The notes beneath the pieces are model-generated. The model searched no databases. It saw nothing but the letters and a program-made list of their open reading frames with translations, and had not been told where the DNA came from. From Sphaerolaimus hirsutus (lineage: Eukaryota; Nematoda; Chromadorea; Monhysterida; Sphaerolaimidae), in contig OZ038450.1 in NCBI GenBank assembly GCA_964036195.1, positions 6,140,701 through 6,204,700 on the forward strand: a DNA stretch of 64,000 bases. Direction: 5' to 3'. Shown one piece after another: positions 1 through 64,000 of this stretch (positions are counted from its first letter, which is position 1; every line of letters begins with the position of its first letter). The translations under genes were made by a program, and so were the position numbers.

Positions 1-565
1 TTTTTTTTGTTTTAAAAACATCGGCCGAAATTTTTAGTACTAAGCACTAGGGATTTTGCAAAAATTTCGCGCGCAAGCGCGCAATTTCACACACAAATTG
101 ACATTGGTGGTTGTTTTCATTGGTTTTGTGGCATTTTTAGTATCAAAGTATCTATTTCTATCTACCATGGGTTAATAAGCCATAATATGTTGCTGTAGTA
201 TATAATATTGAGGTAATGTGCTTCCATGTACCTCCACAGTGTGTAACATCACTCCCAAAGTAACAACCTCCTTTTATAACCTTGTTTGATCACTATTCCG
301 TGCCAAACTTTACGTGAAGTCACAAACATTCAACTTTAAGGCGATATACGAACGATATGTCGATGAAAAATGGATATTTTTGACACAAATCACCACTTAT
401 AATGCTATCCCATGGCTCCATGTCATATATAACATCACATTGTATTGCCACTGTCTGATATACCTATATATGTTGACACAAGGTCATATCTGGGAGCTTT
501 TAAAAAAAACGTTTTTAAAAACAAAAAAACATCGAGTTAAAAAAAACGTTTTTTTCAACCCTAGA

Positions 566-1554
566 CCTTTCACTATGCAATACATTGTTATGATACAGTC
601 CGGTGAAATTCATACGTCATCCTCAACGTGTGTCACTTCAAAGACATTACAAACTACTGAGCCTGGGAATTTTGCCAGGATCGGGATTGGGGCATTTTTT
701 TCGGGTTCGCGATTGGGATTTTCAAAGTCTCAGGATCGGGATTGGCTTTTTCAAATTTCGGGATCGGGATTGAGGTTTCGGGATCGGGACCACAAAATCC
801 CGAAATTTCTCGAGATTCGGGATCGGGATCCCGTTTGAACCCTAATAAACACAGCAAAAATTTTGCGCGCAAGCGCGCAACTTCCCCCACCCCATATTTA
901 TTTTTGTTTCAGGGGTAAAAAAGCCATAACAATCTAAAAAACGGTGCTTCATACAATTTTGGGTATAAATAGGTACCTGAACTGTGCCATGGCGTGGCGC
1001 CTACGAATGGCGTCAGCGCCAAGGCGCCTTTTCCATACTACATTGCGGTCAAATTTTAGGGGGGGGGGGGGGGCGCCGCCCCCCATTCGCCGGGCTCCGT
1101 AAACAATCCGCTCCCCTCCGTTCAAAAATCCTGCGTACGTCCCTGATGCCGCTTGAAATTTGCCTTGCTATACCAAAAGCAAATTGCAATATCGAAAATA
1201 TCAAAATATCGGATATCGACCATTTTTTAATATCGAATATCGATATCGAGGTTGAAACATTGATCGTATCGATATCGAATATCGAGTTTCGGAAAACAAT
1301 ATCAAATATCGATATTGAAAAGTCATATCGTTCGAACCCTACCTAAGCCGCGGTGAGACATGAAAAATGTAAGGGAATGTGTTCCGGCGCAATGGTTTAT
1401 AGAATATTGTATAAGAATTGCATTCGCAAGCTCGCATTTTATTAAAATTGAAATTTTAAGGGGTCGCGACGCCCCCCCCCCCCATTCGCCGGGCTCCGTA
1501 TACAACCCCCCCCTTTCAAAAATATTGGCTGCGTCCCTGTAAGTATGCCCCACA
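566..1554. other. No gene: repeat fragments
   Basis: Contains an AGGGTTCAAA-family copy (656-846), a short GGCGCC piece near 985-1035, G/C homopolymers and ATCGATATCGA repeats. Two related pairs, CGCCGGGCTCCGTAAACAA near 1090 and CGCCGGGCTCCGTATACAA near 1485, share an element that recurs at 22510. No coding exon seen. Confidence 0.6.
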
Positions 1555-1735
1555 CACGCTAGTCGACATCGACACCAAATGTCAACTGGTTCCTATCCCA
1601 ATTCATATATATTTGAATGTCATTCGTGGACTCGTCAGAAAGCTTTGAATTGGGATAGGCACCAGTTGACATTTGGTACCAAATGTCAACTGGTGCCTGT
1701 GTGGGCCCATAGACGCGAACGCGATTGAGTACGCA
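1555..1735. repeat. ACTAGTTGAC-family repeat
   Basis: CACACACGCTAGTCGACATC with internal inverted copies of AAATGTCAACTGGT. Many relatives carry ACTAGTTGAC or TGTGTAGGGCC tips: 3740-4330, 6700-6910, 8900-9130, 10925-11112, 19855-20010, 31640-31850, 35560-35800, 37270-37485, 39835-39955, 57655-57900 and 60095-60680. Confidence 0.65.
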
Positions 1736-1859
1736 CTTTCACAAAAAGATAAGATTGCACGTTTTTTATGGATGATTTTTTTTTTTTAACGATGACCTGA
1801 CGTTCTATAATTAAATCTAGCCCATGTGATTCAAACTCGGTGATTAGGTTTTCGTTTGT

Positions 1860-4200
1860 GACTTAAAATCACTGTTACTTGTCGCAGACGTAGCTGGCAA
1901 TCGCTGTATCTGCATGTGCTTGGCTGGCGGACAAACGACAAAATACGCATTTCGACGCTGCCGTCTATGTAGCCGTTTTCACGTTTTGTGAGCATTTTCT
2001 TTTGTTTATTTAGGTCTAACTGTTAAGTATTGATCCCTGACGGGTTATGTTTCGGTTGATCTGGCCAAGCGATAAGATCACTGATAAGATTTACGTAGCT
2101 TTTCAGTTGGTTTCGAACTGCATATCGCGTAGAATATATTTCCAATACGCGGTGGTTTTTGCATTTGTGACACTATGCAGTCTCTGTGAATTTTGTAATG
2201 GGTATTATTGTTTGCGGCGTATGTTGTTACTTTGTAATACATAAATATCATTGATGCATCTAGTCGACATGTAAAAATCCTCCATTTCCGGATTTACACC
2301 ATGGAAATTGGTAATGTGAAATGAATAGCCAGATTTCTTTAGTTTTACAGACGTGACCGATGCGTCATTACTTGGAAATGTTCCAAAATTCTGAAACTGT
2401 CAACTTTGGGGTCACCTAACGCAACACCTACGCGTTTCGTTAAGATGGCTAGCCATAAATATGTTCGTTTCCGTCTCTGTTGTATGATTTATTCCGTGTC
2501 CGAACTGTTTGATGGACGCTGACCGCGTGAGGGCGCAGTGGCTTGATGATTTTTATAAAGAAAATTGAAATTGCCACGATCGCAATGTTTTAGCGTTCGC
2601 TTCATTCGGACGCGGAACGAGAATTTTCCATTCACATTCGCGAATTTCACATTCAGTAGGATCATTCCAAATCGGTTTCATTTCCATTTATGTAGATATT
2701 TATTTTTCGACTATTCGCATAAATTTGATGTTTCCGTTGTTGCTAATGCAGTTTATCGTATCATTTTTTCGGTTGAAGCATTTTACACGAATTTAGAAAG
2801 TTTAGTAGTTTGCGTGCCCGTTTTTGCGTGTTACACGCTTCGCCGCTAGGTAGTATTCAATAATAGCCCGATATTTACGTTTGACTCTAATTAACGGAAG
2901 AAACGTATCGGGTTAATTAGATTGGCCTAATTATGCAATCAGTTGTCACATTGCCCGAGTGCTAGTCCATTTGAATGAGCGGTGCCCAGAAACTTCTGCC
3001 TGGGCCCTGGCTCATTGGAATGGGGGCTGTGGCTCAGTGGGCTTCTCTGCACCCGGCTGGAACACATGTCAATTATCAATTAGTATTTACTTTATCCTTT
3101 GCGAAGTGTCGAATTCCCTGCCCCGTCTGCGTGAACTTACGAATATACATATCTGCAAGGAATTTGACGAATATACATATCTGCAAGGAATTTGACGAAT
3201 ATACATCTCTGCAAGGAATTTGACGAATATACATATCCGCAAGGAATTTGAAACTTTCTGCAATTTTTCACTTCACGTTTCTCGGGGTTCGATGTTTTCC
3301 ACAAGTAAATTTCTATGAGTTGTGCGTGTTCACTCGATGTTATTATACTGATGTAATCATATTTTTATTTCTTTGTCGTTGGGAGATTTCGTCATTGATA
3401 TTTGAAATATTTATGAAATTTGAATTATTTATCGTCACTGGGTGGAAAATTAAACATCGGTTAAATTCCATTGATACTGATTATTTCAATGGTAATTGTC
3501 AAACAACTTTCGTCTCCGGTTCTAATTTTATCTAACTTTGCTGGAACCCCGTCAATTGAAAATTCAACCTTAGTTTTCAGCTCCATGCTGTCGCTGCTGC
3601 TTAGTCCTGACCAATTTTTTTTGGAAAACAAATTTTAAATGCAGGTAGATGAAGTGGTTTTCGATTTAGGTGGGAATTTTTCTGATGGCAAAACATGATA
3701 GTGGCTCTGTCCAATACGTAAAAAACATACTATTTACGCTTGCGAAACAGGCCCCACGGACTACATAGTTGAAAATGACATCGGGTGTGAGATGGGTCGA
3801 CCGTTTCGACCCATCGACTAAAATTTGAATCGAAACCGATGTTCAAATGCACATATCGATAATAACTCCTTTTCGGTCATCCTGCGAAACGTCGACCAAA
3901 ATCCGAGTTGATATGGTAACCAGTTGACGCCCAGTGTGTGTAGGGCCAACGTGATCGACTTGGCGTGTTGCCAACTTTAGGTAGTGAGGAACACGTACAC
4001 CCTGATCTACTTGCCAGCAGAGGGGCAGTGGGTTCGGGAGTGTGTTCCCACTTTTGTCCCGCGGCACATCACTCGTGGGATGAGCAGAAGCATCCCACTT
4101 GTGTTGCTGTCGCGTTTGCATTCCTCCTGTGAACTGCTTTTTTCGTCGACCCTGTGTCTGTGTGTCAACTGGTTTCCATGTTAATTCAGATTTTAGTTGA
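1860..4200 (+). repeat. Left arm of a diverged inverted duplication flanking the locus
   Basis: Blocks here match, in reverse complement and in the same order, blocks at 60290-62720. Examples: CGCAGACGTAGCTGGCAATCG (1883) with 62680; AAGTATTGATCC (2025) with 62540; TTCGGACGCGG (2603) with 62080; GTCCTGACC (3604) with 60930; GGGATGCTTCTGCTC in complement (about 4085) with 60375. Tandem units at 3139-3250 and TTGAC-type repeats interrupt it. No convincing gene was recognised inside. Confidence 0.65.
3139..3250 (+). repeat. 28-bp tandem repeat, 4 copies
   Basis: Unit ACGAATATACATATCTGCAA + GGAATTTG repeated four times head to tail (3139, 3167, 3195, 3223) with one or two substitutions. The right arm of the inverted duplication lacks the expansion. 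Confidence 0.92.
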
Positions 4201-4330
4201 CCGCATGTGCATTTCAAAATTGTCCTGCGATTTGGCGAATGTGCATTTGAACATCGTCCGACTATTCGTCGCCAAAATCTGAATGGAACCCATCTGAATG
4301 ACCCAGTTGACAGACACCCGATGTCATGTC

Positions 4331-4450
4331 AACTAGTGTGTGTAGGGCCATTTTATGGATAACTAGTGTGTGTAGGGCCATTTTATGGATAACTAGTGTG
4401 TGTAGGGCCATTTTATGGATAACTAGTGTGTGTAGGGCCATTTTATGGAT
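4331..4450 (+). repeat. 30-bp tandem repeat, 4 identical copies
   Basis: Unit AACTAGTGTGTGTAGGGCCA + TTTTATGGAT, exactly repeated at 4331, 4361, 4391 and 4421. The period is a multiple of three, so it makes a spurious repetitive frame. The unit carries the ACTAGT...TGTAGGGCC tip of the dispersed ACTAGTTGAC family. Confidence 0.95.
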
Positions 4451-6438
4451 AATTCTGACGGAACTGATACTGCTGGGTTTCTGGAGGGGGGTGAATATAT
4501 TACATCAAGCCTTAGTTATTCCTGATGGGACACTGATGTGCTTGCTATCCATATACCATAAATCCTAGAATAAGACCCCAGGGGAGTTTTTTTCCTCGGA
4601 CGTTTTGGAGGGGGGAGTTCTTTTTTCCTCGTAAAACTTGGACTTAATTCATTGTATGGGTTCAGTCTGTAAACTCAAGTAATTCAGGTATTTAACTGTC
4701 CAACAACCATAAAAAGATGTGTATTAATGCATACACATAATGTATCCGCTGTCGCTGCTCTAGGCTAATAATTTTGTGTAGGTATTTTTATGTTGTATCG
4801 TTTTCATCCAGAGGGGGCGTTATTTAATAGGGGGAGTTTTTTTTTCACCTCGCAAACAGGGGGAGTTATTCGAGGGGGGTCTTATTCGAGGATTTTCGGT
4901 AGGTAAATCAAATTTTTGTAATTCATAAAATGTACCCAAAAATGTACTTAAAATACTCAAAAACGATTGTCTGCTTTCGTTGGCGGCAGCTATCCCGCGC
5001 TGGCTTGCTGTAACTGCTGCTTGGATTATTCTCTGGTTAGTTCTTGTTTTTACTACTTTGTAGTTGTTTTTTTGGGCTGGCTTTATTTTTGTTTTCATGT
5101 GGTTGAATTCTCCGATGTCACTGCCCATGGATGGTGTTCCCTGCCACAATGTAGTTTTTTTTTTGGGGGGTGGATGTTGGGCACTTTCCCTTGAGCTATG
5201 GCAGTTTGCACAGAGCAACCCACTGACTGTCGATCTTGGGTGGGCACCAGTTTATCTTCACTTTGCTCGCCACCAGACATGTGGCAGTTAACATTTATCA
5301 ACCTTGTGCTCAAATTAATATAATTTACTTGGGGAAAAGTTACTTTTACGTTTTGGAGGGGGAGTTATTTTTATGAGTATTTTCAAAATTATACCATTCA
5401 GTTTTTACTGGATGCATTCAGTGGTTGCAATGGCATACATGTTGTATCAAATATCGAGCATTTGGTAAATGTTGTGTCAATTTTTTTTTTTAATTTTTGG
5501 TCAAATTATCAGTATCATATCAAATATTTAGCCACATTCATAACCTTATCTGGTGTTGCCTGGGGATGGTAAAAAATCTCTTTTTAACATCCATGTCTTC
5601 TATAAATAATGCCCCTTTTAAGAACATCGCAAGCGTTGACATCAATTTTTTTGAAAAGTATTGAATATTGACATCAAAAAGAAGTATTGCATTGCAACCC
5701 TACATTTGTAGCAACGAATGAAAAGAATTCCTGGTCACAAATACAAAATTTTGTTCAGACAAATGTACATAAATATTTCACATTTGTATTTACATGGCAT
5801 TCATTCAAAAATTCACTTCTTAAAACCCAATAAAACTGGAAACAAATTTGAATCACATCAAGTTGTGCGAAATAGATTTGGTAGATCTTCAGTGTGTATA
5901 TCAACTTGGATGAATATTGTATCATCTTTGACATAGGATCCCTCCTTCATCAGGTCCAGTGATACAAATTTCTGCAAATAAATTTTTTTTGCCAGGTGGG
6001 GTGGGATAATCCAGATTTTAACCCTCCGGGGGTTGGATAGATGGCAAATCGCTCCACTGGAGGGATAGATGGCTGAAAAACAAGTTGTAGAAGGCAGATA
6101 GGTGGAAAATTGCTAAAAATAAACACATAAATATAGTAAAAAACCAGCTGAAGAAACGCAATAAAGAACATGATTTAGTGACGATTTGAATGTATGTTTA
6201 GTGAATTTTCTCTTGCATTCTAAACAGTGAAAATGCCTAAATATCGAACCCCCGCAAACCGACCCCCACCAAGATAATTTTCCCCGGCTATCTATTTCTC
6301 CGAGGAGTGACTTACTGTCGATAGAAAGGTCTAAACCCAAATGCGGGAAGTTCTGGCAGGTAGCCAAAAAACCTGAACCCTGATTAACGCCAATAAAAAA
6401 GCACCCCCAACTTCAAAACCCCCCACACGCAGCTGCAC
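4451..6438. other. No gene recognised; expected site of the missing TRAF 3' exon
   Basis: Holds CCGTATT-like GGGGAGTT blocks (4570-4900, 5340-5375) and a CTATCTATC fragment (5990-6320). I looked on the minus strand for the last MATH strand (DDxxFIK-like) and did not find it. Confidence 0.5.
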
Positions 6439-9400
6439 CTGAACTCCGAAACTAGGATTGCGCTCTCCAATCGGCCTGCCGATGAACGGCCTATTCTTTT
6501 TGGTGGAGCACGGCTTGACCTTCTCCGATATGTTCTGTCGCTGGTTGTCTTTGCGCTGGTCGATCAGCGTGAACGTTACTGTAAGGTGAGCGGGGTCCGG
6601 TTTGGAGCTCGCCACAAATTTTTTTCCAGTTATCTATCCCTCCGGAGGAGCGATTTACTATCTATATGAACCCCCGCAGGGGCCTAAATCTACCAAACCC
6701 CTGTCTGCACGCTAGTTTACTACTGAAATTTCATAAACCAAAAAGTCGTAAATCAGCTTTGTATTTACACCTTTTTGTTTACCGGAATGGAGTGTCCGTC
6801 AATTACAGTTGACAAAGATGATAATGATTTATTCTGGTAAACTCAAATGCGTTGAAATTCACGGATGTACCCAATGAGGGGAGTGACGGCCCCCGTTTCC
6901 CATCCTCTATAAATTACCCCCTCTCGTGAAAAAAACCTCTTTTCAAAGTAGATTTATGCAGGGGTCTCCTACGGGGGGGGGGGGGCTGCCCCGCCCCCCA
7001 AATCGGCCAGCTATCTATCTATCCCGGAGGCCCCTCAGCTATCTATCTATCCCGAGGCAAAAAATTTTGTTACTACCCCCAAAGACCCAGAAAAGGCAAA
7101 TCGCTCAGCTATCTATCTATCTGGAGTCGTTTTTGAGAAATTTTGCTCCAATTTTCGCTCAAAATCACTAATTTTCGCACATTTTTATAGTTGTTCACCT
7201 TCAAAATCGTGCTTTCCGGCTATATACATGGTTATATACCCATTTAGCCATTTTATACCTACTTTTGGCTACTTTTAACTGATTATTAGCGATTTTTTCC
7301 ATTTCTGCCTTTTTAACCTTGAAAAAGCCTATATATTGTGCCCCCGCCAGCCCCCTCCCCAAGCCCCCCCCCCAGCCCCTCCCCCAGCCCACCCCCAGAA
7401 AAATTTTTCAGCTATCTATCCCTCCGGAGGAGCGATTTGCTATCTATCCAGCCCCCGCGAGGGCCAACTGTTACAGGGTTACCGTTCTGTGCTGTTTTTT
7501 TTTAAATTACAGCAGCTGTTTTTTTAAATTATAAAGGCTGTTTTGTGAAGCTGGATTTTTTTAAGGGTTTCAATGATGTGTTTTTAACGTGTTAAAAAAC
7601 GGTTCAGAAAACAGCGGCCATCCCTAATCTGTATTCAAAATAAAATAACTGCCCGACATTAGACACGATATATCGTTGGATTATTCCAATTATTCCTAGA
7701 TCCTCTTCTAAATCGCCAGAATGTAAATAAAATTTTTCTCTAGATTCAAATGAAACTTTTTCAACTTGTCTGAAACGACATGTCACTTCACTTGACTTGA
7801 AAAATCACCCCCTGAATCAAACATCGCTCAATTTCAGACCTACCCGGGCACAGGAAGGGCCACTGGCACAGGGAGTCGTGCTCGCCGGACAGAATCGAGA
7901 GGAAAATGCTGTTGAATTGGCCCTTGGTCGGCCCGTCGCCGTAGAGCGCCATGGACGCTGCCAACTTGTATCCGTATCTGGTTGGGGGGATGTTTTTGAA
8001 CGTAGTTTTGTGTTTTTGTTGTTTTATTTTGCTGGTGGGTTGTTGGTTTGAGTCCCAGTGTGTATTTGGGTAATATGGACGTGTATTTGTATATTGGTAG
8101 ACTCGGCGGACATCACACTTAGTATGGAAACCTACCATAACCCGTCTGAATAATAAACCAAAAGTTATACAGGTTTTAAATGATAATATTTCGTTTTTAC
8201 TATGGAATAATTAACTACAAAATTGACCACAAGATTGTATTCATTAAATTATGTTAGGATTCTGCGCATACTTTGCGGTCCGCCGAGTTTAACGGTTTTT
8301 TTTGCACGGAAGACTGGTGAAATTAGCCATGCAGATTTTCATAAGGTGAATGATGTAATTGATTTTTTTCGAAATCGGGTTCTGATCAAATGGATAACTT
8401 TTTGTTTTACCCTTTACAGATTGTTACTGCAGGATTTAAATAGTCCGATTTTTATGAAATCTGTCAAAAATTTCAGCTTCTGAAAATCAGACAACCCATT
8501 TTGGCAAACAGCCACATTGAATCAAGCCAAATACACTTTATGACATGATAAATCGGGCTTCCCGATGACATGATAAATCGGGCTTCCCGAATGAAACTTG
8601 AAAATTGAATAAAAATGAAAATTTCCGCTACCGTTAAAAAACGGTTTCGATGCTTGTTCTTTTAAAACAACAACGTTTAAAAAAAAACGATTAAAAAACG
8701 TCGGTAATCCCTATATCGGGCTATTTAAATTTTGCACGTGTCCCTCTTCACACCCACTGCAACTGGTCAAGGCTTTACCTGCCGCTGTAAAACGGTGGTG
8801 AAAAAATGGTCGTCTTTTTGCCCGCGCGCGCATCCTTGAAAAGCGATGTGTAGAAATCGATTCTCCAGATCAGGTTTGTACTGCAAAGGGGATAAGGCGA
8901 ATTTTTTATACTTTTTGGAATGTGCCTGTCTGTAGACAGTAGCTGACTACTGAAATTTTCAAAACTGATAAAACTGTTTTGATCACATTTGAGTTTACCA
9001 TACACAATGATTTTAATCTATGTCAGCAGTAATTCATGGATCCCTCTTTCTGGTAAATCAAATGTGTTTAAAGATGATTTATTGTTTGTAAACTCGGTTT
9101 GTAAAGGGGGCCGTGTGCCTGTAGACATGTAAACCCATTTGACATGTAGGTAAAAAATAGCTAAAAAAGGTATATAACAATGTTTATAGCCGAAAATTGG
9201 TATTTTGAAAATGAAAATTGACAAAATGGGGCAAAAATTAGCGATTTTGATTAAACATTGGGGGAAATTTTTCTCTAAATTTAAATTTAAAGATTGGGAG
9301 CTTTAAATTTTCTCTACATAGCTCCACTAGATAGCTGAGCAATTTGTGGGGGGCAGCCCTCTCCATTGGAAACTCCTGCAACTGGTTTACATGTCGAGCG

Positions 9401-10343
9401 GGTTTACATATGTCTAGTGAACCTACTTCGTAAATGGGCAATCAAATGTCAACCGGCACACCTACCTATACTTCAAATTGAGTTGCCCCATGCGCCAGAC
9501 CAAATCTTCAAGTAGGCGGTCCTTGCGTTCGAAATAGGTCTGGAAAAGTTCCATATCTTCGCGCAGCTCCACGCAGCCGCCGAGCAGCGAGTGCAGATGC
9601 GGGTCGAAGCTCTCCCTGTGCACCATGTGCGTCTTCACGCCCTTCTTGTTGCCCTGCATGTTTAGAGGGAGGGGTTTTTCGGTGTGGCTTTTTGTTGCCT
9701 GAATGCGTTTTGGTCGGGGTGTGTGTGAAGGTAATTTTGCTGTCAAATGGGAATTTTGCTGCTGGCGATGGAATGACCAAATTAATCTGAAATTTTTTGA
9801 ATTTTTTTGCTGAAACTCGATATTTTATTTCGATATCAACCCTCGATATCGATATTCGTATTGAATGAAACAAAATTGTCGATATCCGTTTTTCGACATG
9901 AAAAATAATCGATATTTTTTAAATTTTCGATATCGATTTTCGATATTTATAAGTGATTAATATTCAATGCGATATATCGTCCGAAACCTAAACTCATGCA
10001 CCTGAAACTCTAATCAAGTTAGCCACGTTACACTCACCTCAAATTCGCAGCCGAACTCCGTGAACGGGCACATGAGCATGCCCTTTTGCCGGGGACTCGT
10101 CTTGACCGGCGACCTGCGGCCACTTATTGGCGACCTGCCAGGACTGCCCGCCGCGGTCAGTGGTATCTCCTCTATAATGTCAGCGTTTTTGTCATTATCC
10201 TTGTCCTTGCGCTTGTTATTGTCTTTGGGGGTGGGCGTGGGTGGGTGGTCGGATAGGTCCAATGGGCTGGCCGTGTTAGCGCGGCTGCTGGCGCGCGATT
10301 GCACGTGTATCTGAGTTTTTTGGGGAGGTGTGGCTTTATCTTG
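6439..10343 (-). CDS. TRAF: TRAF-family adaptor, partial (zinc finger + MATH domain), 5 exons found
   Basis: TRAF proteins are cytoplasmic adaptors, often ubiquitin ligases, that dock on TNF/Toll-type receptors through a C-terminal MATH domain. Exons in coding order: about 10343-10038, 9653-9466, 8880-8779, 7977-7844, 6578-6439. Splice phases agree at every junction. The first exon has a basic, Ser/Pro-rich linker and the first half of a TRAF zinc finger (CPFTEFGCEFE); the second supplies its histidines (KTHMVHRESFDPHL) and a helical stretch. The last three give the MATH domain: LIWRIDFY, IFSPPFYSGRYGYKL, SLCQWPF, VTFTLIDQ and RNPSFGVQV. The WPF to LIDQ order and the final FG motif recall TRAF6-type MATH domains. 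The 3' boundary 6439 assumes donor CAG/GTGCAG. Missing are any RING exon upstream and the last MATH exon (expected DDxLFIK-like strand), which I could not find down to position 1. The 5' edge near 10343 abuts a repeat and is uncertain. Confidence 0.85.
6965..7470. repeat. CTATCTATC/CCGGAGG family, fragmentary
   Basis: CAGCTATCTATCTATCCCGG units with G- and C-tracts, as in 17695-18263. Other fragments: 5990-6320, 6630-6700, 10345-10905, 12905-13560 and 44030-44390 (there as tandem CGGCTACCTTTCTATCCCGG units). Short reading frames across these are artefacts of the repeat. Confidence 0.7.
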
Positions 10344-11112
10344 CAGGGGTTGAGCATTGGGGGATGCCCCCCACACAATCTCTAATCGCTATCTCACTGG
10401 TAAATTGTATTTGTTATTTGCCTCCCCGAACACCCAATTTTCACTCAAATCAGAAAACAAAATTTATGGTGAAACCTTCATTCCGGGTTTTTTTCTTAAC
10501 AAGCGCTTCCGCTTCCCCAACCCCCCCCCCCCAAATCGGCCAGCTATCTATTATACCTATATCTGGAGCGATGTTTAGGAAACGAAATCCCAATTTTCGT
10601 TCAAAATCGATATTTTTCATAACTTTTTTTAAATAGATTTTCACCTCCAAAATCACTAGTTCATTTAGTTCAACCAGAATCACTAGTCCAACTAGGTAGC
10701 TATTTTTAGTACTATATGTGCTTATATACCCATTTTAGCCATTTTTCACGTACTTTTAGCGATTTTTCTCCCTTTTCTTCCTTGAGACACCTTGAAAAAG
10801 CCTACATATCGAACCCTCGTCCCAATTTTTTCCAGCTATCTATCTATTCGGAGACCGCTCAGCTATGTATCGAACCCCCCGGAGGGTCAAAATCTAGAAT
10901 ACCCCTGATGCGATGAGATATTGTGCCTGCGCACACTAGTTTTCACACGGAACTTCGAAAACTCACAAATCAGCTTAGAACGCATTTGAGTTTTCTACAA
11001 TGAGGTGGCCGTCAACTACAGTTGACGGAGATAAAAAATGACTCATTGTGGAAAACTCAAACACGTTCAAAGCTCATTTATGCGTTTGCGAAAACTAGTG
11101 TGGGTAGGGCCA

Positions 11113-12571
11113 ATAAAACAGTTTGATTTTGATGATTTTATTCTGTTGGGGATGTGGGAATGTTTGGGATTTGTCGATTTCCTTGTAAAGTGTGGTCGAT
11201 TTCCCTGTAAAGTGTGCAATCAGTGGACTATAAATTTTGATGAAAAATGGTGTGTTGTAATATAAATACTTACCGTTCGTCCGGTTTCTGACATTGTGTA
11301 TTTTATTAAATGTTCCTACATGTGGTAGTTTTGTAATAATGATGGCTGACAAGCAGCCACTCGCAATGCACAATAAATATTTAAAAACGAATTTTTGGTA
11401 TCAGATAGATTTCTTTTAGATAATTTGGACAATCACTTCCTCAATATATTTATAGCCGCAAAACAAAGTGCATTTACAGAGATGTAAAGCAAGCTGTGCA
11501 CAGAATTTTTACCTCAAAAGAAACCAGAAAATGATAAGTGAAGGGCACTGGGGCTACTGTTTGTTAGAAACCATCGCCTAGGAACGGGCCTATCGTATAG
11601 GTGGGTAGTGCATGGATCACATTCATGCTTATCACATGCAAATGTGCCAGTGTGCATGTGATGCGGTCTGCGGTCGCCGGGTTGTGTTGCCCATGGCTCC
11701 CATTTGGGGGCTGGGGCATTGATGGAATCCTGTACATGATATTTACGTGTACTGATAGGCTAGTGAAAACGTGCTACCGTATTTCGATGAATAAAGTTGC
11801 ATGCAAATACTGATTTCACTAATTTCACTGTTGCGAGAGCAATGTGATGTGAGGAGACAAAATCATATTTATTTTTTTATTCAGATGGGTTATGGTAGAT
11901 TTCTTTCTAAGTGCGCGGTCAGTTGACTGTATTTGCTGTATGCATGTTCGTCTGGCATGATGATTGCTTGAGCTGCTGCATCTAAGTTGGCACTGACAGT
12001 ACAATGATAGATATGCCAATTCGATCTAGATACCTTTCAAGATTTCACTAAAATAGCCATAGGAGGGGGGTGAAAAATCGATTTTTTTTAACTGCCTGTT
12101 TTTTTATTATTTTAAGTAAAACTGCATTTTAAAATCTATTTTTCTTCGAAATCACCTCGTAGGGGGATATATATCGAAGTCTAACCATTTAAAGTGATAC
12201 TTTCAAGCCATTTTTCATTTGGTCATAAATATTAGGTACGTTATCACCACCGTAATGGCATGAAAGTGGATTATTTTCACTTCAATTTTTTTTTAGCATT
12301 TTGTGTATCACTTTTACGAAAATTTTGCATTTTTTATGGGAAGCGAATGTTTCTCTTGGAATCAGAGTCCGGGAAAATATGCTGTTGCAGTTGCAGCATT
12401 GGAAGTTGAAACACGTTCACTAAATTTTAACTTTAGCTAACATTCACACTCTCATAGATAAATCCCATAAATTTGTCATTAAAGCGGCCAAAATACAACA
12501 GTAGCACTGACAAAACTGATTTAAAAAGTAACAATATTTAGTGAACGTACTGGGCCTGCAAAATTGGCATA
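11113..12571. other. Spacer between TRAF and KCC-A; presumed KCC-A promoter and 5' UTR
   Basis: Mostly unique AT-rich DNA with no conserved exon on either strand. About 12350-12571 precedes the KCC-A ATG directly, but no TATA box or initiator can be assigned with confidence. A RING exon of the TRAF gene would be expected on the minus strand here; none was seen. Confidence 0.5.
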
Positions 12572-12947
12572 ATGCCAGCCATATTTAAAAAAGCAACTGG
12601 AAAAAATGATGCAAATAAAATGGAGAAAGGTACCACAGAACAAAGTGAAAGAGAAAGTGTGATAAGCATTCCGAGTGAAGGAATCAAGGGAGCTAACGAA
12701 ATGCCTCCCAGATACACTTACTTGTCTGCGTTCCTGAGAACGCTCACACCCGAAGTGGGTAAATTTTACATTTTTCCTGCGGGCATTTAAACCACCCCCT
12801 AAACGGTACCGCTCCCAGGTACCGCTCAGCTATCAGCGAAATTTTTCATGTATCACCTGTGAAGGAGGGGAGGGGCGGCCAAGTTCCAATTTTATTCATG
12901 GGCTTCGAATTGGGGGGAGGTTGGGGGTATCCCTTCAAATCGCCCGG

Positions 12948-13001
<54 letters not shown>

Positions 13002-16000
13002 GATCCCGGAGGTCTCTCAGCTATCTATACTCCAGTTACTTTAGGCCCTGCACGCGTGGTTCCCACTGGATGCGTGCCAACGATTTATTTTGCATTATAT
13101 TTTCTTTCATTGTTGAAAAAAGTCATCGTTGTTATAACGCTATAGGTTAACTCATTCACAACAATAATTTTCGTCATCTTTTAAACAAAAATCGCGTGCT
13201 TTATCATCATTGGCACGCCTCCAACGTGAGACATAAATGAGTGCGAGGGCAGAGTATCATGTCCGCCGAGTATACCTGTCCTGAAGACAAAAATTTTTCG
13301 TCACACAAATCGGCAGCCATATATCTGGGCGATTTATTAGAACTTTTGCGCTAATTTTCACCCAAAATTGCCAAATTTCATAAATACCTTTTTGCTTATT
13401 TTCACCATAAAATCACCTGTTCATTTGCCGTATTGCTCATTTTCGGCTATTTTTGGTTAAAGTTCTTTAAAAAAACACTATTTTCAGCTATTTTCCCCTA
13501 TTTTCCGCGATTTTTCTCCCTTTCTGTCATCTACACCTTGAAAAAGCCTATCTATTAACCCCCCAACAGGATGCCGACCCGCACGTAGTGTCTTTCGAGC
13601 AGCACAAAAATGCCGGTGATGTACCCAAACCAGAGACGAAAAAAGGGCGGCGGTCGCACAAACTGGGCACGATTTTTGGCGTTTTTCTGCCGTCGATTGA
13701 GCACGTTTTTGGCGTGATCATGTTCCTTCGATTGCCGTGGATTGTGGGTATTATGGGCGTGCCTGAGGCGTTTTTCATGGTGCTCTGTTGCTGTACTTGC
13801 GTTGGTTTTGGTTATTTTATGCGTGTTGGGGTTCGTAGTGGGCTGGGCTTTTTTGAATTATTTTTAAAAGTGTCTGTCAGCTTGGTAGGGGGTTAGGAAA
13901 TAACGTTTTTTTACGTGTGAGCCGTTTAATGGATATTTACTTGGAAATGTGAAAACCGCTTGTTTTGAAATGCTCCCGAAATGTTTCTTGCGTTTTCATG
14001 CGAAATTTTTGAGTGGAAAGAATGGCGGGCACACATGTTTATGTGAAAAATCACACTACATCACGAAACTTACAGTCATGGGGTTATTGGTGCTCCACAC
14101 ACAGCGATTTTAAAAATAAGTTCGAACGTTTTTTGGAAAAGTAGGAATACCGTATTTCTTCTAATAGAAGAGCGCCGTTCTATTTTTTTCGTCAACTTGT
14201 TTACCTGCCGTCCTATTCGAGGTTGACGAAAAAGGAGCCGCAATAACGCACATTGAAAAATCCGCAGACATTTCTGACAACCCTGGCGATAGGGGCCATC
14301 ACAACGAACGGGCGTATCGGCACGGGTGGGCCGTACTACCTGATCAGCCGGTCACTGGGGCCGGGCGCGGGCGCCGCCATTGGGCTGCTCTTCTGCGCCG
14401 CCAACACCATCGCCGTCGCCATGTACATCATCGGCGGCGTGGAGATCGTGCTCATCTATCTGGCACCGGAGGCCGCCATTCATGGTGAGTAGGGTTCAAA
14501 CGGGATCCCAATCCCTAACTCCGAAACTTTCCGGCATTCAGCTGGCCCGATCCCGAAACTCCAATCCCGATCCCGATCCAGAAATCTAAAAATCCCGGTC
14601 CCATACACGAAAATTTTCAAATCCCGATCCCGGAAAATTTCGGGCAAATGATAAAACCGTGGGAATGACTTTTTTCGCTGAGGAAATGTGAATGAAAAAA
14701 ACCGTTGTGCGTTTTTTAATGCCTTCTTTGTCATTAAAGTGGGTTTTTAGCCTTTTTTTGTGAAAAATTGGAGGAAAAGTATGTATATAAATGGTTTTCT
14801 AAAATCCCGATCCTGTGACCTGAATCCCGGGATCACCCTAATCTCGATCCCGAAAACTTAAAAAGCCAATCCCGATTGCGTGACTTCAATCCCAACCCCG
14901 ATCCCGAAAATTCAAAATACCAATCCATATCCCGAAAAGTCAATCCCTTTTGAACCCTAATGGTGAGGTTTTGGATTGAGGTTGAAATTTATTTTAGATT
15001 GCCGGGTTTGGGAAATCGGGGTACGTTGATTATCTATCATCACTCTATTAGCATTGTGTTGTGATTACTGCTAGACGGAAAAATACAAAATTTGAACATA
15101 CCGTAAAATTGTAATCTTATCGATTATAATCGTATCGCCCAATTATACAAATCTGTCAATCTAAATTCCGTGGCTGAAAGTCTCACACGCCAGTGCTACA
15201 TAAGTTCCATGCATCCAAGAGCGCCGTTCTCGCAGGCCGCGCCGCCATCGCGCAGACGGGCTGGTTCGAGTCCATGACCAACTCGATGCGGCTGTACGGC
15301 GCCGCCACCTGCCTGCTCGTGCTCGTCGTCGTGCTGCTCGGAATACGCGTCACACAGGTACTGGGGGGGGGGGGATTGTGGCGGGGTTTGCTGGATAAAT
15401 TAGTGATGATAAACTAGATTTCTTTGAAGTTTTTTTTTTCAAGAAAAAGTTCCATGTTTGTGAGAAAAAGGTAGTGGAGAATGCATAAATATTTACTACT
15501 TAGGTATACAGTGAAGTCTACATCACTCAAATCAAAAGCCCAATACCGAGTCCAATACAAAAGCTCAATACAAAAGCTTTAATACGAACCCCAATACAAA
15601 TTCCAATAAAATGTCAGTATTTTGTAGAGGCGATTCCGATCCTGTACTTTCCTGTACCACCTTGGTGCATGAGTTTTGAAATAGAGTGAAAAACGCTCTA
15701 AATCGTTCAAATCATTTAGGTAGCTGTTGCTTGAAATTTCCTTGAGGTTTGCCACCTTTGCAAGAATCTTTAATGTATGTGCCGCTTGGCAGCGCGTATT
15801 CGCGCAACTATAGATGAGTAGCGGGTAGCATTAGATGAGTAGCGGGTGTAGATGAGTAGCAGCACAGAGTCAAATCCATCACCGTGGAGCATGAAAAAAA
15901 TTCATGAATGCAAAAATTTCGAATAATTATGAAAATCAAAATGCACTTTAAAATCATCCGGTTTCAGGCAATAGCGCCCATGTCGCTGATCGGTCTGGGC

Positions 16001-19000
16001 GTGGGCATCACGTGCATCTACATCGGCGCCATCCAGAAGACTGCGCAGGGTGGTTCAGGGCCCTACGTGTGCCAGGTGGGTAGGATTGGGACTAGGGATG
16101 GCCAGCGTTTTTTTTAAGAAACGCCGCTTTTTAATAAAAAGCGCAATGGTCTCAATTTGGACCTATGCACTAGGCATTTTGTAAATTCGCGCAATTTCAC
16201 ATGCACATTACCACTGGTGGTTGTTTTCATTGGTTTTGTGTGATTTTAGTGTCATTGCTTCTATTCCAGCATGCCATCATAATAATAAGGTGTGATATGT
16301 TAGTGTAGTATACAATATCCAGCCAATATGCTTCCACATACTTCTACAGTACTGAGAAACATCAGTCAATGTATTAGCTATTTTTATAACCTTTTTAAGC
16401 GCTATTTCGTGCCTAACCTCACTTGACCTCACGACCGTTTGACAAATAGCAATTTACATAATAAGTGTCAACATAAAAAGTGGATTTTTTGGCATAAAAC
16501 CCCACCTATAATGCTATCCCATTTCTCCACAGTCATTCTATGGCTATATATCATCAGAAGTACTGCCACTTGTATGATATTCCTGTATATATTGACTCAA
16601 AACTTTAAAGTTAAAACATTTTTGGGAGCTTTCTAGGAATATCTTGACATTTTTTGAAGAAAAAAAACGAAAAAAGCGCGTTCTTTTTCAAGCACTTTTT
16701 AAAAAAGCGGGGCCATTGAAAAAAGCGCTTTTTATCCATCCCTCGTTGGGACGTTACATCGTATCAAATATCGACTATTTCTATATCGAATAACGATATC
16801 GGGGCACCACGTAGATATCGGTATCGAATATCGAGTTACAACAGATATATATCGAATATCGATATCGAAAAGTTATACCGTGGCAACCGTACAGGTGGGC
16901 GGGCGACTGGTCAAGTGGGAGGCCTACATACCCAAAGACCAGTGGCGCACCAGACAGCCCTCCCTACAAGACTGCCAGCTCTACTGCACCGCGAGTAGAA
17001 TCGATGTGCCCCTGTTTGGGTACTACTGCGTGGAGAAGGACAAAATCGGACAAGTTTTCGATGACCCAAGGAAAGGCTGCAGTAATAAAGACAGAGTTGG
17101 TGCGTCGGAATGAGAGTTGGGTGGTTGGAATGTGAATTCGATTTGTTTTTGTCTAAGATCTTTGCAATTTAATTTGCAGCTCGAGATTTCATCGTGACAG
17201 ACAAGATGAACAATGTCACAAAACTTGGTGAGTGCTGGGCCGAGTTGTTATAAATACTGAACGTTTGTCAAAGTATATGTATATGTAAAATACTTTTTTA
17301 CTCACACCTGAATACAGAAAATGTAAAGTACTTTTTTTACCTTTACATGTGAGTAAATTACGTTTTCCCCAGGAAAATGTAAAATCGGGTACTTTTTCCC
17401 TGGGAAAATGTAAAAGGAGTACTTTTCTACATAGAATAGGTAGGTATGTAAAAGTGAGTACTTTTTCTTGTACGATTTTTACACTGGAAGACATAATAGA
17501 TGTACTTTTTTGGTGATTATTTAGTATTTATTTAGAAAAATGATATGATTTCTTCAAGATTTTCTTATTTTAGCAATAAAAAAATTGCAACTTAAGCAAC
17601 AAAAATACATTTTCTATACACGTGTACTTTCCAAAAGTACGCGTACAGGTGAGTACGGGTACTTTTTGATAAGAATATGTATATGTATTTACAACAGGGG
17701 TTTTGTAGATTTGGACCCCCGCGGGGGTTCATATAGATAGCAAATCGCTCCTCCGGGGGGATAGATAGCTGAATTTTTTTTTTGGCGGGGGGGTTCGCGG
17801 GGGTTCAATATATAGGGTTTTCCGAGATATAGATGGAAGAAAAGGGTAAAAAATCGCTCAAAGTAGGTGAAAAATGGCTAAAAATAAGTATATAAGCACA
17901 TATATAGCCAAAATAGGCGATAATGAACATGAACTAGCGATTTCGGAGGCGAAAAACTGTTAAAAAAGGTATGAAAATTAGCGATTTTGAGCGAAAATTG
18001 GCGAAAAATGTTCAAAAATCGCTCCAGATAGATAGATAGCTGGCCAATTTGGGGGGGGGGGGTTAGGTGATAGTAGCCCAAAATTTTGCCTCCGGGATAG
18101 ATAGATAGCTGTGCGGGCCTCCGGGATAGATAGATAGCTGTGCGGGCCTCCGGGATAGATAGATAGCTGTGCGGGCTTCCGGGATAGATAGATAGCTGGC
18201 GGATTTTGGGGGGGGGGTGGCTAACCCCTCCCCCCAACCCCCCCCCCCCCTACTAAACCCCTGGAGCTCACTTGCGTTGGGAGTTTTCGCCCTTTCCAAC
18301 CCCATCTCACAAGTATAACCCTACCCCTACAGTAACCTACCTGTGCCTGCCCTACTTTACTCCGGCCAACACGAGCTGCGTGCGCGGCACGCCCGGCCTG
18401 AGCGCGTCCGTGCTCGAAGGTAATGTAGAGCCAAAGTACTTGTCTGAAGATGAAACTGAACCTGGTACCATGGCGTGTAGGCACGATGAACAGGGATATA
18501 TTGAAGTGTTTCAGGTTTGGAGTAAAGTGTTTTTTGTTCATAGAATTTTTTAAGTCATTTTTATCTTCCGTTTGGCAACGCAGGACATATCGACCAGCTT
18601 TTTCTTGCTGCTGAACATCTACTTTCCTTCGGTGACCGGAATTTGCACAGGTGACCATTGGAATTAAATTTGGCACCGTGCCAAACCACACAAACGAACC
18701 CTACGCAGGTGCGAACATGTCGGGCGATCTAAAAGACCCTCAGCGCAGCGTGCCTTGGGGCACTATGGCTGCTCAACTAGTCACATCGGGTGTATACCTA
18801 AGCTACGTTCTCATTTTCGGCTCGAGCACGATATCTAGCTACCTGCGCGACAAGTACGGCTACTCTGTGGGCGGTTCCATGGCTGTCGCGTATCTCGGCT
18901 GGCCACATCCAAAAGTGATCATTGTGGCCTCGTTTATGAGCACGCTTGGTGCCAGCATACAGAGCTTGTGCTGTTAGTATTTTGGCGGTTTGGTATGTGG

Positions 19001-20264
19001 GCTACCCCCAAAACAGGGGTTTTGTAGATTTGGGCCCCCCGGGGGTTCATATAGATAGTAACTCGCTTCTCCGGAGGGATAGACAGCTAAAAATAATTTT
19101 GGGGGGTGGGGGTTCGCCGGGGTTCTAGATATAGGCTTTTCCATGATATAGAAGGAAAAAGAAGAGAAAAATCGTCAAAACTGGTGAAAAATAAGTATAT
19201 AAGCATATATAGTACACAAATAGCTGGAAATAGGCCATGAAACACATGAAATAGCGGTTTTGAAGGTGAGAAACTATAAAAAGGTACGAAAATTGTGGCA
19301 AAAAATTTCTCAAAAATCGCTCCAGATAGATAGCTGGCCGATTGGGGGGGGGGGGGTTAGGGGATAGTAGCCCAAAATTTTGCCTCCGGGATAGATAGAT
19401 TTAGCTGAGCGGCCTCCGGGATAGATAGATAGATAGCTGGCGGATTTGGGAGGGGGGTTAACCCCCCTTCTAAACCCCTGCACGAAAATGTTCCAGCTAT
19501 TTATCTACCCAAGGCAGCGCTCAGCCATCTAGCTATCCCGAGGTAAAATGTTAGGCTACTATCCCCTAAAACCCCTCCCCCTGTAGTATTTTACCCAATT
19601 GAAAGTGCGAGTTATCCTTCGATCAGCCAGCTTTAATTCAAATCGCAATTTACCCAGCCGCCCCGAAGCTTCTCCAAGCGATCGCCCAGGACAATGTTTT
19701 ACCGGCGCTGGGCATTTTCGCTCGGACAACTCGAAACGAACCACTGATTGGTCAGATCACGCTGGGCGCCGTGGCCCTGTGCTTTGTGCTCATTGGGAAA
19801 CTGGATTTTGTCAGTTTGGGGTTGCGCACCACCGAAATTTGGGACACTCATGAATTCGTTTTCAACACATTTGAATTTACCCTAATGGACCATTTTTGAT
19901 CTGAATCAGCAGTACTTGACAGCCCCATCGTTCCAGTAAACTGAAGTGTGTTTAAAAACAGTTATCAGTTTTGGAAATTTTGGCTGTCAATTACTGTGTG
20001 TAGGGCTTTTTAAGCAAATTTGCGATTAATTTTTTTATGTTCAAATCCAATTCAACGCGATCTCAGATCGCGCCGATCGTAGAGAAGTGTTTCCTGTGCT
20101 GCTACGCGGGGCTGAACCTGTCGTGTCTGCTGTCGAGCGCCGTGGCCGCGCCCTCCTGGAGGCCGCGCTTCAAGCTCTACCACCCGCTGCTCTCGGCCGT
20201 CGGGTTTCTTTTGTCCATTTTCCTGATGTGTGTCGGCCGGTGGATTGACAGGGCATGTTCTTTG
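12572..20264 (+). CDS. KCC: KCC-A exons 1-12: N-terminus and 12-TM transport core
   Basis: Residues 1-61 (exon 1) are a hydrophilic N-terminus ending YTYLSAFLRTLTPE. Exon 2 (62-138) carries TM1, GVFLPSIEHVFGVIMFLRL. The KCC Asn whose backbone binds K+ is His106 here. Exon 3 (from 139) has TTNGRIGTGGPYYLISRSLG, with the K+-site Tyr at 161. Exons 6-8 encode the cysteine-rich extracellular loop with N-glycosylation sequons (NNVT, ANTS). Exon 9 holds the TM6 motif FPSVTGICTGANMSGDLKD (exons 9-10), with Pro447 and Thr450 at the K+ site. Exon 10 ends in the TM7 region (WPHPKVIIVASFMSTLG). Exon 11 begins APKLLQAIAQDN, and exon 12 has NWRPRF-like SWRPRFKLYHP. The uninterrupted exons 2, 6 and 10 are the references for the intron gains in KCC-B. 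Confidence 0.92.
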
Positions 20265-23200
20265 GTTTGTTTGCTTGATTTACATCGGCGTTGAGTGTAT
20301 TCGTTTAATGTGGCGCTTGGCTTAGTGCCAAGTGTGATGGCGTTTTTTCGTTTTGGAGGTTGGGAGCTAGCGCAGGCTTTTACATCACTACACCCATTAT
20401 TTTACATCTGTATTTTCAGGTTCCAATACCTGTACCCGAGGAGCCTGTAGCTGTACGCACAGAAACTCGGCACGCACAGAAGCCCGTTACGCACAGAAGT
20501 TAACTCGGTGCGCACAGAAACTCGGCACGCACAGAAGCCCGTTACGCACAGAAGTTAACTTGCGCACAGAAACTCGGCCCGCACATAGCTGATGCCATGT
20601 GCGTGCCGAGTTTCTGTGCCTACAAAGTTTATGTGATTTTTCACATTCTCTTCTATTCTATCCCCTATGTATAGCAGTAGTTGACACCCGAAATTTTGCC
20701 AAACATTACATCTGTTTTCTACATATTTGACTTTCGCAATTGCGAATGTAAAATATGTAGAAAACAGCTGTAACAGTTGATGAAATTTCAGGTGTCAACT
20801 ACTTCAACACACATGAAAATCCTGAACTCAGATGGCTGACTTGTCCGACATGGCCCAGTTGTGTGCGTAACGGGCGTCTGTGCGTGGCGGGTTTTGACTC
20901 TGTGTGTAACGGGCGCGTGTGCGTAATGGGTTTCTGTGCGTAATGAGCCTGGCCCGTACCCGAGCCCTGATGGCCGGCGCATTAAACTACCGTATTACCT
21001 CGAATTACCCCCTTGAATTAACCCCCCGTCGAAATACCTCCCCCCCTAAAATTTGGCAGAGGAAATAATAACCCCCTCGAAATACACCCCCCCGTAAAAT
21101 AAAATGTAAAGAGAACGTACATGACAAATACATACCACAGTTTGTGATCTGTACAATGCAGAACACACGTTAAAACCGATGATTGAGTGACGTTAGGGAA
21201 GGGTTAATGTGTATATACAGTCATAATTATATGACTATAAACACATGTATTTACATCTATGTAACTTGTTTGATTTTTATACGTCTGAGCATGCGGAATT
21301 TCCAAAAATTTCTGACGGAAAAATAGACCCCCCTCGAATAACCCCCCTCGAATAACCCCCCTCGAATTATCCCCCCTCAAATTTTGCTGGCGAAATAATA
21401 AACCACCTGGGGGTATTTCGAGGTAATACGGTATTTATTTAAACCGCGTTAACTACCGCACCCCCCCCCCCCCGACGACCCGGTTCCATTCGAACCCTGC
21501 AATGGTTATTATTTCAGTGTTCTGCTCGGGGCTTTGTTGCAGTCAACAAATTCAGCGCGCAAGTTTTAATGCGCGTACTGCATTTCATTTCGCACATTAC
21601 ATTTCAATTTAATCCACTCCAAGGTGTGCCTGCTGATCGGAATCGGCATTCTGCTGTTCGTTGTGTTCCGCGGCAGCGAGATCGAGTTCGGCGACGCCCT
21701 GGGCGGCCTCAAGCAGACCATCGCATCGATGGCCCTGTTTGTGACCAGAAGAGATTACAGCGTTACTAATTGGTGCGTTTTTGGCATCTATGGTAAATAG
21801 GATACCGCATAGCTAGTGATGCGAAAAGCGCCAGGACTTTGGCGCCAAGCGCCAAAAGCGCCATGGCGCTTTTCCGACCCCGAGCGCCACAAGCGCCAAA
21901 TGGCGCCAGAGCAAAATGGCGCCAAGCGCCAGCGCCAGGCATTTTGTTCCTGGCGCCGGGCAAAAATAGCGCCAAGCGCAAAAAGCGCCATTTGGCACTT
22001 ATCATGGGCCTGGCGCCAAGCGCCAATGGCGCCACAGCAAGATAGCGCCAAGCGTCAAAAGCGCCATGGCGCTTGTTGCTTTAGCGCTAGCGCCAGGCGC
22101 CAGCGCCATGGTGCTTTTACAACACTACACATAGCCAGGGCCGTATCCAGGGGGGGGGGGCGGGGGGGGCTGCAGCCCCCCCCCCTCCCGGGCTGAGACA
22201 AAAAAGTGACCGGAAAATGGCACTTTTTCAACGTCAGCGTAAAAAATTTTTGCGCGCAAGCGCGCATTTTTCACCAGACGTGATGTTTTATCTACAGATT
22301 TGCTCCCTGTGGCCGAAATCGTTACAAACATACTCAATTGTGTGCTGTTTGCTGTATTTTGTATGTATATTTACATACATATACAGCGTTCCAAGGTGCT
22401 GGCGCCAACGCCAATGGCGCCATGGCGTTGCGTCTACTAATGGCGCCAGCGCCATCGCGCCATTCCGCCACTGTATACGAAAATTTTAGGGGGGGGGGGC
22501 TGAGCCCCCCCCGCTCGCCGGCCTCCGTAAACAAACAGCCCCCCCCGCTCAAAAATCCTGGATACGTCCCTGCACATAGCTACCGGCACATAAAATGTGT
22601 CTAGAGTATGTGCATAATAATAGGTAATTATAAGTTTAAAAAATACACAAATTAGAACATTGGAAACGAGAAAGTCTGAATATTGAGTGAGGCATCACGG
22701 TGAAAAGTGCACTTAAGTGAAAAGTTTCATCATCGAATTTGCCATTTTGACGCCATTTATATGGAGAAAACGTATGAAAACTTAATGTAGATCCTGAAAT
22801 ATTTAACTGAACCCGTCCGTTTCCCAGCTGGCGGCCGCGCATCCACATCATGGCGTGGGATGTCGAAACGCTCAAGCCGCTGGTCGAGTTGGCGGCGCAT
22901 TTGAAGTTCAAACGGCACGCGCTCGCTCTTATCTCCCTGATGCAGGCAACTCCCAGCGGTTAGTTGGTTTAACGTGGCGCCAATTCCATAAGTGGAGAAG
23001 TATAAAAAAACTTTTAGAAGTGAGAAGTGAAATGAGAAGTAACAGGAGAAAAAAAGCGAAGTAAACTTTTAACTTCAAATTCGACTTCTCATGTCATTTC
23101 TCACTTCTCATTATGCTTCTCATCTCATTTCTCATTTTACTTCTAACCTCTCAAATGGTTTTTCACTATTCCACCTACGGAATTGATCCCTGGTTTTTGG

Positions 23201-26200
23201 AAGCTATGGAAAAATTTATCTACCTTAGGTAGGTCCATATTATCTTGAATAAGTCCCCAGTCAGTTAATTTTTGACAGGAGTTGGGTGTTGCTTCACCAA
23301 ATTTTCAAAGTTTTCAAAGTATTGATCCAGTATAAAACAACATCGACATTTTTCCGGGGGTGTTATTCGAACTGGGGTATTTATTCGAGAGTATCCTGTA
23401 ATGATTCTCAGGCACTGAGTCTGTGCGGCGGCACGACGGCACTCAACGCAATGAGCTGTTGAGTATTGCGGCCGAACACCGATTTTCGACTTTTGTGAAG
23501 CTCTACCGCATGCCGCCCGCTGCCAGTTGGTGACACATTAAAATGTTGTAGCTTTTATTGTAGATATCATGGATCCTTAAAAATGATTTTTTATTCGAAT
23601 ATTTATATTCTGCCGGTAGGTTGGAGGTAAAATAGGTATATTTAATGTGGTATCTTTTTGTTGGTATTTCAAAAATAATCTAAAATTCACATTAAAGAAC
23701 ATAAAATGTATTTTTACGTATCATGGCTGCAGTTCAAACTAGACTGGCTTTTCGAGAGAAAGACTGACATAATTTTTTTTCGAGATCAATACCAACAAGG
23801 GATTTTTCAACCGTTTTTTAAAAACCTTAAAAAAACACGCACCCATCCGAACCCCATCGAAGAGGGCAGCGCGGGCGCGATCGAAGTGGACGCGTACGTG
23901 CGCATGTCGTCGGTGGGCCCGCTGCGGACCAACTGCGTGCTGGTGACGCGGCCGCCCTGCTGCCCCACGGCGCGCATGAACAGGATCATGTACAAGCTGG
24001 TGCACTGCCCCATCACGCTCCTGGTGGCACATGGTACGTTTTTGCGTTGGTGGCGATTATTTGAGGGTGTTGGGGAATTTTTTTGAAGGTTGGGTACCAG
24101 CCCCCCCCCACACGCGTAGTTACCAGGGGCACTCCCAGATCCTGCAAAATGCCCTATAAAATTTCCAATGTCATGAAATGTGTCAAAAGTAATGTAAAAT
24201 AACCCGTAAAATATCAAACATAAGGTAAGAATATATAAAATTGATATTTTGCATGACGTTTTACATGCCTTTTGATACTGACATGAGACTTTGCATGTTC
24301 CCGGGTATTTCACAGGGTCTGGGGGAGACACCTGGCTGTAAAAGTTATCACTCAAGCTTGACTAACACCCCTTTCAAATTCACATCAGTTCCGAGACATA
24401 ATCACCGTCTATTTATCGACACTTTCGTTTCCAGGCATCAGTGCCGATCTGCGACCGAGCCAGCCCACTGCGCACCTTTGTCGCGTTGACGTCTGGTGGA
24501 TTTTGGAGCATGGCGATTTACTCGTCGCGCTGGCCAGGCTCTTTACTCGACAGTCTACGTGGAAAAAGTCTGTTTACTTGACAGAATCGTGATGAAAAAC
24601 TGCTTGCAAATAGACCGACCTTCCCTGACCCGTAAAACTCCCTGTCAAATGTCAAATTTCATGTAAATAAAACAAACGCCTTGTAAAAATCTTTTCATTT
24701 TCTAATATTTTTAAAATCTCAGATACTCTATCAGAAAGAAAATATGATTTAATCTATCTTGAAATTACTCTAAAACTTATAAATACCTATATTTTTTCAT
24801 ATATCTGATAATTTTTAAATATACCTAGTCACCCAGAAATTTTTCCAATGCTAATTGCGAACTGCCACCAAATCCCAACCCAACAACACCGCGCTGTCAA
24901 ACAAATGTTTCAGCTCTCAATACCCGTGTAAGAGTAAATATTTAAAAATACCCAAATAGTATCTACCTAGGTACTATCTGTACTCTGGCCAAATATAAAT
25001 ACCATACGTATTCCTGTACTCTGTTATTTCCGTATTTTTTGATACCACTACTAGCTGCCCTCTGAGCGTTATTGCATGACGTAAATATGTGAGAAACGTT
25101 TCATTTTTCAGTGCCGAGATAAATCTTTTCGTGGTGATGCTGCCTGGGGACAACGACGTGGAAAACGCAGTGGAACATGTTATTCGGCGGACAAAACTTA
25201 ACGTAAGATCAAAAAAATGTAGATCTTATTTATGACTGCATACAAAGCTTCAATATTGACGCAGATCAAGGCCACCTACATTCCGCTGTTCTACCGAGAT
25301 GTTTGTTATACTATTATTTTTTATTGACCGTATTTACTCGAATAATTCCCCCCACTTGAATAATCCCCCCATAATGATGAAGAATAAATAATGCACATTT
25401 ATTAAAAAGACAATCGATGAAATCAAACCAAGCAAAATAGCAGTGCCTCGTTTGATTCATCGAATACAAATGCAGCACATTCGGTGTGTAGAGATGCAAA
25501 TCAATGTGCACTACGAATGGAAATTGGACGTAAATATGTTGTGTGGCGGAAACATACTCGAAAATTTTGAGGAAAAAATGATTCCCCCACTTGAATAATT
25601 CCCCCTTGAATAGTTCCCCCTCAAAAATGTCTGACGAAAAAATAATTCCCCGGGGGAATTATTCGAGTAAATACGGTAGTTCGCGAATGGGGAAGGGTCA
25701 CTCCTCAAATGTGCTGGGTACCTATATATCCGGCATTTCGAAATTGAAAATGTTGAAAAATACTGACTACTGAGACCACAATATTCGAGCACTTTCATAT
25801 TAAATGTTGAGATCGCAACAATATTGGTATTAAAAAGCCACCAGGGGCCGGTCTACTTTTGACTTTGCTCTTTACTTTTAATTTAATTAGTAAATCAGCT
25901 CTTGATTTTCCATTTTCATTTTACTTTAATTTTTTCGTTTGACTTTTGACTTGTAAACTTGCGTGTAAAATGTGTAAAATGTCATACAAATTTGTCAAAT
26001 GCCATGCAAAATGTAGAAGGGCTCAGCAATAAGATTTTTTTTAATTGAAGTTGACAATTTACTTTACATTTGACACTTTACCCTCACAGGTGACCGCGTA
26101 CAGCGTGCAGCACACGTGTCGCGTGCGCCGGCGCTGGCTGGCGCTCAGCCAAAAGGGCGTCTGCCCCGGCGTGGCCAAGCGCCAGCTGCAGACCGCCGCT

Positions 26201-29200
26201 GATGAACACCGCAGCGAGACGAACCACCGTGGGTTGGGGCAGAGTTGTTAAAATACTGGTATTTTTGGAAAGTGTAAGTGTAAATACGCTTTCCAAATTT
26301 TGAGTATGGATACCAAAAGTGTAAGGTATTTTAAAAATACCTAGGAAAGTGTAAATTTTTTTAGAAAGAGCTCTCACTGTTGAGCATTAAAAAACACCAC
26401 TGTTTTCACCTTTAGATCACTTTGTCATTTTCATGCATTATTTGACATTTTACTGCATTTTATAAAACATTTCAGACTGTAACAAATACTTTAGTGGTAT
26501 GAAGTTCCCTAATAATGGCACTTTTTCAGTGTTGATATTTTACTGATTGAGCAATGCGATACACACTGTTTAAATGCAAGAATGGACATGCAGCAAATTT
26601 CAATGCAAAAGCCAGTTGACTTTGTGTCCAGCTGTTGAATTTCCATTGATCTTGTCCTTTTTTACAAAAGTATGATGAACTGTAGAATACCATAAGTACT
26701 GATCAAAGGTTGGAGATCAAAGGCTAGTTTGTACATTTGTCATATTTTCAACATTCAATGCATAACTGCATGTGTGCACTGTGCAGTTATTTGTTGTACA
26801 TGACCCTATTTTATGCTTTCTCAAAAGCATAAAACAGGGCCATCTGAAAGAAAAAAATGCACTTTTTTGTACCTGGGTATTTTGTTCAGGAAAGTGTAAA
26901 AAAAGTGTATGGGTATTTTATGAAAGTTTAAGTGTAAATATAAATACCCATTTACCCGGGTATTTCGGGTGAGTGTAAATACACTTTCGCAACTCTGGGT
27001 TGGGGTCGATGGGTTGGGATGGGTTGATCGATTGTTGAATTGTGTTGATTTGGACGTGGGGGTTGATTGCGTAAGTGGAGAAAGTGTTTTGAGAAGTGGG
27101 AGAAATAAATGAGAAGTGAAATGGAAAGTGAAAATTGGTAAAAAATAAATGGCGAGTTGAAATCGGAAAACCAGAGAAATGCAAACCATTTCATCAATAG
27201 AAATGTTTATTTTCTATTTTCATTCACCTTTTTTCTTATTTTTAGTGTTATTCGTCACTTGCCATTTGTTCTTTTATTTTTCACTTCCCATTCCATTTCA
27301 CCTCTCACTTCCCATTTCGCTTCTCACTTTTCAAACAGTTTTTCACTTCTTCACTTGTGGATATGTATTTACGCTCGTGGGCTTATTGGGCACCTTGTTG
27401 AATTGCAAAGCGTAGTGCTAAGCACTGGTAAATGTCAAAATTTCCCGTCTATGAAGATAGGTATCAACATTAAAATCTTAAAATTCGATGTTAATAAACG
27501 GTAGTGAGTAAGAAATCTAAATAGTTCGTGAAAAGCCGGAAACTTTGTCCATTTGGAAGAAATAAATTCTGCATCCCCTATCCAAAATTGTGATCCCGTA
27601 CCCCCCTCCCTTTCCATGCCGTTTGAACCCGACTTTTGAAAATAGTCTTGTCATCTGACAAAGTGCGGAATTTTCCCACGGGTGTGGTTTTCATGAATGA
27701 ATTAAATAACGATACCATGAATTCAAATTCACAGTTGTGGAACTGGTGCTGCCGCAGACTGCAAGTTAGTCAAATGTGATTCAAATGGGTTGTCGAGTTT
27801 CTTCATTTGCAAAACTAAATATCTTTTTTATTTGGAACCGATTTGTATTATAAAGTTGATATTTTTCAAAATGGCCCAAGGGGATAAAATGATAGGCACA
27901 TAAAATACTGTTATGCTTATTGTGGACGTATATGGCAGTGTAGCCATAAGATGCGCGTTTACATGGTTGTGCTGTGACGACAAAAACATTTGAAGCATCA
28001 ACCACATTTTTGTGATAAAAATGGAAGATTTGACATGTGTCCTCATTGTATATGACGAAAATCGCCACACGCGGGTCTGGCGTATACCTAACGAGATAAT
28101 TGGACATAATTTATCGTAGTTGATGCAAATCGGCCTTGCCGGCGTGGCCAATTTGCACCGACTACGACAAATTTCAGAAGAGAAAAAATTAGAAATCGAA
28201 ATTTTAGAATTAATTGGATAGGTGCATCACGCCAGGCTCATATGTGGCAATTTTGGTGCATGTTGCGTCAAAAACCATTTTGAATTTTGCTGAAATCGCT
28301 AACTATCGTTCATTTTTGATCAATTCAATTATCAAATTACCGTATTACGTCGAATTATCCCCCCTTGAATTAACCCCCCCTCGAATAAACCCCCCCCCCC
28401 CTCAAAATGGGCTGGGGAAATAATAAACCCCCCCTCGAAATACCCCCCCCCCCTCGGAATGATGTACGTCATGTACATAATAAATACGTCATGTACATAA
28501 TAAATATGTCATGTAAACACCTTCCCGGACAAGTTCACCACCCATTTTTTTATTTCACTTTGAACGCAATATCTCCGTCCATGGGGGTGTTTTAAGGCTG
28601 AAACTTTGTATATATAAAGTTGTAAGACCCCCTTACTCCCCAACAATGGGGGGAGGTGCGGCGACTCACTACAGGGTGGGTCGCCATATATGCAACAATT
28701 TTTGTGACGTTTTTGTTGTCCCAAGCAAGTTCACCACCCACTTGATTAGCTACACTTTGAAGGCTATATCTCCAGCTGTGAGGGCGGTAGAAAGCTGAAA
28801 TTTGGGGGATGTCTTGCCAACAACCCCCCTCACAATACACCAGTGGGGCGGCTGCCGATGACCCACTAAAGCATGGGTCACTGCATATAAATTTGATAAT
28901 TTTTTTAAGAACATCCCAAGTGTCAGAAACAAGTTCGCCACCCAACTGCATTACAAAAAAATGTTGTGAGAACATACCTGATATAAAATTGAATCAGATT
29001 TGAACCCTAGTTCTGCTCATAAAATTTTTTCAGTAGGGCACCCACCCTGTCCCATAAACAGCGGACTGAAAATTTCACTTTAAACCAATTTTTTGTATCA
29101 CACTTAAAAAGTTGGTTTACAAAGTTCACTAGGGGAGGGTCTAAGGTTCAAAGTTATGTAAACAACATAACCTCTAAAATGCTCCCATAAGGAAATTTAT

Positions 29201-31453
29201 TTGGGGTGAATGAAAAAGTGAAAATTGTGTCAAATTTTGTTCCTGAAATGACATCATTTTGACATCATAGAATTCACCCCAAGTAAATTTCCTTATGGAG
29301 ACATTTTAGAGGTTATGTTGTTTACATAACTTTGAACCTTAGACCCTCCCCTAGTGAACTTTGTAAACCAACTTTGTAAGTGTGAAACAAAAAAATGGGT
29401 TTAAGTGAAATTTTCATTCTACCGTTTATGGGACAGGGTGGGTGCCCTACTGAAAAAATTGTTTTTGGCTGAAAAAGTGTTCCAACCCGATTCAGTTTCA
29501 TATACAGTATGTTGTTGCAACATTTTTTCAACGCAATTGGGTGATAAACTTGTTTTGGGACACTTGGGATGTTTTTAGAAAATGGTCAACTTTATATGCA
29601 GTGACCCATGCTTTAGTGGGTCGTTGGCAGCCGCCCCACTGGTGTATTGCGAGAGGGGTTGTTGGCAAGACATCCCCCAAATTTCAGCTTTATACAGCCA
29701 TCACAGCTGGAGATATGGGCCTCATAGTGTAGCCAATCAAGTGGGTGGTGAACTTGTTTGGGACACCAATAACGCCAAAAATATTGTTGCATATATGCCG
29801 ACCCACTCTGTAGTGAGTCGCCGCACCTCCCCCCATTGTTTGGGAGTAGAGGGGTCTTACAACTTTATGTATACAAAGTTTCAGCTTTATAACACCCCCA
29901 TGGACGGAGATATTGCATTCGACGTGAAATAAAAAATGGGTGGTGAACTTGTCCGGGAAGGTGTTTACATGATGTAAATATATTACTGTTAATTTGCATT
30001 GCAACTACACATAGACTAGTTTGTGTAGCTATCAACGTTTTATTGTACAAATGTTTCCTGTTTGGTTTCATTTATTACCTGTTTTGGGTATGCAAATGCC
30101 TACTATTTACTACGAAACTTACGAAAATTTCTGGCGAAATAATAAAACCCCCCTCGAATAAACCCCCCCTCGAATTAACCCCCCTCAAATTTTGCTGGCG
30201 AAATAATAAACCCCCATGGGGGTATTTCGAGGTAATACGGTATTCAAATATCGACTTTCGTTGAATGTTTGTGAATTCAACAAGATGCATTAGCACATGT
30301 AATATTGTTGAAAAATAGCTTATGAAAGCAGATACTTCATATTTCAGAAGTATGTGGGAGCACATTCGTTGTATTTTATGAACTGTACTAACATATAATT
30401 GTTTATTATTACATGGTAGAGTGCAGAGATGGAGGGGTTGCCACAAAAATACAACAAAACCAAAGAAAAAACCTGGTGCCAATCCCAGACCCTGTAAAAT
30501 GTAAAATGTCACGCAAAGTGTTAGTTGTCATGACAAATGTAAAGTAGAATGGCAATTATCATGCAAAGTTCAGTAATAAAATCTTTTCTTTTTTGTTTTG
30601 ATTGACATTTGACACTTAACTTTACACTTTACAGGGTCTTAAGTCAATTTGTGAAATTGCGTTGTTGTGCACAAAACATTGCAAATGCATCGTGAATTTT
30701 ACAAAAAAACGTCATTTAATTTTTGAAAAATCAGACTTGACTCTTTAAAAAATCAAATTTTTTAAAATTCAAATCGGTTTCAAAATCAAAAATCAAGTGC
30801 TGCTGAGCCGAGTCACATCGAGTCACATCACATCCTTCCATTAAAACACCCATTTGCCAGAGGCTGTATACGAGTTGGCCAGGACTCGGAAGCTGAACGA
30901 ATTGATGCTGAAACACTCTGCCAAGAGCAGCCTGCTCATAGCGAACATACCCGCGCCGCCGCGCTCGTCCACTCTGGTTGGTTGATTAAAGCAATTTTTT
31001 TGTAATTTTGGTGACTAAGTTTTGTTTGAGATGGCGCTGCACAGATTAGTGCACCACCACAATTTCGGAAACTCGAATGGGAAATTTGTTTTGAACGCAT
31101 GAGTTAACAGGATTGAAAAGTGTGTCAACTACTGTTGACGGCGATCAAATGTCATTCATTCTGGTAAACTCAAATGTGTTCAAACCTGTTTTACACATAC
31201 TTTACACACACACACATACTTTACACACACACACACACCTATCGGACATATTTTACACACACTTTACGAGGTATACAATAATATCGAGAATTATGATATT
31301 GACTACCCCACAGACAACGACATCTGATAGAAAGATCCTACCATACCAAACTTACAGATGCCATCTTATATTCGCTACGTCAATGCGTTGTTCGACAAGC
31401 TGCCGAAGACATTGCTGGTGCGCGGCACGGACACTGAGGTGATTATACACTGA
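12572..31453 (+). CDS. KCC: K-Cl cotransporter KCC-A (SLC12 family), 22 coding exons, 1050 aa
   Basis: KCCs are plasma-membrane, electroneutral K+/Cl- symporters that set cell volume and intracellular chloride. Coding exons: 12572-12754, 13570-13800, 14268-14484, 15236-15357, 15968-16075, 16895-17099, 17180-17227, 18333-18514, 18584-18650, 18709-18972, 19658-19809, 20067-20264, 21624-21772, 22828-22958, 23412-23525, 23863-24033, 24435-24567, 25112-25202, 25265-25300, 26090-26228, 30861-30976, 31358-31453. They total 3153 nt and keep one open frame with matching phases. The start is the ATG at 12572; the stop TGA ends at 31453. Length is close to vertebrate KCCs (about 1085 aa). The family call rests on TM1, TM3, TM6 and C-terminal motifs detailed in the two entries below. 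Exact splice sites are predicted from phase and from KCC-B. Confidence 0.93.
12948..13001 (+). repeat. (CTAT)n microsatellite in KCC-A intron 1
   Basis: Uninterrupted CTAT/TATC repeats of about 54 bp inside a CTATCTATC-family fragment; likely an expansion of its short unit. Confidence 0.95.
13046..13274 (+). mobile_element. Short element, copy 1, in KCC-A intron 1 (same family nested in a KCC-B introner)
   Basis: Begins CCCTGCACGCGTGGTTCCC and ends CATGTCCGCCGAGTATA. Subterminal GCGTGCCAACGAT and its near-complement ATTGGCACGC form an imperfect hairpin. It is the same sequence family, end to end, as 40795-41014. Confidence 0.8.
14490..14959 (+). mobile_element. hAT-like non-autonomous element with 8-bp target duplication at the exon 3 splice donor of KCC-A
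   Basis: Termini are TAGGGTTCAAACGGGATCCC and CCCTTTTGAACCCTA. Perfect 8-bp duplications ATGGTGAG lie at 14482-14489 and 14960-14967. The duplicated octamer contains the exon 3 donor (CATG/gtgag), so the intron now has a decoy donor 478 bp downstream. The interior is made of GATCGGGATT/AATCCCGATC repeats. Related copies: 656-846 and a fragment at 41386-41440. Confidence 0.85.
16093..16744 (+). mobile_element. hAT-like non-autonomous element in KCC-A intron 5
   Basis: Left end TAGGGATGGCCAGCG, right end TTATCCATCCCTC. Flanking octamers ATTGGGAC (16085-16092) and GTTGGGAC (16745-16752) differ by one base. KCC-B lacks it at the same place (TTAGGACGTTACATCG at about 37999), which serves as the empty site. 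Confidence 0.8.
16745..16886 (+). repeat. ATCGATATCGA-rich repeat just before KCC-A exon 6
   Basis: Dense TATCGAATATCGATATCG motifs ending about 10 bp before the exon 6 acceptor. The homologous KCC-B position (38708-38860) has the same repeat. Other copies: 1186-1343 and 9815-9990. Confidence 0.75.
17695..18263. mobile_element. CAGGGG-ended CTATCTATC-rich element in KCC-A intron 7
   Basis: Begins CAGGGGTTTTGTAGATTTGG and ends TACTAAACCCCTG. It contains several GGGATAGATAGATAGCTG units and homopolymer G tracts. It is inserted in a copy of the CAGAGTTG family (17247-17694). No clear target duplication. Confidence 0.7.
19014..19480. mobile_element. CAGGGG-ended CTATCTATC-rich element in KCC-A intron 10
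   Basis: Same ends (CAGGGGTTTTGTAGATTTGG, TTCTAAACCCCTG) and the same internal order as 17695-18263, 467 bp. It is 41 bp past the exon 10 donor. Confidence 0.7.
20457..20640 (+). repeat. ACGCACAGAA minisatellite, KCC-A intron 12
   Basis: Repeated CGCACAGAAACTCGGC and CGCACAGAAGCCCGTTA units, followed by an inverted GCCGAGTTTCTGTGC near 20605 and more inverted units at 20860-20950. A similar GTGCGAAACGGGCGT block lies at 53085-53200 in KCC-B. Confidence 0.75.
20993..21433. repeat. CCGTATT-family element, KCC-A intron 12
   Basis: Starts TACCGTATTACCTCGAATTA and ends GGTATTTCGAGGTAATACGG + TA. Between the inverted ends are runs of CCCCCTCGAATTAACCCC and a unique middle. Further copies or parts: 25323-25680, 28339-30242 (interrupted), 33236-33375, 33850-33960, 34525-34812, 36604-36768, 42351-42750, 48266-48690, 48760-49042, 49987-50160, 51380-51483, 58965-59060 and 62756-63203. 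Confidence 0.8.
21624..31453 (+). CDS. KCC: KCC-A exons 13-22: cytosolic C-terminal domain
   Basis: Exon 13 encodes the last membrane segment and GDALGGLKQTIASMALF, matching the KCC GDGIRGLSLSAARYALL region. Exon 14 starts with the WRP motif, and exons 14-16 give the universal-stress-protein-like fold (LGPLRTNCVLV type strand at exon 16: VGPLRTNCVLVTRPP). Exon 17 has DVWWILEHGDLL, equivalent to vertebrate DVWWIVHDGGMLML. Exon 18 aligns with RMRIFTVAQ. Exon 21 has the KLNE motif (LARTRKLNELMLKHS), and exon 22 ends YVNALFDKLPKTLLVRGTD then EVIIH-stop, matching the vertebrate LVRGGGREVITIYS end. The long acidic insert of vertebrate KCCs is absent. The Thr of the vertebrate HTAVKLNE motif (a WNK/SPAK site) is Arg here, with a Thr one residue later. 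Exon 15 uses donor A/gttggt and exon 17 uses AA/gtctgt, both weak but phase-forced. Confidence 0.9.
21814..22129. repeat. GGCGCC-family repeat, KCC-A intron 13
   Basis: Bounded by CTAGTGATGCGAAAAGCGCC and GGTGCTTTTACAACACTA, and made of imperfect AAGCGCCAATGGCGCC units. Other copies: 31970-32140, 33484-33695, 36191-36493, 45630-45790, 45880-46360, 47061-47130, 47922-48105, 51497-51686, 51970-52160 and 56930-57205. Long frames on both strands in these blocks are periodic-repeat artefacts. Confidence 0.8.
24122..24335 (+). mobile_element. Introner-family copy inside KCC-A intron 16
   Basis: Left end GGGGCACTCCCAGATCCTGC, right end CACAGGGTCTGGGGGAGAC. It shares the AAAATGCCCT and TTTTGCATGACG-like interior with the splicing copies. 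It lies inside intron 24034-24434, so its own ends need not be spliced; the right terminus has decayed. Confidence 0.75.
26240..26997 (+). mobile_element. hAT-like non-autonomous element in KCC-A intron 20, perfect 8-bp TSD
   Basis: Termini CAGAGTTGTTAAAATA and TTTCGCAACTCTG, flanked by perfect octamers GGTTGGGG at 26232-26239 and 26998-27005. The interior is rich in AAAGTGTAAGTGTAAATAC motifs. It starts 11 bp after the exon 20 donor. Related sequence: 17247-17694, 47390-47640 and 53640-54085. Confidence 0.87.
27781..28107 (-). other. Unassigned 108-codon open frame in KCC-A intron 20
   Basis: The frame starts MSNYLVRYTPDPRVAIFVIY and ends FANEETRQPI-stop. It lies in non-repetitive DNA between a hAT-like element and a foldback. 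Composition looks protein-like (YNEDTCQIFHFYHK), but no family was recognised, and an overlapping frame of equal length exists. It could be a nested single-exon gene, a relic or chance. Confidence 0.25.
28511..29970. mobile_element. 1.46-kb foldback element in KCC-A intron 20
   Basis: Nearly the whole unit is an inverted repeat. ATGTAAACACCTTCCCGG at the left matches CCGGGAAGGTGTTTACAT at the right, and the pairing continues through arms of roughly 600-700 bp to a short centre near 29230. It has no coding capacity. It sits inside a CCGTATT-family element (28339-30242); an uninterrupted relative of that host at 48268-48687 shows the empty site. Confidence 0.85.
30473..30640 (+). mobile_element. 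Introner-family copy inside KCC-A intron 20
   Basis: Left end CTGGTGCCAATCCCAGACC is well kept; the interior has AGTAATAAAATCTTTTC. The right end stops at TTTACAGGGTCT, so the outer right repeat is lost. Confidence 0.75.
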
Positions 31454-32754
31454 TTAATTGGAGGAAAGATTGAAGGAAAAATGTATTGAGTATCAAGTTG
31501 ATTAAAGCCATATTGACAGCGAAATGAACAATGCAACAATTGGGTGATGATGTGTTTTATTTTTATTATATGGCTCATTTTGTTACACTGACTTCTCGTT
31601 TTAGATTTAAGTGTTGATTAGGCATTGATTGAGCATTAGGCCCCACACGCACTAGTTGACAACCAAAATTTTCAGAGCTGAGAAATCTGTTTTAAACACA
31701 TTTTAGTTCACCGGAATGTTTCAACTAATATTGACAGTGATCAAAAAAATTAATTATGTAATTGTCAAATATGTTCAAAATGGAACCTCGAATGTGTTCT
31801 ATCATTTTTGGAAATTTCGATTGCCAACTAGCTGTGTGCGTTAGGCACAATCAATGCGGTTCTATCGTATGTGTGGCAGCCTTTTCAACTTTTTTTTTCC
31901 TGTCCACACCCCCCACCCCCCGCGGGATTAATAGTGGGTAAGAACCATATGCACTTGCCCACTGATGAGTTCTTTTGGCGCTTGGCGCTATTTTTGCCCG
32001 GCGCCAGGAACAAAATGCCTGGCGCTTGGAACTGGGGTCGGAAAAGCGTCATGGCGTTTGGCGCTTTTTTTGCCCGGCGCCAGGAACAAAATGCCTGGCG
32101 CTTGGAGCTGGGGTCGGAAAAGCGTCATGGCGCTTGGCGCCGATGTCCTCACGGTTTTTACATCAGTAAGCTACATACCATCAAATGTTTCACCAAAACC
32201 CATTAATTTTTTCATACCGCAATGTGGGTGGGCACTGTATCTGTAGACTGATTTGTATGAACATTGCACGCATAACATTGTTAACCATGAAAAAATCCTC
32301 TGGAAAAATGTGTTCAAATATTTGTGTGTGTTTTCTAAATGACTTTTCAAATTTGGAATTTTTTGGGAGATTGGCGGGAAATTATTTGAGGTATTACGGT
32401 AAACTAGAAGAGATCGTCCTTTTCAATTTCAATCAGCGGTCACGGCAAGGGTGTCAACTTTCCTTTTTCCAGTTCCGTTTACTGCAGGACAAACTTTTAT
32501 CCTTCCGTTTTCCGTTTTAATGTAATGTATGTAATCCGTATGTAATTAATTAAGCTTCACTGTATACTTCCAACAGCAAACTTTCGTCTCTGTTCCCGTC
32601 AACTAGCACGATTCTATCAAAAAAATTCTCTTCCTGCATTTTGCAATAAATGCAGCCAGAGCAGAAGGAATGAGTGAACAACAAAAAATTTACAACCAAA
32701 GCTCCCTAAAAATAGCCCGAATTTTCCACCTGCCATACCTATGTTTGGTGGAAA
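31454..32754. other. 1.3-kb intergenic spacer between the tandem KCC genes
   Basis: Contains an ACTAGTTGAC-family unit (31640-31850), a GGCGCC repeat (31970-32140) and about 500 bp of AT-rich sequence before the KCC-B ATG. All KCC-B proximal promoter elements that are not intronic must fit here. Confidence 0.6.
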
Positions 32755-35700
32755 ATGGGTGATGCAAATAAACTCGAAAAGGGTGAAAGTTTGAAAGCTG
32801 TAAGCGTTACTAGTGACACGAAAACTGGCAAAATCGACGTAAAACCCGCGCCAAAATATACCTACTTGTCAGCGTTTTTGAGAACATTTACACCTGAGGT
32901 TTGTTGGTGTGGGATATAATATGTATGCACAAATGAACTTAAATGGTTTGCTGGAAACATGTCAGTGAATGCGGTGTAAAATGCTGTGTAAGCCGTGTAA
33001 AATCATAACTGCACAATGATTGAGCCAATAAGTTGCATTGTTTGTTACGGTAGGCGCTCTATGTTTTAACATTCTACTTTGAAGCACAATTTTAGTATAT
33101 TTATTTGTTCTTCTTTTTTTTCTGAGATAATTTTTCTTACGATTCACTTCTGAAATTTCGTCAGTCATTTCGCGCAACATAATATCACCATCATTTACGT
33201 TTCAAGAATACCACAACGTGACCGCAATCTTGCATACCGTATTTCCTCGAAATACCCTCCCCGCTCCCCCCCCCACGGAATACCCCCTCAAAATGGGCAC
33301 TATGAATTGATTAGCCCCCCCTCGAAATACCCTCCCCCATTTTGGGTGTATAGGGAACGTAGACGACAAAAGCTACGGTATGTGATCCGGGCAATGCAGA
33401 ACAGACGTTAAAAACAGTGACTGTGTTACGTTAACACCTGTTTTATACCATCTACATATGTAAGTTTATAGACTCTTATTTAGTGATGGAAAAGCGCCAT
33501 GGCGCTGGCGCCTGGCGCTAGCGCCAAAGCAAAAAGCGCCATGGCGCTTTTGGCGCTTGACGCTAAAACGCTCTGGCGCCATTGGCGCTTGGCGCCGGGA
33601 TCTGAGAAAGCGCCGTGGCGCTTTTGGCGCTTGGCGCCATTTCCTGGTGGCGCTATTGGCGCCTGGCGCTGGCATTTAAATTAGCGCCAAAAAAGCGCCA
33701 ACCGTGGTTATAAAATTCTCATAATTCAGTGAAAATCAACAAACCAGCTGATCAATTTTGAGAATAACAGAATAAATATAGATAAATATAAGGATATAAG
33801 GGAACATTTATATTAATAAAATATTGATTAGGTAATATTTGGGGCAAATGTATAAACCCTATTTCCTCAAACCCCCACCCCAGGGGGTTTATTTTTTCAG
33901 AGTGCAAATTTTGAGGGGGGTATTTTGAGGGAGGGGTATATTACTTCGCCAGGAATTTTCGTATAGGATTGTGTAAAGAATAGGCATTTACATACCCATA
34001 ACTGGTAATAAACATGACTAGGAAAATGGGATATAATAGTACCTACACTCCTGTTTACCTCGATCCGCACCTTTGTGATTTTTTTATAAAAAGTTTTGTC
34101 ACACCCCCCCACCTAACTTTACAGTGAATTTCATCCCATACAAAAAGTAGCCCAAAGAGTTGCCTAAATGCCCATTGGCGCACCCCCTATTGTAACGCCA
34201 TGTGGGCTGTGTAAATGGCCCACACATTTTTTTATACCAAAATGCAGTGATCACCTTTTTCCATACGCGTTTCGTAAAATAATTATATTCTGTCAGTCAG
34301 GGCCGGAAAACTGCTTGGAAGACATAAAAAAGTCCTAGCTTAGTGCCAAATGCCATTTCAACGGCTTATTTAGAGATAGAAATAAGATTTGGACATTTTC
34401 AATTTGTTCAGATTTGTACAGCAGATCACGATCAGCTGTGTTTGTGATCGCTTTATCTGCTCATGCTACATCTGTTCACACAGAGTATGCTACTGTCTGA
34501 AAGAGAAATCCTGTGGCATTTTTTTAATACTGACTCCACTTGAATACAGCCCCCCACACCAGAGAATTGAAGGAGCAAAATTCAAAAACAATTGCTCAAT
34601 TCTTCTTACTACTAATAAGAGTCTTATTCATGGTGCTTATTGTTGCGTTTTTCGACGTCTGCGTATGTTACAAACCACAAATTAGTACTGGGAGTTAAAA
34701 AATTTTTTGGCGAAATAATAAGACCCCCTCGAAATACCCCCCTCATTTTACCCCCAAAATTCTCACTCTGAAACAATCACCCCCCGGGGGGAATTTCGAG
34801 GAAATACGGTGACCAGTTCTGCATCCTCAAATGTAAACATGAATATAAAACCGATACACATTTTCAGGGCCCCCATCCAATCCCGGGAGAAAAACAGCGA
34901 CACCACAGCGAGGCACCTACCCCAGCCAAAAGCAGGCATGGGAAAGGATCGAGATCGCCCAAAACTCCCAGGTATCACTCCCAGACCCTGTTAAATGTCA
35001 AATGTTATGCAAAGTGTCAAACGTCATGTAAAATGCCCTTTAAAATGGCAAACAATTGTGCCATTTTACAGGGCATTTACATGGCTTTTGACACTTTGCA
35101 TAACATTTGACAGTTAACAGGGTCTGGGAGTGGCCGCAGGGCGCAGTCGCGCAAGCTGGGCGTCATGATCGGCGTGTTCCTGCCGTCCATGCAGAACGTG
35201 TTCGGCGTGATCATGTTCCTCAGGTTGCCCTGGATCGTGGGCATCATGGGCGTGCCGCAGGCGTTCACCATGGTCTTTCTGTGCTGTTTGTGTGTGAGTT
35301 TCGTGAACTGTAATTGAAGGAGTCAAGTAAAAAGTCAGGTGTAAAATGCCACGCAAAATGTCACACAAATTTGTCAATTGACATGCGATGTGGCAAAATT
35401 TCTGTAATAAAATATTTAATTTTTTGTTTTGATTGATTGACATGACTTTTGACACTTGACTTCACACTTAACAGGGCTCGTGACTACCTCCTGTAAAATT
35501 TCGGCCCATTTTGAAGATCTTGGTTCATTTTATATCATTTGCGGCACACCGCTGCCATGCGCACACTAGTTGACGATGACATCGGATCTCATCTGGTTTT
35601 CATTCAAATGTTGTTGATGGATCGTGGAACGATGTTCAAATGCACATACGCGGAACGATGTTTAAATGCTTTTCGACATTACTGCATGTACACTTGAAAA

Positions 35701-38700
35701 TAGTCGTTAAATAGTGACGTCAACTACTCAGATACCCGTCAACTAAAATGTCATTGGACATGGAAATCAGTTGACACCCATTGCATGTAGCACCATTATC
35801 AGCACATCTCACACCGCATCTCCTCAGACTTTGCTGACCACGCTGGCCATCGGCGCCGTGCTGACCAACGGGCGCATCGGCACTGGGGGTCCGTACTACC
35901 TGATCAGCCGGTCGCTGGGGCCGGGGGCGGGCGCCGCCATCGGGCTGCTCTTCTGCGCCGCCAACACCATCGCCGTCGCCATGTACGTCGTTGGCGGCGT
36001 CGAGATCGTCCTCATCTACCTGGCGCCGGAGGCTGCTTTTTACGGTGAGAGGGGTGTATTATATAGCTTATTGGTTGATGGTCGAAATCCCGCGTTTTGT
36101 CAAGTGATAGGTCGAAATTCGACGTTTTGTCAAGTGATAGGTATGATATTGAGTAAGTGCCAAGTCAAATGACCAGGTTAATATGTGGAGTAGTGATGTA
36201 AAAGCGCCAATGTGCTGGAGCTTGGCGCTAGCACCAAAGCAAAAAGCGCCATGGCGCCATTGGCGCTTGGCGCCTTGCCCAAGAAAAGCGCCACGGCGAT
36301 TTTGGCGCTTGGCGCTATTTTTACCCGGCGCCAGGAACAAAATGCCTGGTGCTGGCGCTTGGCGCTAGCGCCAAAGGAAAAAGCGTCATGACGCTTGGCG
36401 CCATTCTGCTGTGGCGCCATTGGCGCTTGGCGCTAGAGGTCGGAAAAGCGCCACGGCGCTTTTGGCGCTTGGCGCCAAAGTTCTGCTTTTTACATTACTA
36501 ATGTGGAGGACTTTTCCACTGATCTATGAGTGATGGTAAATCTATGAATCAAAATGCTTGTCACTCGCTGTTTACTTCTCAATTGAATTACGACTATTAA
36601 ATCCACCGTATTTCCTTTAAATACCCCGAGGGGGTTTAGTTTTCAGAGTGCAAATTCTGGGGGTCATTCAATGGTGGGGGTATTTTTTCCTCAGCTAGAA
36701 AAACCTAGTGATATTTCGAGGGGAGGGAGTTAATTCAAGGGGTAATATTTCGGGGAAATACGGTATGAACCACATTTCTTGTTCCTTGTAGGATTGGTCT
36801 CCCTCACAACTTGACAAAGTGCGGAATTTCCCCATGCTGCAATTGCGGATCGACTCCGCCCACTTTTTCTCTGTGCTCGTAGGCCGCGCCGCCATCGCGC
36901 AGACGGGCTGGTTCGAGCCCATGACCAACTCGATGCGAGTCTATGGCACCGCCTTTCTGATAATCATATTCATCATTGTCATTTTGGGCATCAGCTTTAC
37001 GCAGGTGAATTTACCCTGAAATTCGGTTGGAATGTAGGAACACGCACGGTTAAGGGATATCTGCGTGACCTGGACGGGAAAAATTTCAGGATCCTTACTT
37101 CCGTGTCGGGCGATTTATGTTTCAATTTGATGTTAGGGCCGGCGCGGCGTAATTTACCAGATCAAGTATGTACTGAGGATGGCGAAAATAATATCTTTGT
37201 CACTTCCCCTTCACCTCGACCATAGTCAGAATCGCCGGATGAAAACAGGTTGCATAATGTCGCTGCACAGACTGCTTGTTTATTTATGAGCATTTTAAGA
37301 TTTAGTAAACTCATGAAACAGCCTTGAATACATTTGAGTTCACTAGTATAACTCATTTTCACGTTTCATCAACTGCAGTTGACGAACACTTAATTCCAGT
37401 AAACAGAAATGCAATTCAATTGTGATTTATGAGTTTACTTAAGTTTTAGTTCGCGGTCAATAAACTAGTGTGTGCAGCGCCAATTCCCAACGGCGAGAAT
37501 TCGGTGCGCATGTGGACTTGTGATCGGGGGGGGGCGAGGGACATTTTTGAGCGGGGGACTGTTTGCTTATTGAGCCTGGTTAAGGGGGAGGGGGTCAGCC
37601 CCCCCCCCCTCCCCCGAAAATTTTACCGACATGGTGACGGAATGGCATCATAGCGCTGCTGACGCCATTGGCGTCGCGCCAAAAAGTCGCTGATATGCAT
37701 GTAAATAAACATACATATAATCGAGCGACGAGCACGCCATTCCGTGTATTTTTTATAGAATCGGCAGTACGAGGACCCATTTACTTAAAGTATCAAGTGT
37801 GATGGAAAATGCCGGAAATTTGGCCTACATGTGCACTGGGTTTACATGCGCACCGGCACAGACCATTGTCAACCCCTCAGGCGCTCGCACCAATGTCGCT
37901 GATCGGCGTGGTGCTGGGCATCACGTGCATCTACATCGGCGCCATCCAGAAGACTGTGCAGAGGGACTCGGGGCCCTACGTGTGCCAGGTGGGCGGGTTA
38001 GGACGTTACATCGTGTCGAACATCATCTACTCTTGCATGTGGAATAATCAAACATAGGGTTGGAAAAAAAACGTTTTTTTTTAACTCGATGTTTTTTTTT
38101 TAAAAGCTCCCAGATATGACCTAGTGTCAACATATATAGGTATATCAGACACTGGCAATACTCTGTGATGTTAAATATGACCATATAATGGCTGTGGAGC
38201 CAAGGGATAGCATTATAAGTGGTGATTTGTGTCAAAAATATCCATTTTTCGTCGACATATCGTTCGTATATCGCCTTATAGTCGAATGTTCGTGACTTCA
38301 GGTAAAGTTTGGCACGGAATGGTGATCAAACAAGGTTATAAAAGGAGGTTGTTACTCTGGGAGTGAAGTTACACACTGTGGAGGTACATGGAAGCACATT
38401 ACCACAATATTATATATTACAGCAACATATGTCGGCTTATTCACCCATGGTAGCACATAGAAATGGATGTTTTGATACTAAAAATGCAACAAAACCAATG
38501 AAAACAACCACCAATGTCAATTTGTGTGTGAAATTGCGCGCTTGCGCGCAAAAATTTTGCAAAATACCTAGTGCTTAGTACTAAAAATTTAAGCCGATGT
38601 TTTTTTTTTAAAAAAAACATTTCGGGCGTCATGTTTTTAAAAAAAAAAAAAACGTTTAAAAAAAAAAAAACGTTTAAAAAAAAACATCGGCCAACCCTAA

Positions 38701-41700
38701 TCAAACATCGATTTGAGAAATTATCAAATATCGAATATCGACTACTTTTTATATCGAATGGCGGCTATCGGAAAAGAATTCGACGAATATCGATATCGAC
38801 GGTCCACATGCACATAGATATCGAATATTTACCTATATGATAAAGTGATAACGTCGCAACCCTACAGGTGGGCGGGCGACTGGTCAAGTGGGAGGCCTAC
38901 ATACCCAAAGACCAGTGGCGCACCAGACAGCCCTCCCTAGACGACTGCCAGGTGCCAGTCCCGGACCCTGTGAAATGTCAAGTGCCTTGCAAAAGTGTCA
39001 AAAGTGTAAAATCCCCTGCAAAATGGAAACCGTACGTTTGCCATTTCACTGGGCATTTTACATGATTTTTGACACACTGCATGACATTTGACATTTTACA
39101 GGGTCTGGGACTGCCCCCAGCTGTACTGCACCGCGAACAGAATCGACGTTCCCCTGTTTGAGAAGTACTGCGTGAGGAAGGATGATGTTCAGAGCGCGTT
39201 CAATGATTCGACGGTCGGCTGTCGCCCGGAGGACAGAGTTGGTCAGTTGTGTTGTGTAAATACAGCTTCCAGTTGGAAGAGATTTTTTGATCTGAAATGC
39301 AGTACTTTTTGATAAGTTTACGAAAGCTTAAAATATTTTTCATAAAATTGTCCGAACACGTGAAAAAATTGCGTAAATCATTTTGACCATGAAATTGTAA
39401 AAGAAAACGTGATTTTTTATGTCAGACAAGCAGAGAAAAATTGGTGTTTGTGCACATGCATTCTTCTGTATTTTGTATGTACCTATGCATAAAACAGAGA
39501 CAAGTACTTTTCATCACGAAAACGTGAATGTATTTCTTCTCTATCATAGCATACATATTTTTGATGTACATTACGTATGTCAAAACATTTCAACAACTAG
39601 CTATCTGTAAAACGTTGAACACCCATAACACAGAGCGCCTGTATTTGATCACGGACGAGAAGACAAATGTAACCAAGCTAGGTGAGCTATTTATTTATTG
39701 CCTTTGTTTAAACTTTTGTAAAAACAAGTGGCAGCTAACACTGGTACAGCACCAAAGTTTTAGAAACTTACCACTACCACTACCAAAATAAGAAAGGTTA
39801 CCACTGGCACTACCAGATTAAATAATTCTTGATCGCCATGAACATTAGTTGACAGATTATTCATTCGGTGAACTCAAATGTGTTCAAAATAGATCGAAAT
39901 CTGAGTTTCCGAAATCTTCTCGGTGTACTAAATAGTGTCTGCGCAGCACCAATACAACATTATCTGAACAAACCCCCACTCCACCCCAGTGACATTCATG
40001 TGCCTGCCGCACTTCAAGTCGAACAGCACCATGTGCGTCCGCGGCACGCCCGGTATCAGCGGCAGCGAGCTAGCTGAGAATGTCCACGGACATTATATGG
40101 TAGAGGGGGAGGCGGAACTTGGTGTTGACGCGTGCAGGTTCAGCCAGACTGAGTATATTGAGGTGTTTCAGGTGGGTATATCGACCTATGTGGTATGGTG
40201 TGTTGACTGCGCAATTTTCGATGAAATTTACCATATCCTATGTGAAAAAAGAGACATAAAACAATAGTATTTATCGTTTCCTATTACATTACATGGTTCT
40301 CACCATCCATTTTTGGATTTGGTGCACATTTTTATCACGTGACGTCACATCCATCAAAATACAGTTTGTAACTACTTAACACTCATTGTATAGCATTTAG
40401 TGCAGTCAGTACACACCCATGGTGGGAATTTTTGAGAGAATATTGATCTAGTAGATACCAATTGTTCTGTTCTGTTACAGGACCTGTCGACAAATTTCTT
40501 CCTACTGATGGCCATTTACTTCCCATCGGTGACTGGCATTTGCACCGGTCAGCTACTTCAACTAGGAATTTAACCACCCCTATCTTAACCACAAATTAAA
40601 CACAACCTACACCAAACTTAGGCGCGAACATGTCTGGCGATCTGAAAGACCCTCAGCGCAGCGTGCCTTGGGGCACTTTGGCTGCTCAGCTGGTGCCACT
40701 CCCGGACCCTGTAAAATGCCCTTTAGAATGTAAAATGTCGGGCATATTGTCAAAAGTCATGTAAAATCCCATGGTATACCCCAGCCGCTTAACACCCTGC
40801 ACGCGTGGTTCCCGCTGGAAGCGTGCCAACGATTTTTTACGCATGTGAATTTCATAAAAAGATGAAAAAGTCATCTCTGTTATAACGCTAACTTATTTAC
40901 AATTATGATTTTATTATCTTTTATACAAAAATCGCATGCTTTATCATAATTGGCACGCTTCCAACGTGAGACATAAATGAGTGCGATGGCAGAGTATCAT
41001 GTCCGCCGAGTATAAATGTAAAACGACCTGTTCATTTCACAGGGCATTTTCCATCACTTCTGACACTTTGCATGACATTCGACGTTCTACAGGGCATTTT
41101 ACAGGGTCTGGGACTGCCCCCAGGTCACCTCTGCCGTCTACCTGAGCTACGTGGTCATATTCGGCGCCGCGTGCCGCCCCGACTATCTGCGCGACAAGTA
41201 CGGCCACTCTGTGGGCGGGTCCATGGCTGTCGCTTGGCTCGCCTGGCCCCACCCATATGTGGTCATTATCGCGTCGTTTTTCAGCACGTTCGGCGCTGGT
41301 ATACAGAGTTTGTGCTGTGAGTTTTTGTCGTGTTTGGGGGGTTGGGGGTTGGGGGTGCGGTATATACTTTGGCTGTTTCTGGATAGGGTTCAAACGGGAT
41401 TGACTTTTCGGGATCGGGATTGGTTTTTTCAAGTTCAGTTAGTGATTTTGAACATAAAAGGTGTGCAAGCAGGCACAAAAATTTGAGTGAAAGTTGAGGC
41501 AAAATTTGCTCTACATAGGAAGGTAGATATTGAGCTGGGTGATCTGCCGGAGGAGAGGGTGGTTCCAAGCATCCAAGCATCTCGCGTCCAAAAAGATAGG
41601 TAACCAGTGCCTGGGATAGATATTTAGCTGGAGCGTGATCCCATCATAGATTCTTGTGTTGCATGAGATCCACATTGACGAGAGGTCCTTCCATGCAGCC

Positions 41701-43085
41701 GCGCCCAAGTTGCTGCAATCGATCGCCATCGACGACGCGTTGCCGCCGCTGCGCGTTTTCGCACGGACGACCCGCGGCGAGCCGCTCTTCGGACAGATCG
41801 CGCTGGGCGCCGTGGCGCTCGGGTTTACCCTGCTGGGCAAGCTTGACTTTGTTAGTTGATTTAGAAGTGCTCGGGGGAGGGGTTTTTGTTATATAATACT
41901 GGGGGGTTATTTGGGGATGGGTTATTTTTTCGTCGGAATTTTTGGTAAGATTCATCAACTTCGTGATTCAAATGGGTTTTTCGAAGGGGTTTTCCCAGGA
42001 TTTACAGCAAACCCCATCTGCCTACATCACAAATTGATGTGAATAAAAAAGGCCATGTGCCTGTAGTCATGTAAATCCGCTTGATATGTATACCCAGTCG
42101 ACATGTAGACCCGCTGGGCATTAATTGGGGGTGTACATTTTTGAATTAACTTATCACTGATCATTACTTTAAAAGTGACAAGTAAAGTCCTCCATTGTCA
42201 CTTTTTAACTTGTCATTGACAAGTAAAAAAATTTTCTTGTCAGGTAACAAATGTGAAAAGTAAAAAGTTTTTGTTTGAATCAAAAAGTGACAGGTTAACA
42301 CCTTTCACTTGTCACATTTCACTTTTATCAATTTGAATAAATACTACCGTATTTCTTCAAAATACCCCCAGGGGGTTTATTTTTTCAGAGTGAGGTTTTT
42401 GAGGGGGGTTAAAACAAGGAGGCGGGGTATTTCGAGGGGGGGTCTTTTATTTCGCCAGAAATTTTTTGAAATCCCAGTACTAAATCGTACGCAAACGTCG
42501 AAAAATGCAACAAAAATTGCCATTTATAAGACTCAGATGACTTGTATAAGTGTGTAGACGTATAAACACTGTTCTCACATAACAGAGTCATCGTTTATAA
42601 CGTGTGTTCTGCATTGTCCGGATGCCTCTGTGATTTACATTCTCTATACACTAAATTTGGGGGGGGGTATTTCGAGGGGGGGTTTATAAGTTCATAGTGA
42701 CCATTTTGAGGGGGGTATTTCGAGGGGGGTATTTCGAGGAAATACGGTATGTATTTTTTATGATTTTTTATTTATTTAATTATGCTTGACATGTATGCCC
42801 CAGCTACATGTGCAGCGAGTCTACATGTTGACCGGGGTACATGTCCAGGGATCCTACCTAACGTCCCAAAGACCTCACATGTTCCAGATCGCGCCAATCG
42901 TGCAGCAGTGTTTCCTGTGCTGCTACGCGGGGCTGAACCTGTCGTGTCTGCTGTCGAGCGCCGTGGCCGCGCCCTCCTGGAGGCCGCGCTTCAAGCTCTA
43001 CCACCCGCTGCTCGCCGCCTTAGGATTTCTCTTGTCCCTGTTTCTCATGTGGTGCGGCAGGTGGATCGACAGGGCCTGTGCGCTG
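32755..43085 (+). CDS. KCC: KCC-B N-terminus and 12-TM transport core
   Basis: Exon 1 ends YTYLSAFLRTFTPE, as in KCC-A. Exon 2 is split. Its first part (34868-34971) is a His/Ser/Pro-rich hydrophilic stretch unlike KCC-A; the second carries TM1, GVFLPSMQNVFGVIMFLRL, which keeps the usual Asn (residue 102). TM3 (LTNGRIGTGGPYYLISRSLG) and TM6 (FPSVTGICTGANMSGDLKD) keep the K+-site Tyr, Pro and Thr. The extracellular loop has sequons (TNVT, SNST) and conserved cysteines. Exons 42888-43085 have PSWRPRFKLYHP. The low identity before TM1, against near identity in TM3 and TM6, suggests an old duplication under transport-core constraint. Confidence 0.91.
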
Positions 43086-46000
43086 GTCTGTTTTGCAATG
43101 GCGCGTTTATGAGTGGCTCTATTTTGAAACAGTTTTTAAATTGGAATCGTGCCAACGATGGCTTACAATGCATTTGTTGACAATTTTGTTGCCATTCCTA
43201 TTTTCACCGTATTACAACAAGTGTTATACGCATTATTGACACGCTGCTAATGTAGACAAGAATAATTGTGTGCATAGGGTCACCGGAATATAAAAATACC
43301 ACTGTCCATCGTGCACTGTTTACCGGATTTTTTCCATTATAACACCAGTTTGCTGAGTATTGCTCAATTTTACATTGCTTTATCGATGTTTGCTGGAAAC
43401 TTGTAATAAAAATAAATGAAAAGGAGTTTTCCAGCTCTACTGAAATTATTATTGTGTGTGATGTAACAAATTTTTATTCTCAGTGGAAATATTTAGGCAC
43501 TTTATGAGTTGATTGGTGTTGTGCATATGTTGTGGGGTTTACCGAAACTTTGTGCTCATAGTTATTGTGTTTGCAATGATGTTGTGTTATCATTTATTTA
43601 TGTTACATAACATTTTTATTCTTGTGCAGGGCCATTCCCAAACCATGTAAAATGCCGTGCGAAATGTCAAATATCTTGCAAAGTGTCTCAAATCTTCAAA
43701 AAGCCCTGTAGAATATCCGGTAAAAATAAAATTTGACATTGACATGTCAAAAAGCATTTTACATTGCTTTTGACCTTTCAAATGACTTTAAATGCTTTGC
43801 ATGACATTTAACAGTTTACATGATTTGGGACTGGCACCAGGAATTCTACGTTTACACATTTACTGTCTCTATTATTGTAAACATGTATCATTGTATATTG
43901 TATGTACTTTCTGCCACTGGTGCCGTTATCCTTCGACGCCGCCTGCTCAACACTGCGCCGTGCAACGCATACGCCCAGAGCGATGTAGGCTCCCTACGCA
44001 TGTAAACCCTCTCGCCATGCAGACTCGTAGCAGGGGTCTCCAGGGGGGGGGGGGCTGCATCCCAATATAGGTCGGCTACCTTTCTATCCCGGAGGCCCGG
44101 TCGGCTACCTTTCTATCCCGGAGGCCCGGTCGGCTACCTTTCTATCCCGGAGGCCCGGTCGGCTACCTTTCTATCCCGGAGGCCCGCTATTGGGCTATTT
44201 TCCTCTGTGCCCCCCCCCCCACATCGTTCAGCTTTCTATAAATTGGCGTGGAGCAAAATTTTGAGCGATTTTTCCCAAATTTTCACTCAAAATTGTTAAT
44301 TCTTGTTCCATTTAGTCAATTTCACCTTAAAATCGCTATTTTGGGATATACGTGGTTATATACCTATTATAGCTATATCTGACCTAAATACATGCCTAGC
44401 GGGTTTACATGTCTCCAGGCACAGGGCCCCCAGGTGCACGTTGTTGTTGGACTCGCAGGCGTGTGTGGTGATCGGGCTGGGCATCCACCTGTACGTGGTG
44501 TTCCGCGGCAGCCGCAAGGAGTTTGGCGACTCGATGGGGGGTCTGAAGCAAAGTGCCGCGTCGCTGGCGCTTTTTGTGCCCACTAGGGACTACCAAGTCA
44601 CTTATTGGTAGGTTTTGGGGTTGTTTCTGAAGCTTCCGCTGGATGCGATTGGATTTTGTTTGGTGACGCGGTCTGGTATTTTACCGCATTTCTTTGAGAT
44701 GCCGCTTGGTGGTCATTTTTTTGATGAGTGGAAATTTATTTTTCTAGAAACTAAGTAAAGAATGGGCTTTTACATACCCAACACTGAATGAATTCCACCA
44801 AACGGGACCTAGGTTTTGAGGGGTGTTGATCCTAAGTTCATTGGACCTGGGGTTGATTCAGGGGGTATTTTGAGGAATACCTATGTTTTTCAACACTGCT
44901 AGGCAGGTACCGTATCTCCTTATAAATAGAACGGTGCCATTCTATTTTTTTGTCAACTTTTTTACCTGCCGTTCTATTGGAGGCTGCCATTCTATTTTTT
45001 CATCAAACTTTTTCGCACAATGTTCATATGAACATAAATACATAGTATTTTTGTGAGACATGAGCGACACTTAATATCAGAGCATCAATTGAAACAAAAC
45101 CAAATGTGAAAACGACCCTGAATCATAGTTCAAAAACCCCATGGATGTTCTCCCAACCAATTTTTCAAATTATTTTGTATTTTGGCACTCTTACAACGTC
45201 ATTTCTACCTGCTGTTCTATTGGAGGTGCTTTTCTTTTCGTAAGTGTAAAGAATGCCAAAACCTGCCGTTCTATTGAAGGTGCCATTCTATTGAAGGTGC
45301 CGTTCTATTAGAAGAAATATGGTATTTGCTTTCAAAATGGCTGTTGTGTAGTGCCCGTAGGTAGGCACAGGGAGTTTGTGTAGACTGCTACCTCGAGTAA
45401 CTCGACAGGGAGGTTTTCGGCTGGATTTGCCATTCGTTTAGGTAATTATTTTTAACGTGTTAGAGCGAGTGGGTAGGGTTGCGAATGGTGGCGTCTTCGA
45501 TTAGGGTGAGTCGTGGGGAATGTTTTTTTCTGGTTTTAGAATGGCCTGTAGAGCTTCAAAGTCGCGACTTTGATGGCACCTGGTTGGTGACTGCCTCGCA
45601 CCCTGTAGCTGCAAAGTGTGTTGACTGTAGTGATGTATAAAGCACCAGGATATTGGCGCCATCGCCAACGATTTTGTTCCTGGCGTTTGGTGAAAATAGC
45701 GCTTTTTGTGGGCGTGTCAATTGCGCCACAGCTAGATAGCGCTAAACAGCAGAACGCCATGGTGTTTAGCGCTATGTCGCTTTAAAACCACTAGTGAAGT
45801 GACATTTGACAATGTAATGCGGTGTGTGACGCTGCAGTTGACAGGGTGCGAGACTTTCCTTCATGCCACATGTAGACTAGTGATGTAAAAGCGCCATGCC
45901 GCTGTAACCCTTACCGCTCATTAGTGATGTAAAAGTGTCATGGCGCTGGGGCATGACGCTAGCGCCAAAGCAAGAGGTGCCATGGCGCTTGGTGCTATAT

Positions 46001-49000
46001 TGCTGTGGCGTTTGGCGCCATGCTCATTAAAAGTGCCATGGCGCTTGCGCTATTCTTGAAGCGCCATTTTGGTCTGGCGCCATTGGCGCTGGGAGTCGGA
46101 AAAGTGCCATGGCGCTTGGCGCGAAAGTTCTGGCGGTTGGCGCCAATGTTCTGGCGCTTTTCACATCACTACCGCTCATGCTAGCGCCGGGTGCTTTTGT
46201 TCTTGGCGCCACCAAAAAATACCGCCGCGTTAAGTGCCATGGTGGTTTTCTTGGACATAGCGGTAAACGCCAATAGCACCATAGCAAAATGGCGCTCAAA
46301 GCCCCACGGTGCTAGTGCAAGGCGCTTTTTCAGTGCGAGCCATGGCGCTTTTACATGTCTATCTCAGATCTTCCCCACGGTTGGTGTTAGCGTCAATGGA
46401 GTTAGTGCCCTGCTCGCTGTTGGTGCAGTCGCAGTGTAAAAACCATAAAAAGACTGTTTGTTTGCTTGGCGCGTGGTGCGAATATTAAATGGCGTGACGT
46501 TTGACGCTAGCGCCAAATTGAAGACCCCGGTGCTGGCTGTATAACACCGTATTTCTTCTAATAGAATGGCTTACCTGCAATAGAATGGCACCTTCAATAG
46601 TTTGCTCTTTTGCACTCACGAAAACAATAGAATGGCAGCCTCCAATAGAACGACACCTCCAATAGAATGGATAAAAAATAGAGCGGCGCGGCCGCTAACG
46701 TTTTCGTACTTTTTACATTCTGTTTTGGTGAGAAACCGTCCTGAATATGAGTTATTCGAGGTACTACACATACTTGAGTATCTAGGTAAAACGACAAATC
46801 AACAACAAATCTAATCAATCAAACAAATCAATCTACATGGTCCGGCTGAAAAGTCCCCGGGCAGTGCTCGCCATTCGCGCTAGGGGTAAGCTACGGTCAT
46901 AAAATTTTGACAGGTTAAGATATCAGGTGTTTTGAGTTTTCACCCAAACTTTCGCCCCTCTAGCTCCACCCACTGCGGAACTGTGGGGGTTACAATTTCG
47001 GTCATTTTGTACTGATGTACAAATGGTGCTCTAGCCCAATGCTGCTTTAAGTTGTGATTAGAGATGGAAAAAGCGCCAGGCTTTTAGCGCCAAGCGCCAA
47101 AGTCCTGGCGCTTTTTCCATCACTAATCACAACTTAAAGCAGCGTTGAGCTAGAGCACCATTTGTACATCAGTACAAAATGACCGAAATTGTAACCCCAA
47201 CAGTTCCGCAGTGGGTGGAGCTAGAGAGGTGAAATTTTGGGTGTAAACTCAAAACACATGATATCTTAACCTGTCAAAAATTTTATGACCGTAGCTTACC
47301 CCTAGCGCGAATGGCGAGCACTGCCCGGGGACTTTTCAGCCGGACCATGTATAATCAACAAGTTGTATTTTTTCTAAAAATCAACAACATAAAGATGTAT
47401 TTCTTTCTATAAATGGGTAGGTAAGTATTTTTCATGAAAATGAGGGGGCCTGAATGGCAAAATAGTCTTTCTGTACTCGCAAAAATTAGGTACTCTAAAA
47501 AGGATCTGTACTCGCCTATACGCTTACTTTAGAGGGTACTCGAGTACAGTCAAGTATGTGTATGCATATTTACTCGGTACTCGAGTATGTGTACTTTTTG
47601 AGTAAAGGTAAATAAACATTAACAACTCTGGCAAAAAAGTCGTACTTGAGTACCTGGGTAAAATTCACTTACTCAGTCACTTAATCGAGTATAAGTAGGT
47701 ACTCGGTAAAAGGTACACGAATAAAGACTAAATAACAATTAAAAAAATTCGCAGCTGGCACCCGCGCATTCACATAATGGCGTGGGACATCGAGAAGCTG
47801 AAAACATTGGTGGAATTGGCAGCGCACCTGAAATTCAACCGGAGCTCGCTCGCTTTGACTTCTTTCATGCGAGGTGATCCTAGCGGTCAGTTTTTCGGTC
47901 ATAGACGCTTAGGGCTAGTGATGTACGCAGTGTTGGAAATTTGACGCTTTTCCGACCCGCGGTGCCAATTGCGCCAGAGCAAAATGGCGCTTAGCACCAC
48001 GGCGCTGTTTTTCTTTGGCGCTAACGCCAGTGGTAGGCGCTTTTGATGGGTATGGTGCCACAGCAATATAGCGCCAAAAGCGTCATGGCACTTTTACATC
48101 ACTAGTTAACATTCAACACTCTAGTTTAAATGTTGTGACAGATGTCAAACCTACATGCCGCCTACAGAGGTATTGTAATCCTTGAATTGTATTGTGCCCC
48201 TGGTAGCTGGGGCCGAAACATATGCCAAACGAAAAATAATTTTACTAGACACTTCGGTGTGCGTATGTACCGTATTACCTCGAATTATCCCCCCTTGAAT
48301 TAACCCCCCCCTCGAATTAACCCCCCCTCAAAATGGGCTGGGGAAATAATAAACCCCCCCTCGAAATACCCCCCCCCCCTTCGGATTGATGTAATGTAAT
48401 GTAATGTAATGTACATGATGTATATTACTGTTAATTTGCATTGCAGCTACACATAGAGTAGTTTGTGTAGCTATCTACGTTTTTATGTCCAAATATATCC
48501 TGTTTGGACACATTTATTACCTATTTTGGGTACGCAAATCCCTACTATTTACTACGATCCTTACGAAAATTTCTGACGAAATAATAACCCCCCCCCTCGA
48601 ATAAACCCCCCCCTCGAATTAACCCCCCCCTCAAATTTTGCTGGCGAAATAATAAACCCCCATGGGGGTATTTCGAGGTAATACGGTATTTGCTTTTGCA
48701 AACTCAAATGTTTTCAAATTTGTGTAGTACTTGATTGAACTTAATCAAAAATTGCAATACCATATTACCTCGAAATACATGGGGGTTTATTTTTTCGCCA
48801 GCAAAATTTGAGGGGGTGGGCTTATTCGAGGGGGGGTTCATTTCGTCAAAAATTTTTGTAAGGGTCGTAGATCATGTGTATGTGTCTATGTGTATTATAG
48901 CTGCGATACAAACTTGCAGTAATAAATACATCATGTATTATACATTGCATACATGACATGATGTACATTATTCCGGAGGGGGGGGGGGTTATTATTTCCC

Positions 49001-52000
49001 CAGCCCATTTTGAGGGGTAGTTAATTCGAGGTAATACGGTAAATTCAATCAACTACTACACTAGGTGGTATCTGTCAGAAACTGTTTATTGCTTTAGAGT
49101 GATTTATTACCTACACGTGGATCGAGCAAATCCGCGTCGCAGGCACCGAGTCGCTGCGGCTGCGGGTCGAGTCTGAGATCGACGAACTACGCAAGTTGGC
49201 TGAGGAGCACAGCTTCCGCACTTACGTCAAATTGTTTCGCCCGCCACCCGCCGCCAGTTTGTTGGCCTTGAAAAACCATTTTCTTAGCTTTTCTCTGATT
49301 TTGTGAGACCTAAATGCGGGTAATGCTGCTGAAAAAGTGATGCCGATTTCATTTTGATTGGGATTCTATTTTCACGCCATGCCGTATGAGATACTGTTCA
49401 ATTGAAGGCAGCCGTTCTATTGGAAGCTGCTGTTCTATGGGTGAATGGGTGCCAAAACCAGCCATTCTATATTGGAGGTATGCCGTTCTATTAGGAGAAA
49501 TGCAATAGATGTATTGTCGGAGCTGTGGTTCACACTCAGTTTCACAAATCCCACCTCTCCCCCCCCCCCCCGAACTCTGGCGTTTTTTTGTAAACACAAA
49601 CACAGCACATGGATCGCAGAGGGCAGCAGCGGGGCGCTGGAGCTGGACACGTACGTGCGTCTGGCGGCGCTGGGCCCGCTGCGCACCAACTGCGTGCTGG
49701 TGACGCGGCCGCCCTGGTGGCAGTCCCAAGCCCTGTAAAGTGTAAAGTGAGGTGTCAAATGTAAAGTCATGCGCAGTAAACTGTCAATTGTAATGCAAAG
49801 TTCAGTAATAAAATATTTTCTTTTTTTTGTTCTGATTGACACGTTACTTTGCATTTGACTTTACATTTGACACTACTTTACACTTTACATGGATTGGGAC
49901 TGCCGCAGTTGTCCCACGGCCACCATGAGCAGGCTCATGCACAAGCTGCTGCACTGCCCCGTCACGCTGCTCATCGCCCATGGTGAATACCGTATTTCTA
50001 CAAAAGACCCCCAGGGGGTTTATTATTTTTATTTTATTTTTTGATTCGTTGGCTCCATTCCAATGGCTCAATTCCAAGTTTTGCGTTGGTGCGTACCGTA
50101 AGACATTTTAAGTTGGTGTTTAAGACATGAGTACCGTATATCCTCGAATAAGTCCCCCTCTCGAATAACTCCCCCTCTCGAATAATCCCCTTCTTGAATA
50201 AGTCCCCCCTCTTGTGACTGTGAGGAAAAAATCCCTCCCTCGAATACCCCCTCCCACTCTGATGGGTAGATAACATTTCCACAACATTTCACATTTACAT
50301 GGTCGGGCTGAAAAGTCCCCGGGCAGTGCTCGCCATTCGCGCTAGGGGTAAGCTACGGTTAAAATTTTTTAACACGTTAATATATCAGGTGTTTGGAGTT
50401 TTCACCCAAAATTTCATTCCTCTAGCTCCACCCACTGCGGAACTGTGGGGGTTACAATTTTGGTCATTTTGTACTGCTGTACAAATGGTGCTCCAGCTCA
50501 ACGCTGCTTTAAGTTGTGATCATGAAACTTTGGCTAGTGTAAGTCACCAGTGTTGGCAATGTGCTGATAGTATTCAACACTTTCATCAACATTGTGATTA
50601 AAGTAAAATAATTATGCACATCAGGGTGATGTGCAAGAGACGTGGGAACTGTGATGGATGTTTTTGGTGATCATCTGAGATCATGTTGTATTGCAGTGAT
50701 TTTAATGTTGTTTTGAAATGTGCAGTAAATTATTATGTCAATTAAATTTCATTTGTGTTTCAATACTACTCTGTAGTGGACACATTACCTGTGTTCAACA
50801 GCAGTGTGCATGAAAAACGCCTCCTGTATTAACCTGTATTGACCAACCGTAGAGGCAGAATGATGAATTTGGTAGTGAGAGCAGTGACAGTAATGGCAAT
50901 ATGGACTACGCTTATGATATCATAGCTAATGTTGGTAAGTGCTGGCACATTGCCAACACTGGTGGCTTACACTAGCCAAAGTTTCATGATCACAACTTAA
51001 AGCAGCGTTGAGCTAGAGCACCATTTGTACATCAGTACAAAATGACCGAAATTGTAACCCTCACAGTTCCGCAGTGGGTGGAGCTAGAGGTGTGAAATTT
51101 TGGGTGAAAACTCAAAACACCTGATATATTAACGTGTTAAAATTTTATAACCGTAGCTTACCCCTAGCGCGAATGGCGAGCACTGCCCGGGGACTTTTCA
51201 GCCCGACCATGTACAAAAAACGTTTTATGTATTTAACATGTAAATATAAATATATATTATCTTGCAGCTAGTTAGCTTGAATTGTGAATTTTGTATTCCT
51301 ACAAATGATTATGTTACCAAATTTACCCTATTTGTGCAGTAAATTAATAATACCTTTTGATGAAAATTCTGATGAAAAATTAACTCCCCCCTCGAATAAC
51401 TTCCCCCTCTCGAAAAACTCCCCCCTCAAAAACTTCTGACGAAAAAATAATTCCCCAGGGGACTTATTCAAGGATATACGGTATGTTGCCTATGTATAGT
51501 GATGTGAAAAGCGCCAGAACTTTGGCGCCAAGCGCCAATGGCGCAAGAGCAAAATGGCGCCAAGCGCCATGGCGCCAGGTGCCAATGGCGCCACAGCAAA
51601 AAGGCGCCAAGCGCCAAAAGCGCCATGGCGCTTTTCGCTTTGGCGCTAGTGCCAGGCGCCAGCGTCATGGCGCTTTTACATCACTACCTACGTAGTAAAC
51701 TGTTGCCCGTGAACTATAATGGGCATGAAACCAGTGAACAAGTGAACAAGTAACCAAGTGAACAAGTAAAATCACAAGTAAAAATGTGCAGGAATGTCCG
51801 TGCCTTTAGGACTGCCCAATGACCCTCCAATGGAGTTTGGCTGCAGCATTGACATCTGGTGGATTCTGGAGCACGGCGATCTACTCGTCTACTTGGCACA
51901 AATTATCGCCAGACATTCTTACTGGAAATGGTACACAAAAGATATAGTTTTCATTCTATTACCCACCGCTAGTGATGTAAAAAGTGCCAGGACTTTGGCG

Positions 52001-55000
52001 CCAATGCCAGTCCCGGTGCTTTTTCTGTTTTTGGCAAGCGTCGGTGCCGGGTATTTTGTTCACAGAACGTTGGAAAAAAACTGCCACCACCACCAAGACA
52101 CCACTAAGCGTCAGAACGTGCCATGGCGCTTAGGTACTAAGCGCCAGCGGCGGCACAGGGTAATGGTGCAAGAAGCACCGGAAACGCCACCGAACAGGAA
52201 GCAGTCCCAGATAGGGTGTCAACAAAATCTGCACTTGCCGGTAAACGGAAAAATATGGAAAAATGAAAGGCCGGAAAACGGAAAAATTTGCTGAATATTT
52301 GCCGGAAACGGAAAGAATTTGCTAAAATTTTGCCAGAAATGGAAAAAATGCAGAAATTTATCCGGAAATAGAAAAATTTGCAGAAATCATGCTAGAAATA
52401 GAAAGAATGCACATAATTGAGAACCTGCACACATTTTTACCAGTTTGACTGAAACAGAAAAAAGAAAATTGAGCTGGAAAATGAAAAAACATTGGCAAAA
52501 CCGACAACTGAGCCGGAAAACGGAAAAAAGACTGAAAACCTGAAAATTTGGCCGGAAAACGGAAAATGGGCTGGAAAAACGGAAATGGAAAAAAATTTAA
52601 CAGCCGGAAAACGGAAACGGAAAAAAATCTGGAAAGGCAGAAAACGGAAAGTTGACACCCTAGTCCCAGACCATGTAAAGTATAATCTAAAGTGTCAAAT
52701 GTTATGTAAAATATCAACCAAAAATATATTTTAGTACTGAACTTTGCATAATAATTGACACTTTACATTTGTCTTGACCTCGACACTTTACTTTACAGGG
52801 TCTGAGATTGGCCACCATTTACCACTGCTACAGGTTTGGCTATTTTTCAGTGCCGAGTTGAGACTCTTCGTGGTGCTGCTGCCCGGTGACAAGGCTGTTC
52901 GGAAGTCAGTCGAGGCAGTAATTCGCAGAGCCAAATTGAGCGTCAGTTATAAAATGCTGCGACTGTGAAGTGTTCATCCCTAACTAAATGCCAACTTCCC
53001 TTTTTCAGCTGCAGACATTCTTTATCGAAGTGGACCACCTGGATGTAAGTTCAATTTGCAAATCTCAAATGAAGGTGCACTGTTTCGCACATAGGCCCGT
53101 TTCGCACACACATCATTTTTGTGCGAAACGGGCGTTTGTGCAAAACGGGTTTCATGCATGTGCAAAACGGGCGTTTGTGCGAAACAGGCTTACCTATGTG
53201 CGAAATAGCCCTGGCCCATCTCAAATGTCATGCAAAGTGTCAAAAGTCATGTAAAGCCAAATATCAAGTAAAAGAAGAAAATTTGTCATTTTACAGGAAA
53301 TTGCCCATGACTGTTACAGTTTTCATGACATTTTACAGGTTCTGGGAGCGTCCCCAAGCTGCATATGCTGCAAAAAAATGCAAATAACGCCACAGGTGCT
53401 GCCCTACACCGTGCACCGGACTGCGCGCACGGACTACCGCTGGCGGGCGTACAGGAAAATGCGCGTGTCGCCCAACTTTGCCACCGGCTTGCTGCAGATA
53501 GCAGCAGATTTGAATCGGGCAAAGACGCATCACGGTTAGCTTTGAAAAAAAGTGATGTTGAGAAGATGTAATTAAATATTATCTCAGAAAATCTATCAAA
53601 AATAAAATATAATTTGAATATCTGTGGAAAATCTCACCAAATTATTATTTACTCACCCCTTAAGTACAGAAAACGTAAAGTATTGGTTTCTTTTACTCAT
53701 GAGTAAACTGAGTAAACATATTTACCTCCCCCCCGGAAAATCTAAATGTGAGTATTTTTCAGAGATGCCACCCCAACTTTTATTCAAAATCACTGATTTT
53801 CATAACTTTTTGCATATTTTAAGCAAATTCCAGCTTGATATGGGCTTATATTTATATTACTTTTCGACAATTTTCCCCCTATTTTTTTGCATATTCTCTC
53901 ATTATTTTCTTCTATGCCTTCAAAAATCTATAAAATCGATCTGAAATACGTTTTCTGTACTGGTATACTTTCAAAAAGTATACGTAAAAGCGAGTACTGG
54001 AACTTTTTTTGGAGGAAACGTAAACGTATTTACTATGTACTCGAGTATGTATTTATCGAGTAAAAGTAAATACGTTTAAACAACTAAACACCTTCCCGAT
54101 CAAGTCCGGCCCCCAATTTTTTACCTTACTTCTGACGTCCTATCTACAGTTCTAGGACGCGCCAGAAGCTGAAACTTGGGGTAGATATTGGTGCAACCCC
54201 CCTCTAACTTCGCATGAATTGAAGGGGTCGCGGCGACCCCCTACAGTGTGGGTCGCCGAGTGCAAAAAAGTTTTGCAGCTTTTTTAGTGTCCCACACAGG
54301 TCCGGTCCCCACTGATTTCTTACACTGCGGGTGCCGTACCTCCAGCTGTGGGAGGGGTATAAATCTAAAATTTTGGGGATGTGTCGCCAACACCCCTCCC
54401 CTACTATACACTGGCCAGGTGGTTTTTGGCAACTCACCACAGTGTGGGGTGCAACGTTCAAAATTTAATAAAATGTTACTGTCCCACACAAGTACAGCAT
54501 CCAATTGAATTTCAAAAAATGGACACTTTTGTGTTGTTTAAACACTAATGTGGTTGACAATGTGAAATAAGCATGAAATATCCTCTAAAAATATCTTATC
54601 CAACCTAAAACTGGCCACCACATGAACCCCACCCCCCAAGTGGGTGACAAAAAAATCACTTTTCACAACTTTTTTATTAGACACTTGAACTGCTGGTTTA
54701 CAAAAATTTATAGGGAAGGGTTAAAGGTTTCAAATTGTGTAAACAACCTTACCTCCAAAATGCCTTCATAAGAAAATTTGCTGGGGGTAAATTTAAAATC
54801 ATAAATTTTGCCTATTTTTGTTCCTGCAATGATGTCATTTTTACAATTTGAAATTCACCCCCAGCAAATTTTCTTATGAAGGCATTTGTGAGGTAAGATT
54901 TTTTTCACAATTTGAGACCTTTAACCCTCCCCTATAAATTATTGTCAACCAGCCATTGAAGTGTCTTATAAAAAAGTTGTAAAAAGTTATTTTTTGTCAG

Positions 55001-58000
55001 CCACCCGGGGGGGAGGGGTTCATGTGGTGGGCGGTTTTGGGTGGGATAAGATATTTTAGTGGATATTTCAGGTTTATGTCACATTATCAAATGCTTAAGT
55101 GTTAAAACAACACAAACGTGTTCATTTTTTTAAATGCAATCTGGTGCTGGACTTGTGTGGGACTGTAATGTTTTAACAAACTTTTAGCGCTGTGCCCCAC
55201 ACTGTGGTGAGTTGCCAAAAACCGCCTGGCCAGTGTATAGTAGGGGAGGGGTGTTGGGGACACATCCCCAAAATTTTAGATTTTTACCCCACCCACAGCA
55301 GGAGATCCGGCACCCGCAGTGTAGGAAATCAAGTGGGGGCCGGACCTGTGCAGGACAGTGAAAACGCCGCAAATTTTTTTCACATATATGGCGACCCCCT
55401 CTATAGTGAGTCGCCGCTGCCCCATTTATTCATGAGGGGTAGTGGGGGGTTGCGCCTATGTACCACCCAAGTTTTAGTTTTCCATCCCTCCCACAACCGG
55501 AGATACGGCCTGCGAAGTGAAAAAAATAGGCGGCCGGACTTGATCGGGAAGGTGTTTATGACTGACAGTGATATTTCACACTGTAGAGTGGGAGCAAATT
55601 GGCAATGTTATATTACAGTAGCATATCACATTCACAGGTTATTATTACACAGTAGCATGAATAAATGAAGCTTTGACACTCAAAATGCCCGAACCAATGA
55701 AAACAGCCACCAATGGTAATGTGTACATGTGTACGTGTAAAACATTGCAAAATACCTAATGCACGTCTAACAGAAATTTTGCATTTTTGAATTTAAAAAA
55801 AATCATTTCCCACCCTGTGAATTAAAAAAATCTGACCTTTTTAAATAAAAATCAGTTGAAAAATAAAGCGCCATCCCTAATCAAGGCTGAAAAATCAAAT
55901 TCACCAACTTCATTTATTTATTTTAGTTACAAACCTGTTTACTCAAGAGGTAGAGTTGTCACTGAACTTACCAGGGGGCAATCCCAAGCTCTGTAAAGTG
56001 TCAAATATAAAGTCAAATGCAAGGTAAACTGTCAATTGTCATGCAAAGTTCAGTAATGAAATCTTTTCTTTTTTGATTCATCGACAGTTTACTTTGCATT
56101 TGACTTTACATTTGACACTTTACAGGGCTTGGAATTGCCCCAGATAACTTCACTTAGGTATATCTTACAAAGCCAATTAATTTACATTTATGCTACGATT
56201 ACAGCTCGGGCGTAAAATTCCAGCGTAAAATTCCATCGCAAAATTGATTACATAAAAGTGGATGATGATGCAGGTCTGCAATTTTTCATGGAGAATATGT
56301 TTATCAATACCTTCATTGTGTCCGAAGGTCATCATCCACAGTCACTGCATTTGATTGTGGAAATTCAAAAATTTCTATTTTACGCTGGAATTTTACGCCA
56401 GCTGAAGAAAAGTCAATTCTACGCCAGGTGATTGCATGCAATGACATAGCGTAAAATTGATTTTTCTTCAGCTGGCGTAAAATTCCAGCGTAAAATAGAA
56501 ATTTTTGAATTTCCACTATCAAATTGCAGTGACTGTGGATGATGACTCTCGGACACAATGAAGGTATTGCTAAACATATTCTCCATGAAAAATTGCAGAC
56601 CTGTATCATCATCCACTTTTATGTAATCAATTTTGCGATGGAATTTTACGCTGGAATTTTACGCCCGAGCTGTAATCGCTCCATTACAAATACACATGTT
56701 TATTACTTACAGAAAGAACACCGAGGGTCATGCCTTCTGTCATCAATAATGCCTTCTCCTTTATTTTGAACCCTTGATTTTCACTCAGGGTGCTTCAGAT
56801 TTTTATAGTGCCTTAAACAAATGAAAACTCGCAGATCAAGAAAGGGTGCTGCCAAAGAAAGCTAGTGAGTTTTTTTCATCAAAACTATTTTTCCTTGTCA
56901 ATTTCCTCCAACCTGATGGCAGAGTAGTGGTGTAAAAAGCACCAGAGCTTTGGCGCCATGCGCGCCATGGCGCTTTTCCCACACCCAGCGACAAGCGCCA
57001 ATGGTTCCAGAGGAAAATGGCGCCAAGGCCGGAAGCATTGTGGGGCTTTTTGGATTGGCGCTAGCGCCAGGTATTTTGTTCCTGGCACCGGCCAAAGATA
57101 TGCCAAACCAATGGCGCTTTACACAGGCATCGCACCAAGCACCAATGGCGCAGCAGAAAAATAGTGCCAAGTGCCAAAAGCGCCATGGCGCTTTTACATC
57201 ACTATGTCAGAGTGGACAGAACTTTCAAAACTTTCTCCTAAAAACTTTAAAATCTAGACCGCGTTAGCAGGGAATCTAAAAAAATCAACTGAAATCATAT
57301 GACAGGGTGCCGGATTGTTACCAGAAAAGTATTTTTACCTGCAACAAAACTTCTATCCTCACATCACAGATGCAGTATACAATGTTGGAGCCACGAAAAA
57401 GTTGAATGGATTTATGACAAAACACTCTAGCAAAAGCAACTTGGTGATTGGCAATGCGCCAGCTCCCCCAATGTCCTCTACGTTGGTGGGTCTATTTTAA
57501 TCTAAAAAACATTTTGAAACTTCTCAGATAGTGTGTGAACGCAGTATGATTATTTGAGAAAATATGGTATTTTTGGTTTTTGGTTATTTTTAACCTGGTT
57601 TCACCCTCTTCCTACATCACTTTCTAATCGTATAAAGGCATATTGTGCATACACACACTAGTATTCACCGTGACTTCATGTGAAAACTGAAAGTTTTTCA
57701 AATGCAAATAAATGAACACGGTTGAATGATTCAACTTAATTTAAATTAATGAAAGTTAAAAATTTAAATTAATGAAAGTTAAAATTTGAAAATTTGATAA
57801 CTAAAACACATATAGCACACAAAAAGAGTAGGCTGGATGTCGCCATGTCGCCATTTCAGTGTTCACATCAGTCACGGTGAAAACTAGTGTGTAGGGCCAT
57901 TGTTTCCAACTTACAGGTACCGCTATACATCCGTTATACAAACGCGCTGTTTGGCAATCTGCCGAGGACTTTGGTGGTGCGCGGCACGGACCGCGAGATG

Positions 58001-58012
58001 ATAAAGCATTAG
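32755..58012 (+). CDS. KCC: K-Cl cotransporter KCC-B (SLC12 family), tandem paralog of KCC-A, 26 coding exons, 1048 aa
   Basis: Same role as KCC-A. Coding exons: 32755-32898, 34868-34971, 35140-35293, 35828-36044, 36883-37004, 37881-37988, 38868-38951, 39121-39241, 39634-39681, 39990-40171, 40481-40547, 40622-40692, 41124-41316, 41699-41850, 42888-43085, 44459-44607, 47755-47885, 49143-49256, 49620-49716, 49909-49982, 51792-51930, 52851-52941, 53009-53044, 53396-53534, 57370-57485, 57917-58012. They total 3147 nt in one open frame. Apart from exon 1, part of exon 2 and exon 17, every homologous exon has exactly the KCC-A length. The ATG at 32755 was chosen because the upstream ATG at 32741 runs into a stop. 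No frameshift or nonsense codon appears, so it looks functional. Four exons (homologs of 2, 6, 10, 16) are split by transposon-derived introns. Confidence 0.93.
34972..35139 (+). mobile_element. Introner-type element acting as intron (splits KCC-B exon 2), 168 bp
   Basis: The whole intron is one transposon-like unit. It begins GTATCACTCCCAGACCCTG and ends CAGGGTCTGGGAGTGGCCGC + AG, so the ends are inverted repeats of each other. Inside are the inverted motifs typical of the family (AATGTTATGCAAAGTGTCAA and its complement near 35085-35110). Donor CAG/GTATCA and acceptor CCGCAG/GG sit at the outer edges. Splicing gives codon AG/G (phase 2) and joins the frame to the TM1 coding sequence. KCC-A has one uninterrupted 231-nt exon here, although sequence before TM1 is poorly conserved, so this is the least certain of the four gains. 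Confidence 0.85.
35319..35485 (+). mobile_element. Degenerate introner-family copy in KCC-B intron following exon 2
   Basis: The interior retains AAAATGCCACGCAAAATGTC, a TAATAAAATATTTAATTTTT core and TTGACTTCACACTTAACAGG. The termini are heavily mutated (GGGCTCGTGACTACC on the right). It lies just after the splice donor at 35294. Confidence 0.6.
36191..36493. repeat. GGCGCC-family repeat, KCC-B intron 3
   Basis: Starts AGTGATGTAAAAGCGCCAAT and ends with TTTTACATTACT. Units carry TTGGCGCTTGGCGC. The block can form many hairpins because GGCGCC is self-complementary. Confidence 0.78.
38055..38699 (+). mobile_element. hAT-like non-autonomous element in KCC-B intron 5, perfect 8-bp TSD
   Basis: Termini TAGGGTTGG and CCAACCCTA, with perfect octamer ATCAAACA at 38047-38054 and 38700-38707. 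The ends are A/T homopolymer-rich with repeated AACGTTT/AAACATCGG. No open frame for a transposase. Other copies: 1-565 and shorter ones at 63374-63435 and 63560-63615. Confidence 0.87.
38952..39120 (+). mobile_element. Introner-type element acting as intron (splits KCC-B exon 6), 169 bp
   Basis: The intron starts GTGCCAGTCCCGGACCCTG and ends GGGTCTGGGACTGCCCCCAG, forming inverted terminal repeats of at least 25 bp with few mismatches. It interrupts coding DNA between CAG (Gln) and CTG (Leu), phase 0. KCC-A reads straight through the same codons (GACTGCCAGCTCTACTGC). The two flanking KCC-B exons sum to 205 nt, exactly the KCC-A exon. Flanks CCAGGTG on the left and CCAGCTG on the right may be a diverged 7-8 bp target duplication. 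If so, a single C-to-G change made the GT donor. Confidence 0.95.
40693..41123 (+). mobile_element. Introner-type element acting as intron (splits KCC-B exon 10), 431 bp with nested insertion
   Basis: The termini are GTGCCACTCCCGGACCCTG and GGGTCTGGGACTGCCCCCAG. It lies between CTG (Leu) and GTC (Val), phase 0, in the coding DNA just after the SGDLKDPQRSVPWGT stretch. KCC-A has an uninterrupted 264-nt exon, and the two KCC-B parts sum to 264. The extra length comes from an unrelated 220-bp element at 40795-41014 inserted inside it. Without that insertion the intron would be about 210 bp, similar to its relatives. Confidence 0.95.
40795..41014 (+). mobile_element. Short element, copy 2, nested inside the introner 40693-41123
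   Basis: Same start and end motifs as 13046-13274, roughly 85 percent alike by eye. Its position inside the introner shows that a freshly made intron can be enlarged by ordinary transposition. Confidence 0.8.
42351..42750. repeat. CCGTATT-family element, KCC-B intron 11
   Basis: TACCGTATTTCTTCAAAATA at the left and TATTTCGAGGAAATACGGTA at the right are inverted ends, with GGGGGGTATTTCGAGG blocks on each side. About 400 bp. Confidence 0.8.
43627..43840 (+). mobile_element. Introner-family copy in KCC-B intron 43086-44458
   Basis: Ends are GGGCCATTCCCAAACCATG and CATGATTTGGGACTGGCACC, inverted repeats matching the family consensus. About 214 bp. It ends in CACCAG, a usable acceptor, but the next coding exon starts 600 bp downstream. 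Confidence 0.75.
44459..58012 (+). CDS. KCC: KCC-B cytosolic C-terminal domain
   Basis: Exon 44459-44607 gives GDSMGGLKQSAASLALF. Exon 47755-47885 starts CWHPRIHIMAWDIE. The split exon 49620-49716 plus 49909-49982 gives LGPLRTNCVLVTRPP then CCPTATMSRLMHK. Exon 51792-51930 has SIDIWWILEHGDLL. Exon 52851-52941 gives AELRLFVVLLPGDK. Exon 57370-57485 has GATKKLNGFMTKHS, and the last exon ends LPRTLVVRGTD then EMIKH-stop. The vertebrate phospho-Thr of HTAVKLNE is Ala here, with a Thr one residue later. Intron 53535-57369 before the penultimate exon is 3.8 kb and carries two foldback elements; its KCC-A homolog (26229-30860) is also long. Confidence 0.9.
45880..46360. repeat. GGCGCC-family repeats, several decayed copies, KCC-B intron 44608-47754
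   Basis: At least two AGTGATGTAAAAG starts (45880, 45924) and a TTTTCACATCACT end (46156), followed by a more decayed stretch to TTTTACATGTC near 46360. Confidence 0.7.
46834..47351. mobile_element. Foldback element with TA-flanked TACATGGTCCGG ends
   Basis: Left arm from TACATGGTCCGGCTGAAAAG, right arm ending CTTTTCAGCCGGACCATGTA. Arms are about 220 bp and nearly perfect. The centre holds a GGCGCC-family repeat (47061-47130). The TA at both outer edges fits a TA-target transposon; mariner affinity is only a guess. Confidence 0.82.
48266..49042. repeat. Two adjacent CCGTATT-family elements, KCC-B intron 47886-49142
   Basis: The first spans 48266-48690 and is the uninterrupted counterpart of 28339-30242. 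The second (48760-49042) lies in the opposite orientation. Both end in ACCGTATT/AATACGGT. Confidence 0.75.
49717..49908 (+). mobile_element. Introner-type element acting as intron (splits KCC-B exon 16), 192 bp, second subfamily
   Basis: Starts GTGGCAGTCCCAAGCCCTG and ends GGATTGGGACTGCCGCAG. The interior differs from the other three introns: AAGTGTAAAGTGAGG-type ends and an AGTAATAAAATATTTTC core, matching copies at 55971 and 61374. It splits the TGC TGC (Cys-Cys) codons, phase 2. KCC-A reads CCGCCCTGCTGCCCCACG without a break. Flanking exons of 97 and 74 nt sum to 171, the exact KCC-A exon length. Confidence 0.95.
50296..51213. mobile_element. Longer foldback relative with unique centre
   Basis: Same termini as 46834-47351 (TACATGGTCGGGCTGAAAAG and its complement). 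Arms extend about 280 bp, to TCATGAAACTTTGGCTAGTG and its complement near 50950. The centre (about 50600-50930) is unique and contains an exon-like stretch, AG/AGGCAGAATGATGAATTTG at 50855 ending GCTAATGTTG/GTAAGT at 50936. That stretch could encode an acidic peptide (SESSDSNGNMDYAYDIIANV), possibly a relic of the parent element. Confidence 0.8.
52200..52815 (+). mobile_element. Introner-family copy split by a nested TIR element, KCC-B intron before exon 52851
   Basis: An introner left tip (AGCAGTCCCAGA) is followed at about 52211 by an unrelated element with ends TAGGGTGTCAAC and GTTGACACCCTA (to about 52664). The introner then resumes at TAGTCCCAGACCATGTAAAG and ends ACAGGGTCTGAGATTGG. The inner element is rich in CGGAAAA/TTTTCCG and uses TA at both borders. 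A fragment with the same AGGGTGTCAACTTTCC end lies at 32450. Confidence 0.65.
53214..53357 (+). mobile_element. Truncated introner-family copy in KCC-B intron 53045-53395
   Basis: The interior ATGTCATGCAAAGTGTCAAA and the right end TTTTACAGGTTCTGGGAGCG are present, but the left terminus is missing. It lies 40 bp upstream of the acceptor of exon 53396. Confidence 0.6.
54085..55558. mobile_element. 1.47-kb foldback element in KCC-B intron 53535-57369
   Basis: Ends TAAACACCTTCCCGATC and GATCGGGAAGGTGTTTA pair, with long arms meeting near 54830. It is clearly a relative of 28511-29970 (same end motif, same length, matching arm segments such as AAATTTTGGGGATGTG) but substantially diverged. Confidence 0.83.
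55971..56143 (+). mobile_element. Introner-family copy (second subfamily) in KCC-B intron 53535-57369
   Basis: Ends CCAGGGGGCAATCCCAAGC and ACAGGGCTTGGAATTGCCCC pair as inverted repeats. The AGTAATGAAATCTTTTC core matches the subfamily of 49717-49908. Confidence 0.75.
56197..56677. mobile_element. 481-bp foldback element
   Basis: GATTACAGCTCGGGCGTAAA at the left pairs with TTTACGCCCGAGCTGTAATC at the right. Arms are about 215 bp, loop around 56412-56458. The interior repeats the motif AAAATTCCAGCGTAAAATTC. No reading frame. Confidence 0.85.
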
Positions 58013-58712
58013 CGTATAACCTGTCTGATAGCACCATGTGATTCCTCAATAGTGAACTACTGATATACGGTAAAGCAGAAATATTCTATCAGAAGAAATA
58101 CGATAAATTTAAACTCATTCATGAGTGAATCATCACTTACTCAAAGAACTCAGTCATCTTACAATGAAATCAATGTGATCATCACTAGCATCAATTACCT
58201 ACAGTAATGTCAAATTTCACACTTGCATACACAAAAATTGAGAAGTATTTACCTAAATAGTGAAGCTACATATAGGGCGGCAGACGGTACGGCCTTGCGG
58301 TAAACCGTACGGTAAATTTCCAATTTTGTGGTAAACGATACAGTACGGTAAATCTTCAATTTTGCGGTAAACGGTACGGTACGGTAAATCTGAAAAGTGC
58401 GGTACGCGGTACGGTAAATTTTCGATTGTCAGAACTGTATCAATACCGGACAACTTTTACTTCTATTCTGCAGAGGTAGCTACATATACTCAAAATTTAG
58501 TTATACTCAAAAAGTTATGCATCAATGCGGAACTAAAGACAACCGTTGAATCAAATTCAATCACACAATCCAATTCAGGGGGTATTTCGAGGAAATACGG
58601 TACTTGCAGAGGCAAAAGTGTATGAATGCATAAAATTTGTCAACAAATCAAATCAACAAAGTCAAAATTTGTAAAACGTTAAGTCAACACACCTTTCACT
58701 CTACAATTTTAC

Positions 58713-58905
58713 TCAAAACCAAGCACTTTGGAGCGGGCGCACCTGCAGCTGATGGTTGACATAACAGCACAGCACACCTTCCAGCTGCCTGCAGATGCGG
58801 TGATGTCACGCGAGGGCAGCTGATTTGTGGGGCACTAGCCCGACTTGCCCGGCTGCAGGCATCGGCACAGAGGCACGCGGCCCCGCTGTGACCGCCACCA
58901 CTGCA
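58713..58905. other. GC-rich segment, copy 1 of a pair
   Basis: Shares GATGCGGTGATGTCACGCGA followed by GGGCAGC, a CCCGGCTGCAGG block and CGCGGCCCCGCTG with 63640-63835. Base composition is exon-like, but the two copies differ by indels that shift every frame and plus-strand frames hit stops. Origin unknown: a decayed gene, CpG island or repeat. Confidence 0.45.
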
Positions 58906-59292
58906 GTGAAGATTTAGCAAAATCGCTGCGGACAGAATGGGCTAGGTTTTGAACATTACCAATACCGTATTTCATCGAATTACCCCCCGGGAGTTTTCCT
59001 TTTTGGTGTAAATTTTGAGGGGGGGGGGGTCGACGATGGGGTATCTCAAGGGGGGTTTATTCCTCTGCCAGCCTAGTTTTCATGTGACTAGCATGGGCTG
59101 GTCGTAAGGATCAGCTCATAAACAAGCAACGTGTCACTAGTTGGCACAGGGCCAACAGAAACAATTAAAGCAAAACACACAAAATAGCAAGGGCACAACG
59201 ACACACCTTGGACATTAGAGCGCTGTCCAAAAAATTCATCTGGGTAGAAATTGTTTACAGGCATAAACGAGACGTCGAAAATAACCATAAAG

Positions 59293-59424
59293 ATGGCCGG
59301 CCGGCAGCGGGTTCACTATTTGCCTCGCGAGACTGCTCACTTTTCCGGCAAGTGCGCCCGTGGCGAAAAAGACTACTTTCACACCAACATATGCTACTTT
59401 TGTGCACGGGGCGAAAATCAATAA
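59293..59424 (+). other. Unassigned 43-codon open frame in the 3' flank
   Basis: ATAAAGATGGCCGGCCGG gives a good translation-start context. The product, MAGRQRVHYLPRETAHFSGK with a C-terminal NICYFCARGENQ, is basic and Cys-containing. The surrounding 59090-59570 is non-repetitive. No family was recognised. Confidence 0.2.
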
Positions 59425-59573
59425 AAAATTTGCTTAAATTTGAATCGGTGTGGAAATCTGCAGCACACCATTTTCCAAGCAAAACCACTGGCCAATCGGC
59501 GTAGAGAACCCCCGAGCGGCAAGGGTTTTTGTTATGACAGGCAGTCTGCGACAGTTGATAAAATTGTAAATAT

Positions 59574-59698
59574 CTGGTGCAAATCCCAGACCCTGAAAAG
59601 TGCCCTGTAAAATGTCATGCAAAGTGTCAAAAGTCATGTAAAATGCCCTGCAAAATCGTAAATGTACATTGGCCACCTTACATGACTTTTGACACTTT
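59574..59698 (+). mobile_element. 3'-truncated introner-family copy, intergenic
   Basis: Left end CTGGTGCAAATCCCAGACC is followed by AAAATGTCATGCAAAGTGTC and TTACATGACTTTTGACACTT. The right terminal repeat is absent. Confidence 0.65.
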
Positions 59699-60651
59699 TG
59701 AATATATTTTCAACAATTTTAAGCGCAGTCATTATCATAGAAAATCTGTGCAAACAGCCCCCTAACACATCAGCAGCCAGAAAATCAGAAAAATGGAATC
59801 TAACCAGTGAGGAATCATCCAAGAAGAGATCACAGCAAACCAGCGCGGGAAACCACCAGCAAAGGAGGTACAAAATTATAAAAATTTTATATAATTTTTT
59901 TAAAATATTATTGTGTCGAAGGGACACTGATAGTCTGGTACCCACCAGGAAAAAATAAAATAATTCAATTTTGAGCATCATTGCCCATCTCACTTTTCTC
60001 CCACACTAGTAGAACCAGACCATCAACCACGACGTCACAAACCCACCCCCTGAAACCCAATATTTTATCACTCCCTCAACATGACCCATAAAATGGCCCC
60101 ACATACACTAGTTGACAGCCATTGTCAACTAGTGCAAGTGGTTTTCATTCACATTTTGTTGATGGGTGGCCGAACGATGTTCAAGTGCACATGTACCAAT
60201 ATAAATACCCTGCAGCATGTGCACTTCAAAATTGTCCTAAGATCTGTCAACTAAAATCTGAATTGACATGGAAACCAGTTAACACACAGACACACGTAAT
60301 AAGACCAATATTTCCATTCACAACAGCACAGTTGACAGGCGGAATGCAAATGTGGCAGCTAACACCAGTGGGATGCTTCTGCTCACCCCACGAGTGCAGC
60401 GCCACGGAGCAGCAGTTATCCACCACGTACAGGTTGCGGGCACACCACACATAGGTCATAATGGCCATACACACTCTGGGCGTCAACTGGTTGCCATGTC
60501 AACTCTGGTTTTAGTTGACAACTTTAAAGTGCACACGCAGCGATGTCGAAAGCGACATAATATTGGTATTTTATGTGCATTTGAACACGGTTCCGCTGCC
60601 AAAATCAACCAAAATCTGAATGGAAACTCGTCGGCCCAGTTGACACTCCAT

Positions 60652-60818
60652 GGCATTGTCAACTAGTTTGTGGGGCCAATTCCGAAATGTCAGATGTTAT
60701 TTACATGCAAATATGGCACAGAGCCACTAGACACTCAAAGGCATTGTCAACTAGTTTGTGGGGCCAATTCCGAAATGTCAGATGTTATTTACATGCAAAT
60801 ATGGCACAGAGCCACTAG
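60652..60818 (+). repeat. 79-bp direct duplication (88-bp period)
   Basis: 60652-60730 and 60740-60818 are nearly identical, from GGCATTGTCAACTAGTTTGT to GGCACAGAGCCACTAG. Part of the ACTAGTTGAC family. Confidence 0.85.
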
Positions 60819-61369
60819 GTAGACTATTCAACATTGCTGTGCCATTTCAAATTCCGAGCTACAATAGGTACCCAAAAACCATTTTCTCGATTCGAGAAAA
60901 TAATTTTTAAAAAATTAGGGGAAATCGGTCAGGACGTAGATCATGAAGCTGAATATTAAGGTTAAATAAAATAGAACTGGAGATAGGTGGTATGGAAATG
61001 AATGACCGCAAAAAATGTCAAGTTTCAACGCGATCGAAACAATGTTCATGTTTTCTACCCAGGGAACAGCAACAAGTAAATAATTCAAATTTTAATGACA
61101 AAAGCAAAGCAGAAAAAAAAATCATGACGCACGGTATTTCTGAAAAACACCGAGAAACCCCGTATGAAAAGTCGAGTGACAAAAAAGTCGCGGACAGTGT
61201 CAAATTCCCAACAGAAATTCAAGTCTACAGCATACCCTAAACTTCATCCAGACCTTAACATCAACAAGTGTAAATTTGACACTTAGTCTGAAATATGTCA
61301 CTTGGCAGGATCGGGGCCACAAGACAAATGATAAAGTGCTAAATGATTGCAGATGTGTACACTCAGCTG

Positions 61370-61563
61370 GGCGCAGTCCCAAGCCCTGTAAAGTGTTAAG
61401 TAAAGTGTCAAATGTATAGTCAAATGCAAAGTAAAGTGTCAACCGAAACAAAAAGAAAATATTTTATTACTGAAGTTTGAATGACAATTGACATTTGACT
61501 TTGCATTTGACTTTACATTCGGCACTTTACTTTACACTTTACAGGGCTTGGGACTGCCACCTG
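61370..61563 (+). mobile_element. Full-length introner-family copy (second subfamily), intergenic, with flanking direct repeat
   Basis: Ends GCAGTCCCAAGCCCTG and CAGGGCTTGGGACTGCCAC pair closely. The string CTGGGCG(CAG) stands at the left edge and again right after the right end, a candidate 7-8 bp target duplication that overlaps the left terminus by a few bases. The element interrupts the right arm of the inverted flanking duplication, so it is younger than that duplication. Confidence 0.75.
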
Positions 61564-62755
61564 GGCGCAGAGGTGCTGCACTGAGACACTGCCCCATTTG
61601 AAGCAGCTGAGCACCAGGCAGAAGTTTCTGGAGGCAACTGATTCAAATGGACGATTACTTTAGACAAACGTGAGAACACAATGCATAATGAGACCTATCT
61701 AAGTAACCCGACAAGTTTTCCATTTCATTCGATCGAAATATTTCGCCACCAGACTCAACGCAGTTTTTAGTTAGTATTGGCTAATTAATTTTCTTGTTAA
61801 TATGGGGCAAACGTGTCGGGCTTTTGAACACCACCAAACATAAGAAGCGCAACAACTATATGCAACAACTATATGCAAACTACTATGATCAATTTTTTAT
61901 AAGCTCATGTAGAATGCAAAACATTTCAAACATTCGAAAATACGGACAAAAAAAATGTGTTCGCAAGAATGAAATTATGAAATGAAAATGAAATATCTAT
62001 TAAACGGGACTGAAGATAACACTCAGTCAGTACGACGGCGGTAAACTCCGCGGAAAATTCCCATTCCGCATCCGAACGAAAACAGCGGAATAAAAACCAA
62101 ATCCGTGAAATTCAATTAACACAATCAAAATTTCCTTGAGTGTAGAACTAAAAGATACAGCTACCTACAGGCGATCAACGTCCATCGAAAACCAACATGT
62201 TTGTGTTACAGTTCGGACACTAAATAAAGAAATTGTTGCTGAGCTAATTATCGACAAATGAACACAAGGCTAGTTTATTATCAAAAATGCGATAAAATTT
62301 TGGAACAATTCCAAGAAATGACGTTTACCTAACCCATTAATATTCAGAGTTACCCATTTTTACGCAATAAACACTAAAAAAACTAACGACAACCGAAAGT
62401 TTACCGAGAATAATGCAGACCGCAGTGCATTGTATATTCTATGCTATATGTGTTCCAAAACCTACTGAAAAGCAATGTAAATCTTATCAGTTGTCTTACC
62501 GCTGAATTCACATTCAACTGAAACATAACGCGTCAAGGATCAATACTTACCGTGAAAAGAACAAGACCTACACAATAGAAAATGCTTGCGAAAATGTCAA
62601 AACGGCAACATTTTTGTCGGCGTAGAAAAGGCGGACTTTGTCATTTGTCGACCTTCGAAGCGTATACATATCCATCGATTGCCAGCTACGTCTGCGACAC
62701 GGAGACTGTTTTTAGCTTTTGTCTGTTACTCAAACATCGGTGAGTTCTAAGTTCA

Positions 62756-63203
62756 ATTACTGTATACCCTCGAATAAGACCCCAGGGGAGTTATTTTTTC
62801 GTCAGAGTTTTTGAGGGGGACTTATTCCAGGGGAGGAGTTATTCAAGGGAGGGAGTTATTTTTTCCTCAGAAACTTGGACTGAATTCATCGTATGAATGC
62901 ATTCTGTCAACTCATGTAATCAATGTATTTAACAGTTCAACAATAACAAAAATGTGTTTATACACTGCGTACTTGTCATGTATCTGCTGTTGCTGCCATA
63001 AATAGGTACATCAACATTCTTTTGTATTTTGATCGATCATTTTTGTAATTTTTATAGCATATTTTTCACCCAGAGGGGGACTTATTCAAGAGGGGGGAGA
63101 TTTTCGAGGGGTTGAGTTTTTTTTTCGTCAGTGTCTTTGAGGGGGGAGTTATTCAAGTGAGAGGAGTTATTCGAGGGGGTCTTATTCGAGGATATACGGT
63201 AGA
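62756..63203. repeat. CCGTATT-like element, 3' flank
   Basis: TACTGTATACCCTCGAATAA to CTTATTCGAGGATATACGGT + A, with GGGGAGTTATT-type blocks. A similar GGGGAGTT block at 4570-4900 lies in the left flank. Confidence 0.7.
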
Positions 63204-63639
63204 ACGTAAAGCGTCAGCGCTGACGCTGACAACACGGGTGTTCAAACGCATACCGTATTTGCCTGAATAATCCCCCCCAGTTAGATAAATGTGGGGAAAA
63301 CAATTCCCCCCTTGAATAAACCCCCCGTTTAGACTTATGATAAATTCTGATGACGTCCGAAATGTTTATCTTTTAAAACATCGGCCGAATTTTCTAGTAC
63401 TAACGTTTTTTTTCCAACCCTATTTTTGACACAAATCACCACTTATAATGCTATCCCATGGCTCAACAGCCATTATATGGTCATAGTGGCAATACTCTGT
63501 GATGTTATATGTCTGATATACCTATATATGTTGACACAAGGTCATATCTGGGAGCTTTAAAAAAAATTTTGATAAAAAAAACATCGAGTTAAAAACGTTT
63601 TTTTCCAAGCCTAGGCGCGAAGTATACGTCAAAAACTAC

Positions 63640-63835
63640 AGAACGCACCGTTTACTGGCAGTGTACATCGAGGTGAAGCCATGCAGAACGCAGCCAATCA
63701 TGCCTACAGATGCGGTGATGTCACGCGAGGGCAGCAGATTTGCAGGGCATATCCCGAATTGCCCGGCTGCAGGGCTCGGCACTGAGTCTCGCGGCCCCGC
63801 TGCACAGCTGTGACTGCCACCATTCGAGTGACGTG
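63640..63835. other. GC-rich segment, copy 2 of a pair
   Basis: Second copy of the segment at 58713-58905. On the minus strand it is open for about 75 codons (GGSHSCAAGPRDSVPSPAAG), but that frame is not preserved in copy 1. Confidence 0.45.
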
Positions 63836-64000
63836 ACCAGAGCGCTGAATTTTTGTTTTGAATAATAAATTTCAAAATTTATCACAATATATTATTCATA
63901 AAATTATGGTAGGAAGTGTGCTGTTCGCCGCGCATGATAACATTTAAAAAAAACTTCAATACCACCTACCGTATTTGCTTGAATAGTTCCCCCCTGCCAC

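Follow-up and report, generated by a model that had tools for sequence, protein, structure and literature searches.

Four introns of the KCC-B gene of the nematode Sphaerolaimus hirsutus are very probably copies of an introner, here a DNA transposon of the non-autonomous, MITE-like kind that creates introns where it inserts. KCC-B and its tandem paralog KCC-A lie in a window of 64,000 nucleotides (contig OZ038450.1, positions 6,140,701 to 6,204,700), which was analyzed as a whole and whose numbering is used below. The introner reading of a first-pass annotation of this window is borne out at the sequence level by a palindromic family with thousands of related ends, 3-bp target duplications, empty sites in KCC-A, the same geometry of exact excision in conserved genes unrelated to KCC, whose proteins are restored exactly in the sense orientation, and CTG ends that are not depleted in the exon-rich subfamily. 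Note that our estimate refers to the mechanism as a whole. Two of the alternatives considered below (splicing of CAG-ended copies only, and excision set by a hairpin) contest only the parts concerning TG and the spliceosome, and the respective probabilities overlap.

In the proposed mechanism, the element would insert mostly at CWG triplets and duplicate the three bases. For copies in the sense direction, the first triplet would be retained as the last three bases of the exon (CAG or CTG), the GT donor would be the element's own first bases, and the second triplet would close the intron as its final three bases. The acceptor AG would derive from the target duplication and not from the element, a point absent from the first-pass annotation. 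Removal of the element together with one triplet would restore the original coding sequence in any reading frame. The RNA arms would pair along the whole intron, bringing the exon ends close together and hiding an internal ACAG that might otherwise be used as an acceptor. We infer that the element is mobilized by a transposase and removed by the spliceosome, and that a TG acceptor may be accepted because the hairpin positions the intron ends. All 11 introns that were folded gave a hairpin between the 5' and 3' arms, 49 to 99 kcal/mol below mononucleotide shuffles (30 each); the internal ACAG was fully paired in nine, three-quarters paired in one and absent from one.

KCC-B introns and empty sites in KCC-A

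Both genes encode KCC-type SLC12 proteins. The KCC-B protein matches Pfam AA_permease with an E value of 8e-37, its top PDB matches are SLC12A6, A4, A5 and A7, and 17 homologous exon pairs were identified between the two genes by tblastn. The four KCC-B insertions, previously described as members of one terminal inverted repeat (TIR) family, were all recovered with inverted-repeat ends (Table 1) and are copies of a single palindromic MITE-like element. Ordinary intron borders printed for KCC-A and KCC-B are GT-AG by eye.

Excision was also said to restore KCC-A exon lengths in three cases, and it does so exactly at introns 2, 3 and 4 (totals of 205 and 264 nt were computed; the total of 171 nt was worked out by hand from printed positions). 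KCC-A is uninterrupted at these three of the four sites, as seen from tblastn and junction print-outs, and the exon alongside intron 1 is too diverged for an exact length comparison. Introns 3 and 4 are preceded by CTG and closed by CAG, which had not been pointed out before; the 5' CTG is assigned to the exon because this preserves the Leu and Cys codons found in KCC-A. Owing to its length, intron 3 was left out of the subfamily assignment.

The exons of the two genes share 74.8% DNA identity over 1,610 nt, whereas introns 1, 2 and 4 are 87–94% identical to their subfamily consensus, so that gain of the introns after the KCC duplication, as originally proposed, is likely. The tandem pair does provide empty sites, in KCC-A, but its 4-0 asymmetry, on which the first-pass annotation also drew, should not be considered evidence as such, since a split of this kind has a probability of 0.125 by chance between two equal targets. 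KCC-A also carries one copy of the family, although this copy is antisense and lies within an intron.

Table 1. Introner copies and corresponding empty sites in the window.
Feature	Position	Strand	Details
KCC-B intron 1, subfamily A introner	34972..35139	+	168 nt; exon end CAG, intron GTATCACTCCC...GGGAGTGGCCG CAG; phase 2
KCC-B intron 2, subfamily A introner	38952..39120	+	169 nt; exon end CAG, intron GTGCCAGTCCC...GGGACTGCCCC CAG; phase 0; KCC-A site empty; exon total 205 in both genes
KCC-B intron 3, A-like introner (by eye)	40693..41123	+	431 nt; exon end CTG, intron GTGCCACTCCC...GGGACTGCCCC CAG; phase 0; second element in loop; exon total 264 in both genes
KCC-B intron 4, subfamily B introner	49717..49908	+	192 nt; exon end CTG, intron GTGGCAGTCCC...GGGACTGCCG CAG; phase 2; exon total 171 in both genes
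KCC-A exon, empty site of intron 2 (CTGCCAGCTC)	16895..17099	+	
KCC-A exon, empty site of intron 3 (CAACTAGTCAC)	18709..18972	+	
KCC-A exon, empty site of intron 4 (CCCTGCTGCCCC)	23863..24033	+	
Family copy inside KCC-A intron	24126..24327	-	antisense; not an exon insertion
Family copy inside KCC-B intron	43629..43837	-	antisense; CTG/CTG if 3' end is one base short
Degraded-end copy inside KCC-B intron	52657..52814	+	
Further family copy, downstream of KCC-B exons found	55975..56141	+	
Further family copy, downstream of KCC-B exons found	61370..61560	-	CAG/CAG in own orientation

Ends, target duplication and subfamilies of the element

In the 348-Mb genome, the end motif CAGTCCCRGACCCTGT was counted 5,198 times, compared with 0 occurrences of its reversed control. 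A genome search with GTGSCAGTCCC, as suggested in the first-pass annotation, gave 6,277 occurrences versus 113 for the control, where 6,277 includes some rDNA copies; the first 21 of 100 places listed fall within the first 190 kb of contig C1, and copy L001 there is rDNA. For the whole paired-end pattern the reversed control was 0 in 348 Mb, which excludes chance.

Copies have the layout CWG[GTGSCAGTCCC...GGGACTGSCCC]CWG, with flanking triplets that are CAG or CTG and rarely GTG or ATG. Paired ends within one length class comprise 346 CAG/CAG, 229 CTG/CTG, 130 CTG/CAG and 60 CAG/CTG copies (controls 0). A matching 3-bp target duplication thus flanks 575 of the 765 intact copies in that class, the other 190 having mismatched CWG pairs, and the triplet at one end is associated with that at the other (chi-square 193, p 9e-44), as expected of target duplication. 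An 8-bp duplication of the hAT type, first suggested by the CAG...CTG termini, did not fit the observed end pairs and was rejected. PIF/Harbinger MITEs such as mPing likewise have a 3-bp target duplication, and the element end GGSCAGTC resembles that of mPing. The Harbinger target is TWA, however, and the target here is mostly CWG.

The full element is approximately 190 bp long and is a nearly perfect palindrome, as is the 189-bp subfamily A consensus. A single position near the ends departs from the symmetry: one end (GTG...) has T as its second base, and the counterpart of this base gives G at the opposite end. Subfamily A is older and exon-rich (51 copies, whose mean identity to the consensus is 0.91–0.92 whichever of the four triplet classes is considered), and subfamily B is mostly noncoding (11 copies, identity about 0.99). 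Flanking GC content is at least 0.55 for 50 of 69 A copies and 1 of 11 B copies; here unnormalized GC stands in for exons, and the difference is only suggestive. Copies of the family also occur outside exons.

Exonic copies and the 3' border

From a sample of 69 subfamily A copies, peptides joined across the insertion site were searched against conserved proteins, 45 in the sense and 25 in the antisense orientation. A match across the junction was obtained for 18 of the 45 sense peptides and for 0 of the 25 antisense peptides. Together with the four KCC introns, these 18 indicate that one repeat family fills many introns border to border. A GT 5' border is found in all sampled copies by construction, as it is part of the search pattern, and the supported exonic copies all lie in the orientation that uses this donor. 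This orientation bias argues for recognition of the donor, although it should be borne in mind that antisense peptides were the smaller set submitted. Codon usage was too weak a test of orientation (of 49 A loci, 19 were called sense and two, L064 and L080, antisense, while 28 stayed undecided).

Thirteen of the 18 matches are CTG/CTG copies (Oscp1, Rcd1, Sugar_tr, 7tm_1, GTP_EFTU_D2, Xan_ur_permease, E1_dh, Srx, kinase, M18, DOMON, Laminin_N and VMAT), among them those in Snu114, CNOT9, laminin and VMAT genes. The joined peptides align without gaps over 92 amino acids of human Snu114 and over 108 amino acids of CNOT9, and these alignments are the equivalents of empty sites beyond KCC-A. The remaining matches are two CAG/CAG copies (UBE2O, E 0.0019; NSUN6, E 5e-7, extending only five residues left of the junction), two CTG/CAG copies (AMP-binding and Mon2_C) and one CAG/CTG copy (Cation_efflux). 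Copies left uncounted were L092 (TPR, E 0.012), L107 (ARM, E 0.027) and L099, which we presume to be a phosphate carrier; L099 has no PDB match, and its Pfam match reaches only three residues left of the junction. For L048 (PRP8-like) the fit is poor, since the Pfam match stops at the junction, and some two dozen residues are presumably absent between the flanks relative to PRP8. The protein match of L083, which is antisense, stops one residue before the junction.

Among the intact copies counted, more than a third have a predicted intron that ends in TG and not AG, a feature that the first-pass annotation did not mention. AG is present at the 3' border of the four KCC introns and absent from the predicted borders of the 13 supported CTG/CTG copies and of L081. 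Shifting the predicted GT...CTG border by one base yields an identical mRNA. Selection for AG would be expected in the exon-rich subfamily A. Among the copies listed for contigs C1 to C3 and classed by eye, however, the final triplets CAG and CTG number 69 and 50 in A versus 60 and 35 in B (CTG in 50/119 versus 35/95, p 0.48). CTG ends are thus no rarer in exon-rich A than in mostly noncoding B, and the AG acceptor therefore looks dispensable. This suggests that splicing in this host may tolerate a TG ending at a position where AG is normally thought essential. We consider it moderately probable that AG is dispensable for the whole class of transposon-made introns, with the hairpin presenting the 3' border and GT-TG and GT-AG forms being spliced about equally. 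There would then probably be hundreds of GT-TG introns in protein-coding genes, including the gene for Snu114, itself a part of the spliceosome.

Alternatively, in the same introner family only CAG-ended copies might be spliced, while CTG-ended exonic copies are recent, broken or heterozygous alleles awaiting removal by selection, or are spliced at another AG. Rare deleterious alleles can sit in an assembly, the ordinary KCC borders are GT-AG by eye, and several loci have in-frame AGs near by: the first downstream exonic AG is in frame at five of eight CTG/CTG genes of the first batch, and a scan of the element's last 60 nt showed an upstream in-frame AG at L050 and L056. On the predicted borders, the use of other AG acceptors is firmly excluded only for the sugar transporter, because no in-frame AG is near by, and for Snu114 and CNOT9, because using an in-frame AG would delete conserved residues. 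We nevertheless regard this explanation as unlikely. CTG/CTG copies of subfamily A are as diverged from the consensus as CAG/CAG copies (0.923 versus 0.912) and are therefore not younger, they occur in many unrelated conserved genes, and CTG is not depleted in A relative to B.

Removal might also be set by the hairpin rather than by the spliceosome, as a structure-guided RNA excision of the kind proposed for non-canonical introns of euglenids, diplonemids or Amoebophrya; introns with paired ends and direct repeats have been described (PMC7789003, PMC12621601). End-to-end pairing, direct repeats at the borders and a seeming indifference to the last two bases are all in keeping with such a process. 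A palindrome should act both ways, yet among the 45 sense and 25 antisense peptides submitted the junction matches are GT-first in 18 of 18 cases, and we consider hairpin-set excision improbable as well. Very improbable is the possibility that KCC-A lost ordinary ancestral introns into which transposons later inserted in KCC-B. Copies do occur within ordinary introns (two in Table 1, at 24126 and 43629, and probably L083), but the element is the entire intron, border to border, at four sites and likewise in unrelated genes, and KCC-A would need exact loss at four sites. Programmed DNA elimination in the soma, as for ciliate IESs, which would presumably require that excision be exact and leave a single copy of a short direct repeat, was rejected on orientation grounds and is equally remote, as it should ignore gene orientation and the supported cases are all sense, and copies are present outside exons too.

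Significance and comparison with known systems

On the preferred introner reading, intron birth can be tested directly in an animal that offers recognizable elements, empty paralogous sites and natural CAG- and CTG-ended variants of the same intron. A CWG target that gives both the exon border and the intron end would couple insertion with exact removal in a simple way. The system bears on how strict the requirement for a 3' AG is, on how a palindromic transposon avoids knocking out its target gene, and on why reports of introners from animals are so rare. A search of open-licence papers found no description of this element family in any animal. The mitochondrial code of the host genome is of the invertebrate bilaterian type, which led to the rejection of an alga or a calcareous sponge as the source.

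The introners described by Gozashti et al. 2022 (PMC9860276) are similar in that near-identical introns occur in many genes, many families have TIRs and target site duplications (TSDs), and one splice site comes from the element and the other from the TSD. That paper reports introners from two groups of animals in a set of 835 animal and land-plant genomes; those of Chrysochromulina carry the 5' site, co-opt the 3' site and have a 4-bp TSD without TIRs. The present family differs in its 3-bp CWG duplication, its CAG and CTG acceptors, its animal host and its end-to-end palindrome.

Amoebophrya introners (PMC7789003) also have inverted repeats (8–20 nt) that pair the intron ends, direct repeats (3–5 nt) over the borders and non-canonical borders. 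According to the relevant sections of that paper they lack family-specific inverted repeats and a constant border, unlike the single family here with its constant GT donor and conserved ends.

Fritillaria borealis (PMC13326754) is likewise an animal in which a triplet precedes the 5' site of non-canonical introns and closes the intron (YAY there, CWG here), and that paper names introner transposons as one possible origin of weak splice sites. Its borders are AG/AC and AG/AT and its U2AF is duplicated, in contrast to the GT donor and CAG or CTG end seen here, where one clear locus for the U2AF large subunit was found. No AG/AY borders occur in the KCC-B introns and family copies inspected, which are GT...CAG or GT...CTG. 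An exon-by-exon genome search for the U2AF large subunit alone gave no sign of duplication: of 15 matches, four make up a single locus (C6:10838482-10841607) and the remaining 11 are weak and dispersed, and no single match is above the family cut-off.

The IE-B and IE-D introners of Micromonas (PMC3879977) share GT-TG splice sites, which are termed highly unusual there. They number 31 (25 IE-B and 6 IE-D members) and vary greatly in length, and a further 34 introns have TG or CG acceptors, most of them EST-validated. A term search of the text of that paper found no hairpin or inverted repeat in these introners, and in contrast to them the TG form here is common within a single family. Introners are already known, as are GT-TG introners in Micromonas (PMC9860276, PMC3879977); what is new here is the animal host, the proposed CWG mechanism and the predicted occurrence of GT-TG introns at such frequency in core genes.

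A tandem gene pair and its four additional introns

The window holds two tandem KCC-type cation-chloride cotransporter genes, KCC-A and KCC-B. In Pfam, protein joined from the KCC-B exons matched AA_permease at E 8e-37; the top PDB matches were SLC12A6, A4, A5 and A7. Between the two genes 17 exon pairs were found using tblastn, and 11 of these gave 74.8% DNA identity over 1,610 aligned nt. As the first-pass annotation had claimed, four introns are present in KCC-B only and absent from KCC-A, where three of the sites were seen to be uninterrupted; excision gives the KCC-A exon lengths of 205, 264 and 171 (the last worked out by hand). Excision keeps the reading frame at all four introns, and if the elements are left in place a stop codon is met in frame inside them. 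Introns 1 and 2 are subfamily A copies of a palindromic MITE-like element, intron 4 is a subfamily B copy, and intron 3 was judged by eye to be A-like. Further palindromic and element-related stretches of the window are listed in the table.

Locations of features (window positions unless a genome contig, C1 or C6, is named)
Feature	Location	Remarks
KCC-B intron 1	34972-35139	
KCC-B intron 2	38952-39120	
KCC-B intron 3	40693-41123	
Nested second element	40774-41039	In loop of intron 3
Stretch related to nested element	about 13012-13226	Just upstream of KCC-A exons found
Long palindrome in a KCC-B intron	46834-47351	Arms 75 nt (100% complementary) and 190 nt (93%)
KCC-B intron 4	49717-49908	
Ribosomal DNA array	C1:1-190000	Unit ~7.34 kb
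ATG/ATG insertion, L019	C1:1072100	
ATG/ATG insertion, L020	C1:1094950	Same flanks as L019, ~23 kb apart; inner lengths differ
Introner between PRP8-like coding stretches, L048	C1:22173750-22174250	Some two dozen residues between the stretches seem missing
Copies similar to L048	C1:22184467, C1:22192496	Within 20 kb of L048
CTG/CTG copy, L109	C6:10858490-10858990	~17 kb from U2AF large-subunit locus

Element structure and triplet pairing

Paired element ends were listed in 264 kb (the window and 20 loci of 10 kb), giving 33 rows, some of which overlap or repeat an element. In these rows and in an oriented list the recurring order was CWG (CAG or CTG), GTGSCAGTCCC..., ...GGGACTGSCCC, CWG. Because flanks GTG/GTG and ATG/ATG (triplet 5′ of the element/triplet at its 3′ end) also occur among the listed pairs, the triplets represent a 3-bp duplication preferring CAG or CTG; several listed flank pairs are mismatched or degraded. 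The ATG/ATG insertions L019 and L020 could represent a segmental duplication that helps to date the element.

Subfamily A has a 189 bp consensus that is an almost perfect palindrome, with copies ~92% identical to it, and subfamily B measures 192 bp, with copies ~99% identical to consensus; B is the younger. Base 2 distinguishes the element ends: it is T at the 5′ end, whereas the complement of the 3′ end has G there. Although nearly symmetrical, the element therefore offers a GT donor on just one of its strands.

Genome-wide, the end motif CAGTCCCRGACCCTGT occurs 5,198 times versus 0 for the reversed pattern, and GTGSCAGTCCC occurs 6,277 times versus 113, some of the 6,277 being ribosomal DNA. 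The first 21 of 100 listed places for the latter fall within the first 190 kb of C1; eight loci fetched from there (L001-L008) look identical around the match, and L001, the one examined, is ribosomal DNA. The ribosomal GTGGCAGTCCC has no relation to the element and adds spurious matches to the GTGSCAGTCCC count.

For one length class, genome-wide counts were CAG/CAG 346, CTG/CTG 229, CTG/CAG 130 and CAG/CTG 60, with all controls 0. Triplets at the two ends of a copy are thus strongly associated, with mismatches in 190 of 765 copies. Among rows from C1-C3 classed by eye, mismatches were found in 35 of 95 B versus 20 of 119 A; mutation alone is not enough to explain them, since they are commoner in the young B copies. 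The middle triplet base may be exchanged during transposition. The twofold excess of CTG/CAG over CAG/CTG is not accounted for by such exchange.

Coding insertions, acceptors and proposed removal

A strict need for AG at the intron end predicts that exons lack CTG copies, yet exons contain them. As 3′ triplet, CAG and CTG were counted 69 and 50 times in A and 60 and 35 times in B (p 0.48; listed rows, C1-C3, subfamily by eye). By identity to consensus, CTG/CTG copies of subfamily A are no younger than its CAG/CAG copies.

Eighty copies (69 A and 11 B) were fetched from listed places in pieces of ~500 bases; flank GC was at least 0.55 in 50 of the 69 A copies and 1 of the 11 B copies. Peptides across the joined flanks, in the sense orientation (GT at the 5′ end), were submitted to Pfam for 45 of the 69 A loci, and some also to PDB sequences. 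Eighteen of the 45 match across the junction: 2 at CAG/CAG (12 of 14 loci submitted), 13 at CTG/CTG (23 of 35), 2 at CTG/CAG (8 of 10) and 1 at CAG/CTG (2 of 10). At CTG/CTG copies, ungapped alignments extend over 92 residues of human Snu114 and 108 residues of CNOT9. The weakest matches are UBE2O (E 0.0019) and NSUN6, with only 5 residues left of the junction. Snu114, CNOT9, NSUN6, UBE2O and VMAT were named from PDB titles and other proteins from Pfam.

None of the antisense peptides from 25 loci matches across the junction. The sole match, to MICAL at L083, stops one residue before it; because a GTGGGT occurs 13 nt ahead of the element on the antisense strand and the joined sequence beyond is outside the match, L083 is interpreted as a copy located within an ordinary intron. 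At L048 and its neighbours, an exon was perhaps deleted by recombination between two introners, or these are perhaps pseudogene copies. L009, L012 and L013 hold very long open reading frames of 1147, 2126 and 1471 aa that reach the locus ends.

Alternative acceptors were examined in 14 loci. In 11 of them, splicing to an AG upstream would retain 19 additional nt and disrupt the frame; L050, L056 and L070 also contain, farther upstream within the element, an AG that is in frame. The nearest AG downstream does not preserve the frame for the sugar transporter, E1_dh and Snu114. CNOT9 does have an in-frame AG at that point, but splicing there would remove residues from a stretch conserved in human. 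Firm exclusion of another acceptor is therefore limited to the sugar transporter, Snu114 and CNOT9. In KCC introns 3 and 4 the retained triplet is the 5′ CTG, which restores the codons for Leu and Cys seen in KCC-A. The borders predicted from sequence are therefore GT...CAG or GT...CTG, or a one-base shift of these.

Eleven introns (the four KCC introns and 7 sampled ones) were folded as RNA, each with 20 nt of exon per side. Each formed one long hairpin, 49 to 99 kcal/mol below shuffles in energy; the outermost arm pair was at most 6 bases from the 3′ border in 8 of the 11, and the internal ACAG, where present, was paired. Such a hairpin would draw the exon ends together and hide the internal AG. 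The spliceosome would recognize the GT donor, then use whichever triplet sits at the stem base. Purely structural or DNA-level excision would act in either direction, but the supported cases are all sense, which argues that the donor is read.

Host genome and comparison with known introns

Laminin- and VMAT-like genes fit an animal host. In the 14,754 bp cox1 contig (C762, L089), comparison with mammalian cox1 placed AGA mostly at Ser, ATA mostly at Met, AAA at Lys and TGA at Trp; this is the invertebrate mitochondrial code, known from bilaterians. On this contig nad2 and nad1 share a strand, with cox1 followed by atp6 on the opposite one; all gene names but cox1 were assigned by eye. The contig could assist in placing the animal.

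Judged on the features accessible from its sequence, the element is classed as an introner family. The element differs from the introner families compared, as far as the source excerpts describe them, in its CWG duplication, its host and its two acceptor forms at similar frequency in one family. Excerpts on Micromonas describe GT-TG introners with 25 and 6 members and 34 further introns with TG or CG acceptors (PMC3879977), and isolated GT-TG introns are described in human genes (excerpt of PMC4176328). The nearest animal parallel is Fritillaria, in which a triplet is repeated at both borders as here; according to the same excerpt it differs in having AG/AY borders and duplicated U2AF (PMC13326754), whereas one U2AF large-subunit locus stood out in the present genome.
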